Origin: Owenia fusiformis
Lineage: Eukaryota; Annelida; Polychaeta; Sabellida; Oweniidae
Length of the DNA stretch: 64,000 bases
Direction of reading: 5' to 3'
Assembly (NCBI GenBank): GCA_903813345.2
Contig: CAIIXF020000001.1
Location: forward strand, 30,431,915-30,495,914
Positions 1-64,000 of this stretch are shown here, one piece after another. The stretch's first letter is position 1. Each line of letters starts with the position of its first letter. The notes beneath the pieces are model-generated. The model did not search any database, was not told the origin of the DNA, and saw only the letters and a list, made by a program, of their open reading frames with translations. Made by a program: the position numbers and the translations under genes.

Positions 1-130
1 ATCAATGGCAAGTTTCGTGTCTAAAGGTTCACCAGGGAGCTCAAAGTCTGGAGGTAGTCAAAGTGGATTTTCAGGAACTGCCTCCTGGAGCAGCAGGTCC
101 CCCAGTACTGTCAGTGGACCTATCACTAAA
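1..130 (+). CDS. Spectraplakin-like, antepenultimate coding exon (partial)
   Basis: Open in the frame starting at base 2, Ser/Gly-rich, ending at a consensus donor AAA|GTAAGT in phase 0. It has no start evidence; the internal Met at 5 is not needed. Confidence 0.65.
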
Positions 131-1222
131 GTAAGTTAATTAAAGACTGCAGTGTTATTAATTCCACACAAAGCTTGTAGTTTATTGGCTCATTGTTGTG
201 TATATTAGACCGGGGGGTTCACTGTACAAAATTCGGCTGGGGTCCTAGGCTGAACCCTCAAATTTGGATGTGTTCCCATACACAATATTACAGAGCACTT
301 ACAACTTCAATTTTAAAACTAATGGAAAACATAAGAAACTTGCATACTGTAACTTTCATATTGGCCTAACATACATTAATCATACACTTAAGTTTTATGT
401 ACATGTATATTTGAATATTTTTGCAGATTCGAGAAAAAACAACATATGGACAGCCATGGAGACAGCAACGTTCCATGCGAAGCCCCGATACAGAGGTGAA
501 CCAAATCATGTCCCGTGGTCTGATGAGTCCAACAGGCAGGAAGAGTCCTCGGGTATCCTCAGGATATGGTCAGTCATCTGGATATGGTCAATCGTCAGGA
601 TATGGTCAGTCGTCAGGATATGGCCATGCAAGAGATTGTGCTTTAAATAGCCCATGTAAGTCTATAGCCATGTTTTTGTGCATTGTTGAAGCAATAACCA
701 CGCACTTATGGGAGTACAAAGAGGATTTTATGATCATTTATATTGATCCATAACAGTTATGCTGATAAATCAGAGTTCTCATCTTTACATTATCATCATA
801 AATCTACCTTGAAGCTATAATGTAAAATCTATCTTTATCTTTAATTTTTACTTTCAGATTAATTTTGCAAATGAGCAGGTATTTGAATTGCACCTGATTG
901 AAATATCTTGTTAATTTACTCCAATTGATGGTTCATATTGTAAATGTGTCGTTCTATTCCAGTGAGTACAACCAGTGCTAGCAGTAGTCGACCAGGGAGT
1001 CGGCCTGGAAGTCGACCAAGCAGCAGAGCTAGCAGCATATCAGAGGAACCTGAGGTTTACACAACATTACAGTCTGAACGACGTAGTACAGGAGGACGTG
1101 GACAGACTATTGGCACATATCAGACACATGTTGTCCAAACTAGGACGTTAACTGTACCCACACATACACCGTCTCGGACTTCTTCATCAAAAATACCAAA
1201 AGCATCCCCTAAAAAGAAATAA
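1..1222 (+). CDS. C-terminal three coding exons of a spectraplakin-like protein (partial)
   Basis: Three exons join in phase: 2-130 (donor GTAAGT at 131), 427-655 (acceptor TTTTTGCAG, donor GTAAGT at 656) and 963-1222 (acceptor CTATTCCAG, stop TAA at 1220-1222). The 5' part is outside the window. The predicted tail is disordered and rich in Ser, Arg and Gly. It contains four SSGYGQ-type repeats, then an SRPGSRPGSRPSSRASS stretch, and near the end the tetrapeptide SKIP followed by a Lys-rich terminus. Gly-Ser-Arg repeats followed by a terminal SxIP motif are known for the C-termini of spectraplakins (MACF1, dystonin, Drosophila Shot), where SxIP binds EB1 at microtubule plus ends. No GAS2 domain or spectrin repeat is in the window to prove the family. 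GAS2-like or CLASP-like proteins also carry SxIP motifs and remain possible. The exon structure is secure; the family name is an inference. Confidence 0.6.
427..655 (+). CDS. Spectraplakin-like, penultimate coding exon with GYGQSS repeats
   Basis: Pyrimidine-rich acceptor ending TTTTTGCAG, then an open frame of 76 codons plus one base to a GTAAGT donor. An 18-bp unit coding SSGYGQ repeats about four times at 561-627. Confidence 0.7.
963..1222 (+). CDS. Spectraplakin-like, terminal coding exon with SxIP motif
   Basis: The acceptor TTCTATTCCAG precedes the exon. The single base carried over from the previous exon completes a TTG codon and keeps the frame to TAA at 1220-1222. SKIP is encoded at 1187-1198, close to the stop, as expected for a C-terminal EB1-binding motif. 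Confidence 0.7.
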
Positions 1223-1500
1223 TTTATTCAGTGCATATAAAACTTAAAATGGTGTATGTTAGTGTAAATGGACATGTAAATGTGATTTCTGAATAGGTGA
1301 TAATAAATGCTAACAGAAGAGCATCGGACCTGTCATTACCTGGAAGTGTCACAGACAAATGTAATTACCAATTTCGACAAATATAATTTCAATTTTGTAC
1401 ATCATGTAGTTGCTTAATATGGAAAATAATAAAAAATGCTTGAAGTGTATTGAAATTATTATAGCCTACCGCAATATTTGACTGCATGATAATAAAACAT
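1223..1500 (+). other. Probable 3' UTR with poly(A) signals
   Basis: Directly downstream of the TAA stop. AATAAA occurs at 1302-1307 and again at 1491-1496. Several weaker AT-rich signals follow up to about 3 kb, so the true end cannot be fixed without transcripts. Confidence 0.5.
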
Positions 1501-4500
1501 AATATTATGAATTCATTTTTTTTAACCTTGGTTTCACACGACTAAAAATAAACGCAGAAAATGTAATTGTATATAAATTGACTATGCAGAGGTATTAAAT
1601 ATTATTTGCTGCTAACATAAACAAGTTAGCTAGATTTAGTTAGAAGCATGATGTACAAACAAATTTTTATGATTTTTATATCAACTTACAATTGTGTACA
1701 CAGGTACATTCGTAAGTATGTATTTCGATGGAATAGTAGATGAAAATATTTTTACATGAAAACATTGCAGTATCATTTCGAAGATTTGTTTTCCATGAAT
1801 AGTGGATTCTATTGTTATACAATTGTTAATTGTTGTGAATTATTTGTAGAATGTAAAATGTAATGCGATTCATGTTGCTTTATTTTGAATTAGAAGGTTG
1901 CTTGGATGTAGGCCTATGATGAATTCATCAATTGTTATTTAGATAAGTTGATAAAAATGGAACAAAGGCTAATCGGTGATAAGTGAATTTGAGTAGCCGT
2001 ATGGGTAATATGAAACAGGTCACTTGTCTGAACAATTTTGTATCATTTCTTTAGAGAAAAGGTTAATGCATTACCTTTATACAATGGGGACTTGTATAGA
2101 GATATTCCATTAGTCTGGTTTACTGTAATGCTACACAACAGTGATTAAAACAGCATTTGAGGTTAAATAAGGGCATCAACCCACAAAGGGGACAAGTGGG
2201 TGGATTACCTTATTCAATTTCAAATTACTCTGATAACATCAAAGCAGTGACCACACATGCCACAGGGAATTTTGATTAACTGAAAAAAGGATAAGGTATA
2301 ATAATTAATTTTCCTCCAGGTGGAATATCATATATTCAACAGGGACTTGGGTGTTGATGTTCCATTTGGAAGAGTGAATATCCTGTTGGTTATCTTGTTT
2401 CATACTATTGTCAAGGGAACAAAAGGTAGCATACATACTGACATACACTTATCACGACTAGTTTTCACTGAGGCAAAATTGATTTAGATTTTTTGATTTA
2501 GTTTAGTAAAGAAATGAAATCTTATCATAGCAATGAAATATTATACAATAGAGTAGAATAAGAATATATGAATGTGATTGTCCAACACAGATGTATATGT
2601 GTTTTCTATAAATGGGGACTTTATTTTGAACACATAAGACATTGTACTTTTATTATACTTATGGTGCCAGCTATGAGTTGTGAAGGATTTGTAAATCATT
2701 TGTAGTACCAGTTACTTTTAGTATAATATTTCTCATATGTTTTCTGTGAATTAGTAAAGAAGTTGCTTATTATATAAAGTAACATGAACCAATATATTGT
2801 TAATGCTATACATGTATGTAAGATATTTTCTAAAGGTTGTAATATATTAAAGTGAATGTTCTAAAAGTGTACATGTATATGAAGCTGTGATGTAAATTGT
2901 TCTAGGTGGTGTCAAACACAAACACACCTCTGTGTACTTATCTGCTTAATTTAACATTTATTTATGCAAAATACAAAATAACATGTCTATCAGAAGTTTT
3001 ATTTATATATTAGGGCTAGCGATATAGGAAGGTTAATAATATTATTTATAATCATAGCATCTATTTTAGTTGCACATTTGACCAATGTGGGGACAACGAC
3101 TCATGCATTGATGTAGCTCATTCATTAATGCTGCTCACATTCTATTATAATACAATATATTCATATCATTTATCACACTTAGGCCATCTCACATACTTAA
3201 GCCATGGTGTTGTGTTCTTAAAATAGATTATTATCTTCTTTAAATCTATAAAGCAAAAGCAAAATTTGATGTAATTATCATTTAGAACAGTCTAGCACAC
3301 AGACCCAATGTTTTCAAGGCATATGATCCTGTGTGCTACACTGTGTTTAAAAATCTAGATTCGTTCACATTATTTGAGTGTGAATTAGTCAAATATTTGC
3401 ATTGTATTTCATCTTTGCTTTGCTTGTAGTGGTCTATAACATAAAATATATATGGTATTTTATACATTATAGTGCATTTGTCTACCAGACAAATGGTTCA
3501 TGGAATAAACATATAAAACTAAGCTCATAAATTTCTGCATTTTGTTTGATTGATGATGTAAGGCTGATATTAATATTAAATGTTATGTTGCACTTCAGAT
3601 GACATTTATGATACATTCTGGTATAAAAGCAGGACCTCTGTGTCATACTTTCAAGACAGTCTATCAAATTGATTGTCAGTATTGAATTGAGCAATCAGGA
3701 ATGCTAATAGTCTACCATGTCTAGTGTCTGAGTGTTCGCATGTTGCAGCTCTCCTGCTTAAATGATGGATAGATATCAATAGAAATCCAATTCAGAAGCT
3801 ATTGATATGATGGACTTTCTTTTAATATCCGATTTCCTGTAAATGATGCTTAGCAGTTTATAATGAAACTTCAGGATGAAGATGAGAGTATTCGTCATGA
3901 GAAGTCCCAGAATATCCCTGACCACAAAAATCACACAATATTAGGAGTAATGCAATTTTGATTCTGGTGGCACAATCCTTGTGCTTAGCTTTAAAGAGAT
4001 ATCTGCACCCCTTATGACTATTAAAAAGCAATTTCTTCACTAAATGACAGCACTTTTTTCAAACAGTAATATTTATAGAAAAGTATTATTAGTATTACCC
4101 TTTGCATTGGTTTGACTTCACTTCTTAATTAAAAGAGAGCTTTGTGTAGTTTAACTTGACTCTGCACGCAAAGTATTATTGAATCGTCTGTTGATTGTGC
4201 AAGTATTAGTAATATTTTCATTGTTTTAATAAGATGTATATTAATAGGATTATGGAAGCATTGAACCCTTTAATGTACCTAAATAATAACTATTAGTCTA
4301 TATGGATCATGGAAGCACTTGTTATGAGTTACCACAACAGTAGAAATCAAAGCAGTAATAATCTTTTGATTCTGACATATTTATGCAACCAATTATGAAA
4401 GTACTCTCCTCTCCATAAGTTTGGCAAAAAAGTCCCCTTTCTGGATTTCTTATCAAAGCCAATTCATGTTTGGTGATTTTAAAAAAGTTAATCAAAGTCA

Positions 4501-4740
4501 TATTTCTGAGCTATTTAAGGGAACAAAATTTAAGATTCAAATATTGACAGGCTTTGATATGCTATCCAATGGAAATTTCTGGAAATTTCTGTTTGCCAAA
4601 ATTATGGAAGGGAGGGTGTATAGCAAAATAAGCCTAGAGAGTTCAAGCAATCAGGAATTTATGAATTTACGAGATGATTTTGGATAGAACCCATTAGAAA
4701 CAATGATAGATGATGACAAAATGGTTAAAAATCTGACACT
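1501..4740. other. AT-rich intergenic DNA, no gene seen
   Basis: No open frame has recognisable protein character, and I found no terminal inverted repeat or tandem array. It may include extended 3' UTR of the upstream + strand gene. Confidence 0.4.
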
Positions 4741-5150
4741 TTATTATGCGAGTAGAAATAAGCTTGATTTACGTCATTAAATTACCCAAAATTCAGTCAA
4801 AGTGATGTCATATTTAAAATCTACATGTAAATGTACATCTAGAAATGTGGTTTCGAAAATCATTTATCAACTTTGAAAATTTAATTTTTTTGAAAATGTG
4901 ACTTCTAGTTAAGGTTGATTCCCCATGTTACAAAATCACAAAAAGTGAAATATCTTTTCTCATTGGACAGATAACATTTTCTTTTACTCGACATATTTTA
5001 ATTTGCATAACTATTAGATACATAAGGGTTATATGAAAATTGAACCACTAAAACAGATGTAAGTTAAAGGGAACTTTCTACTATACCCGCCATACTATCT
5101 GACGTGAACGAGCCACCTGGTGGTGAAACTGGTAACTGCTTACTTGTGTC
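4741..5150 (+). repeat. Dispersed ~400-bp repeat, CACCTGGTGG family, copy 1
   Basis: It begins GCGAGTAGAAATAA and ends with CCACCTGGTGGTGAAACTGG. The same succession of blocks (ACATTTCTAGAAATGTGG-type block, CACAAAAAGTG, CATATTTTAATTTG, CACCTGGTGG) occurs at 17162-17624, in reverse at 47207-47625, and partly at 35215-35340. The best copy has inverted ends of the type CAGATGCGAGTAG, so it is probably a non-autonomous DNA element. Confidence 0.7.
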
Positions 5151-7020
5151 TGCATTATTGGTGATGACAAATTCCTGATGCTCATTATAACAATGTCACC
5201 CCTATTTGGTGGTGAAATAAAATAAAGTGTAATTTAATATTTTAGGTAGAATTACAACTAGAAATATGTAAATGGATGTCTGAAAACCCTTGTGATAAAA
5301 ATACAATGCTATGGATATTGGATGAGCAAATTTGATAATTTGATCCACTGCGCTTTATAGAATGTTCTCATTTTGATGAAGCTTCTAATTTTATGATGAA
5401 ATAACAGCATCGATATCTGATAAGTGCAGCATTGCAATATTCTTCAGATTACCTGTCTATATTTTTTATTTTGAATGTTTAAATATGATTCTTTGGTGAA
5501 AGTATTTTTGAATTCTATATAGGTTCTAAGTACAGGAAAAATAAGAATATCCTGTTTCCATTGAAGTGCATAATTACTTTTTAATTTCTTTGTGATCATT
5601 TGAATGACAATATACTGCTCCAGTAAATAATATAGCCATACTTGAGATCTTATTATTGAAGTGACCCCTTTGGATCAATCTCCTCAAAAATAAAGAATAA
5701 AGAAAAACAAATGATCTTCTATTCAAGTAAAATATAACTATACTTTGAAAACATTGGATAAGGAACAAAAGAAGCCACTTGAAATGTTCAAGTTATTAAA
5801 CGACAGGGGTATTAATCACAAAATATTTATAAACATGTATCTATTTTCAATTCATTTATTTAGAATTAAAATATTCTAATCCAAAAGATTATGGTCTTAT
5901 CCTACAATCCTGTCCTTCAATTTAAAATGAGTGTGATGAAGAGAAAGCCACAAGAGGATGTGTAGTCAATAACTCTCATGTTGGAATCATATGCATGAAA
6001 AATGAGACCTTGCTTTATACTATTAGTACACAGAAATAGAAAAAAATAAAATTTCAATAAAACAATAACCTTATTCGAGAAAAATAGAATGGATATTTGC
6101 ACCAAGTTCTTGGCGGACTGTATTAGTAGTCCTATTGTACTGAATTGTAGATTGTTTAAGCACAAATGTCTTGTATCAAGACTTTATGGGTGGTAGCTGA
6201 CTTCAAAGGCAAGGATACAAAATATGAGTCCATTAAATCACCCACAATTGATGTGCTTACATTTTTTCACACATCTCAAAATCACAACAAAAAAAAAAGA
6301 ATGAAATACAACCAGAGTTTTTACAATGCTTGACCATTTTGACTTTCAACTTAGGTCATGAAATGGATGAGTGTAATTAATTTATCTGAATCTAAAACTA
6401 ACTATGCACTCTGTTGTAAAATATAGAGTGCATTATTATTTTTTAAAAAACAGCGTTATGATAGGTTGGAATTTGATGATGCCTAGCTGTGTGAACAATT
6501 TTTACACACTTTATTGAGTTTCATTTCATTACATGGCAACTTATCTTACTCTCTGCACAGAGCTTGCTAAATTGCATTACATACAGTAATAATTATTCTG
6601 TCACCAAAGACATTACTATGGCCTCTATTTAATTTTAGGTCACCTTAGACATTTATATGGCCTCTATTCTTTCCATAATGTCATTAATCTATGGGTCATA
6701 GACTTGGAGCTTGTTTGTAACATGGCAATTTGTAGCAATGAGTAATCATCAGTCCCAACACTCTAATACATTGTGCAATCACATTGTGACATTTTGCAAT
6801 ATATTTACAGATAAACATCATTGGAACATAAATCTAGTTGCGGAAGTATTGCTTGTGTATACATTGCTTTTTAGCATCACTAATTGAGGGTTGAAAGGGG
6901 CACAACAAATAAACAACTTCAAAGAAAGCTACTACATGCACCAACAACTGCTCCCTGGAGTGCTTACATTTTACTGTTTTAAAGGTTCAAATTAGTTTGA
7001 GACCACAAAATACATCACAT
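5151..7020. other. AT-rich intergenic DNA, nothing recognised
   Basis: Only short open frames without protein-like composition. No repeat structure was found by eye. Confidence 0.35.
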
Positions 7021-7740
7021 TAAATTTATTTTAAGTAATAATAATAATTTATTTTTCAATCAACTATATATAATTAACATATTCCAGCATTATAAATATA
7101 GCAATATTTAATAATCTACAAGAATAAATACATACACCCTGACACCTACATACATTTGTGTAACTTCACCTAAAGGTATCAATAATGTAATGTAAGTACA
7201 TGTATTATGAATCAATCTCAAGTATTATATGAAATATCTACAAAGTTTATTGACTAGCAGTTTCACTCTCATAATGTCGATTCATTTAAAGATAATATGT
7301 TGAAGATAATTAACATCTTGTTCCATTTATAACAGTAACAACTCACTGGTAATTCAAAACATATCAACTTTGGTACAAAAGAACAATTAATTTTTGTTGA
7401 ATGTGGATCATAACCATAGCATTGCCTAAACTATGATATCATGTCTAATACGTTCAAGCTAACAACACCTGCATCATACTTTCTCAGAGCATTCTGATAA
7501 CACTCCCATCATTTTATCTGACAGGTTCATCCTAACAACACCCGCATCATAATATCTCTGGAGGGTGCACCCTAACAACACCTTCATCAAACTAACATTA
7601 GATGACATTCATTATTAGAACATATATGCTAATAAGCAATCTTTTTTCAATTTTCTCTAGTTACAGAAATATTAACACACCTAGTATTCAAAGTATTCTG
7701 AATTTTGAACAACATACATCATATTTCTAAACAGCATAAC
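7021..7740. other. AT-rich intergenic DNA with possible retroelement tail
   Basis: A TAATAATAATAATTTATTT run at about 7038 resembles the reverse of a LINE 3' tail, but no coding relic follows. The motif CTAACAACACC recurs three times at 7460-7580 in short degenerate repeats. Confidence 0.25.
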
Positions 7741-8215
7741 TTGGACTATTTGTTCGATCCAGAATTAGCTGAAGTGGCCTATTTGTTAGACCCAGAACCA
7801 ACTAATGAGGCCTATTTGTTAAACCCAGAACCAACTAATGAGGCCTATTTGTTAAACCCAGAACCAACTAATGAGGCCTATTTGTAGGACCCAGAACCAA
7901 CTAATGAGGCCTATTTGTTAGACCCAGAACCAACTAATGAGGCCTATTTGTTAAACCCAGAACCAACTAATGAGGCCTATTTGTTAAAGCCAGAACCAAC
8001 TAATGAGGCCTATTTGTTAAATCAAGAACCAACTTATGAGGGTTATTTGTGGTCAGAACTCAGAACCAACTTATGGGGAATATTTGTTAAAATCAGAATT
8101 AATCGATAAGGACTAATTAAACCCAGAACCAACTGATGGAGGAAATCTCAGGACTAACTAATGAAGGGCATTTGTTCGACCTGGAACCAACTAATGGGGG
8201 TGATTTGTTTGACCC
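7741..8215. repeat. 33-bp minisatellite
   Basis: About 14 units of a 33-bp repeat with core CCAACTAATGAGGCCTATTTG. The central seven or eight are nearly identical and the edges are degenerate. Because 33 is a multiple of three, one + frame reads as an 11-residue repeat YLLNPEPTNEA, broken by a TAG at about 7885. It lies about 190 bp downstream of the stop of the - strand SYCP3 gene, in or just past its 3' UTR. Confidence 0.9.
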
Positions 8216-8257
8216 ATAATCTTTCCCTTGAATGGGCTCATGTTTTTATGATCATTT

Positions 8258-8263
8258 TTTATT
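8258..8263 (-). promoter_or_regulatory. Candidate poly(A) signal of the SYCP3-like gene
   Basis: AATAAA on the - strand, about 140 nt after the stop codon. Its position suits a short 3' UTR that ends before the 33-bp minisatellite. Confidence 0.4.
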
Positions 8264-8401
8264 CTACTGCTCATAAAAATCTATAAATGATGCCATTAAT
8301 GCCTTCCATATCTTCCTCAACATGTCCCAGACATGACAAATCATAGGTCAAGGTGCTACAGCAGACACATATTGATCATGTCTATTCTCAATTGTCAGAT
8401 T

Positions 8402-8455
8402 TCACAGGAACATTGTCTTCAGTGACTTCTTTACATTCTCAATTTCCTTTTGTTG
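8402..8455 (-). CDS. SYCP3: SYCP3 terminal coding exon
   Basis: 54 bp after acceptor TATATTTTCAG. It encodes the 17-residue signature ending KSLKTMFL and stops with TGA at 8404-8402. Confidence 0.9.
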   Translation of the reverse strand, partial: QQKEIENVKKSLKTMFL

Positions 8456-11400
8456 CTGAAAATATAAACAAAGACTAGTACATATTATGTATAGGAGGAA
8501 TACAAGTGCATGTTAAAAGCTGAAAGGTGTTTACCTACCCACTTAAAAGACATCAAAAAGTAAGTTAACAGAGATAATGAGTTCTAAATGAAGGTATGTC
8601 ACAGTAACTTAAACTATTTGTCCACAAATGGCTCAAAATTACATGTAGGATGATTTTTAGAAAGGTTTTTAAAAGGTCATTGTGTTCATGGCAAATATAA
8701 CACTTCCTAAGAACTTCCAAAAATCGGAAATTAACAAATATCTATTGTAAAGAAAGATAGAGACAACAGCAGGAAGTGTGTTAGTGGATATATCTAATTG
8801 ACTGTGATGTACGTACAAAGACTAAAGAATATTCAAGGCTCTAAAATCAGTTTGAAACCAGAGAATTTTTCATTTTTGCCAGTTTTTGACATTTTACTAC
8901 ATATACACTAGATATACAACAGGTGATGCTCAATTTAGTGGAATTTGTCTGCAGAGATTGATCATTTCTACACATTTTAAAACATTTTTTGAGTAAATTA
9001 GATGACAACTGCTCAAATTAGAGCAATTTTAGTGAAAATTTTGTGATGAATTATCTTGTCACTCTAAGTTTCAAGGTCATTTCTTAGTTGACAAAAAATC
9101 TCTGCACTCTGGGTAGTGAGAGGTAAAAAGTATCTTGTGATATGTTTTGTGGTGAACAGACTGAATTGAGTATTGAACAATAACTATTGCATAAATTGAA
9201 GAAATGCAAGCATATGTATTTTAATCAATATCTTCAATTTAAATTATCATGTTCCATATATTTTGGGCTAACTAAATTGAGGTATAAACAAGCTAAGCAT
9301 GATTAAAGGACGATTCTCGGTTTGGAGAATAGTCTCCTGGGCTAATAATTTTTTTCATGGAAAATATAGAAATATTACCCAAATTAAACTTTGAATATTC
9401 AAAAGAGAACATTTAAATCTACAAGATGTAAAAATAACAAATTGGTCTGAAGCAGGGATAATGCTCAATTAGACCGATTCAATAAAATACAAGTCTCGAT
9501 TTGGGGAAAGAAGTTCAATAGTGTACTGCGCTAATATTTTTTTGCGAAAAATCTATAAATATTACCCAAATTAAATTATGACTATTCAAAAGAAGACATT
9601 CAAATCTATATTATGTAAAAAAAATCAAATTTGTCCGAAGCAGGGATAATGCTCATTTAGATTGATGAACTTCGTTCTCCAAACCGAGAATCGTCCTTTA
9701 GAGATATCCAGTTCTGATGGGTTCTATTGAAGTTCAATGAGGAAGATCAAGCATATTGCTGCTGTCTTATTCTAATGAATTTTCAATGATTAATCCTTGA
9801 GTTCAGTTAAGCTGTGTGATGTCTATCAATAATCAATGATGAGAACATGTCATCACTTTGATAAGCAATAGGACTCCTTGACATAACATCTTGTGACATC
9901 ACATCACAGATCAGTTATCGCTGAGATGCTCAGTGAAAATCAGTCTGACGGTCTGACCCCACAGTAAATCTTTCAGACATTGTCAGAAAAACCAAGAAAG
10001 TTAGCTATACAGGGTGTTTCATAATGACTGCAACACTACATGTACCAATAACCACTCCAGATGGTATACAGCCATGTGTTATATATCATATGAAAGCTTG
10101 TTCAATTCTAGACTTATTGAAGCAACTTTATCAACAAATGGCAGCAATAAATCTAGCAAAGGGTGATGGTGACTACCAAACATAAGTTCACAAATTATGT
10201 TCCCAATGATCATCATGACAATATTTGCCCAATAAGTCTAAAATTCAAGAAGCTTTATTATGATATATAGATTATGGGGCCATGTAATCTAGGATTGGCT
10301 GTGGATGGGGGACGATCATTATGAAACACCCTGTATGATACAGTATTTATAGCAAAATAGTTCATTATTCTAGACAGCTGTGATTGTCATACTTACAGCT
10401 TGTCGTAGAATCTTTTGCTGAAGCTGTCTAAGTTCTTGTCTCATAGCCTCCCTCATTCCACTCTGAAAGCAGAGACACACATACTGCACATAACAGAGGA
10501 CAAGACAATACTGTTGTTTATACAGCCATTAAGTAGATTCTTACAGAAACCAATACATGTATTCAGTTGTAAAATCTATGTTTATGGGATATTCATAACC
10601 ATTATTGAATAATAAATCATGATCAAGACCATCAAAACAACAAATCCCGCCTGTACATCAATTAAAGTAATTAAGTGCACAATGGATCTCAATAGAGGAC
10701 GATCCAAGATTTTAAAAGTACATGAACCAATATAATTTTTCATGGATGTTTGAGCATAATCTCAAGTATCAAATTAAATATCAAACATTTTTACCATTAT
10801 TTTCAGTTTCATCAATAAGTTTGTAACAAGTCCAACTTTTTAAAACTTAAAAATCTTGAAAGGTGAAACTGACACTGCTACTTCTCAACCAACAGCAACA
10901 TATATTATCTGAACATTTAAGGTTACTCTTTCCAAACATTTTTGAAAAAGTTCCTATACCTGCACATGTTATTTTCTGGTACAAGATAAAGTATAAAGGA
11001 ATGTGCAAATTTCCTTGCTTTTTTCAGGAAAGTATCCTTGCAATATCTTCTTTTAGTAAACCGGGTAACAGGTCGATGACAACTCCAGGAAATGCTGATA
11101 TTTCAAGGAAAATCATTCAAAATGGCCACTTTTCAATTTTCCAAATTCCTTCTCCAAGTTTCTCAATAACACTGGATTTCCATTGACCACTTACTAAGTT
11201 TACCTCGAGAAGACAATGTAATGATACTTTCCTGAAAAAAGCAAGGAAATAGACATACCTTCATACTTTATTTTAACTTTATTTGTACCAGAAAATAACA
11301 TGGACATGCAGGTCTAGCATCTTTCTCAAAAATGTTGTTTGGAAAGAATAACCTTAAACCCTGTTAGACTATTTTTAAAATGTAATGCTCTGACAACAAA

Positions 11401-14400
11401 CACCTGATTTCTTCCAATACAGAGCCCTATATAAAATAGCCATTCAAAAAATTGATGGATTGAGACAAAGATGGTTGAATGGAAGAATGGATGAGAGGAT
11501 GATTCTATGGCACTGGGGATCAAGACACAATCTCTTTATTTCCAGTTGATCCCCAGTGAATGGGCTCACATGGATGAGCCCAAAAATAAGGATGTTGAAT
11601 TGTATTGCTAACTGAACCAATCAGTATCATTATAGGACCAATGGTACATATCGTTTGGAATATAACTTATCTAAACGAATTATTAAGTTTTTATCTGTAT
11701 AGTCTAGTATTATTAGGAGTGATATGTGAAAGTCACCACACTATAGCCATTACATTCTAAAAACTGTACATTGATTTTATCATTCCTCGTTAAGGTCTAT
11801 GTGCAGTATGGCAAGTGATTTAAGACGGTCATAGCTTTCACAATGAGTACTTTCAAGGCATACGGTGGTTTTTATTAAAACAATATGTTTTCTTTCAACT
11901 GAAGTCTTCATGATGATAAAAATATCAATCAAACAATTCGAAAAATTATGAATAGGAAGTAGGAACCCCATGTCAAGATTTTTTTCAAATTGTTGAACCT
12001 ATTTACTCAAAAGAGGATCTTATTTTTCTGATTTTTTTGCATGAAAATATTATTCAACAAGGGGTCTAAAACATCTTCTAAAATAGAATGGTATTGAAAG
12101 TCTAGTTATGAAGATATCAATTTTCATGACCAAAATTATGCTGAAAACAATGGACAGCGCAGGTTTTCCCTATGGGAAAATAACATGGGATGTGTGGTTT
12201 TAAACTTTAACGCATTCCAATACCCTTCCCCTTTTCAGAAATTGTTAATATAGTGTAGAAGAAACTTTCGATATGTTTAAATTGAGAAATCCTCTTTTTA
12301 AAAAATGAGCCTAACAAAAGTGCCAAGAAGCGGTACTAATCCCTAATTTTTCAGAGTTAGATTGATATTTTACTATCATGGTGACTTCACTTGAAAGAAA
12401 ACATATTGTTTTAATAAAAACCTCTGTAATTATGGACAGAAGGTACTCATGGTGAAAGATATGACCGTCTAAAATCACTTGCTATACATGGACCTTTCTT
12501 CAATTCACCCTCTTAATCCAAATCAAACTAGAATAAGTCTTGCTATTATTGACAGCAAAAAGGATAAATCCTGCCATAAGAAAACAAAACTGTCTTGGTG
12601 TAAGATCTCATTGGAATTTATGTGGACATTAATTAACTTGTAGGCCTACTGCTTTATAAGAAGAGACTCTTATAATGACTCCTATATGAGATACAATAGG
12701 GAAATTAGACAAAGACTTAGATAAGCTACTTTTTAAGGTTTAAAATTCCAGAAGTATTATTTGATTAACTTTAGAGTATTTGACCAACTGAAGAATGAAT
12801 TACATGGAACTCAACATAACAAAGGGAAAAGACTAAAAGTTGTAATGGAACTTAGCAAGAAAAAGCAAACTCTAAGTGCATACCAGTCAAAAACTAATTT
12901 CAAAGGCACAAGTCTAGAGTTTAGTTATAAACTATCCTCTGCCTAGTATAGACTATATTACAGTTTAGTAGCTACGCCCCCATGACCTATGCCCGTAACA
13001 GTCCGGGTCATAAATCATTTCAAACCTACCACACTGATGTTTTCTCAACCTATCAGCAAGCTGGAAGGAACATATTCAAAATGTGTGCTCATTAATCATG
13101 CGATGATGTCAGAGGAAATGACCATTATAGAAAGTCGTCCGTATTTCCATGACATTCTGAATGGCTCGGTGAGTTCAGAGAATTATAGTTAACTGAAAGA
13201 GTGAAGACGAAGCTCTCTTTTAAGAAGCGAAGTCGAGCAATGCAAAGGTTATTTCAAAGAGTAATTCATCAGTCAAAAAATCCTGAATCACAGACAAACC
13301 AATTTGATCAATATTTGAAATATAAATGTTGTTACATTAATTCTGAACAGATTTTAAGTGAACCCCCATAGTTCCCATGTTTTTTTAATTGTTTTCCGGA
13401 TATCATAATGGCTATATTTTAAGTAAGAAAAACATTGCTGGTCTTTTTGGATGACCTCAAAAATATAACAGGCTGTAAATTATTGTTTAAAGGCCCCATG
13501 TAAAGTTTAAACCACTTTGGCTTATATTGTAGTCTTACCCAATGTTATCAAAGTGTGATATGTGAAACTTTTTTTTTAGATTTCAAAAAGTGGTTTTTGA
13601 TAGACTTTTTGTTCCAAAATTTGTGAATTTATTTAAAACCAACCTTTAGAGGTCATTCATACCTTCTAATTAGCCACAATTCATACCAATGCATAGCATT
13701 CATCCTCCCATGTTTTTTGCCGAAAAAATTAAGAAAATCGGTTGATAAACAAGCGAGAAATGAACTTATCAGTGCATGAAAATGGTTCTGAGAAAAATGC
13801 ATTTCAAAATTTTAGTTCTCATAGTAACCAATGGTACAATGATATCTAAAACATAATTTATTCTTCCTTTTAACCTGGTTAGACAATCAACATTGTTTTT
13901 TTATGAACGTCTAGAATATTTAGAAAAGATTGACATCGAAAAAAAAATTTCAATTTTTTTCAAAAAGTTTTTGTTACCTGAGTGACATCACTAATGTTTC
14001 AAAATATTTTTGATATGCTAAAACATTGAAGTGGCCCATTAAATATGGCATTTTATTATTGAAATAGTGTGTCCTTTGTTCAATCTTTGCATTGGTGTTA
14101 AAAAGATAATCTTTTTTGAAATGCATTAAGAAATATTTGATGATTGAGAAATTTCAACTTTTTTTGAAAAATGGCGGGAAATTTGAATATTTGAGAAATG
14201 AAATGCTCACAACTTTTTTTGAAAAAATTTTTTTTTGTTCAAAAATCTCTAAAATCACTTTTTAAGTCCTGACAAATAGTAAATGAATGATAAAAAAATA
14301 TTTTCAAACTTTAGACGGGGACTTTAATGTTTAAAGAAATTAGAAGGACTTGATCATCCCTAAAATGATTGATAACATCATCGCCAGTCATATCGCAGAA

Positions 14401-17400
14401 TTTGATGTGACAATATTTCCCATACCTGTGGAGTTGTTATTTTCTAATTAATCGTTAATTGTTATATGTCTAATTAGTATTTAATGATTTTGTTTTCAAT
14501 CAACTATTCAAGTTCAATATCAATATAGCACATTGATGTCATAATATGATAGCACTGCTTAAGGTGCCATGTAATGGTACTTAACAAGAAATGACAAAAC
14601 AGGAAGTGACAAAATCATGCTGGATTTCAAACATTTTTTGAACCAAGATATTAGATAACAGAGTTCTGTTTTAATGTCCAGTGAGTTTATCTAGTTCAAC
14701 ATATCATTTACATGGCCAGGATCACAAGATCGCAAGGTCTTACTAGATTGGAAAATGGGAGCTCAAGTCTGACTTTTAAGTGTAGCAGGAGATCACCCTG
14801 TTTAGAGGAAAAAATAAAATAAATTCTAGAATAACAATTATTTTAAGTGAGCTCTTGTAATAATGATCTGGCTGAAAGGTTCCCTTTGGGAAATATAACA
14901 AAATATCACCCACTCAGAAATGTATATTAGAATACATTAGTAAAAAAGGTTTGCATCTCTAAATATCATTCACCACAATTAAGAAGATGAAAACTAATAT
15001 TAGCTATCTACAATAATTGTAAATTCAAGGTTATGGAAGGGTTATGTTCCCACCATGGTATACACTGTTGCTCATAAATATGGAATATTAGATTTGGCAG
15101 CTCAGAATTCAAATTTTGGAGTAAAAGAACATTTATTTGGAGTCAATTCAGACATTTATTTTCTAGGCAAATCATAATCACATATTTCATCTTCAAATCA
15201 ACTTTTTTGGAGAAATGTAAAATGTAAAACAGATCAAACATGAAGATTATGATTATGAAGATTGATGTGTCCTCTATCCAATGATAGCACTAATATGCGT
15301 TATGTCCTCTTTGTTCTGAAATCAGAACATCAACCCTACGGGACCAGCATTGAATGAAACATCTGACCTTTCTAAAGTGAAATAAGGCCCCATTCCTCAA
15401 TCTGGATAGAGCGTAACATGTCTAAATTTTGAGGTGGGGGTCCAAGCACAAATCTCAATACCAAGGTCGTCCCACATTTGCTCTGCATTAAACTGATGAG
15501 CTGACTTTTGTACCCATGGTAGTTGGTCCACATTGCCTGCCCTGATGTAATCCCACATGGTGCCACTAGCATATGCAACAGCATGATCATTCTGCAGTTG
15601 AATGTTGCCCCAAAACACTCTGTTTACATGTGGTACTTGGTGGAGGTCCAAAAGGTCAATTTACTCTGAAATTATGTTTGGGAATCACCAAGGGGGTGCA
15701 ACTTCTGAAGTACTGCTCCAAACAACCTCTGTAATACTGCTCCAAACATAAATAGGGTCGCCTTCATGGACTGCCACATCATTAAGTGCCCTTATTGTCT
15801 CTTTTCCCTGGTCTACGACAGAAACGAACACAATTATCAACTTTGTGGAGGACACATCTTATTTCTTTACATGCTGTCATATGACACCGAAGATTACATG
15901 TAGGTCCAACGTTTTGATGCTTTCCTGCCCATTGAAGGTACCTCTTTTTGTTATGATCAGTCAGCTGTGGTCTCTTTAAATGTCTCATGGCCTTGCATTC
16001 ATTATAAAGAAATCACTGGTTGTCTATAGCTCTGGAACACGGTGTTTGAGGTGAGACAGCCATTCATCTCGTAGACTACTGGTTTACATAAAGCGATTTT
16101 GTATAATTTTGATAAATGTAGTAGGTAATGGTCTTTTCTTACATTTTTCTCTCTAGGGCTACTTTTGCTGTGACCTGGAGTCACATTCCAGTGCCTTTGG
16201 TACCACTGCAGAATTTTAGAGACTGTTCCTGACACACCCCTAGGGCAGTTTGTTTCATGCCAGAGAGCACCATCCCTTTGACCTGGTATGCTTTTTTTCA
16301 CTTATTCTATGGGGCATGCCTTCTAAAAACTCTTCCAACTCTAAATTAATTTTTCATAAATGTGCACAATGATTACAACTAAGATTTGGACACCTCTTTC
16401 AAGTTACCAATATCATGAGGTCGTGGGGTCACCTAAGTGAATACAAGTTTAATCAACCATAAATGATTTAACTTTTCATACCAATCAGTTTTACATGCTA
16501 AACTGATGAGGGAATGAGAACACATTACAAATTTTCATCAAAATGTTATCATTTTATAGAAATTCCATCGAACAGTTCATATCTATAAAACATTCCATAT
16601 TTTTGAGCAACAGTGTATAGCACTATTATCCAACCCACTGAATACAACACCTAGGAGAAAAGGAATAACATATTTCAGACAGTACTCTGTGGCTATTTTT
16701 CATTCCAATACTCATAGCATCTCTCTCTGTTGCATCGCAGAAGAATAGAGATGAGAGGGCGTGCCTTACCACGATGGTTTTTTTTTTATCTTTTAAATAG
16801 GTGCATATGTTAGGCCAATGCACTATCTCAGAGGGAAAAAGAAATAGAGATGATTGATTCATTTTGATTTTGAGACAAGGAAGGCATGTTGATGGGTGAT
16901 CAGTCCTTGTCTCAAAGTCAAAATGACTCAATCATCTCTATTTCTTTTCTGCCAGAGATAATGCATTGGCCTAACATACATGTACATGTATGCATATTGG
17001 AAGAATTTATATCCTTTAATTTGTTTCAAGATGAACATCAGGCAGAGAAAAAATTGTAGGATTTTTAGAGCCATTTCATCCTTTTCACCAACAAGGAGGT
17101 GTATTTATATCCCTTCAAGTGCAGAGTTTTAACTCACTCTTGAACATAATCAGCCAATATCCCAGATGCGAGTAGAAATAATCTTAATTTACGTCATTAA
17201 AAATCAGTCACAAATCTACATGTAAAATTACATTTAGAAATGTGGTTTTGAAAAGAGTTTATCAACTTTGAAAATTTAATTTTCTTTGAAAATGTGACTT
17301 CTAGGTCGGGGAGATTCCCCATAGAGCCCATGTTGTAAAACCACAAAAAGTATATCTTTTCTTGTGTTGGGCAGATAATATTTGCTTTCACTGGACATAT

Positions 17401-18947
17401 TTTAATTTGTATAACTATCAGATACATAAAAGTGAACATGAAAAGTGAGAATATGTACTATTTTTATTATAATGTTCAGTCAGTACTGTATGTTTTGGTT
17501 TAGTATGGATATGAAAAACTGATGCATATTCAAGTTTAAGGGAATTTTGTAATACCCTGCCATGTTAATTCCCCTGAATCAGCCACCTGGTGGCGAAACT
17601 GGTAACTACCTCCTCGCATCTGAGTAATTGACAGGCTTAATTTAAACTCATTTCATCACTTCAACATTTCTATGCCTATAAAAGATAGAATCTGGTACAT
17701 TGAAATATTTAGATATAAAGGGTGGTCCAAAAAAAATGGGACACTCGTATTTCAAAAATAAATATTGATTTTCTTGATGAAAACATGTCATATTATATAC
17801 CAGTGGATAGGGAATTTACTTATCTTTGATTTGGTATATCATAGGGTCAAATTAATTATAATGTCTGTCAACCAGCGTCCATAATATAAATGATGTCATT
17901 TTCATTTCAAAACGGGTTCTCCAAAACTTTTTTGTCAATTTTATTTACGTAAACATATATTCAATATGCCCCCCATTTTGATCAAATGTAGCCCTCAATT
18001 TTGGCCTAAACTGGTCAATAACATCATTGATATGCTGTTGAGACAATGAATTTCACTACTCAACAATTCAATCCTTAACTAGATAACGGCAACTCCGCGG
18101 AGTAGCAAATCCCAACGAACAAAATATCAATTAGCGAATTCCAATCAATTATACTCATTACTTTGGTTAAAATTGAAAAAATTAGATTTTAGAATTGCGA
18201 ATTCCTGCAAAGCAGCCATTTTGAATTTTCTGAGATACAAATCTGAAAAATAATACCATAATTGTGATCTACTCCAAAATTCCTTCAATTTGAGTATAAT
18301 ATAACCATACTTTGAAGGGATCGAAAAATTATTGCGAAATCGTACATTAGACGGCCATTTTGAATTTTACGAGGCTCGAATCAAAAAAAAGATACAATAT
18401 TTGCAATCTACTTTTCATTGCCTTTCATTTGAGTATCATAAAGCTATACTTTAGAAAGATCTAAAAATTAGCGAAAATTTCTGTTTTCCTGACCCCCCAT
18501 ACACAGCCCCTGGGGGTCAGGATGAAAAACACGGAATATATGTGAAATAGATAAATGTTGTGAATATACTACCAAAATTTCAAACAATAATATTAATTAC
18601 TTTGGTTCAGAATGAAAAATTTAAGATTTTTGTGAAAAAGTCCCGTCATTTTTAAAGCGGCAGCCATCTTGAAAATTTTTTTTTTGCGTAAAACTATTCA
18701 CCAAGATAAATCTTTCCATTAAATATGAAGAAAATCTGTCTACAAGTATTTGAGTTATCTTCCGGACAGACGGACGTCATTTGTTGTTGCTGCATTGGTT
18801 TCTTCATTCATTTTCTTCTTTCATTGTCTTGATTTGATTGCGATGTTACTTTCAGGGTCCACAGACTTGAGACTGCGCATAGGTGGGTTAAACGTTTTGA
18901 TCCGGCCGGAAAACTCTCCCCTTCCCCTCGGACGGACTGACTGACTG

Positions 18948-18979
<32 letters not shown>

Positions 18980-21900
18980 ACGGACAGACGGACGGAGGGC
19001 TTCACTATATCCCTGCCGAACTTCGTTCGTTGGGATAATAAGGGACTGAGTAGATGTAATGGGTTAATGATAAACCAATTCTGTTAGTTCTTGCAATATT
19101 TGGTAGTCGCAGACGTTGATATCGGATGACCCAATTATGTTGTTTTGGACCATCCTGATATGAGCTCACTTTCGAATCATTATATTTTCCAACAAGACGG
19201 GGCTCCAATCAATAGATCCCACAGGAGTGTCAAATGGTTAAAAGAAAATGTGCCTAGATTCATCCCCCTTAATCTGCCTCCCCAGATCACCCGATTACCA
19301 AACATCTGCGACAACATCTGCGAGAACAAACAGAATTAGTGTACCATTAATCCTTTACCGTACATCTATTCAGTCCCTGAAGGACAGAATTATTGAGAAG
19401 TGAAATTCATTGTCTCAACAGCATATCAATGATGCTATTGACCAGTTTAGGCCAAAATTAAGGGCTACAATTGATCAAAATGGTGGACATATTGAATGTC
19501 TTTTTATGTAAATAAAGTTGACAATAAAATTTGGTTTTTGCAAGTTTCGGAAAACCTGTTTTGAAATGAAAATGACATCATTTATATTATGGACGCTGGT
19601 TGACAGACATTATAATTAATTTGACCTTACTTATGATATATCAAATTAAAGATGAGTAAATTCCCTATCCATTGGTATATAATATGACATGTTTTCATTA
19701 AGAAAATCAATATTTATTTTTGAAATACGAGTGTCCCATTTTTTTGGACCACCCTGAACATTACAAACACTTCCAAAAATATAAAACTGCCCATTTATTG
19801 ACATTAATGAATCACTATCATGAGTAAAATGATAGCTTGCTAACCAACCCCAAAAACATGAACAGAAAATACATTTCCTATTTGCAAGCTGGTACCAATC
19901 CCTAAAGGAATTCTAGGCAATAAAAGTAACAAAATATTGCTTCTGGGACAAGATCAAACGACTTTTACATATTCTTTTCCCTACCTATTTTGTAATTTAA
20001 CAATCAACACAAGTATACATACCATATTTCAGCAGATATCGAAAAAATCATAAAAATATTTTTTGATCGATAAATTCATGGATTATACCATGGTAAAACC
20101 GGAGGTATTTTCTCTGAAGTCCATGTGGAATATTTAAATTATTTAAAATTTTGACGTGGATTCGATTTCAAATGCTTCTTAATGATCTTCAAATGATTTC
20201 TACTACTGCACCACAGACTTAAGCACTGATACCTCAATTCCACTTTGTACTCTTAGGGAATAAGAATGGTAGCTATAGCCTCATTTAGAATGGGTAAACA
20301 TACTCTGCTAATGTATTGTGGATTGCATATTTTGTTAGGATTCACAAAGGTAATATTTCAGGAAGAACAATATTTGTAATCGAGATTCATCATAAAAAAA
20401 GCCATTAAATTAATTGTTCTTGTAACTGCTGAGTTTATTTCATTTTCTGCTCAGCCAGAGACATATAAAACATTATCATTTTTACATAAAGAGATCCATA
20501 AAATGCCAGTGTGATGGGTCCCTTGAGCATGATGAATGTACATTGATGATGAGTGATGTTTTCATAAACAGAATTTATTAGAATGAGGTATATGAAATCA
20601 CATTCTAACAAATTCTGTTTATGATTTCTCTAAACATTAAAGAGAGAATCAGAGATAGCGAGCGGGATACACAAAAAATTGTTCCAATTTTAGAATATTT
20701 TTGGCTCATGTCATTCCTTGTCATGTCTATTTTTTAAAAAATCAGAAAAGTGCATACTTTATTCCAGGAAAACTAAAGATTTTTACAATAATATATTATT
20801 TTTCTATAAGAATTATTATTTGGTAGAATTTAAACATTTTCCACCCACTTTTTCACTTTGAATCATTAATAACTTCACCAATTTGTAACATATTGTGAAT
20901 CCTTTTGGATATATTGTATTTGATATTGTAAGGAATAGATTGGTAGGTCAATTATACAAGTTGCTTGTAACTTTGGCGCCCATTATAGATCTGATTCTGC
21001 CTTTAAGCAGTATTTTTTGCATATACCTGGTATATATTTGAGTTCATCCTTAGTATATCACAAGGCATTAAGATTCAAAATGTCACCACCTGCCATTTGT
21101 TACAGGCAACCAAACATGGTCCACAAAAAAGTTTGAGACTATGAAAAATGAGTTGTAGTATTTCAATGACTGGATTTGAAAACAATTCAACTATGCCACA
21201 ATTTAACATTTTTGGGGGTTCACTCTCATGTATTTCACATATTAACTCTGTCCCCAATAATCCAGGATTCCCATTTGCCTGATAACACACTCTTAAGAGA
21301 TTTTTTGAAACCATTCAAAGGATCTCCATAGTTGTATTGAGTTTCTGAATCTGATGTAATTCCCACTAAAACCAAACAAACTGAAAATTATAAATGACAA
21401 TATTAAAATAATTTCACAGCTACTCTAGCCTGATCTAACAGTTTGGACCATTGCTCAATATTGTGCCTCATGGAAAGAGAAGCAGAATTGGGGTAAAGTT
21501 ATATGAAATGCAGTAGTACCTGTTTCTGTTTATTCGCTGATTCAAGATGTAACATATCATCTCTATAGCCTGATTGTATTGTCTGAAGATTCTTTATCCT
21601 GAAATAAAGTACACATATCAATACATATCAAAAATGACACATACTGTACATTCTTGCTGTAAAATACATCCATGTACTTTAGATATGTTAATTCCAGATT
21701 GAACTGGAAACACCCGACTTGATTGATGATTACAAAGGTGTCTAAATGATTTTCAGCTCACATGCATATTTGATGAACATGACTTTTGTACATACAATTT
21801 CTTAATGAGTATTTTAAAGTTTTTCAATAGTAATTTTTTCATCCTGAGGATTGCATAAACCACTTTTATTCAATCAAAACAGCAGAGATACAACAAGGAA

Positions 21901-24900
21901 CTTTGAACTTAATATAACAAAAATACTAGTCTGATATAAGGAGCTAATTTAATGAACAAATCCTCCTCGATCGCAATGACTTAATAAATAAACCAATGAA
22001 TGTTTATTGCAATTTCACAAAAAAACAAAAAACTACTTTCATGTTAAATAAAACTTCAATTTTGTATCACTTGGTAAAGGGCCACGCCTGTACTCAAAAA
22101 CACAAGGTAAGAATTTAGTGAGCTGTCTGTCCCCAACCTTGTGGCCTGATAACAATATAGCACCTTAAATAATATATAAAGGTGTAAAAAAAAATCCCTT
22201 ACTTGATGAATACAACTAAATGTCACTTAGAGGCTATTACTCTGAGGACTCTTTCATTTCTTATTGATGACTTTTCAAATTACCCACTTCCGTGTAAGTC
22301 TAACTACAGAGATGGTAACTCACCTAATCAACAGACATTCACATAAAGAAGGTGAATAAATTGACTTTTTATACTCATTATGGATAGAGCTATTAGGAAA
22401 GTCCAGTATATCTTACCAGATAAATATAGAGAATAATTAGCGGATTGAAAATGACATTGAAAGAACCTTTATGATGTGCAAATAATTGACAATACTAATC
22501 ACTTGTAAGTCTTTCTAATTTCCTTTACATCCCCTATATCACTAATATGTTGTCGCTTTGAACTAAATTAATGACAAAGTATCTGATCTTCCATTATGAA
22601 AAGGAAATATATTTAGCATTAACTTTTGATCATTGACTTCTGATCATCCTAATAACAAAAGCAATATGACCGCCTTCGAAGATTTAAAAAATGTGTTCCA
22701 TTTTTGCAGATTACCTGCCTTTGTTTCATATTAAAAAAGGGTTTGTGTAAAAAACTGGGTGACCGGGTAGCCGGGTGGCCGAGTAACTGGGTACTTAACG
22801 TTCTTTGCAGGGTTACCAACTTTCAAAGTTGCACATTTGTAGACTACTCTTCAATATTTTTACGTTATCATTTTACCTGTAGAACCTGTAAGAGACTTAA
22901 TTGAGGAAGTCCTAGGTAGTTATTTACACACTTTCCACGTACGATGACATTAGTTGCTTGATTTATTGTCTGAATGATTGACGGATATCGATGATTGTTT
23001 TCTATGATTGCGATTTCTACGAGATATTTAACAAATCTGGAAGATTTACGTACGCGTAAATTGAAACGTATATATTTGCCGTTTTTCTCTGTTAATTAGT
23101 GTACGATGTACAATACAACGTTAGTTGCTTGATTCCTATTGCCTCACTGATTGACATTACATGTATATTAATTTTGTTTGTCGTTTTGCCGGTTGATTTC
23201 TTGGTAAATAAACTCTGTTGCTTGTTTGGTTGTTTGCTTGATTGGTTGTGTCACTGGTACGTTGATTGGGATGTCAGTTGGGCGTTTTGAGGCATAAAAT
23301 GAAAAAATCTCCTAACCCTGGTAGGAAGGTAGGGTAGGTTACCCGGTCACCCGGTCTTTACACAAACCCTTGAGTGATTGACAGGGTGATGATTATTTGT
23401 TTTGCTGGTTGGTTCATGGTTTATTGGAAGATTAGTTTGTTGCTTGGTTATTTGGTTGTCATTCAATGAAAAAAATCAAATTCCCAACCCTGCTCGGATT
23501 GTTAGGTACCCGGTCACCCGGCTACTCGGTTACCAGGTCACCCGGTTTTTTACACAAACCCTTAAAAAAAAGCTGGGAACATTTTGTGCTTCTTTGACTG
23601 ATACATCTATGGATAGATGGACTTCATGGCTTTAACATTTTTCTTCTGAAGGTGTTTTGTGGGTGTTACCTCTGGTGTTTTCTGACTCTACTCACCTGCA
23701 ATGTTGGGAAGACAAGCATTCACGAACCACTTTCTGCTGTTGCTTGAAGAATGCCTGGAGGAAAGAATACATGTAATTCATATGTATATTTACAAGACAT
23801 CACTCTATGGTAAACAAGAAAAGGTTACATTGCTAAGTAAGACAACGGCAACTTAAAATCAGCAACGCCACAGAGTAGCCAATCCCAACTAACAAAACAT
23901 TCATGAATCTGTAGGCAGGGGAGTCAGAAGGATTTGCCAAGATTGGGCGACTTTCTGGTATGGATGGGGCGACTTTCTGGTATGGATGGGTCGTGCGTGA
24001 AGTGTGCCACATGCAAAGCGTGTGGCGCAATCTAGGGGGATCGGGCTTAATGTGACTGTCATTCACCATTTATTAAGCAGTAAAAAATTGATTTGCTACA
24101 TTGGTGACAAAATGTTTACAGTTACCGTTGAATGTCGAGACTCGCATCATACAAATGTAATTTTTAGCGATATGTCTGCATGGAATGATAATCCTTCCAC
24201 TAAATATGAAGAAAATATGTCTACTTGTATTCGAGTTATCTTCTGAACAGAGGGATGGACTGACAGATGGAAGACTTCACTATATCCATACTCAACTTTG
24301 CTCATTGGGATAATTAAAGTAAATGTTTTACACATATATGGTAAACATCTTAAAAAATTGGCAAATTTCTTGCCAGTCTTTTAGCAGAATCATAAAATGC
24401 CACTTGTAAATGTTAAATTGATTCCAAAATGACAATTACAAAAGTATAATATTTACACAATGTGTTCATTAACCCTTCTGTAACTGGTATAGAATCAAGT
24501 ACAAAAACCAATCTTCTGTTTGGGTCAAGTAGAACTTTATTACAATCACATAACATTACTATACTAACAATCTACTAAATGTTCTACTTGCATGACATAT
24601 GAGCAAAGCTATTACAAGACTTGAATTTAATGCCATGGTACAGAACTAGAAAACTGCAGTAGTAGCAAATCCAAACGAACATTATAGCATACTATATATG
24701 AATCTGTATTTGTCACAATGTAATATTTACCATCTACTCTTCCCTTGAAAATATAATCAGTAGAATGAGTAGATATTAAAATACATACATTAGAATAGAG
24801 ATATATCATAATTTCCAACGATATGATCAGTACTGTCAACCCCCAAAGATTTTCTCGCGGGACAGATTTTTTAGACACAGTGCCCAAAATTCGCGGGATT

Positions 24901-27900
24901 TTGAGGGACATCTACTAAATTCGCGGGATTTAGCGGGACATTTAAGGGATTTGCGTAATTGCGCTAATACAGTGTGTCCCAAAAAAAAGGAAACCGGCAA
25001 TAGATTGCTTATTTCTCAAATATGAATAATAATAGGAAAATTTCACAGCTACCATCTGATAGGTTATGATGTCCTCTTTCTTATGATACCAATGTTGTCT
25101 ATTTTCCTTCACGGATGACTGAGTTATAAGGGATTTAAGTGACTATGTCAGAAATGAGTTTGTACCACTTTCAGCCAAGTCAATTTCACCATCATAACAA
25201 AGTGATAAGTAACAACAAATATCAGGATATCACTCTTTTACTCATTTATTCCAATTAAAATTACACACATCATATTTAACACCCCTTTTAAATCCCAATG
25301 TCCATTCAAAGTTGTTTTGACCCCAGTGTCCTTCAACATGACCCCCATTCCTTTCAATGCAAATGTCTGCCCTTGATCTCATCGCACGTACTGCATCCCT
25401 GATGATGACACTGGGGTTAAAACAACTTTATATGGACATTGGGATTTAAAAGGGGTGTTAAATATGATATGTGTAATTTTAATTGGAATAAATGAGTATA
25501 AGAGTGATATCCTGATGTTTGTTGTTACTTATCACTTTGTTATGATGGTGAAATTGACTTAGCTGAAAGTGGTACAAACTCATTTCTGACATGGTCACTT
25601 AAATCCCTTATAACCCAGTCATCCGTGAAGGAAAATAGACAACTTTGGTATCATAAGAAAGAGGACATCATAATCTATCAGATGGTAGCTGTGAAATTTT
25701 CCTATTATTATTCATATTTGAGAAATAAGCAATCTATTGCTGGTTTCCTTTTTTTTGGGACACCCTGTAGACCAAATTTTTTTATCAAATTCGTGGGATT
25801 TCGCGGGACCATTCGAGGGACAAACACCCTGTTAACAGGTTTACCACCAAAAACTTCATAGAGGGACAGCTTTTTTAGACAAAGTGCCCTAAATTTGCGG
25901 GATTTCGCGGGACATCCACCTAAATTTGCAGGATGTCCCGGGACATTCAAGGGATTTGCGTGATTGGGACTAATATAAAAGCGTGTAAGAGTACTTAAAT
26001 CAAACTTTCAGATACTGATTAATCAAATATAATGCACCATTACATTGTAACTTAAATAAACGTCAACACAATTTCACAAAATACGCATAGAAATATTATT
26101 AAACTTTATTGTAATATATCAAAAACAAAAACCATGCTTCAGGTGTGAGTACCGTAATCTAACACGAAATTAAAAAATTCGGAACAATACCTTGCACTTC
26201 TTGCGTCGTGACCAACTATAAAACACTTAGCCCCATAATTTTATATATTAAAATGTACCTAGTCTATTCATATACTGTAGGCATGGTCGAAAAAACCGGG
26301 TACCAAAAAAAACGAAATATACGAATATACAACAAAAGATTTGTTTTGAATTTACAAAAATGTATGTAACTTCCTTCACAATTTAACTGGAAGCTTCAAA
26401 TAAAAAGCATTTTAAGGCTCTTTTCTTCCTCTATCATCATGGTCATATTTCCATTGCGATTGCACCCCCTCCTGGCTACGCCAATGACATTTTAAGACGA
26501 TTTGAATAACAAGACATATCAATCTTACTCTATTTTCAATAGTTCGTATGTTGGTACGTAAATTGTTTTGATTATGATTTAAATCTGTAAATAGCTATCG
26601 TTGCTTTAGCAGAGAGGTGACGTGTGTTAATTTACATGATGCAACGTGTAAGATTTTGATTATTAATCATAATTTAAGTTATCCCAATTTTCGACAAAAT
26701 GTCCACTGAATTGTAAATTGTTATGTCTTACAATGTCATAGGCGTAGCCAGGAGAGGGTGCGATCGCACCCCCCCCCCCATAACCAATGAAAATATGGCC
26801 ATGACGATAGAGGAAGAAAAGAATCTTAAATTATGCTTTTTATTTGAAGCTTCTAGCTCAATTTTGAAGGATGTTACATACATTTTTGTAAATTCAAAAC
26901 AAATCTTACACGTTTTCTCATAATCTAATTATATATTCGTATTTTTCGTTTTTTGGGTACCCGTTTTTTGAACGGATATCGGGTACCAAATTTGAACCCA
27001 GCATGGAGGATTTACTACCCGGTACCCGTTTTTTTCTACAAACCCCTTCTAGATATCAGCGTCCATTTATTGTAACTCGCGTTTGCTAACATTTGCTCAG
27101 TTCTGAGATGAAGGGCACGCGGGTAGTAAAAAGGCCAACGTTGGAACTATTTGTGACCTACATCCCTATTTTCGTAATTAAAATGAAAGTTGAACCCTTC
27201 CTCTTTATTTTGATACCAAACAACAGCATGCTAGGTACTTAAAATTAGGTAAACTTTACACATCAAAAGTGCAAAAACTTAGCTTCTTATATACAATTGT
27301 AAGATAAGATAATCACAATATAGGGGATTGCAACAATTTCGAAAATTCGCGGAGGTCAAAGCCACATTTGCGGGACTTCGCGGGACATTGCGGGACACGC
27401 GAATTAGCCTAATTTTGATCAAATTCGCGGGATAATCCTGCCATTCGCGGGACACTTGACAGCTCTGTATGATGGTGGTTTATTTCATGACTCAGGAACA
27501 TCAATTGATTTTGATAACCCCAGTTATTTTATGAATAATGTTTTGTCATCCGAGCCAGATGACTGAAACTTGAAACACAGAAGCAAGAAAGGAAATCTAC
27601 GTTCTCTACGTTTTTCTTGCTAAAAAGCAAGGAAATACACACATGCCTTCATACTTTATTATGCAGAAAATTACATGGGCAGGTATGAAATTTTTCTAAA
27701 ATGTTTTCTTGAACCATCACCTTACCTTCACCATTAACAGATTGTGCTACACTTAATTGCCAATTGAGTGCCATAATGATTTAGAGTATACTTTTGCCAA
27801 ATACCATGATAATCAAGTGTCATAAACAATAATGATAATTGCTGTGAAAGGTGGGTTGGCATAAATTCAAGATTCAATTATCATGTTAAGTCTTTGCCAT

Positions 27901-30900
27901 GAAGAAAGCAGCTAACTAAATTGACATTCTCTGCCATGGGAATACTTGAAACAAAATTTTGGGGGAAAAGTGGCAGCCATTTTGAAATTCAGACGCCATC
28001 TTGAAAATTGATTTTCAAACAGAGCAACAGTGTCCTTTGGCTTCAGCATATAAAATTTGAACTAAATCCATTCACTGGTTCTTGAGTTATCAAAAATTTT
28101 CATTTTTCATTTTTTCATTTCATTTTCATTTGAGTTACATATCTCACACAGACACACGTATAATAATGACATTTTTAAGGAATAAATGACAGCCATTTTG
28201 AAATTCAGCAGCCATCTTGAAAATGTTTTCTCGAGCAGAGCAATTGTGTCCCGAGGAATCAGCATATAAAATTTGGATGAAATCCATTAACTGGTATTTG
28301 AGTTATCAAAAATTATGTTTTCATCCAAAAATGACGGCCATTTTGAAAGTCAGCAGCCATCTCGAAAATCTCTTTTTGAATAAAAGCTCCTTTGTTCTTA
28401 GGCATCAGCATATAAAATTGGAACCAAATACATCCACTCTAGTAATTGAGTTATCATAGATTACATTTTTTACGTAAAATGGAGGCCATTTTGAATTAAG
28501 AGGCCTTATTGAAAATTCCTTCTTGGTCCGATACCCATAAGGCATAAGTTTATAAAATTTGAATCAAATCTGTTGATCGGTATTTGAGTTCAATTCAATT
28601 TTTTTTTTTTCAATTTCAAAATAATTTATTTCAGTTTTCATTACAAAATTTACAACATTATACAGGCTATGACACCCCAGGGTAAACTGTGAACATTTAA
28701 AGTGGTACATAGGTCAATACAATAATATAATATAATATGAATACAATATACAAATACAATAATATGAGACAATAAAGAAATAAAATAAATGTTTTGGTTA
28801 TTCTGTACTCAGGAGGTCAATTTTCAAACGAGATATGAGTGAATTTAATGGTTTATTTCTAATATCTTCATTGAGGGAATTCCATATATATTTATTGCCT
28901 GGACAGACAGACAAATGGACAGATGAACGGACGGATGGCTTTCCTATATCCCCCTCAAACTTCATTCAGTGGGATAATAATAACCATATTGGGTAAATTG
29001 CAATGAACAATGTGTCTTACTTCCAAATATATTCCTGTATCATTTTCCAAATGGCTACCACTTTAGCATTACACCATTGAACTGGAGGAGAAATGGCGAA
29101 ATCTTGAGCTATGAGAAAAAAGGCCAAGAACACATACATTGTCTTGTGTTATATACATATTGTTCCCGATCCCTCCTCAGTTTGATCCCCCTCTATTCAG
29201 TTTTAACTATTTCAGATTGTTTTTTATATAACATATGGTGACGTATTTTACAAAACTAGCAATGACATTAGTTTTGTGATAATAATGCAACATACAAGTA
29301 TATTTTTAACAAGTCGTGAAGAAACTCATTGCTTGATTTATAGCAAAAACATTGACAATTGCACGATAGTGACTCTGCACCTTTTTTAATTGATTATATC
29401 TTACTATTAACAAAGTTGTTGATTTTCTTTCTCAGAGATATTTCTTTTTCTTTTTGACGTTACGTAGGATGTCCATCCTACTTCTTCAGAAATAAAATTA
29501 TATTTGAATCAAACTGAAATAATTAATTATTACATAACAATGAGACAAATAGCAACCGTTACTATAGAAAACGTCATTGATGTTACAATTAAAAAATTAT
29601 AGAGAAAATTGCAACCGTTACCATAAAAAACTTCAATGATGTAATAAACAATTAAAAACGTTACTAAGGTATTACACAACATACCACCTAGAAACGACAC
29701 TAAGACATCATGAATATGAATATATAAACTATAACATCTTAAAATAGACGGGATCCAGTGTGTAACCCTGATCCCTGTTTAATTCTGGACTTTTAAGTTT
29801 AATATGGATTGCTTCTTTGATTTTTCTTTTTAACCAGTGTTTTTCATTATCAATAACCGATACACCTGTCCACTTTATTTCATGTTCTTTATTGATAGAG
29901 TGTTCCATAATGGCTGAAGCTATCTGTCCATTGGAAGATAAGGTGACCCTCTTGTGCTCCTTTACTCCACATTCCAAATAAGATTATATCTTAGAATCGA
30001 TCTGTTCAAAAAAATCATAGAAGACCCTTCATATCCCAGTGTTCTGCATCTATTCATTTTCCAATGCAACTGTAAACTTTTTCTTAAAAAATAAATCTTC
30101 CAAGATTTGTTGAATTTTCTATCAAAAATGGGCTGATCCCCCTCCATTTATTTTGTCCAATCACTTGGCATGATTAGACAAATTGCCCCAAAAAATATCA
30201 AAGAAACTAGATTACTAAGGGAGAACATCAAAAGATCGATGTCCCTAAATAGCTACAGTGTATATATTATCAGCTAGGGGGAGGGTGTCTGAAACCCCAA
30301 AAGTAAGCTTTCCCTTGGGAACAATCCCTTGGGAACTGCATCAGCCGTTTCTTGTCAAGTGTATATCCCCTAATTCTCTCTACACGCCTCCATATTGAAA
30401 ATATTTTAGAAGTTTTTCAAATTCTTAAGTTTTTTTTTGCTATTATGGTACAACCAATGTATAAAACCCCATCTAATGAATATGAAAGACTTGTCAACAA
30501 GATGATAGTTTCGGGATAAGCAAGGTCGATGTTGTTGATAAAGCGAATAATTTGTAGCGTGAACTAAAAAATGATTGGGAAATAATAATCACGTTATTAT
30601 ATTTTTTGTTAAAAATAGTGTGTGTCAACATTTTCCATATACAAGTTAAGTTAACAGGTGAGGGGAACTGATAATATATAGCTTTTGCGCTACATCAATC
30701 TTTTGATGTGCTTCCTTAGAAACTAGATTACTTTTAAGTTATATATATCAAATGTATCAACCCTTTACTGACCTCACATGGTAAAAAGAAAACATTCATG
30801 ATTTACAGAATATTTGTTTATGTTGTATGACTTGAAGGATATTATATTATATTATTGGTGTTATTAATCCCATATAGGCTCACCATACTGTATGAGCAAA

Positions 30901-33900
30901 AAACATTAAACAAATGCCAGGGAATTCATTACTACACACTTTCATGAATTTACCATTACCAAATGAATAATTGAAACTATTAATATAATGAGAACTAAGT
31001 GTCTCTTGAAGACTTTAAAATTCTTAAACATTTAACATATTCAACACACTTAAACTCTCCTGCTAATAAAACCCTTAATTGGATTTGTACAGGGTGTATA
31101 TTTAGTCTTGATCAGTCAGGTACAATAAGCAAGGCCAGAATATTTTAGGTTATAGATAGAGTATATTTGAATAAAAGCAGTAGCCAGAAGCAATTGCAGT
31201 AAAAGCTGAAAACCTACAAGTAATTTAGTGATATCCATCAGACTGAAGATCAAGAGTCCTGTCAAATTAAATTACTTTTACTATTTACCTCAAATGCATT
31301 AGTATAATGTTACTGAGTATCAAAACATTCCACTAAGTATTATACATGTTAGAGCAAATCAGATAAGTATCATCATTCCCAGAATTCTGATTTACTAATG
31401 TAGGTACTGGAATCCATTTAGTTTAACACAATCATTCTATCATTATACAGGCATTAGCAGAGCCAAGTCCCAACTGAACTAGATATTTAAGAGTTATTTC
31501 AGAGCCTGACAAGTTCTGACACCCTCTCACAGAATGTCAATGTGTGTCATTCCTACCAAATATTGTGTCTAAGGATAAGTTTTGGAAGGAATTTACAAGA
31601 AAATGGCAACTCCAAGGAGTAGCAGATCCCGCAAAAAATATTTCATGAATGTAATGCACTAGCCTATATGTCATAGTATAATACTTATGCTGTTAAAACC
31701 CTCGATTTGCACATACAATATATGTGCAACAGTGAAATCTCAGAATTACATGTACAAACATCAGAAAAAAGATACAATATTTGTGATCTACTTCAACATA
31801 CAGGGTGGTCAAAAAAAACGGCAACCCTAGTTTTTCCTAATATCTTTGTCATTCTAAGGAATAACTCCCTGATATTTTACACATTTGTACATCATTCAAT
31901 TTCCTACCAAATTACCATATTTCATGACCATCGGACTGATAGTCACAATTTTATTTCATTTTAAGCAACATACCCCAGATGGCCACTTTCGGGCTGTCTG
32001 AGCTGGTCTGTTATCCAAATAAACTCCATTTCCAACTTGATGCACTGGTAAACTCTAACAATTATGTATTCTTGGGAGCCAAGCACTTTATGAAGTAGTG
32101 GAGAGGCACCTTCACACAGACAGATGCACAGTTTAGTGTGTTCTCAGAAGATAGGGTCCTTTTACCGTTGATGATGCTAACAGATATGCAATAACTGTCA
32201 ACATCAAACTCTATTTTGTGATTCCCATGGAGTTCTTGGGGACTTAAGGTGACCCCAGAGGGGTTGAAAGGCAGCAACAGTGGTTTCAACAAGACAGAAC
32301 CATACCCCATACACCAAATGATGCACAATAATGGCTTGGGGACCACTTCAATGACCACATTATCAGCAGTACAACAGATAATGAATGGGCACACCTTAGC
32401 CCAGATATGGCCCCATTTAATCTTTACCAGTGGGAATACCCCAACGGTAGAGTGTAGGGTAAAAACACCAGAAAGACATTTGACCTCAATATAAAGATCA
32501 CATGTGTCATTCAGGCCATACTTGCTGAGGAATGCTGTTATGTCATTGACAGGTTTGGAAAACGCGTGCAGGTTTGCCTACAGCACGATATTGGAAAACT
32601 GGGGCACCTTGTTCAAAGTGCTGTAACATTGCGACTGTCTGTCCAATGTTCATGAAATAACACAGTCTAGTATGAAATTGAATGATGTACATGTGTGCCA
32701 AATATCAGGGCAAAATTCCCAAAAATGACAAAGATATGAGGAAAAATTAGGGTTGCCGTTTTTTTTGACCACCCTGTACCTTCCATTTCAGTGTAATATA
32801 GTACTGCATTAGGCAGCTATTTAGGATTTCCTGAGGCATGAATCCAAAAAAGGCATTAACATGACAAAATGTCACCTCCTAGTTGCTCACAATATCATTA
32901 GTTCAATCTTAAGTCAGATTTGAATTTCTGATAACCTGTAGATGATTTTGAAAAGAAAATTGGCCAATTTGAAGCGAGTTGAAAACGACCTTTTTTGACC
33001 CTGAGAAGACCATTGAAGGTGAAATCTCATATTAACAAAGGCATTAACATGACAAAATGTCACCTCCTAGTTGCTCACGATATTATTAGTTCAATCTTAA
33101 GTCAGATTTGAATTTCTGATAACCTGTAGATGATTTTGAAAAGAAAATTGGCCAATTTGAAGCGAGTTGAAAAATACCTTTTTTGACCCTGAGAAGACCA
33201 TTGAAGGTGAAATCTCATATTTACAAAGGCATTAACGTGACAAAATGTCACCTCCTAGTTGCTCACAATATCATTAGTTCAATCTTAAGTCAGATTTGAA
33301 TTTCTGATAACCTGTAGATGATTTTGAAAAGAAAATTGGCCAATTTGAAGCGAGTTGAAAAAGACCTTTTTTGACCCTGAGAAGACCATTGAAGGTGAAA
33401 TCTCATATTTACAAAGGCATTAACATGACAAAATGTCACCTCCTAGTTCCTCACAATATCATTAGTTCAATCTTAAGTCAGATTTGAACTTCTGAGAACT
33501 TGTAGATGATTTTGGAAAAAATGGTCAATTTGAAGCAAGTTGAAAAAATACCTTTTTAACCTTTTTGACCTTGAGAAGGTCATTGAAGGTCAAATCTCAA
33601 ATCTAAAGTCAGATTTGAACTTCTGATAACTTGTATATGATTTTGAGAAAAAAATGGTCAATTTGAAAAAAGACCTTTTTAACCTTTTTGACCTTGAGAA
33701 GGTCATTGAAGGTCAAATCTCAAATCTAAAGTCAGATTTGAACTTCTGATAACTTGATTTTGAAAAAAAATTGGTCAATTTGAAGCAAGTTGAAAAAAGA
33801 CCTTTTAGACCTATTTAACCTTTTTTGCCCTTGAAAAGGTCAATGAAGGTCAAATCTTAACTATAAAGTCAGATTTGAACTTCTGAAAACTTGTAGATGA

Positions 33901-34848
33901 TTTTGAAAAAAAATTGAGGTCAGTCTAAGCAGTATTTGTGAAGTTATTGGAAGTTGTAAGAATTTGTAACAGACGCCAACCGCCACCCACCGATCACCAA
34001 CCACCGCCACAAAAAACAGAGACCATAACAATATGTCACCACTTTCTGGTGACATAAAAACGATACAATATTTGCAATCTACATGTACTCTAAAATAATA
34101 AAGTCAAAATTCAGAGATCTTAAAATAAAAGGAAATTCCTGTTTTCTCAACCCCAAGACAAGATCCCTGGTGATTGGGCTGAAAATTATGGTGTTTAGGC
34201 ATAAATAAAAATATTACCTCAGACATTTGCAAAAAAATCCAACTGTTTTCAAAAAATATGATTTTGCATTCAACTTTTTACCAATATACATGTACATCTT
34301 TCTACTAAATATGAAGAAAATCATTCACCAGTTTTTAGGTTATGTTCAGAATGGACAGATGGACAGACTAACAGATGGATTGAGGAATGGATAGAGGGCT
34401 TCATTGAATTTAGTTCATTGGGATAATTACCTTTGGATTATCTGGGGAAATATCACTTGACAATATATCTTTGAAACCAAAATGGAGTGATCACTCCATC
34501 ACCATTTCCTGTTACAGTCCTGTTCCTGTTGCGCCTTTGATGCTTTGAAGACTAATAAATACTTGTAAAATACTCATAAAAAGGGAGTATTGTAATATAA
34601 GGGCCATTAAACTTGAATCATCACTATGGTTATTGTATTTCTATCAAGTTAAGTGCATGGTGCAAGGCTGTTTGAGGGCATGCCTGCTTTATAGATATTG
34701 AAGCAGCATCTAGTAAACAGGTATCTTATTTATTGAAACATATCCTACCACTGTCTTTTCTTCAGCTTGTTGCAGTTTTCCTACATCTTTCTCTAGAGCT
34801 ATAACCTCATGTAGCACTGCATCATTAAAGTTCTCTATTACGCTTTGC
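8402..34848 (-). CDS. SYCP3: Synaptonemal complex protein 3 (Cor1 domain), C-terminal five exons
   Basis: SYCP3 forms filaments in the lateral/axial elements of meiotic chromosomes. Five exons on the - strand join in phase: 34848-34749, 23754-23696, 21598-21520, 10462-10397 and 8455-8402. All acceptors end in AG after pyrimidine-rich tracts and all donors are GT. The joined frame gives about 118 residues and a TGA stop. The product is a highly charged, Gln-rich coiled coil. Its end, QQKEIENVKKSLKTMFL, is the signature of the SYCP3/Cor1 C-terminus. From my recollection of vertebrate SYCP3, the last ~95 residues line up without gaps (FFKQQQK against the conserved RQQQK; RQELRQLQQKI against the conserved LQKKI segment), which also supports every junction. 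About half of the usual ~230-residue protein is present. The 5' exons were not found. Introns of about 11 kb are full of mobile DNA. Confidence 0.88.
9304..9700. mobile_element. Short element with perfect inverted ends and TA flanks
   Basis: The ends AAGGACGATTCTCGGTTTGG and its exact reverse complement are each flanked by TA (9304-9305 and 9699-9700). The interior is a degenerate tandem duplication of about 190 bp, both halves carrying GAAGCAGGGATAATGCTCA. No coding capacity; a MITE-type element in the last SYCP3 intron. Confidence 0.85.
10008..10335. mobile_element. Mariner-type MITE (CAGGGTGTTTCATAATGA ends)
   Basis: 324 bp bounded by CAGGGTGTTTCATAATGA and its inverse, flanked by TA on both sides. 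Similarity of the arms continues for about 115 bp, through an AATAAGTCTA block. No coding sequence. Confidence 0.85.
10397..10462 (-). CDS. SYCP3: SYCP3 penultimate exon
   Basis: 66 bp, 22 codons, phase 0 on both sides, with acceptor CTTTCAG and donor GCT|GTAAGT. It encodes SGMREAMRQELRQLQQKI, the conserved segment before the C-terminal signature. Confidence 0.9.
10918..11355. repeat. Foldback repeat
   Basis: Arms of about 120-130 bp (10918-11034 and 11223-11355) are inverted copies sharing TTCCTTGCTTTTTTCAGGAA and CCAGAAAATAACATG. Part of the right arm recurs at 27613-27720, showing a dispersed family. Confidence 0.75.
11511..11558. repeat. Small hairpin
   Basis: CACTGGGGATCAA is followed about 20 bp later by its inverse TTGATCCCCAGTG. 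Confidence 0.7.
11795..12510. repeat. ~700-bp foldback element
   Basis: Arms of about 140 bp (11795-11930 and 12365-12510) are inverted copies sharing AGCAAGTGAT, GACGGTCATA and AACAATATGTTTTCTTTCAA. Related arms lie at 45868-45975 and 47925-48005. No coding capacity. Confidence 0.75.
12511..15060. other. SYCP3 intron, no element identified
   Basis: AT-rich intronic sequence. I found no splice-flanked open frame and no clear terminal repeats. Confidence 0.35.
15061..16617 (-). mobile_element. Tc1-like transposon, degenerate
   Basis: Inverted ends CACTGTTGCTCA and TGAGCAACAGTG, each flanked by TA, enclose about 1.55 kb. A broken Tc1-type transposase runs on the - strand inside it, so the element's limits and orientation are well supported. 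It sits in an intron of the - strand SYCP3 gene. Confidence 0.9.
15380..16301 (-). pseudogene. Tc1-like transposase pseudogene
   Basis: Relics in several frames follow the order of a Tc1 transposase. At 16301-16002 there is the N-terminal helix-turn-helix remnant (TVSKILQWYQRHWNVTPG, then VRKDHYLLHLSKL). At 15988-15782 come RPQLTDHNKKRYLQWAGKHQ and, in the same block, VRFCRRPGKRD. At 15651-15397 the DDE end reads LQNDHAVAYASGTMWDYI, then LPW and EQMWDDLGI. The catalytic region QQDNA-x-H is degraded to LQNDHAVAY, and frameshifts separate the blocks, so no intact enzyme is encoded. Confidence 0.88.
16805..16978. repeat. 174-bp hairpin
   Basis: Arms of about 78 bp, inverted and nearly identical, share GAAATAGAGATGATTGA and TTAGGCCAATGCA, around a short loop. 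It can fold into a long snap-back structure in the SYCP3 transcript. Confidence 0.85.
17162..17624 (+). repeat. CACCTGGTGG-family repeat, copy 2 (best ends)
   Basis: Starts CAGATGCGAGTAG and ends CTACCTCCTCGCATCTG, giving short inverted ends. The interior blocks match the copies at 4741, 35215 and 47207. Confidence 0.75.
18081..19043. mobile_element. Dispersed 'GGGATAATAA' element, copy 1
   Basis: Begins AACGGCAACTCCGCGGAGTA and contains ATCCCAACGAAC near its start; ends with GTTCGTTGGGATAATAA, so the subterminal 12-mers are inverted copies. Inside are repeated modules: GATACAATATTTGCAATCTA, GCAGCCATCTTGAAAA, and near the end a GACGGACGGACG tract. Relatives are at 23841-24315, 27970-28978 and 31601-34428. 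No coding capacity. Confidence 0.75.
18938..18998. repeat. Tetranucleotide tract (GACT)n/(GACG)n
   Basis: Eight or so CTGA units pass into GACG units at the 3' end of the dispersed element. Similar degenerate tracts mark the same place in its relatives at 28900, 34350 and 61265. Confidence 0.9.
19145..19513 (+). pseudogene. Mariner-like transposase remnant
   Basis: The catalytic block FQQDGAP is followed by WLKENVPRFIPLNLPP, then, after disruptions, DQFRPKLRATIDQNGGHIEC and a stop, with AATAAA just after. This order is typical of the C-terminal half of mariner transposases. The N-terminal half is absent, apparently lost or replaced, and stops interrupt the frame. Confidence 0.85.
20566..20630. 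repeat. Small hairpin
   Basis: AAACAGAATTTATTAGAATG and its near-inverse, with an 11-bp loop. Confidence 0.7.
20637..21006. repeat. 370-bp repeat with TTAA-type inverted ends
   Basis: Starts TTAAAGAGAGAATCAGAGAT and ends ATCTGATTCTGCCTTTAA, imperfect inverted ends with TTAA at both termini. Related sequence occurs at 44250-44560 and a short piece at 35095-35160. Confidence 0.65.
21520..21598 (-). CDS. SYCP3: SYCP3 internal exon
   Basis: 79 bp between acceptor TTTATTTCAG and donor CAG|GTACTA. It contributes 26 full codons in the coiled coil, starting IKNLQTIQSG, and ends in phase 0. Confidence 0.87.
22738..23562. mobile_element. Element with CCGGGT-rich inverted ends
   Basis: The left end AGGGTTTGTGTAAAAAAC is followed by GGGTGACCGGGTAGCCGGGT; two right ends, at about 23335-23370 and 23505-23562, carry the inverse (GGTCACCCGGT then TACACAAACCCT). 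The interior is GTTTGTTGCTTG-rich. The ends resemble those at 58146-59028, suggesting one family of variable CCGGGTNACC blocks. Confidence 0.7.
23696..23754 (-). CDS. SYCP3: SYCP3 exon encoding the KQQQK block
   Basis: 59 bp between acceptor TTCTTTCCTCCAG and donor GTGAG. It encodes AFFKQQQKVVREC and leaves two bases (AG), which the next exon completes to Arg. The KQQQK block is conserved in the Cor1 domain. Confidence 0.87.
23841..24315. mobile_element. Dispersed 'GGGATAATAA' element, copy 2
   Basis: Starts CAACGGCAAC with AATCCCAACTAAC nearby and ends CTCATTGGGATAATTA. At 24050-24185 it carries a stretch also found at the outer end of the right foldback arm at 40560-40700 (GAATGTCGAGACTCGCATCA here), so the two families share sequence. 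Confidence 0.65.
24968..25769. mobile_element. Palindromic mariner element inserted in copy A
   Basis: 798 bp (24970-25767) with CAGTGTGTCCCAAAAAAAAG at the left end and its near-inverse at the right, TA on both sides. The arms of about 360 bp are nearly complete inverted copies around a loop of roughly 75 bp. The related copy B at about 57540 lacks this block, giving an empty site. Confidence 0.92.
25240..25382 (-). pseudogene. Mariner-like transposase C-terminal fragment
   Basis: The - strand reads ICIERNGGHVEGHWGQ and continues to a stop in the left arm, like the ...GGH-[IV]-E ending of mariner transposases. The right arm carries a decayed inverted copy of the same coding end. No upstream catalytic part is present. 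Confidence 0.65.
26288..27050. repeat. Palindromic element inside copy A, with GCGATCGC hairpin
   Basis: Outer blocks with GGTACC words and CGAAATATACGAATATAC are inverted at the two sides. Each arm contains the block GGCGTAGCCAGGAG, followed by GGTGCGATCGCACC on the right side. The same structure is at 58146-59028. Confidence 0.75.
27613..27720. repeat. Arm fragment of the 10.9-kb foldback family
   Basis: Shares AGCAAGGAAATA, CTTCATACTTTATT and CAGAAAATTACATG with the right arm at 11223-11355. Confidence 0.6.
28590..28899 (-). mobile_element. 5'-truncated LINE 3' end
   Basis: A short reverse-transcriptase C-terminus is followed on the - strand by a 3' UTR and an AATTGAATTG/poly-A-like tail at 28590-28625. 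It is inserted in the tandem repeat block around it. Confidence 0.8.
28798..28899 (-). pseudogene. LINE reverse-transcriptase C-terminal fragment
   Basis: Reads GNKYIWNSLNEDIRNKPLNS and continues for 13 residues (SRLKIDLL inside) to a TAA. The WNSL motif followed by a basic helix is characteristic of the C-terminal end of CR1/L2/Jockey-type ORF2 proteins. Only about 33 codons remain. Confidence 0.8.
29450..30150 (-). mobile_element. Penelope-like element 3' fragment
   Basis: Contains the GIY-YIG endonuclease relic and, downstream of its stop on the - strand, an untranslated region ending near CTGAAGAAGTAGGATGGACA, similar to the conserved stretch found at Penelope-like element ends. The reverse transcriptase is missing. 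It sits in the SYCP3 intron on the same strand as the gene. Confidence 0.7.
29729..29977 (-). pseudogene. GIY-YIG endonuclease C-terminal half (Penelope-like)
   Basis: Reads VKEHKR, then SAIMEHSINKEHEIKW, VIDNEKHWLKRKIKEAIHIK and SPELNRDQGY before a stop. The series EH, H-x-I-x-W, W-x-x-R-x-x-KEA-x-x-I and LNRD-G is typical of the GIY-YIG domain at the C-terminus of Penelope-like retroelements. The N-terminal GIY/YIG strands are lost: upstream of the KEHKR block the frame no longer fits. Confidence 0.83.
30151..31600. other. SYCP3 intron, no feature seen
   Basis: AT-rich, with no splice-bounded frame or clear repeat that I could identify. Confidence 0.35.
31799..32778 (+). mobile_element. 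Mariner/IS630-type element with ~200-bp inverted ends
   Basis: 976 bp from CAGGGTGGTCAAAAAAAACG to its inverse, with TA on each side. Inverted similarity continues for about 200 bp. It contains a transposase relic and lies inside the dispersed element around it. Confidence 0.92.
32228..32470 (+). pseudogene. DDE transposase fragment (IS630/Tc1/mariner superfamily)
   Basis: In one + frame or close to it: WFQQD, then WLGDHFNDHIISSTTD, EWAHLSPDMAPFNLYQWEYP. The known pattern is QQD-G-A-x-x-H, WL-x-x-x-F, and SPDLNPLDF-x-LW; SPDMAPFNLYQW is a decayed form of the last. Only the second half of the catalytic domain is left, with frame breaks. Confidence 0.85.
32849..33930. repeat. 188-bp satellite array
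   Basis: The block AAGGCATTAACATGACAAAA starts units at about 32850, 33038, 33226 and 33414, an exact 188-bp period. From about 33500 the units become shorter and degenerate but keep CTTCTGATAACTTG and ACCTTTTTGACCTTGAGAAG. A GTGACATA-type end follows at about 34050. Confidence 0.92.
34749..34848 (-). CDS. SYCP3: SYCP3 exon, most 5' one found
   Basis: 100 bp between acceptor GTATTTGCAG and donor GTG|GTAGGA. One base completes a split codon, then 33 codons end in KLQQAEEKTV, matching the QKAEEQEEKI region of the family. The incoming phase requires an upstream exon ending with two spare bases. Confidence 0.8.
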
Positions 34849-36026
34849 CTGCAAATACAATTTACAGTATTTATAGAGCTGTAAACATCTGAATAAGTGC
34901 CATCTTCCACAGTGATTACAAATTGATGTTTGCTTTTGGTTAAAATATTATTGTTGTTATTGCCATTTATAGCTTATTTTCCAAGAGTCATGAGCTGCTG
35001 TAATGACTTAGATGCATGCATCAATGATCTTAATAATTGGTCGAACTGAATGAATTTTCTGGGGGGAGAGGAGACAGGAACCCAAATCAATTGAAGAATA
35101 TTTTTGGCCCTTGTCATTCATTGTCACATCTATTTTCTAAAATTCCAAAATAATATAAAGCTTTTTATGTGATTATATTGAATATAGTTACATTTATCAT
35201 TTTAGAAAATTAATTTTGCACCACTAAAATGGATGTTTATTCAAGTTTAAGGGATCCTTCTGATACCCCGCCATGTTATCTTCCCTGAATTAGGCATCTG
35301 GTGGTGAAACTGGTAACTACCTACTCAGATATGGCTAATTGTACCAGTACCTTGCAATTTTGGTTCTCCTTTTAAAAAAATTTTCAAGAAAAAGAAATAT
35401 ATTTTTGTACCTTTAAATGTGAAATTAAAAAAACTCATTTTATTAACTACTACCTTCTTACTTTTGTAAACATTTTCAGTGATTGCAACTCTCTGGAATT
35501 GACTCTTCCCTTATCCCATTATTTTGTATTTTGTAATGATAATTAGAAATAAATAATCTAAGTGTATAATCAGCATAAATCATGTGATAATAAATCAATT
35601 ATGCAAAACTGCTAAAGAGCATGCGATTCATCCTTTTATCAGGAAATTTAATTATTATGTTGTTCTCACTGATTTTTTATTCTTTGATGCCTCATTTGGC
35701 TTGTACTTTTATTTCTAAATGAAAATACATCACTTCACTTAAAAAGTAAATGTATATTCATTCTACAGTCCTTTACAGACCCAATGTTTTTTTGTTTTGT
35801 TATTGGAAAAATTACATTGAATACTTGAAATGTCTCGATAGATTTTGTACAAAATAATAGCATGTGTCATACTATCTCTCAAAAGAGAAAAATAAAACAA
35901 TTTCAAATTAAGATTCTAAAATAAAGTTATATGTCTTTTTGGCACTTGTGCTTATATATTGCAACATGACAAACAAACAGGTTCCAGTGTGGCAACTGAA
36001 GTATCAATCTATTTCAGTTAGCTTAA
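34849..36026. other. Probable intron or 5' flank of SYCP3 with repeat fragments
   Basis: At 35095-35160 there is a piece of the TTAA-ended repeat, and at 35215-35340 the right end of a CACCTGGTGG-family repeat (GGCATCTGGTGGTGAAACTG). No upstream SYCP3 exon could be identified. Confidence 0.45.
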
Positions 36027-36619
36027 TACACCCCATGCAGACAGATCGCCTAAAATTACATTCGTATGATACAAGACTCGACATTCAACGGGAAATTAAA
36101 AAAAATTTGCCAACCATGAAGCAAATTAATTTTTTACTGCTTTATAAATGGTGAATGACAGTCACATTGAGTTCTATAAGTATAATAGCACGACGTCTTG
36201 ATATTTCAGGGTAACTCGTTTGAATAGTGATGGCGGTGATGAAAATTACAATGTAAAGATAAAACCGCAACAAAATATTTGTAGATTTCTTTGGAAAACT
36301 AAGAAATATACATCACACATCGAAAAAATGTATCAATAGTAATAGTCCCTGATCTGGACCCTCTGAAAAAAAGTTTTGTTGTCCGGTACTTTCCCACATA
36401 AAATGATTGTACCGTTTGAAAGAACAGACTTCCCTCTAAAAGAAAACACCTCTTCTATTGATGTAAACAGGGGCAATAGGCACTAAAACGGGGTTAGACA
36501 AGGTGACATTCTGAAGTCTCACTTTCTTGTCATCACGATTCCAGGTAAACCATCAGACGGATTTACTTCAAGTTTTCACACATGTTATATGGTAAGAAGT
36601 TCTAGAGCTGATTAACTTT

Positions 36620-37240
36620 GCGGTGGCCATCTTGCATTCTGGCGGCCATCTTGGAATTTTTTCAGATAAATATTGTCATCGCGATTCCACAAAAACCACA
36701 TAACAGATGTACTTCAAATGTTCACACATGTTACATGGTAAAAAGTCCTAGACCTCATTATTTTTTCGGTGGCCATCTTGCATTCTGGCAGCCATCTTGG
36801 AAGTTTTAAGATAAATCTTGTCATCACGATTTCTGGATTTCAGGATTTACTTCAAATGTCCACACATGTTATATGGTAAGAAAATATAGAGGTGAATAAC
36901 TTTTCGGCAGCCATCTTGCATTCTGGCGGCCATCTTGGAAATTTTGGGATAAATCTTGTCATCATGTTTCCAGGAAAACAACCTAACAGATTAACTTCAA
37001 ATTTACACACATGTTACATGGTATGAAGTTCTAGAGCTGATTAACTTTTCAGTGGCCATCTTGCATTCTGGCGGCCATTTTGGAAGGTTTATAGATAAAT
37101 CTTGTAATCACGATTCCAGAAAAACCACTTCACAGTTATACTTCGAATTTTCACACATGTTACATGGTATGAAGTTCTAGAGCTGATTAACTTTCCGATA
37201 GCCATCTTGCATTCTGGCGACCATCTTGGAAGTTTGTAGA
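36620..37240. repeat. 146-bp subrepeats in the left foldback arm
   Basis: Five units with GGCCATCTTGCATTCTGGCG spaced about 138-146 bp. Each continues with GGAAGTTT, TTGTCATCACGATTCC, TACTTCAAAT and CACACATGTTACATGGTA. Confidence 0.92.
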
Positions 37241-38409
37241 TAAATATAAAATACAGTCAAAGCATTTACCATCAACAAAGGATGCTCTCATTCTCCATAT
37301 AAATAGAGCCAACTATTAGGCCTTTATTTGGCGAAACGCAGGCAAATCAATGATGACTGTTTTTTGAAATACAGTTTATGTAACTTAAGTGAGGAATTAA
37401 ATGTACAATTATGTTGTCTTCTGAACTATTTGTTTGCAAATATGCACATTTTCTTAAACATATGATACTGAGACACGTTTGTGAGAAAAAATGTCGTGGG
37501 AATTCTGCCTACAAAGTGTGAAAGGAAAAATCATACCTTCGATGATCCCACATTTTGTTACCGAAACAAACGGTTTAGGTAACCAGCATAATCGAGTGGA
37601 TCACTATAATATACTTTAGTAGTCTTTAATAATGTTAGGGAGGATGAGTTGTAAGGCATACTATGTCATGTTAGATCATGATCTATACTATTTTTATTAT
37701 AATTTACCAGTTACACTTTCTCCATGCTAGGTTCTGTTATAACTTTTGTTCCGTTTCCTATGGCATCCGTGCTTTATACATTTACATTCACAATGGTATA
37801 GTCCCTTCCTGGTATATTTTTTTAGGTTTTATGACTGTTAAATTCTATAGTCTTGTTAAGACCACTTTATAAACAGGTTTGTTATTACTTTTATGACTGT
37901 TAAATTATATAGTCTAGTTAACACCACTTTATAAACAGGTTTATTATTACTGGTGTAACTAACACAACGAAAAAAAATATAATTAATTTATTTGATCTTA
38001 TATAACATGGAATTATTTTTTCTTTTCGATAAAACATTGCTTATTAGAAATATATTTAGTTGAAAACTTAGAGTAAACAATCAGTTCTTCTTTCACAAAG
38101 TTTATTTTGGTTCAGTAGATTTTTCTATACATTATTTTTATGTCACCACCACTAGTGATTGGGTGACATATTGTAATAGCTTCGAACGTTTATCTTGACA
38201 CTGTTCAGTAGTTAATGTGTACTGTATACTTAACAAGGTGTGGTGACATTTTGCATGTTTCTGCATCGTCACTACTATTGAAAGCTTATGTTGATATTGT
38301 AGCAGTGTTTTTTAAGTTATTTTTGTTGGTACAATTAGTTTCCAAACCCTATACTTATATCGATCTGACACACAGTTTTAGTGCAGGTTTAAGTGATTTT
38401 TGTTGATAA

Positions 38410-38510
38410 TTAAACACAAAGAGCACATGTGTCTCGAACTCGCAACATTGTGGATACAGAGCCCATTCACATAGTTTGACATGCTGGTGCTCTGAACCAG
38501 CACGTTAGTT
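38410..38510 (-). repeat. Possible tRNA-like relic
   Basis: On the - strand, GGTTCAGAGCACCAGCATG is followed about 45 bp later by GCGAGTTCGAGACAC, resembling a decayed D-arm and T-arm (B box). It cannot fold into a full tRNA and may be a SINE head or chance. Confidence 0.25.
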
Positions 38511-39519
38511 AATATCTGACTAAGAGACAGCTTGCTTTCCCGATGAAGAAACGTTATCTGCAGCTTTCATGAGTACTATAGTATCTACAACTATTTTGAT
38601 CTTATGAGTATTGGATATCATTATTTTCAATTTTTCTTCAACATGTATTTTAATGACTTCAGTATGAATGGAATGTCCCTCGGAGTTGTGGTCGTTGATG
38701 AGGAATTGGTCATTGAACGGTGTTGATGCTGTTTATTCCCATATTAGATTATTGTCTTGGGATATTCAGGTTTGATTTTTGTTTGCCAGTTTTACACTTT
38801 ACAGTTTGCTTTTCCCACTAGGTTGCTTTACACTTTTTTCCTTTCTCATTTGTCATTTTTGTTTATATTTAGTAAGGATATGATTCGCAGGTCTCTCCTT
38901 CTGTGTGATCACCTGTCCAGAAGATAATTCAACTGCATGAAGAACATTTCGTTGACATGATGCACAGTGAAAGGTTTGCCACACATTTACATTTTCGTTT
39001 AAAAGAGCTTTAATTCCGTTATAAATTGGATCAAGGCCAATTTAGCATACATTTCGCTCTCAAAAATCACTTTGCAATAATGGATTTCAAAGAAATGTTT
39101 GACGTTTTCAATAATCTTTTTTCTTTTTGATGAAATGTAGTTATTTATTCTAAAAGTCAATCGATGTCATACACAAAATGCATTTAAGTGGTATAAAGTA
39201 CAGAAGCAGAGTAAAAATATGTATTTTAGAATATCACCATGTGTTACCCCATTGTAGCGCCTCTTGCCCATGTTTCTATTAATATAAAACATGATATCAT
39301 ACACCAAATATGCATTTATGTCAAATTATGTGGTTTAAAATACAGAAAAATAGATAATAAATAACCACCTTGTTTAACCCCACTTTATTGCCTTTTGCCC
39401 CTGTTTATATCAATATAAAAGGTAGCATGTAACCTTCCTTGTAACATGTGTAAAAGTTTCAAGAAAATCAGTAAAGTGGTTTTCTTGGAATCACAATGAC
39501 AAGATTTATCCAAAAAACT

Positions 39520-39960
39520 TCCAAGATGGCCGCCAGAATGCAAGATGGCCACAGAAAGGTTAATTAGCTCTAGAACTTCTTACGATGTAATATGTGTGAA
39601 AATTTGAAGTAAATCCGTTTGGTTTTCCTGAAATCGTAATGACAAGATTTATCTTTAAACTTCCAAGATGGCTGCCAGAATGCAAGATGGCCACCGAAAA
39701 AATAATGAGGTATAGGACTTTTTACCATGTTACATGTGTGAACATTTGAAGTACATCTGTTATGTGGTTATTGTGGAATCGCGATGACAATATTTATCTG
39801 AAAAAAATTCCAAGATGGCCGCCAGAATGCAAGATGGCCGCCGCAAAGTTAATGAGCTCTAGAACTTCTTACCATGTTACATGTGTGAAAATTTGAAGTA
39901 AATCCGTCTGATGGTTTACCTGGAATCATGATGACAAGAAAGTGAGACTTCAGAATGCCA
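39520..39960. repeat. 146-bp subrepeats in the right foldback arm
   Basis: Three units in inverse orientation, with CCAAGATGGCCGCCAGAATG at about 39521, 39663 and 39810. Confidence 0.92.
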
Positions 39961-40132
39961 CCTTGTCTAACCCCGTTTTAGTGCCTTTTGCCCCTGTTTA
40001 CATCAATAGAAGAGGTGTTTTCTTTAAGAGGGAAGTCTGTTCTTTCAAACGGTGCAATCATTTTATGTGGGAAAGTACCGGACAACAAAACCCCTTTTCT
40101 AGAGCCCTTTTGGAAATCAGATCGGGGACTAT

Positions 40133-40390
40133 AAGACCTGCAGGTCCGATTCCCCCTGGTAGCATTAACATTGGTATCGTATATGTCACACATTTAATAT
40201 TTGAAACGCAACTATAATTCGAACTTATGATCGGACATAAGTATGATGTGAACTTCAAGGTGATAAAGTAATACTAGTATCATACTAATGTCCGATCATA
40301 AGTTCGAATAATAGTTGCGTTTCAAATATTAATTGTGTAACATATACGAGACCAATGTTAATGCTACCAGAGAGAATCTGACCTGCAGAC
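40133..40390. mobile_element. Palindromic insertion in the right foldback arm
   Basis: Arms starting ACCTGCAGGTC and containing GGTAGCATTAACATTGGT and TCGAACTTATGATCGGACAT are repeated in inverse around a loop near 40260. The left foldback arm lacks it at the corresponding point (about 36353), so it is a later insertion or a local expansion. Confidence 0.8.
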
Positions 40391-40829
40391 CTTACAATTT
40401 ATACATGTTTTTTTTGTGTTCCGGAAAATTCGACATGTGATGTATATTTTTTTGTATTTTTTTTATCTTTCCATAGTTGTTTCAATTACTGCCATCACTT
40501 TTCAAACGACGTTACCTTGAAATATCAAGACATCATGCTATTCTCATACTTATAAAACTTAATTTGGCTATCATTTACCATTCATTAAGCAATAAAAAAT
40601 TAATTTGCTCCATGGGTGACAAATTATTCAAGTTTCCTGGTGAATGTCGAGTCTCACATCATACGAATGTAATTTTAGTCGATTTGCATGCATGGGGTGT
40701 AATAGGGATTTCATGTCAATATATATGGCCAGAAATATAATTATGTTTGGGGGAAATCTTATCTTAAATGTAACTAGATTGGTAAATTGAACAAAGTTCA
40801 ATTTAAGACTCCAGATTGATTTACTTGAG

Positions 40830-40985
40830 TAGGTAGCTGAGTAAGTAACTGAGTAGCAAGCTGAGTAAGTAGATGATTAAGTAATTGAGTATGTAGCTGA
40901 GTAGTTAGCTGAGTAAGTAGCTGAGTAGGTAGCTGAGAAGTAGGTAGCGAAGTAGGTAGCCGTGTAGGTAGGTAGGTAAGTAGGA
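40830..40985. repeat. AGTAGCTG-type minisatellite
   Basis: About twenty imperfect units of GTAGNTGAGTAA/GTAGGTAGCTGA, 8 or 12 bp long. Confidence 0.9.
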
Positions 40986-42750
40986 ATTTTTGACCGAAAG
41001 TCGGATTGAAATTTGGTTTGCAGATTCAGATTCCTGAGTAAATTCTACGCTCGTGTCGTAACTCATACATTGAATTTTGAGAACTTTTTGTGTTGACCTA
41101 CTTTCCGGACGCCATTCCTCAAAATCGGTAAGAGTAATCAAAAAAAGACAGTGACATTAATAAAAGGGCTGTTTCTAAGCTACGTGATGAAAAAAAGAAT
41201 AATGACGAATAGTGACCCAGATAATTGACAGAATGTTAGAAATGTAAGATTTAACCCAGTTCTTGACCTTGGCTTTTCAGTGTCCAAATTTTATATTAAA
41301 GGAGCTTCGGAGGTCCTCGTCTGTTGTAGGCTTTCATTTATTTTATTTGTTTCCAGTCTTTATCTCGTATATTTACAATTCATAATTTTCTTGAGCTCCA
41401 TAGATTTAACAGAGGGATATCATCATATTGATTTTTTTAAACTTCGAAACATCATAACATTCCGAACCGGAAATCAAATCTAAATTTTGTTTGCAGATTT
41501 AGATATCTGGGAAAATTCTACCCTTATTTCATAACTCATACATTAAATTTGGAGATTTTTTTTATTTTGACCCACTTTTAGGACGCCATATCTCAAAAAT
41601 GGGTCAAAATACTTTCTGACGGCAAAAGGCTATCACTATTAGCACACTCTTTTCTACCTGTATACAAAATTTTGAAGCAAATCCTAAAAGTGTAGTGCCA
41701 GAATCGCAAAAATAAGGAAAAACTATGAATTTGACCTAGATTTTGACCTTGGCATTTTGGTGTCCAAATATTGAAATTAGGTAGCTTTTGAGGTCCCCTT
41801 CTTTTATAGGAATTCATTATCTTAAGCTATACTCAGTCTATAACTCGTATTTTACACTTCAAAAAAATCTTTTTTCCTTGACTTTCTATCAGGATACCAT
41901 CAGATCGATTTTTCTCGAAATTTCAAAACGCCATAACTTTCGAACGGGAAGTCGGATCGAAATTTTGTTTGCAGATTCGGATTCCTGACAAAATTCTGCC
42001 CATAATTCATAATTCATACATTGAATTTGGAGAACTTTTTGTTTTGACCTACTTTCTAGATGCCATATTTCAAAATCAGTAAGAGTAATCAAAAGATGGA
42101 TGGCACACTTATAAAAGGGCTGATTGTAAGCTACATGATGAAAAAAAGATGAAGATGTTTCAATAAATAACGACAAAGATAATTGATAGAATATAGAAAA
42201 TGTAAGATTTGACCCAGATCTAGGATTGGATAGGATATAGAATAGGAAGGAAGGATAGGATAGGAAGGAAAGGATAGAAAGGAAGGATAGATAGGAAGGA
42301 TATGATCAGACAGGATAGGAAGGAAGGATGGATGATTTTTTCTATATCTTCTTTGCTACTCTTGACTTTCTATCAGGATATCATCAGTTCGATTTTCTCG
42401 AAATTTTCAAAACGCCATAACTTTCGAACCGGAAGTCGGATCGGAATTTGGTTTGCAGATTCAGATTCCTGAGAAAATTCTTCACTTATTTCATAGCTCA
42501 TATGTTAAATTTGGTTAACTTTTTAGTTTGACCTACTTTCCGGACGCCATATCTCAAAATCGGTAAGAGTAATCAAAAAACGGTTGGCACAATCTCGATT
42601 TGTTTTTTTCTAAGCTACATGATGAAAAAAAGATGAAGTAGTAACGACAAACAACAACGAAGATAATTGACAGAATGTTAATAGTTCTTGACCTTTGACC
42701 TAGATAAAAATTTGACCTAATTTCCCATCATCCCAGATACATTCCCTAGT
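40985..42750. repeat. Four-copy macrosatellite, ~478-bp period
   Basis: The block TTTGCAGATT recurs at 41018, 41491, 41969 and 42453. Units carry, in order, AAGTCGGAT, TTTGCAGATTCAGATTCCTG, GACCTACTTTC, GACGCCAT, TCAAAATCGGTAAGAGTAAT, GATGAAAAAAAGA and a TTGACC-rich end. The third unit is broken by a GGATAGGAAGGAA tract. Confidence 0.85.
42225..42335. repeat. GGATAGGAAGGAA simple repeat
   Basis: Purine-rich imperfect microsatellite between macrosatellite units. Confidence 0.9.
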
Positions 42751-43296
42751 TGATCATGTAAGCAGCTTAAAGTAAGCTCTTCTAGTTGGTGAGAAATCTT
42801 GTAAGGAGGAAGATTCTGAAAGAAAAATAATAATAAGAAAACTGGCAAAAGCAATTTTCAATCTGGAGTCTAATTATGGTACATTTAATGGCAATATTGG
42901 GACACTGACCGTGCTTGGGACATTGACCTTTCATGCCCCTTAGGTGGTAAGTGTAATTATTTATACAAGTTCCAGTTCTCACTTTTTACATATTGGGAAG
43001 ATTTACAGAAATTAATACAAATGTTTTATTTCCAGAAGAATGACAACAGGATCTATAATTTGTCAGTTTACCCTCACAACTTCAATGTTTTCTATGCATT
43101 TCTTACAGAACAAGGAGGGACCTAGACCGTAAATAATTAGACAAGTAGAACACAAATTGTGCCTTTCAACATGATCGATGAAACATGTAATTTTACCATA
43201 AAATGCAATCAAGTTAACATCCTACAATGCAAAACCTTACTAAAATGAAATGACAAATGATTTCTTATTCTTAAACATGTGTTTCAGATTGGATTA

Positions 43297-43376
43297 TTAA
43301 ATCACAATACTATTTTCTTCTTTTCACAGCCTTAAGTTAAAATAAAGGTTGTGAAAAGAAGAACATAGTATTGTGA
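43297..43376. repeat. Hairpin
   Basis: ATCACAATACTATTTTCTTC and its near-inverse enclose a small loop; arms are about 34 bp. Confidence 0.8.
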
Positions 43377-44249
43377 TACAAATTTTTTGCTTTAGTTAAG
43401 TGCCAATCATTTGTATATATGGTAAAGTCATTAAAATATGTGAAACTGGCACGAAGTAAAAATGCAGCAAATAGTTACAAAATTTTTTTAATTCTTAAAG
43501 GTGCCAACAACTGATGCCATAACATGCCCTTACTTCTTAGTGGTGACATAAAAATGACAATTGACATACACATACTCTAAGGGTATGTGGTTAGAAGCAA
43601 ATGATTTCTTTATATAAAAAAAAAAATCTAGATTTTCCTGTGAGGAAAAATAATATCCAAAAAGTATTCCTGACCTAACTGATTTGGTTACAGTAACATT
43701 ACTGCTGTTATTTCAGCAGTTGACATTTATTCATTAATCTGTCTTGAAAAGGGCATAAATAAATATTATCCCCCAATCAATATATTATGTATCCTGCTCA
43801 GTTAAACTGTCTACAAGAACATTCTAACCAAGTTATGTTTAATGAAGCAATCTTCCTTTCAAGACAAAAAAATGATTGTAAATATCATTTAGCCAGAGTT
43901 TTATGTCAATGACCCTCAGTAATGGTGATGATCCAATTTCCATTTATTTAGATTTCACATCATTAATCATTTGTAAATGGTGATGAATATTTCATGTATC
44001 CATTTTATTTTAATTAACTAGATTTGATTAGTGAAACAATACACTTAACACTATTATATCTGATGAAAGTGAAAATGGGTTAGAAGTGGTCCATAGAGTC
44101 TTGAATCTTATTTTTTATTCATGTTAAATTACTTAATGGTAAATGTGAAATCCTTGGTTAGGGTTCACTTTTTTATTGCCAAGGATTTTCACACATATCT
44201 GAACAAAATGTTCAATATCCCAAGTGTTAATACAGCAAGATTCTTTTCA

Positions 44250-44560
44250 ATGTAAAGATAGAATCGGATCTAGCAAGCAACATTTTGAAAAAGTTGTCTC
44301 AATTTAAGAATATTTTGGGCTCATTATGTAGAATTCCCAATATCATATTAGTATATTCCAGGAAAATCTAAAATCTTTATTGCTTTAATTTTGCTATAGA
44401 CGTGGACAGTATCCACATTACTGAATTTTGAATTTCAAATCTTAATAACTTCCTTTTTTAAAAAGACATAATTGATTTTTCTAGGCTAAAAGGTAAGCAC
44501 TGCTAATATTATAGTTGCTATGGTAGCCAAAAGCAGATCAAAATATGTTAATAAAAGTTG
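44250..44560. repeat. Second copy of the TTAA-ended repeat
   Basis: Blocks AGAATCGGATCTAGC, TTAAGAATATTTTGGGCTCA and TATTCCAGGAAAATCTAAA match 20637-20790 in order and orientation. Confidence 0.6.
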
Positions 44561-44818
44561 GACATCAATATTTTTTGATCGTTCATGTGATCACATCCTG
44601 CAATTTGATTGGACATCATATAATGGGGAATCCCCGAATACGATAGAATATGAAAGAATTATGGGAGCAACTCAATACTACTGAAATAGCATCATAAGGA
44701 ATGGTAAGGCAGATGCTTGTACAGGTCAAAATGTCAAATGATCAGTTTTGACCATTTAACCTTAAAAATTTTCTTTTTTCTATTGCAATGTGTGAAAAAA
44801 TTGAAGCACATGACTTGA

Positions 44819-44952
44819 TGAATTGTGGATGATTTAATCCACTCATGTCTTGTATCCTAGACTCTGAATGGGGGTAGCATTCAGGCTACCGCATTCATTC
44901 AAAGTCTAAAAACAACATACATGTACATGGTTTAAATCATCTACAACTCTTT
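44819..44952. repeat. Imperfect hairpin
   Basis: Arms of about 55-60 bp share TGGATGATTTAA / TTAAATCATCTACA and AGACTCTGAATG / CATTCAAAGTCT. Confidence 0.6.
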
Positions 44953-46156
44953 GAGTCCTTAAAACCTTTATGATTTTCTAAAAATTACATTTAGATTTTA
45001 CAGCTTTACACCATCACCATCATTGAGAAAGAGGATAACTCATGTATTGACTTATTATGGACAAAAACATATTATTAGTGGTGCAGAAAATAGGCATAGA
45101 GTCGTGTTATCTTGTCGACTCCCAGGATCCATAATCAAGACTTGTTATTATAGTCTGTTTTAAGTCGTTATAGGAGAGCAACAAAAATATACAAACAAGG
45201 CATTAGTAATTAGTCACATTTTTACATTATTTCTTTTCTCAAAACATTGCCAGTTGTGCCTTTTTTGTAATGATCTAACTTCATTTCATGACAATCCATT
45301 ATACACTATCTATACTTTGCTGCCACTTCAATACAAACTGTATGCAAGCAATTCATCTCAGTGAAAAGATAAAGCAGATTATCAACAATATACAATGGAT
45401 TCATATGCATTTTTGACTTGTTATAATTCATATTTTTCCAATTTTGCCCTTTGTATTTCTTAACTGTGATGTAAAATAGTATAATCAAAAAGCTTTGATA
45501 GAGAACCATTATCAATTTGACAAGAAATAGTAACAGAGTGACAATAGATATGTGGAAAGAGTGACTCTAACCTCAAAATGCCATTTTATACATGCTTATG
45601 ACCTATATTTTGGGAAATGACCTAATGTTTGAATAATTGATTATCAAACATAGTATTTTCTTTGATGTCCTATTCAAATTATTCTAAATACCTCAGGGGC
45701 TAATACGGGGTCTTAAATACACACATCCTCATTGAGATCATGTTAGGAGAATTGATGAATTGTCATGTTAGACTACTGTATTTGAGCATCATTCAAATGG
45801 AATACTGCACTCCAATATACTTTTGAAATTTGCATGCTACCAAAACAAGGGTTTCATGAAGTTTTTGAAAAAGATCATGTATGGTATGACAAATGATTTA
45901 AGACAGTCACACCTTCGACTCTAAGTATATACAACTTTTTTCATTAAAAGAATGTGCTTTCTTTGAAGTAATACTATTTCAAATAGTTGGGACTTGTTTT
46001 TAAAAGATGTCCTTCCATTTCTCTTTTTAACAATATCAAATGTTTCCTCTGTTAGTAACTTCTGAATGAGGGAACATCATTGAAATGCGACAAAGTTGAA
46101 AAAACCCATATCCCATTTATTGTTCTATAGCTTTCAGCCTAATTTAAAGTTTCTTG

Positions 46157-46971
46157 AAACTAAGTTCACACCAACGGCGCTTTGATGACACTTTAAAGCG
46201 ACGTGCAAAGCGGCATCAAAGCGTAACAAAGCTTGATCAAAGCATCAGGGTCGTAATGGATCGTGGAAAAGCTCGGATTAAAGTGGGACATTCGGCAAGA
46301 GCGCCAAAAAAATTTAAACTGTTTAAAAATTTGGGGCACTCTGTCACAAATTGATTAAAGCGGCGAGAGTGTATCAAAGCTTAACAAAGCGTAACAAAGC
46401 TCAGCAAAGCTTGACTCAAAGCATTGGAAAACTTAACAGAGCTTGGTTCAAAGCGGGGACACCAGTCTTCACGGTCTGTCACCACTTGACACGCTTCGTT
46501 AAGATGTCTCAAGATTTGCTACGATCTGGCATGAAGATCTGACACACTTTGCTGCGCTTTCATGAAGGACTCTCACGCTTTCCCATGAATTGAGATTGTA
46601 TGGATCTGCTGCATCTTTGTATAGGCTCTGGATCAATAGCGGCATGAAATCGGCGATCTCGACATTTTTTAATGCGTAACAGAGCTTAACAAAGCGTAAC
46701 AATGCACAACAGAGCTTGATAATCGTATCAGAGCCTGATTATCAAAGCTTATCATAGCGTGATTTAAAGCGTAAGAAAGCCTGATCAAAGCGTGAGGAAC
46801 CGTAACAAGTTGGGAAATAATTGGTCCCCCAAAGTGGCAACCAATTTGTAGGAGCTTATCAGAGCGTAACATAACATAGGAGATCGTGATATTTTTGGAA
46901 AAGTAAACAAAAAGACAGCGCTTTGCTCGCTCTTTAAAGCGTGGCATTCACCGTTGGTGTGAACTAGGTTT
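46157..46971. mobile_element. 815-bp element built of AAAGC words
   Basis: Ends AAGTTCACACCAACGG and its inverse CCGTTGGTGTGAACTAGGTT. The interior is a degenerate array of AAAGCGTAACA and AAAGCTTGATC words for almost its whole length. It has no recognisable protein; the short frames follow the repeat. The family is unknown to me and no target duplication is clear. Confidence 0.8.
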
Positions 46972-47206
46972 AATTAAACTCTCAGTTTATATCCCATTTT
47001 TGTTGTTTTTGTTGTTTAATCTTCAGGGTGTCCTGAAAATTGTACCAAGACAAACTCTGTGAGTGATGAAGGATAATATTCTTGAAATTTTATAATTTGA
47101 CAGATCAGACAATTGATATCTTACAGTATAGTATTATGAGGATCTGAGAGTTTCAGTAGGTAACTTTAATTTGTGTGAGATTTGCATTCAGCTCTGCATC
47201 AATTAC

Positions 47207-47625
47207 CCAGATGCAAGTAGGTAGTTACCAGTTTCACCACCAGGTGGCTAATTCGGGAGAAATTACATGACAGCTATATAAAAGTTCCCTTAAAATTGAA
47301 TATTAATCAGTTTTAGAAGTTCATTTTTCATATTACTCTTATGTATCTGATGGTTATACAAATAAAAAATATGTCCAGTAAAAGAAAATATTATCTGTTC
47401 AATACAAGAAGGTATTTCACTTTTTGTGATTTTACAACATGGGGTCTATAAGGAATCTCCCCAACCTCGAAGTCAGATTTTCAAAGAAAATTAAATTTTC
47501 AAAGGACAAACCCTTTTTAAAACCACATTTCTAGATCCAATTTTACATGTAGATCATGAAAATGTCATCAATTTGACTGAATTTCTTCATAAATCAAGAT
47601 TATTTACTCACATCTAGTCTATTTT
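47207..47625 (-). repeat. CACCTGGTGG-family repeat, copy 4 (reverse)
   Basis: Starts CAGATGCAAGTAGGTAGTTA with TTTCACCACCAGGTGGC nearby, and ends near AATCAAGATTATTTACTCAC. Interior blocks match 17162-17624 in reverse. Confidence 0.75.
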
Positions 47626-48005
47626 GATAGATGTCATTCACAGTACGTCATCAAAAATGTTGATTTTTCGGTAAGTAAACATAACTTACAAGTTTCGATG
47701 AGTTTTTAACTGCTAATTGAAAATGAATTATCTTAATCCGTGAAAAGTTCACCCTGTATTTATGCAATAAAAATGAGAACAAGATCCAATCCTTTGAAAA
47801 TAAGTTTAACATTTTGAAAAGGCTTTGAGGTAAGGTCCTAATCCATGGTTTTTCTGTGAGTTGGATGGATAATTTTATTAATCCAGAAACCTTACTTGGA
47901 GAAAAACATATGATTTTGAACAGAAACATTATATTTATAGTAAGAAATTACTCATGGTCAAAGGTATGACTGTCTAAAATCACTCATCATACCATACCTG
48001 TCCTT

Positions 48006-49003
48006 TACAAATGAAACAGCCACAAAATTCCAATAGTTAAATTAAAGCATTTAAGATTCCTGAAAATTAATAAATTCATAACATATTATCATATGAGCAA
48101 TGATAAAGTTTAACACAGAAAAAACACATGTTATTTTTCATATAAGGGCTCTGTACGCTATCTGCTATATTAGGTCTATTTAGATAACCCAAAATATTAT
48201 TCAATACCACCAGATTCATTTCCATCATCACTCATGATAAAACATATCGTCTCATTTCTTGTCAATCTTGACATTGAAAAACAAAAAGATTTGATGAGTA
48301 ACAGAATTATTTTCTATATATTATCACAATGAGATAGAGAAAACCTTTTATTAACCTCATTATTGGTGCTAATATAGATGTTCTATAATACTAATTATTC
48401 TCCCTAATGTTTCCTTCCTAGCTCATTAGTTCATTGTCTCAATTTATTATGGGCGGGAAGGTAGTAAAATCCATGTGACCTGTAACCTAAGCCCTTGACC
48501 CCTCATCTGTGACAGGTTCATCAAAAAATGACCCCAGGGATTATTTTACAAATTTTTAATCTATAGAATAGGAGATTTCCCAAAATTGGGAGATGCCATG
48601 ATCAAATTGATCCTATATGTTAGGGTAGATTAGTAAACTAAACTTATTTTGACTTGGTATAAAAGAAGTAATTAGGATATTATAATAAGTACCATTTGTA
48701 TTTAAAAAAGAAAGGTACATGGTGCTTTATCTATCACAACATTTTCAATATACCTATGAACCCGATATGAGCAGTTTGAGACTATACAATGGGCATGCAG
48801 AATAAAGTATCAATAGAAAATGGTGCTCTAGCAGTTGAGGAAAATGTATTGCAATTATAATCACTAATTGTAATTTATGACATAATCTAAAAGGAACATT
48901 AGTGAGTTTGTGAGAAAATGCTTTTAACCTTTTGTCAACTTTTTAAATAGCTTATTACTCTAAACACAATTGACATTTGAAATTTAGTGGCCAGCTTGAA
49001 CAT
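48006..49003. other. AT-rich, nothing recognised
   Basis: No open frame with protein character and no repeat found by eye. Confidence 0.35.
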
Positions 49004-49150
49004 GGCTTTGTATAAAAAACCTCCTACCTCATACCCACCTACCCACGTACGTGGGACATGATACAGTCTTTGAAGGGTTAAATTTTGAAGATCTTCGTTT
49101 ATTAAATCTTAGTTTATGATGAATTATAGATGCATTTATAGCGACCCTTG

Positions 49151-49192
49151 ATAGCAAGTTGCTACTACATCCCAGCTGGGTTCGATTCCCAC
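49151..49192 (+). repeat. tRNA B-box-like sequence
   Basis: GGTTCGATTCC matches the polymerase III B box exactly, after ATAGCAAGTTGC. The short copy has GGATTCGATTCC in the equivalent place. It could mark a SINE or tRNA relic inside the element. Confidence 0.3.
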
Positions 49193-49415
49193 TCAGAGCA
49201 TCGAATTTAGCACACTTTCTTTCAATTCAATTCAATTCAATTTATTAAATTAAAAATCAATCATACAATGTTTCATACAATACATGAAAAGACACCCCAT
49301 GTGGCGTATATATTTCATGGCTAATTAGATTTTCAACAATCATGTTTTACTTATAAACCAGAAGCAATTTGAATTTAATTGAAAACAAGGCACAGACGTG
49401 AACAATATCGTACCT

Positions 49416-51204
49416 AAAACACAGCATTGCGGTCTTGTTGACCAATAAAGCAAGATGGCCGCAGAAAAGTTAATCAGCTCTAGAACTTATCACTGTGTAA
49501 CATATGTAAAAATTTGAACGGTTTGGCTGGAAACCTGTAGACAAGTCTTGAAAGTGAAGATTTTAGGACGGAAAATCCAAAATGGCCACCTTAAAATTTA
49601 CCCAGAATGCCCAAAAACCAATCAGTTCTTAACGTTGATATGTAGAAACATCCCTGAAAATTTCAGATGAATCCCTCGAATGGTTTGGCTGAAAATCTGT
49701 AGACAAGTCTTGAAAGTGAAGATTTTAGGATGGAAAATCCAAAATGGCCACCTTAAAATTTACTCACAATGGCCAAAAACTAATCAGTTCTTGACATTGA
49801 TAAGTAGAAACATCCCTGAAAATTTCAGATGAATCCCTCAAATGGTTTGGCTGGAAACCTGTAGACAATTCTTGAAAGTGAAGATTTTAGGACGGAAAAT
49901 CCAAAATGGCCACCTTAAATTTACCCAGAATGCCCAAAAACCAATCAGTTCTTGACTTAGATATGTAGAAACATCCCTGAAAATTTCAGATGAATCCCTC
50001 AAATGGTTTGGCTGAAAATCTGTAGACATGTCTTGAAAGTGAAGATTTTAGGACGGAAAATCCAAAATGGCCACCTTAAATTTTACTCACAATGGCCAAA
50101 AACTAATCAGTTCTTGACATTGATACGTAGAAACATCCCTGAAAATTTCAGATGAATCCCTCAAATGGTTTGGCTGGAAACCTGTAGACAAGTCTTGAAA
50201 GTAAAGATTTTAGGATGGAAAATCCAAAATGGCCACCTTAAAATTTACCCAGAATGCCCAAAAACTGATCAGTTCTTGATGTTGATATGTAGAAACATCC
50301 CTGAAAATTTCAGATGAATCCCTCAAATGGTTTGGCTGAAAACCTGTAGACAAGTCTTGAAAGTGAAGATTTTAGGACGGAAAATCCAAAATGGCCACCT
50401 TAAAATTTACCCAGAATGCCCAAAAACGAATCTGTTCTTGATGTTGATATGTAGAAACATCCCTGAAAATTTCAGATGAATCCCTAAAATGGTTTGGCTG
50501 GAAACCTGTAGACAAGTCTTGAAAGTAAAGATTTTAGGACGGAAAATCCAAAATGGCCACCTTAAAATTTACCCAGAATGCCCAAAAACTAATCAGTTCT
50601 TGATGTTGATATGTAGAAACATCCCTGAAAATTTCAGATGAATCCCTCAAATGGTTTGGCTGAAAACCTGTAGACAAGTCTTGAAAGTGAACATTTTAGG
50701 ACGGAAAATCCAAAATGGCCACCTTAAAATTTACCCAGAATGCCCAAAAACGAATCTGTTCTTGATGTTGATATGTACAAACATCCCTGAAAATTTCAGA
50801 TGAATCCCTAAAATGGTTTGGCTGGAAACCTGTAGACAAGTCTTGAAAGTAAAGATTTTAGGACGGAAAATCCAAAATGGCCACCTTAAAATTTACCCAG
50901 AATGCCCAAAAACTAATCAGTTCTTCACGTTGATATGTAGAAACATCCCTGAAAATTTCAGATGAATCCCTCAAATGGTTTGGCTGAAAACCTGTAGACA
51001 AGTCTTGAAAGTGAAGATTTTAGGATGGAAAATCCAAAATGGCCACCTTAAAATTTACCCAGAATGCCCAAAAACTAATCAGTTCTTGATGTTGATAAGT
51101 AGAAACATCCCTGAAAATTTCAGATGAATCCCTCAAATGGTTTGGCTGGAAACCTGTAGACAAGCTGAAAAGTGAGACGCCGCCCGCCGCCCGTCAAGCT
51201 GACT
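49416..51204. repeat. Satellite-bearing segment between 14-bp direct repeats
   Basis: ACAATATCGTACCT occurs at 49402-49415 and 51205-51218, directly flanking the segment, as for a target duplication. The segment starts with one unit like the 146-bp foldback subrepeat (GCAAGATGGCCGCAGAAAAG) and then passes into the 162-bp array. Confidence 0.8.
49510..51165. repeat. 162-bp satellite array with dimeric order
   Basis: The word TAGACA(A) starts at 49538, 49700, 49862, 50023, 50185, 50347, 50509, 50671, 50833, 50995 and 51157: a 162-bp period (once 161). Units alternate strictly between CTGGAAACCTG and CTGAAAA(C/T)CTG just before it, giving a 324-bp higher-order repeat. Confidence 0.95.
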
Positions 51205-51229
51205 ACAATATCGTACCTCTTGTTAGGTA

Positions 51230-51372
51230 CGATAAAAAGAACAGATGGAAGCATCACTGGTATTATATTAATTAATAAGATCACGTTTGAACATCTTTCA
51301 AACTGTTTTATATGGTTTGCCTTTTTAAAATCTGTTGATAAAGAATTATAAAGTGTCGCTCCACTGACTCTT
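51230..51372 (-). pseudogene. LINE reverse-transcriptase C-terminal fragment
   Basis: Reads RRVSGATLYNSLSTDFKKAN then IKQFERCSNVILL, a decayed form of the ...G-x-x-LWNSL-P... end of CR1/L2-type ORF2 proteins. Truncated at its 5' side by the insertion boundary. Confidence 0.65.
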
Positions 51373-51659
51373 CTTTCTTTATCTGGCTTGTTGGACCTAT
51401 GCTCGCAGGCGTTAGTTATTTTTCCCCTGGGGCACCCTCGGGTCATAACACATTAAAATGCATCCATATGCCTTTATTTATGGATCTGACATCTGACTAG
51501 TCATAAAATAAAGCCGGAATTGTAGAAATGTTAATAATTTGAGCTATTTTGAGATCTAATAATCTTTAAAATTGAACCCTTCAATGACTGTATCATGTTC
51601 CACATAGGTGGGTATGAGGTAGGAGGTTTTTTATACAAAGCCCTTGAACATTTCTTTAA

Positions 51660-52015
51660 GAGCAGAGGTCCAGCGTTCCTAAGGTATCATATATAAGTAT
51701 TTGAGTTATATAATCAAAGATTACACTTTTACAAATATAGGTTGTTATTCACATATGACGGACATTTTATAGTCTAGCATATTAAATTTTGACAAAATCA
51801 GATAACTGATATTTAAGTTTAAAAAATTTATATTTTTTCAAGAAAATGTCATCTATTTTGAATTTAGCCGTCATAATAAAAATTACTTTTTTCATGAAAA
51901 ATGATGTACATTTTGAATTCAGCAGCCAAAATGAAAATTTATTCCTGAGCTGAAGTTCAATGCCAAAAAACCCATGTGGCTATAAAATTTAAACCAAAAC
52001 CCTTAAGTGGGATAA
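51660..52015. repeat. Fragment of the GCCATTTTG / GGGATAATAA family
   Basis: Contains TATTTGAGTTATA, AGCAGCCAAAATGAAAAT, GGCTATAAAATTTAAACCAA and AAGTGGGATAATTA, in the order seen at 28.2-29.0 kb. Confidence 0.6.
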
Positions 52016-52174
52016 TTACATCATCACTGGAATGGAGAACATCATAAAAATAGCAGTTGCCAAGCACGAGGTGTTCTCACAGAGTTAACATTATATACAG
52101 TTTAACATTTCGATCATTCATCCAAATGTGTGCAGATTTGAGCAACTAAAGCTAGACTGAATAACTAAGTAAGC

Positions 52175-52658
52175 GGCTTTGTATAAAAAACCTCCTACCT
52201 CATACCCACCTACCCACCTACGTGGAACATGATACAGTCATTGAAGGGTTCAATTTTAAAGATTATTAAATCTTTAAATAGCTCAAATTATTAACATTTT
52301 TTAATTCCGGCTTTATTTTATGAGAGACAGATGACAGATCCATAAATAAAGACATATGGATGCAGTTTTAATGTGTAATGACCCGAGGGCGCCCCAGGGG
52401 AATGAATAACTAACGACTAACAATCCAGATAAAGAAATTGAAAGAAAGTGTACTAAATTTGATGCCCTGATTGGGAATCGAATCCAGCTGGGATGTAGTG
52501 GCAACTTGCTATCAAGGGTCCTTACAAATGCATCTATAATTCATCATACCTAAGATTTAATAAACTAAGATCTTTAAAATTGAACCCTTCAAAGACTGTA
52601 TCATGTCCCACGTACGTGGGTAGGTGGGTATGAGGTAGGAGGTTTTTTATACAAAGCC
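52175..52658. mobile_element. MULE-like non-autonomous element, short copy
   Basis: About 484 bp between GGCTTTGTATAAAAAACCTC and its inverse, flanked on both sides by CTAAGTAAGC (10 bp). It is oriented opposite to the large copy and lacks the LINE and satellite, so it serves as the empty version. Confidence 0.9.
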
Positions 52659-53352
52659 CTAAGTAAGCTTGTTTTTGGAAATCTCAGAAGTACAATGTAT
52701 ACTCTCTCCGCCCATTTAAGAGCTATAAGGCACATGCAACAAGGAATTTCAATGGAGTCATTCTATGCACCTACATGTGGATAATACCGAGAACTCCTGA
52801 ATCTTAGATATATATGTATATGCAAAACTGCAACGAATTCAATATTTCAATAACAAAAACGTTTTTTAAGAATTATTACTTACAGCGGAAATAGAGAACA
52901 TACCGGGCCATTCTTTAAACAATTTAAAATTCTAAAATTTACGGACATATATGACCTTAATATTCTACAACTAACTTACAAATGTATTTAACAGACCCGA
53001 TTCTTTTCCAAGTGACATTTTTATAGATTTCATTGAAAAAAACAATAGTGTTCATCAACAGAACACTAGACAGAATGAACAAGATCATGTAACAAAATTC
53101 AAAACCAATTATTTGAGATGCAGTTTTAAACTACAAGGTGAAATTATCTGGAACAAAATTCTTAATACTATTAAACTTACCAATAATATTTATAAACTGA
53201 AAAAAAGTCATTTTAAAGATGACACATTTTCAAAATACTGATTTTGATGTTCAGCAAACATAAGGTTATTCCATCCTCTTTATTGTACATTATTTTTTTA
53301 CCAATGTTTTTATTTCATGAGACAAATTATGGTTCACCCAGTGTCATGTTGT

Positions 53353-55064
53353 CACGCCTTACCATCGCGTAAGCAGGCGTCACCGTACAGCGTCAAAAAA
53401 TAGCGGAGTACAGTTTTCTGTACGGTAACGCAAATTAACTGCTTTGAAGCAAAAACTATGACAAGGGTTTAAAAAAATCAATTTGATGAAAACTAATACG
53501 ATTTCATGTGAAATAAAAACAGCATTCTCTTAGAAATGGTTTTAACTTTATGATTATGATAAACGTTTTACGACCACTGTTCGGATTTTTTCTGAGTGAA
53601 TCGGCCCACATAATCGACCAGAGTGAAAAAAGGTTGTTTTTTTCACATTTTGTTTGGTTATTATTTTCCCTACCGTCTGAGAGTATGGATTATTTTTATG
53701 AGAATATGTATTTGTTACTTACACATTTTAGAACGGGCGTAGATTCAGCAAACAACCATTCATTATGTATATTTAAAAAAGATCAAATTTGAACGGTGAC
53801 GCACCAGCTGTACGGTGACGCTATGCTTTGGTGAACTAAATGAGACTAAGATTGTATGAAATGGAAACTCTGGAGTATGATCATTTGTTCATATATAGTG
53901 CATGGGCGCTACAGTTCAACGATATCTTCCACAGTTTAATGGAAGGTAACTGGAAATGTATGATACGGTAAAGATCATGAAACCAAAAACTCTCTTGTTG
54001 CTATGTTATTGATGTTTTAAAACAAAGGATGTCACAAGTAAATCTCATCTTGCACGTGTGACTTTTTAGGATGAAAGATGCAATATCTTGCATGGGCACG
54101 GGGTAAAGCAGACCCGATGATGCAATGAGCTTGCTCGGCGGTATCATGACTGTGTAACGGGTCTTAATGTATAAGTGTGCTCGGCGGTAGGTTCAAACAA
54201 CGCGGATCCTCAAAGCATGTGCTCATGGTATATTCGTGTTTTAACACCCGTGATGGGGTAAAGATGGCTGTGTAGGCTATCTTTGTTAGTCATATGAGAA
54301 AAGCCGGGTCTAGTTCATATGATACCAAAGCATTACGTCAACTTTCAAATAGTTAATTCCATGAAAACTAAAAATATCGAAATTAATACTTCCTGTCTGC
54401 CATCTTAAATGCAAAGGTGACGGCTGTAACCTTCGCTTGATACTTACCAGTGATAATGAACATGTAGATCTGACGCTTCTTTACCTCTTGTTTGAACAGT
54501 AAGCTTAGAGCACTTCATAAAATCTAAGGAAGCGTCACCGTACAGCTGATGCGTCACCGTACAGTTCTGATCTTTTTTAAATAAATACACTGAATGATTA
54601 TTTGCCGAATATTCATCTGTTCTAAAATGTGTAGATAACAAATACATATTCTCATAAAAATAATCCATACTCTCAGATGACAGGGAAAATAATAACCAAA
54701 CGAAAAGTGAAAAAAACGCCATTTTTCTCTCTAGTCGATTATGTGGGCCGATCCAATCAGAAAAAATCCGAGCAGTGCTCGAAAAACTTTTATCATAATT
54801 AGAAAGTTAAAACCATTCCTAAGAGAATGCTGTTTTCATTACACCCGAAATCGTATTTATTTTCATCTAATTGTGGCGTTTTCTCTCTGTGGTAGCGAGC
54901 TGTCANNNNNNNNNNNNNNNNNNNNNNNACATAATTAATCTTTTTAAAACCCTCATTATAGTTTTTGCTTCAACTCAGTTAATTTTCGTCACCGTACAGA
55001 AAACTGTACTACTGTATTTTTTGACGCTGTACGGTGACGCCTGCTTACGCGATGGTTAGGCGTG
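53353..55064. mobile_element. 1.7-kb foldback element with GCGTCACCGTACAG sites
   Basis: The outer ends CACGCCTTACCATCGCGTAA and its near-inverse are flanked by GTTGT on both sides, a likely 5-bp duplication. Arms of about 470-530 bp (53353-53825 and 54530-55064) are inverted copies. The motif GCGTCACCGTACAG or a near form occurs at each arm's outer and inner end. The 0.7-kb centre is unique and contains GCTCGGCGGTA twice. The right arm has a run of 23 N (54906-54928). No coding capacity. Confidence 0.88.
54906..54928. other. Assembly gap (23 N)
   Basis: Unknown bases within the right arm of the foldback element. The left arm suggests how much is missing, but the gap is likely a consequence of the inverted repeat. 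Confidence 0.98.
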
Positions 55065-55612
55065 GTTGTGTTAAACTTTCAAGCACTTGAAAATTTTAGA
55101 TTAATGATTTTAAATGTGGTCAATTATATACCTATGTAGGTGTCACGATCACGAATATGTAAAAATGTTATTTTGTTTTAATGAAATAAACAAAAAATAA
55201 AATAAAATAAGATATGTCTGAGGCTACGATTAAACATTTCAAAGCAATTATTTGTGATTGTCTGGCAGAACAATTAGTCTTATCTAATACAATGAAAATT
55301 GACAAGGGTTACATGATATTGACGTCAATTAATCAAGTTTCATTAATTGAAATGCCAATCATAAAAAAACATAATTAGTAAAACATGAGCTACACATAAT
55401 AACTGATATTGTGATATCACCTTATGGAAGCTGAGGAAATACAGGGTAATGTAAATTGCTTAATTTGGCTCTATTTAATTTGGCATATTGGCCATCATCA
55501 ATCGTATTACTCACTTAACTGCTCACCACCATTAGCGCAGTTTTACATGTATCTCTCCTGGTATCAGATTGTTTTGTCTGAACCAGAAGGGACTCTGAAA
55601 AATCTTTTGAAA

Positions 55613-56930
55613 TACAGGGTGTCCAAAAAACAGGACCGAAAAAAAGTTAAATAACTCGGTCAATTACTTGGAATTTCAGAATTATTTAGTTCATTCAATG
55701 TGAATTTTGTTGTGAAAGTTTGATGATAATCTACTAAGTGAGTCAAAAACTACAGTTCTTCGAATCAATAGGGACTGATGATTCCATGTTTGTGTGTTGC
55801 CACTCAGGCAGTGCATTTTTCAGAATGCAATGGATGCTGTATCCCTTCTTTAGGAGGATGTAAGCCCCAGTAGCAGCTGTTCTTGAAATCAGCTTGTTTA
55901 TTCTAAAAGAAATGTGTGTAGGAGGGCCATCAACAACTTTGTTCGTTAGATTCAATTGTGCATAGAGAGGTGCCTACTTGGACCATGTCTCGTAAAGTGC
56001 TGTAATTTTTGAAGCAATAGGTGTTTCACAACAAAATTCACATTGAATGAATTACATAACTCTCAAAGGACCTTATACACCCTCCATTGGGATCTCCCCA
56101 TGGGAAAAAAATAATTCATCTGATTTTTCAAAATGAGTATTCTGCTTCAATTATTACATTTATATGCACACTAGTATCTTGTTGACATATATTCAGCACT
56201 GTATTGATGTATAGGCCACTTATTAGGGTCATAATTCAATCATGAAGTGTAGAGGCATAGATTCCAAACCAGGAAGTATTTTTGTGTCTGTCAAAATCCA
56301 TTTACATCCTACGCATCCCTGCATCTTATCCAAATATGTTACTACATAATGAAATATAATAGTATAATCTTTGGTTTTACAAACTTGTATGATATTTGAT
56401 AAGTGTAAAAGTTGTTTTTGGAGCATTTTTCTATAGCCATTTTGTAGGGAAAAAATGATGAAAAAATGTACAATCTTTTAATTTTAAGTATGACCTGAAT
56501 CGATTGCAAACTTCATATTTGCACATTTGATGAGATAAACCATTTGTGTCGTATTGTGAAATTATTAAGTTTGCAATCGATTCAGGTCATAGTGTATTTT
56601 TGGTATTTCTGTGATAATCAATGGAAACCAATGGCCTCTATTGGGATCTGCTGATATCCTCATGTTAAGTCAATGGTGCACAGCCCCATGTAAGTTAATA
56701 CAACCTTACTGAACGAAATGATCCCTATCTCAGCTTATGTGTGTCCGAGCACTTTAATATTTTCCAAAGTATTATATGACATTTTATTCTTCATGTTACA
56801 CCTACGAATGATTCATTTTGACCATAGGGATATTTGCCAATAATTGCACCATGTCCTTTCAAGGCAGAGTTTGCAAAATTGACCGAGTTATTCAACTTTT
56901 CTTCGGTCCTGTTTTTTTGGACACCATGTA
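55613..56930. mobile_element. Mariner-type element, 1.3 kb
   Basis: CAGGGTGTCCAAAAAACAGG at the left end and its near-inverse at the right, with TA on each side; inverted similarity covers about 55 bp. It contains two inner inverted pairs: TTCACAACAAAATTCACATT at 55690/56035 and CTGAATCGATTGCAAACTT at 56493/56570. No transposase was recognised. Confidence 0.8.
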
Positions 56931-57403
56931 ATTTAAAATTGTAATTTCATCCGTGCAAGGTAACAAATGGAAAAGGCACTGGATGAAAATTCCCTGGATT
57001 TTTTCCAAAAATTGGTAGAGACCATTTTTGTGTTTTTTATCAATCCGCCAAACTAAAAGGGCTATCAAATCAAGCAATTTACAGTAACCCAAAAACAGAA
57101 CCACTCATAATTTATTATTTATTGCTATTAACTTTATTTACCATTCTCACTTATTTGACTTAGCTTCTTAAATGATAGCTTCTTCTAATGCCTCAGTCAC
57201 TAGATTTAATCTACGACAACCATATGGCGACCATAGCTTCAGAAAATCAAAAGAAATATGCAGCATAAAATATAGGGATAAGCAACTACAATGTAGTTTT
57301 GCTATATCAATTTTTTGAAACTACGACCACCATACAGCCATTGTAGAGCAAATGTGACTGAGGCTGAACTCTCAGTTTACCTCTGAACTCAAAAAGAGAA
57401 TCG

Positions 57404-59434
57404 CAGTACTGTCAACCCCTAAAGATTTTCTCGCAGAACAGATTTTTTAGACCAAGTGCCCAAAATTTGCGGGATTTTGCGGGACATCTACTAAATTTGC
57501 GGGATTTCGCGGGACATTTAAGGGATTTGCGTGATTGTGCTAAAAGGCAAATTTTTTTATCAAATTCGCGGGATTTCACGGGACCATTCGAGGGACAAAC
57601 ACCCTAATTGCGGGACAGTTAACAGGGGTACCACCAAAAACTCCATAGAGGGACAGATTTTTTAGACAAAGTGCCCTAAATTTGCGTGATTTCGCGGGAC
57701 ATCCACCTAAATTTGCAGGATGTCCCGGGACATTCAAGGGATTTGCGTGATTGGGACTAATGTAAAAGCGTGTAAAAGTACTTAAATCAAACTTTCAGAT
57801 ACTGATTAATCAAATATAATGCACCGTTACATTGTAACTTAAATAAACGTCAACACAATTTCACAAAATACGCATAGGAATATTATTATACTTCATTGTA
57901 ATTTATCAAAAACAAAAACCATGCTTCAGGTGTGAGTACCGTATTCTAACACGAAATTCAAAAATTCGGAACAATACTTTGCACTTCTGGCGTCGTGACC
58001 AACTATGAAACGCTTACCCCCATAATGTTATATATTAAAATGTACCTATTCATATACTGTAGGCATGGGCTTTCAATTGAAAGCCCATGATATAGGGGTT
58101 CGATTAATCTAAATCAAATTATAGGAAATTAGGTTACTTTTCTAGATAGGGTTTGTAGAAAAAACCGGGTACTGGGTAGTAAATCCTCCATGCTGGGTTC
58201 AAACTTGGTACCCGGTCGAAAAAAACGGGTACCCAAAAAACGAAATATACGAATATACAACATAATTAGATCATTAGAAAACGTGTAAGATTTGTTTTGA
58301 ATTATAAAAATGTATGTTACTTCCTTCAAATTGAGCTAGAAGCTTCAAATAAAAAGCATTTTAAGGCTCTTTTCTTCCTCTATCATCATGGTCATATTTC
58401 CATTGGTAATGAGGGGGGGTGCGATCGCACCCCCTCCTGGCTACGCCAATGACATTGTAAGACGATTTGAAAAACAAGACAAATCAATCTTACTCTATTT
58501 TCAATACTTCGTATGTTGGTACATGAATTGTTTTGATTATGATTTAAACCTGTAAATAGCTATCGTTGCTTTAGCAGAGAGGTGGCGTGTGTTAATTTAA
58601 ATGATGCAACGTGTAAGATTTTGATTATTAATCATAATTTAAGTTATCCCAATTTTCGACAAAATGTCCACTGAATTGTAAATTGTTATGTCTTACAATG
58701 TCATAGGCGTAGCCAGGAGAGGGTGCGATGGTGCGATCGCACCCCCCCCCATAACTAATGAAAATATGGCCATGACGATAGAGGAAGAAAAGAGCCTTAA
58801 AATATGCTTTTTATTTGAAGCTTCTAGCTCAATTTTGAAGGATGTTACATACATATTTGTAAATTCAAAACAAATCTTACACGTTTTCTCATAATCTATT
58901 ATGTTATATATTCGTATTTTTCGTTTTTTGGGTTCCCGTTTTTTTGACCGGGTACCGGATACCAAGTTTGAACCCAGCATGGAGGATTTACTACCCGGTA
59001 CCCGTGTTTTTCTACAAACCCTTTCTAGATATCAGCGTCCATTTATTGTAACTCGCGTTTGCTAATATTTGCTCAGTTCTGAGATGAAGGCCACACGGGT
59101 AGTAAAAAGGCCTGCGTTGGAACTATTTGTGACCTACATCCCTATTTTCGTAATTAAAATGAAAGTTGAACCTTTCCCCTTTATTTTGATACCAAACAAC
59201 AGCATGCTAGGTACTTAAAATTAGGTAAACTTTACTCCTCAAAAGTGCAAAAACTTAGCTTCTTATAAAAGATAAGATAATCACAATATAGGGGATTGCA
59301 ACAATTTCGGAAATTCGCGGAGGTCAAAGCCACATTTGCGGGACTTCGCGGGACATTGCGGGACACGCGAATTAGCCTAATTTTGATCAAATTCGCGGGA
59401 TAATCCCGCCATTTGCGGGACACTTGACAGCTCT
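57404..59434. mobile_element. hAT-like non-autonomous element with CGGGA arrays, copy B
   Basis: Very similar to copy A over its length, with ends CAGTACTGTCAA and CAGAGCTGTCAA inverse, flanked by GAATCG and GAATCA (5 of 6 bases alike). It has no mariner insertion. The inner palindrome at 58146-59028 is more complete than in copy A. Confidence 0.8.
58146..59028. repeat. Palindromic element inside copy B
   Basis: Left end AGGGTTTGTAGAAAAAACCG, right end the inverse; both arms hold CCTCCATGCTGGGTTCAAAC and GGGTACC words. GGTGCGATCGCACC beside GGCGTAGCCAGGAG appears in both halves (about 58425 and 58730). It may be an element nested in the hAT-like one. Confidence 0.8.
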
Positions 59435-59934
59435 GGAATCAGGCTTGTCATCGAACAAAGGATGGCTTTCTCTATATGGTCATTTCCTCTTAGTCATTGT
59501 TTACCCAGTATTGACCGGCATTAAACATTATTAAGCATATTCAACCAAATGCAGAATAAAAAAGACATTCCCCATAATTCCCTTAAAAAAAATAGTCACC
59601 CTAATTTAGTTTATAATAATTGGATTGGATTCTAAGAGTTCATTCACACCTTGTTGAAGATTTCATTACTCATGGATGTCAATACTTAAACTCCTATTTA
59701 TCAAAGCATGAATATAATTTTCTCAATCCCCAGTACATTCATTGAATTGGATAGGCCATCCTCATAGTGTCATAAATATTGGTATCATTCACAATCATGG
59801 ATTACAAGTAACATAAGTTTTTTATGACGTAAGTTTAACATCACAAGTGTGATTTTGGTGATTTTCAAATTTCCAAGAAATGAACTCCCTGATTAAATAA
59901 ATAGTACCATGGGTACTGGGCTCATATGGCGTTG

Positions 59935-60260
59935 TGTTAAAATCGCCACCTAAAAACCCAGAATGTCTAAAGACTAAGCATTTGTAAACTATTATACCAA
60001 GAAACATCCCTGAAAGTTAGATCGATCCATTAAATTGTTTGGCTTAAAGCATGTAGAGAAGACTTTACAGACAAGATTTCAGGACTGAAAATCCAAACTG
60101 ACCATCTTAAAATTTACCCAAAATGCCCCAAAACAAATCAGTTGTAAAGTTTTAAACCAAGAAACATCCCTAAAAGTTCAAATCAATCCATCAAATGGAT
60201 TGACTTGAAATCTGGAGACAGGATTTTAAGATTGAAAATCAAAAATGACTCAGTGTTTTC
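59935..60260. repeat. Two diverged 162-bp satellite units
   Basis: GAAACATCCCTGAAAG at 60001 and GAAACATCCCTAAAAG at 60161 are 160 bp apart, with GACTGAAAATCCAAA and AATTTACCCAAAATGCCC in the same order as the array at 49.5-51.2 kb. Confidence 0.85.
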
Positions 60261-60569
60261 TATGGTTTTCTGTATTGATTGGTCCAAAATATGGCGAAAA
60301 ACCAACTTTCTTTCGGATCATCTTCCTCATTTGACTTACTGTTGTCCATGACCTAAAACACCTGCACACCAAATTTTGAGACCCAAATCCCATGGGAAAT
60401 TTACCCACGCTTCGACTGAAAAATTCGGTTATTTCATGATTTTTTGCTATTTTCGATAAATTGCCATCTCCTTTTTCCTGGTATAAAATGTTTCTATTTT
60501 TTCATAATAAACATTTTTGTAGGACTCTTTATTACTTAATAATACTAGGAGCCCAAACACCAAATTTTG

Positions 60570-60662
60570 AGACCCAAATCCATTTAATGTATTTAAACTA
60601 TTGTAACTCTCTATTAATTAGAGGTAAATAAATATACAATACAATACAATACAAATACAAGA
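60570..60662 (+). mobile_element. LINE-type 3' tail
   Basis: AACTATTGTAACTCTCTATT, then GGTAAATAAATATACAATAC repeated as (AATAC)n, typical of a short non-LTR retroelement tail. No coding remnant. Confidence 0.45.
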
Positions 60663-60689
60663 GAGCCCCCTTTAACTACTGGTTAAGAT

Positions 60690-61390
60690 CAGAAGCTCGC
60701 CTATTTTCAAAATGGCTGCTTTTGGATCATTTGCTAGGTTTATAAATGGTGTCTTGCACAGTAAAAACCCATGTTGCTGTAAAAAGTAGTTACAGTATAT
60801 GAAATAATGTTATAAAAGAAAATCGACTAAAATTTATATCTGCTTTTTTATTGTCTACCATTTTTGGGTTTTCCGACCTTAAAATTGCACATCACACAAC
60901 ATTGTATTGTTAATTAACAAAAGTAACCTAAAACTAGAATCCTATCAACAGAGGTTTTCTACTAAATGATCCAAAATTGAGTTTTGCGAGATAAAAAATG
61001 GTGGCCATTTTGAAAATAGGCGAGTATTAGAACTGGGAATCGTTTGATGCTGTACAAAAATAACTTACAAGAGGAATCCTATCAACAGAGGTTTTCTACT
61101 AAACGGTCCAAAAGTGAGTTTTGCGAGACTAAAATGGCAGCCATTTTGAAAATAGCTGCAGAGCTTTTGAACCGGGAGTCATTAGGTTTTTTTTGGTATT
61201 GATGTTGAACAAAAATAACTTAAAATGGGAATCCTATCGACAGAGGTTTTAAAACATGCCACCATTGTTGACGGACAGACAGACTGATGGACAGATGGAT
61301 GGACAAACAGACTGACGGACAAGTGAGCGATTGTAAAAGCTCACCATATGAGCTAATAACAAAGTACATCGGGGACTTTTCCATGTAACA
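60690..61390. repeat. Degenerate tandem repeats of the GCCATTTTG family
   Basis: AATCCTATCAACAGAGGTTT occurs at about 60939, 61076 and 61231, linked to GAGTTTTGCGAGA and GCCATTTTGAAAATAG. It ends in a GACAGACAGACTGATGGAC tract like the other members. Confidence 0.75.
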
Positions 61391-64000
61391 TACTTGGCAT
61401 ACTTGTTTATATTTGAAATAATTATTCAAAAGCTAGCATCAAACACTACGGGGACTTAAAATTAATTTACTAACATGATGTATGAACCTCAAAGGACTAA
61501 CATAAACACTAATAAAGTAAAAACTACTAAAAGCAAGGTTGAGTGAGTAACAACACAAACCAGTCATAAGAATATGCTCAAGACTCTTATCACCTGATTG
61601 CAAGCAAAGAAGATATCTCTCATATTCTGGAATCACTCTAAATCACTTAGTAAATTACTCTAACTGTCATTACTTCCATATCACTGATCAGCAGCCAGGT
61701 TGGGGTCAATAATCAAGAGTCTTATTTTGGATACTAAATCAAATAAAGTGCAGTTTAAAGAGATCTACACTTCCGAATACTAGTCAATAATTCAATTGAT
61801 ATGTGCGCTGATTTCCATACAATCTTGAGAACTGCTTCCTCTTACAATTAGACCTTATTTCCTAGGTCGTTGTTTTTTCTGATCACGGTCTAAAGCATCC
61901 GCAAAATGCCAATTGTTTGTCTGATGAACTAAATCCATTAAAGATTACAATAAAATATCTACATTCCCATATGCCTGATGACAAATTTCTACTTCATTAT
62001 CTGACTCGATCATTACTTTTGCGACTCAAATGGCTTCAATTTAATTCCATAAACATTTGAAGTCTATATACAACAAATCCAGGGAATAATTAATCAAATG
62101 GAAACACATTCTGTTCCTCAAATTACCATTTTAAAATATATTTGTGAGAAACAGGACAGATGTGAAAAATTATCATCTATGTGATCAATCACTCCACCTG
62201 GACTTGGCAATAGGGGCATAGCGTATAGTCTTTATTTGGATAATATTATAGAAGCAAAAGATTACAACACATCCCAAGATAATTCAAGATGGCTAACTTA
62301 ATCATATATGGTGTATCTTTCCATTTTTACCTTTTTAATCAAATATGGTATATTTTTCAATTTTTCTTGATGTAGGTATTCATAATACAGACTCAACAAC
62401 ATTTTAAAGATATCTTATTTTTGTCTATAGGTATTAGGTACTGACTTTTACTTAATTTGGCGGCCGTTTTGATTTGATGGATCCAGTGTGAGACTTTACC
62501 ATGTGGATTCGAATAATATTATGTTCTTTGCATTTCAGAGTGGTTGGATTCACATGTTATTACTGTCCTTCTATACAAACTCCTCAAAACCCTATAAACC
62601 ACCTTGCAGAACATCATACCTTGGAATCAGAGGGTGAAATTTCTGTCCAAGTTTTATTATTTTGTAATAGATTGATCGAGGATTTTAATGAATGAGATAT
62701 CTTCTTATTCAGCCTACATTATCCACTCCCTATGAACTCGGTAAATAGAACCTGGACAGCCAACCTCTATCTTGATTCTCAAGGTTTCAGTTTCTCTAAC
62801 TTGGAATTGAAGATGGTCAACCTCATAGATTGGGGGTGTGAATGAATAGACCAATGAAATTGTGCACATGAAATCAAACTGGTAAGCGAGTATGTTCGAC
62901 AATACCACATTCGAAATACAATAGAATCTTTGAAAGTGGAACGCCCTTGGTGGTTTCAAAAATTGTTCTACTTAGGAGCTGTTCAACTTCACATATTTCG
63001 GCCAGATTGCATCTAGTAGTAGGGTAAACTCAATACTATTACCGTATTTTCTATTGAGCTCTACTTCTGTTCATATGATCTGGTTGACTTCTGTGTTCCA
63101 CTTATGGAGGTTCAGTTACATGAAGTTAATCGACCATGGGGCTTTAAAAATCTGTTCCACTTGTGAGTTGAGGTGTTCCACTTACATGACTTAGCAGGTT
63201 CTACTTTACAGATCATTAAAGGGCAATTGTATTCAAACCTAGACAGAAAAACGAAACGAAACACACACACAGTGACCATTTTATTTAATGAATCAGTGAA
63301 CAGTGATTATGTTTCCCAAATAAATGTTATATTTGCTTTCAGACATAAATTCTGCGAGAAACCCCATTTTTCTTCCGATGATCAAAATAAAATATTTCTG
63401 GTAGTCTGGTCTGCTGAAACTCACACTATAGGCTGATCCATTAATTTCTTGTTCAAATATTTATTCCATGTTATTAAGAGGAAACCTGAATTTTATCATG
63501 GTCAAATGGAAGCCCAAGACCCAACCTAAGTATACAAAATTAAAGAGTATAAAAATGTTCTTTTGTTTTTAATATTTTAAAGCTTTTCAAATAAAATAAC
63601 ACATATTATATCGCATTTACTTCTTTGCATTGTAAAATCCATCACATATAGGAAAAATGGTCAAACTGATATATATTTTTCAAAGCAAATGGGTACCTAC
63701 AAAACCTAATTGAATCACCAGTAGCCTGTAATATAAACACAAATAAATCATTTAAAAATAACCGTTACAATATATTTGAATTTTGCGGATCTTGTTGAGT
63801 GATCACTGTACATACGGTGTATTTAGAATTTACGAACATGTAACTATACTTGCATATTTCAGAATTCAGAAGTATGAAAATGCAAAAGCTCCAACTATTG
63901 AGAGATTGTGAAATCAATATTTGAAGAGGAAATTGAGAGGCAACATAGATGCTTGATCTATTACACCATTAGATTATATGAGCTAAAAGCATTCATAATC
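61391..64000. other. AT-rich DNA, no gene supported
   Basis: Open frames here (such as 63173-63436 +) lack recognisable domains and convincing context. At 62935-63200 the word GTTCCACTTA/GTTCTACTT recurs in several imperfect places. Confidence 0.35.

Follow-up and report, generated by a model that had tools for sequence, protein, structure and literature searches.

The stretch between positions 53353 and 55064 of the window (the whole stretch of DNA analysed, 64,000 bases) is probably a single insertion of a non-autonomous, foldback-type cut-and-paste DNA transposon whose repeated 14-mers would serve as transposase-binding sites, a reading to which we give a probability of roughly 0.7. It draws on features observed directly, namely the arms, the sites, the exact ends, the 5-bp direct repeat and the four of ten open reading frames (ORFs) in the element that gave no Pfam family. 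The foldback itself is real and well bounded, and of a broadly familiar kind. Its parts are the following.

53353-55064, no strand: whole foldback element, 1,712 bp, with CAC...GTG termini, delimited by arm alignment and flanking repeat
53348-53352, plus strand: putative left target-site duplication GTTGT, adjoining the arm end and equal to the right flank
53353-53822, plus strand: left arm (long terminal inverted repeat), 470 nt
53377-53390, plus strand: left site 1, 0 mismatches
53418-53431, minus strand: left site 2, 1 mismatch, in opposite orientation to site 1, with which it could fold into a hairpin
53789-53802, minus strand: left site 3, 2 mismatches
53808-53821, minus strand: left site 4, 0 mismatches, at the inner arm edge
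53823-54530, no strand: middle segment, 708 bp, with one TGACGC and no CTGTAC
54531-55064, minus strand: right arm (long terminal inverted repeat), 534 nt, with a run of 23 N and sequence absent from the left arm
54532-54545, plus strand: right site 4, 0 mismatches, at the inner arm edge
54551-54564, plus strand: right site 3, 0 mismatches
54986-54999, plus strand: right site 2, 1 mismatch
55027-55040, minus strand: right site 1, 0 mismatches
55065-55069, plus strand: putative right target-site duplication GTTGT, equal to the left flank

The window has 33.5% G+C, a CpG observed/expected ratio of 0.49, many tandem and inverted repeats, and 8 stop-to-stop ORFs of at least 110 aa; the shortness of its ORFs, together with the repeats, suggests part of an animal nuclear scaffold. 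The two arms of the foldback can be aligned end to end, and 56 of the 469 compared positions differ when those facing gaps or N are excluded; the right arm is 64 nt longer than the left, counting the N run at 54906-54928. Given this divergence of 12%, the foldback may well be old. A single difference falls in the outermost 50 arm positions and 55 in the remaining 419; the complete 50-bp bins that follow have 3-10 differences each, and the final bin of 20 positions has 1. Such near-identity over the first 50 positions would be expected if transposition requires the ends. G+C content is 39.0% in the middle and 35.5% and 35.8% in the arms.

Both limits of arm homology (53353 and 55064) are adjoined by a perfect 5-bp direct repeat, GTTGT, which we infer from the sequence to be a target-site duplication. 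Flank identity is confined to these 5 bp, and a 5-bp match at the same spacing was found at 105 of 60,000 window positions (0.00175), the chance of such a match for a single copy being about 0.2%. The termini are 5'-CACGCC, with both ends reading CACGCCT and a terminal sequence of 5'-CACGCCTWACCATCGCG. The structure expected of a foldback-type element, long inverted arms that reach the element ends with a direct repeat on each side, is therefore seen here in one copy, and the 64-kb window yielded no second copy or empty site and, among the 29 ORF stretches searched, no transposase at the Pfam cut-off.

The eight 14-mer sites reported by the sequence-only reading are present. Copies of GCGTCACCGTACAG or its reverse complement with 0-2 mismatches occur eight times, all within 53377-55040 and mirrored between the arms; the partial site first placed at 53791 corresponds to 53789-53802 with 2 mismatches, and the one placed at 54987 to 54986-54999. 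Nowhere else in the window does GCGTCACCGTACAG occur with 3 or fewer mismatches, and the next best matches, at six places, have 4. The earlier description of sites at all arm ends stands for the innermost site (53808-53821 and 54532-54545), which lies within 1 bp of the edge of arm homology, while the outer sites start 24 bp inside. All four sites lie at corresponding places in both arms. In the left arm they start 24, 65, 436 and 455 bp from the end: site 1 points inward, site 2 is inverted and 41 bp further in (start to start), and sites 3 and 4, which lie 19 bp apart next to the inner border of the arm, share one orientation, opposite to that of site 1. Shorter words show the same confinement, as every window occurrence of CTGTACGG (7/7), GGTGACGC (6/6) and TGACGC (9/9) falls in the foldback element.

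Because the arms are copies of one another, the eight sites count as four independent ones, and enrichment was tested on one arm alone. Each arm holds 4 non-overlapping copies of the 14-mer (2 or fewer mismatches, either strand), whereas among 200 shuffles of the left arm that preserved its dinucleotides, 136 reached 1 copy at most and 64 reached 2. When the DNA is single-stranded, a hairpin can form between sites 1 and 2 (z of -2.55 on the left and -4.74 on the right), and no unusual hairpin was found at the inner end of the left arm, where the inner site pair lies (z 0.35). Since the 14-mer sites show no significantly lower divergence between the arms than the remaining arm sequence, functional constraint on them is plausible at most.

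Why foldback transposons keep long inverted arms has been only partly answered, and one tested answer, from Galileo, is that the arms carry repeated transposase-binding sites (PMC3688188; this and the other papers cited are drawn on in excerpt). In Galileo, a P-superfamily element of Drosophila, DNase I footprinting and EMSA placed sites for the THAP domain of the transposase inside the long terminal inverted repeats (TIRs), several per arm (PMC3688188), and the repeated 14-mers of the foldback may be the putative equivalent. Two-arm copies of Galileo without a transposase also occur (PMC3688188, PMC3573991). Since the layout of sites in the left arm is comparable with this published precedent, we propose a non-autonomous foldback mobilised in trans. 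A transposase supplied in trans would recognise both the 14-mer sites and the 5'-CACGCC ends, excise the element and insert it with a 5-bp stagger, from which GTTGT would have been duplicated. In each arm, the inverted outer pair and the directly repeated inner pair of 14-mers would most likely be repeated sites for the DNA-binding domain of this transposase. The suggestion of recombinase or transposase sites made in the sequence-only reading thus holds in its second form as the most likely one, given the exact ends, the perfect 5-bp repeat and the Galileo precedent (PMC3688188). Binding to the 14-mers, the existence of a trans-acting transposase, mobilisation by it and any present activity are what we infer. 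Several points count against the transposon reading: a single copy is seen, its 5-bp match may be due to chance, the 14-mers are not significantly better conserved than their surroundings, the inner pair forms no unusual hairpin, and the inner sites, at left-arm positions 437-469, are deep in the arm for subterminal ones. As an independent foldback, with duplications of 5 bp and a cleanly repeated 14-mer, such an element would add another, unrelated case in which the role of long arms can be tested.

The ends and flanks of the foldback can be set against those of known superfamilies. P elements make 8-bp duplications, hAT termini are of the CAG/TAG type, unlike the CAC ends found here, and EnSpm/CACTA elements have CACTA ends with duplications of 2-4 bp. 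The CACGC ends and 5-bp repeat of the foldback do not fit EnSpm/CACTA, the duplication in the excerpt of PMC12730594 being 3 bp. Duplication length argues against the P superfamily, including Galileo, as it is 7 bp in Galileo (PMC3573991) and 5 bp in our one copy; nor was a THAP transposase found with the foldback among the 29 ORF stretches of the window that were searched. FB and Tetris elements share long inverted arms and a variable, non-coding middle with the foldback, and three complete copies of Tetris have no conserved ORF in the account given in the excerpt of PMC4079207. Tetris differs in its duplications of 8-10 bp and tandem repeats of ~220 bp, compared with a 5-bp repeat and dispersed 14-mers here (PMC4079207), and the duplication length of our one copy thus also speaks against the usual Mutator/FB rule. 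By the same measure hAT5 (5 bp; PMC12730594) and Ginger2 (4 or 5 bp; PMC10045372) are alternatives.

Our leading guess is that the enzyme would be Transib/RAG-like or another of the CAC-ended kind, and we make no claim of Transib/RAG-like membership. Transib/RAG-like elements carry the heptamer CACWRTG, and Transib targets are G+C-rich; only 3 of 7 positions in the foldback fit that heptamer, and neither GTTGT nor the TAATA that flanks a second element described below is G+C-rich. A possible but rather doubtful version, which would narrow the preferred transposon reading and not exclude it, is that the element is a non-autonomous Transib/RAG-like member in which the 14-mers replace distal recognition sites. 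The 5'-CAC termini and 5-bp duplications reported for RAG-like elements (PMC7204232), the latter also for Transibs (PMC4411706), are both seen in our one copy, and the window holds a second long-armed element with CAC ends and a 5-bp repeat. The ends fit the protostome RAG-like consensus CACTWMCAAACKTYKBB (PMC7204232) at 12 of 17 positions on the right and 11 of 17 on the left, but this fit is weak, as among 1,328 17-mers of the window that start with CAC, 21.8% reach 11 and 7.8% reach 12. Neither the heptamer nor this consensus is matched in full, the heptamer after CAC and the complete AAA block being the parts that differ, and long arms are absent from the description of RAG-like elements in the excerpt of PMC7204232. 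Were the enzyme RAG-like, the foldback would bear on how recognition signals vary in that group.

The second element lies at 36029-40699 (no strand), spans 4.67 kb, has CAC...GTG ends and is flanked on both sides by the 5-bp direct repeat TAATA. Its ends read CACCCCATGC (CACCCC), its arms agree at 82% of the 245 outer positions aligned, and its inner arms contain tandem repeats of ~146 bp; a palindromic stretch of 263 bp is located at 40132-40394. It shows no significant similarity to the foldback (sensitive blastn, best E = 0.47), the common part being only CACSCC; the 14-mer does not occur in it with fewer than 5 mismatches, and eight of its interior ORFs matched no Pfam family at the cut-off. 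Both elements came out of a screen of the window for CAC...GTG pairs (12-bp inverted ends, 2 or fewer mismatches, spacing 100-8000), in which 232 pairs included two with identical 5-bp flanks, 53353-55064 and 36029-40699, and 13 matching at 4 of 5 positions. About 0.4 identical-flank pairs are expected by chance (232 x 0.00175), so the second element is suggestive and not proof. When the screen was run over all 64 end trinucleotides with an added demand of 28/40 inverted identity, ATG gave 6 pairs, CAC 2 and GAT 1, and CAC is therefore not the sole passing end. It is possible that 36029-40699 is a relative of the foldback in mechanism, and the two together hint, no more, at several foldbacks with CAC ends and 5-bp duplications in this genome.

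At its most extended, and very improbably as a whole, the host would have a lineage of foldbacks that end in CAC...GTG and make 5-bp duplications, moved by a transposase of a Transib/RAG-like or other CAC type. This enzyme would use 14-bp arrays, some close to the outer arm ends and some at the inner ones, and the latter would allow cuts at the arm-middle borders and thereby a swap of the central cargo. Such a lineage, if true, would be a kind of foldback that belongs to neither Mutator nor P, the groups named in the literature as excerpted. Among the matches listed in our search of literature titles and abstract openings (subscription papers and Repbase lying outside its scope), none described a foldback with 5-bp duplications, and the 14-mer and 17-mer, taken as literal words on both strands, were absent from the paper texts searched.

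It is unlikely that the 14-mers are functionless remnants of a short repeat multiplied by slippage or by gene conversion between the arms. In line with this explanation the inner pair stands in direct tandem, 19 bp apart, and between the arms the sites have not diverged significantly less than the remaining sequence (4 of 56 against 52 of 413 positions differing, Fisher p = 0.28). Slippage does not yield the outer pair, however, which is inverted and more than 350 bp from the inner pair, and the two arms, despite their divergence, retain each of the four sites in place.

The sequence-only reading had also proposed that each arm could act as an independent inverted unit, and it is quite unlikely that each arm is, or derives from, a small inverted-repeat element of ~445 bp with 15-bp ends GCGTCACCGTACAGC, two such units standing head to head around captured DNA: a perfect 15-bp inverted pair does occur in the left arm (53377-53391 and 53807-53821) and on both sides the homology between the arms comes to an end no more than 1 bp from the innermost site, but homology also runs on for 24 bp outside the outer 14-mer to GTTGT, the 14-mer-bounded units lack matching flanks (GCAG before and TATG after the left unit, GGAA before and CTGC after the right), and no solo arm was found in the window, where the longest significant match outside the element is 23 nt. 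Judged by the GTTGT repeats at both ends of the arm homology, the mobile unit is likely to be the entire 1,712-bp foldback rather than a single arm.

We also looked at coding content. The element has 10 ORF stretches of at least 45 aa and the window 444 stop-free stretches of at least 45 aa. Four of the ten element ORFs were searched against Pfam (two in the arms, one of these in part, and two in the middle, the latter at E 0.1), and none matched a family. The arm ORFs, 91 aa on the left (53517-53789) and 120 aa on the right (54447-54806), owe their shared residues to the similarity of the arms, and they were rejected as candidate genes after neither the right one nor the C-terminal 80 aa of the left one (53550-53789) gave a Pfam match. 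Across the window, 29 of the 444 stretches were searched, none of which matched at the cut-off or resembled a RAG1-like gene, so that a linked recombinase gene, for which the sequence-only reading had suggested a search, did not appear among them, and at this coverage a small coding remnant could be missed. A 76-aa ORF at 15785-16012, 37 kb from the foldback, matched the helix-turn-helix of a Tc3-type transposase below the threshold (E = 0.0022); Tc3-type elements duplicate TA, which is another class than the 5-bp repeat of the foldback. Rfam matched nothing in 53300-55120, and no tRNA was found.

Searches were extended to IMG/VR, plasmid and phage collections, which are not animal genomes, so absence there says little. 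In IMG/VR the 15-mer had one match in each of the 78 stretches listed, as by chance, and the outer 17-mer ACCATCGCGTAAGCAGG matched 2 stretches (L079 and L080) over 17 nt only, while neither paired 14-mers nor the 32-nt arm core were found there (0 each). Blastn of the element against 80 IMG/VR loci at E up to 1 gave alignments of 31 nt or less with a best E of 0.023, and given these lengths we treated the motif matches as chance; blastn against plasmids and phages gave no match. Paired 14-mers turned up in 1 stretch of the genome_contigs collection, a GC-rich region of the bacterium Sinosporangium siamense that has TGTACGGTGAC-like repeats of its own (501 bases inspected). This locus (L081) has several direct copies of a GTACGGTGAC motif at 3900-4060, which are probably unrelated to the foldback.

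Several other features of the window were recorded. An open stretch at 944-1219, with much SRPGSRPGSRPSSRAS, has the look of a coding exon of the host; it had no Pfam or PDB match, and we take it to resemble spectraplakin C-termini. Palindromic or long-armed structures at 24968-25769, 31799-32778 and 17719-19755 have similar ends (e.g., TACAGGGTGTCCCAAAAA, TACAGGGTGGTCAAAAA and AGGGTGGTCCAAAAA), a MITE-like end that recurs in the window. Two repeat copies at 24828-27467 and 57404-59435, ~32 kb apart, are 92-98% identical in the blocks listed. Two further inverted-repeat elements, at 49004-51642 and 52175-52658, have ends GGCTTTGTATAAAAAACCTCCTACC and direct flanks of 9 bp (CTTGAACAT) and 10 bp (CTAAGTAAGC), and would be Mutator-like by duplication length; the first of them encloses a 162-bp tandem array at 49520-51175.
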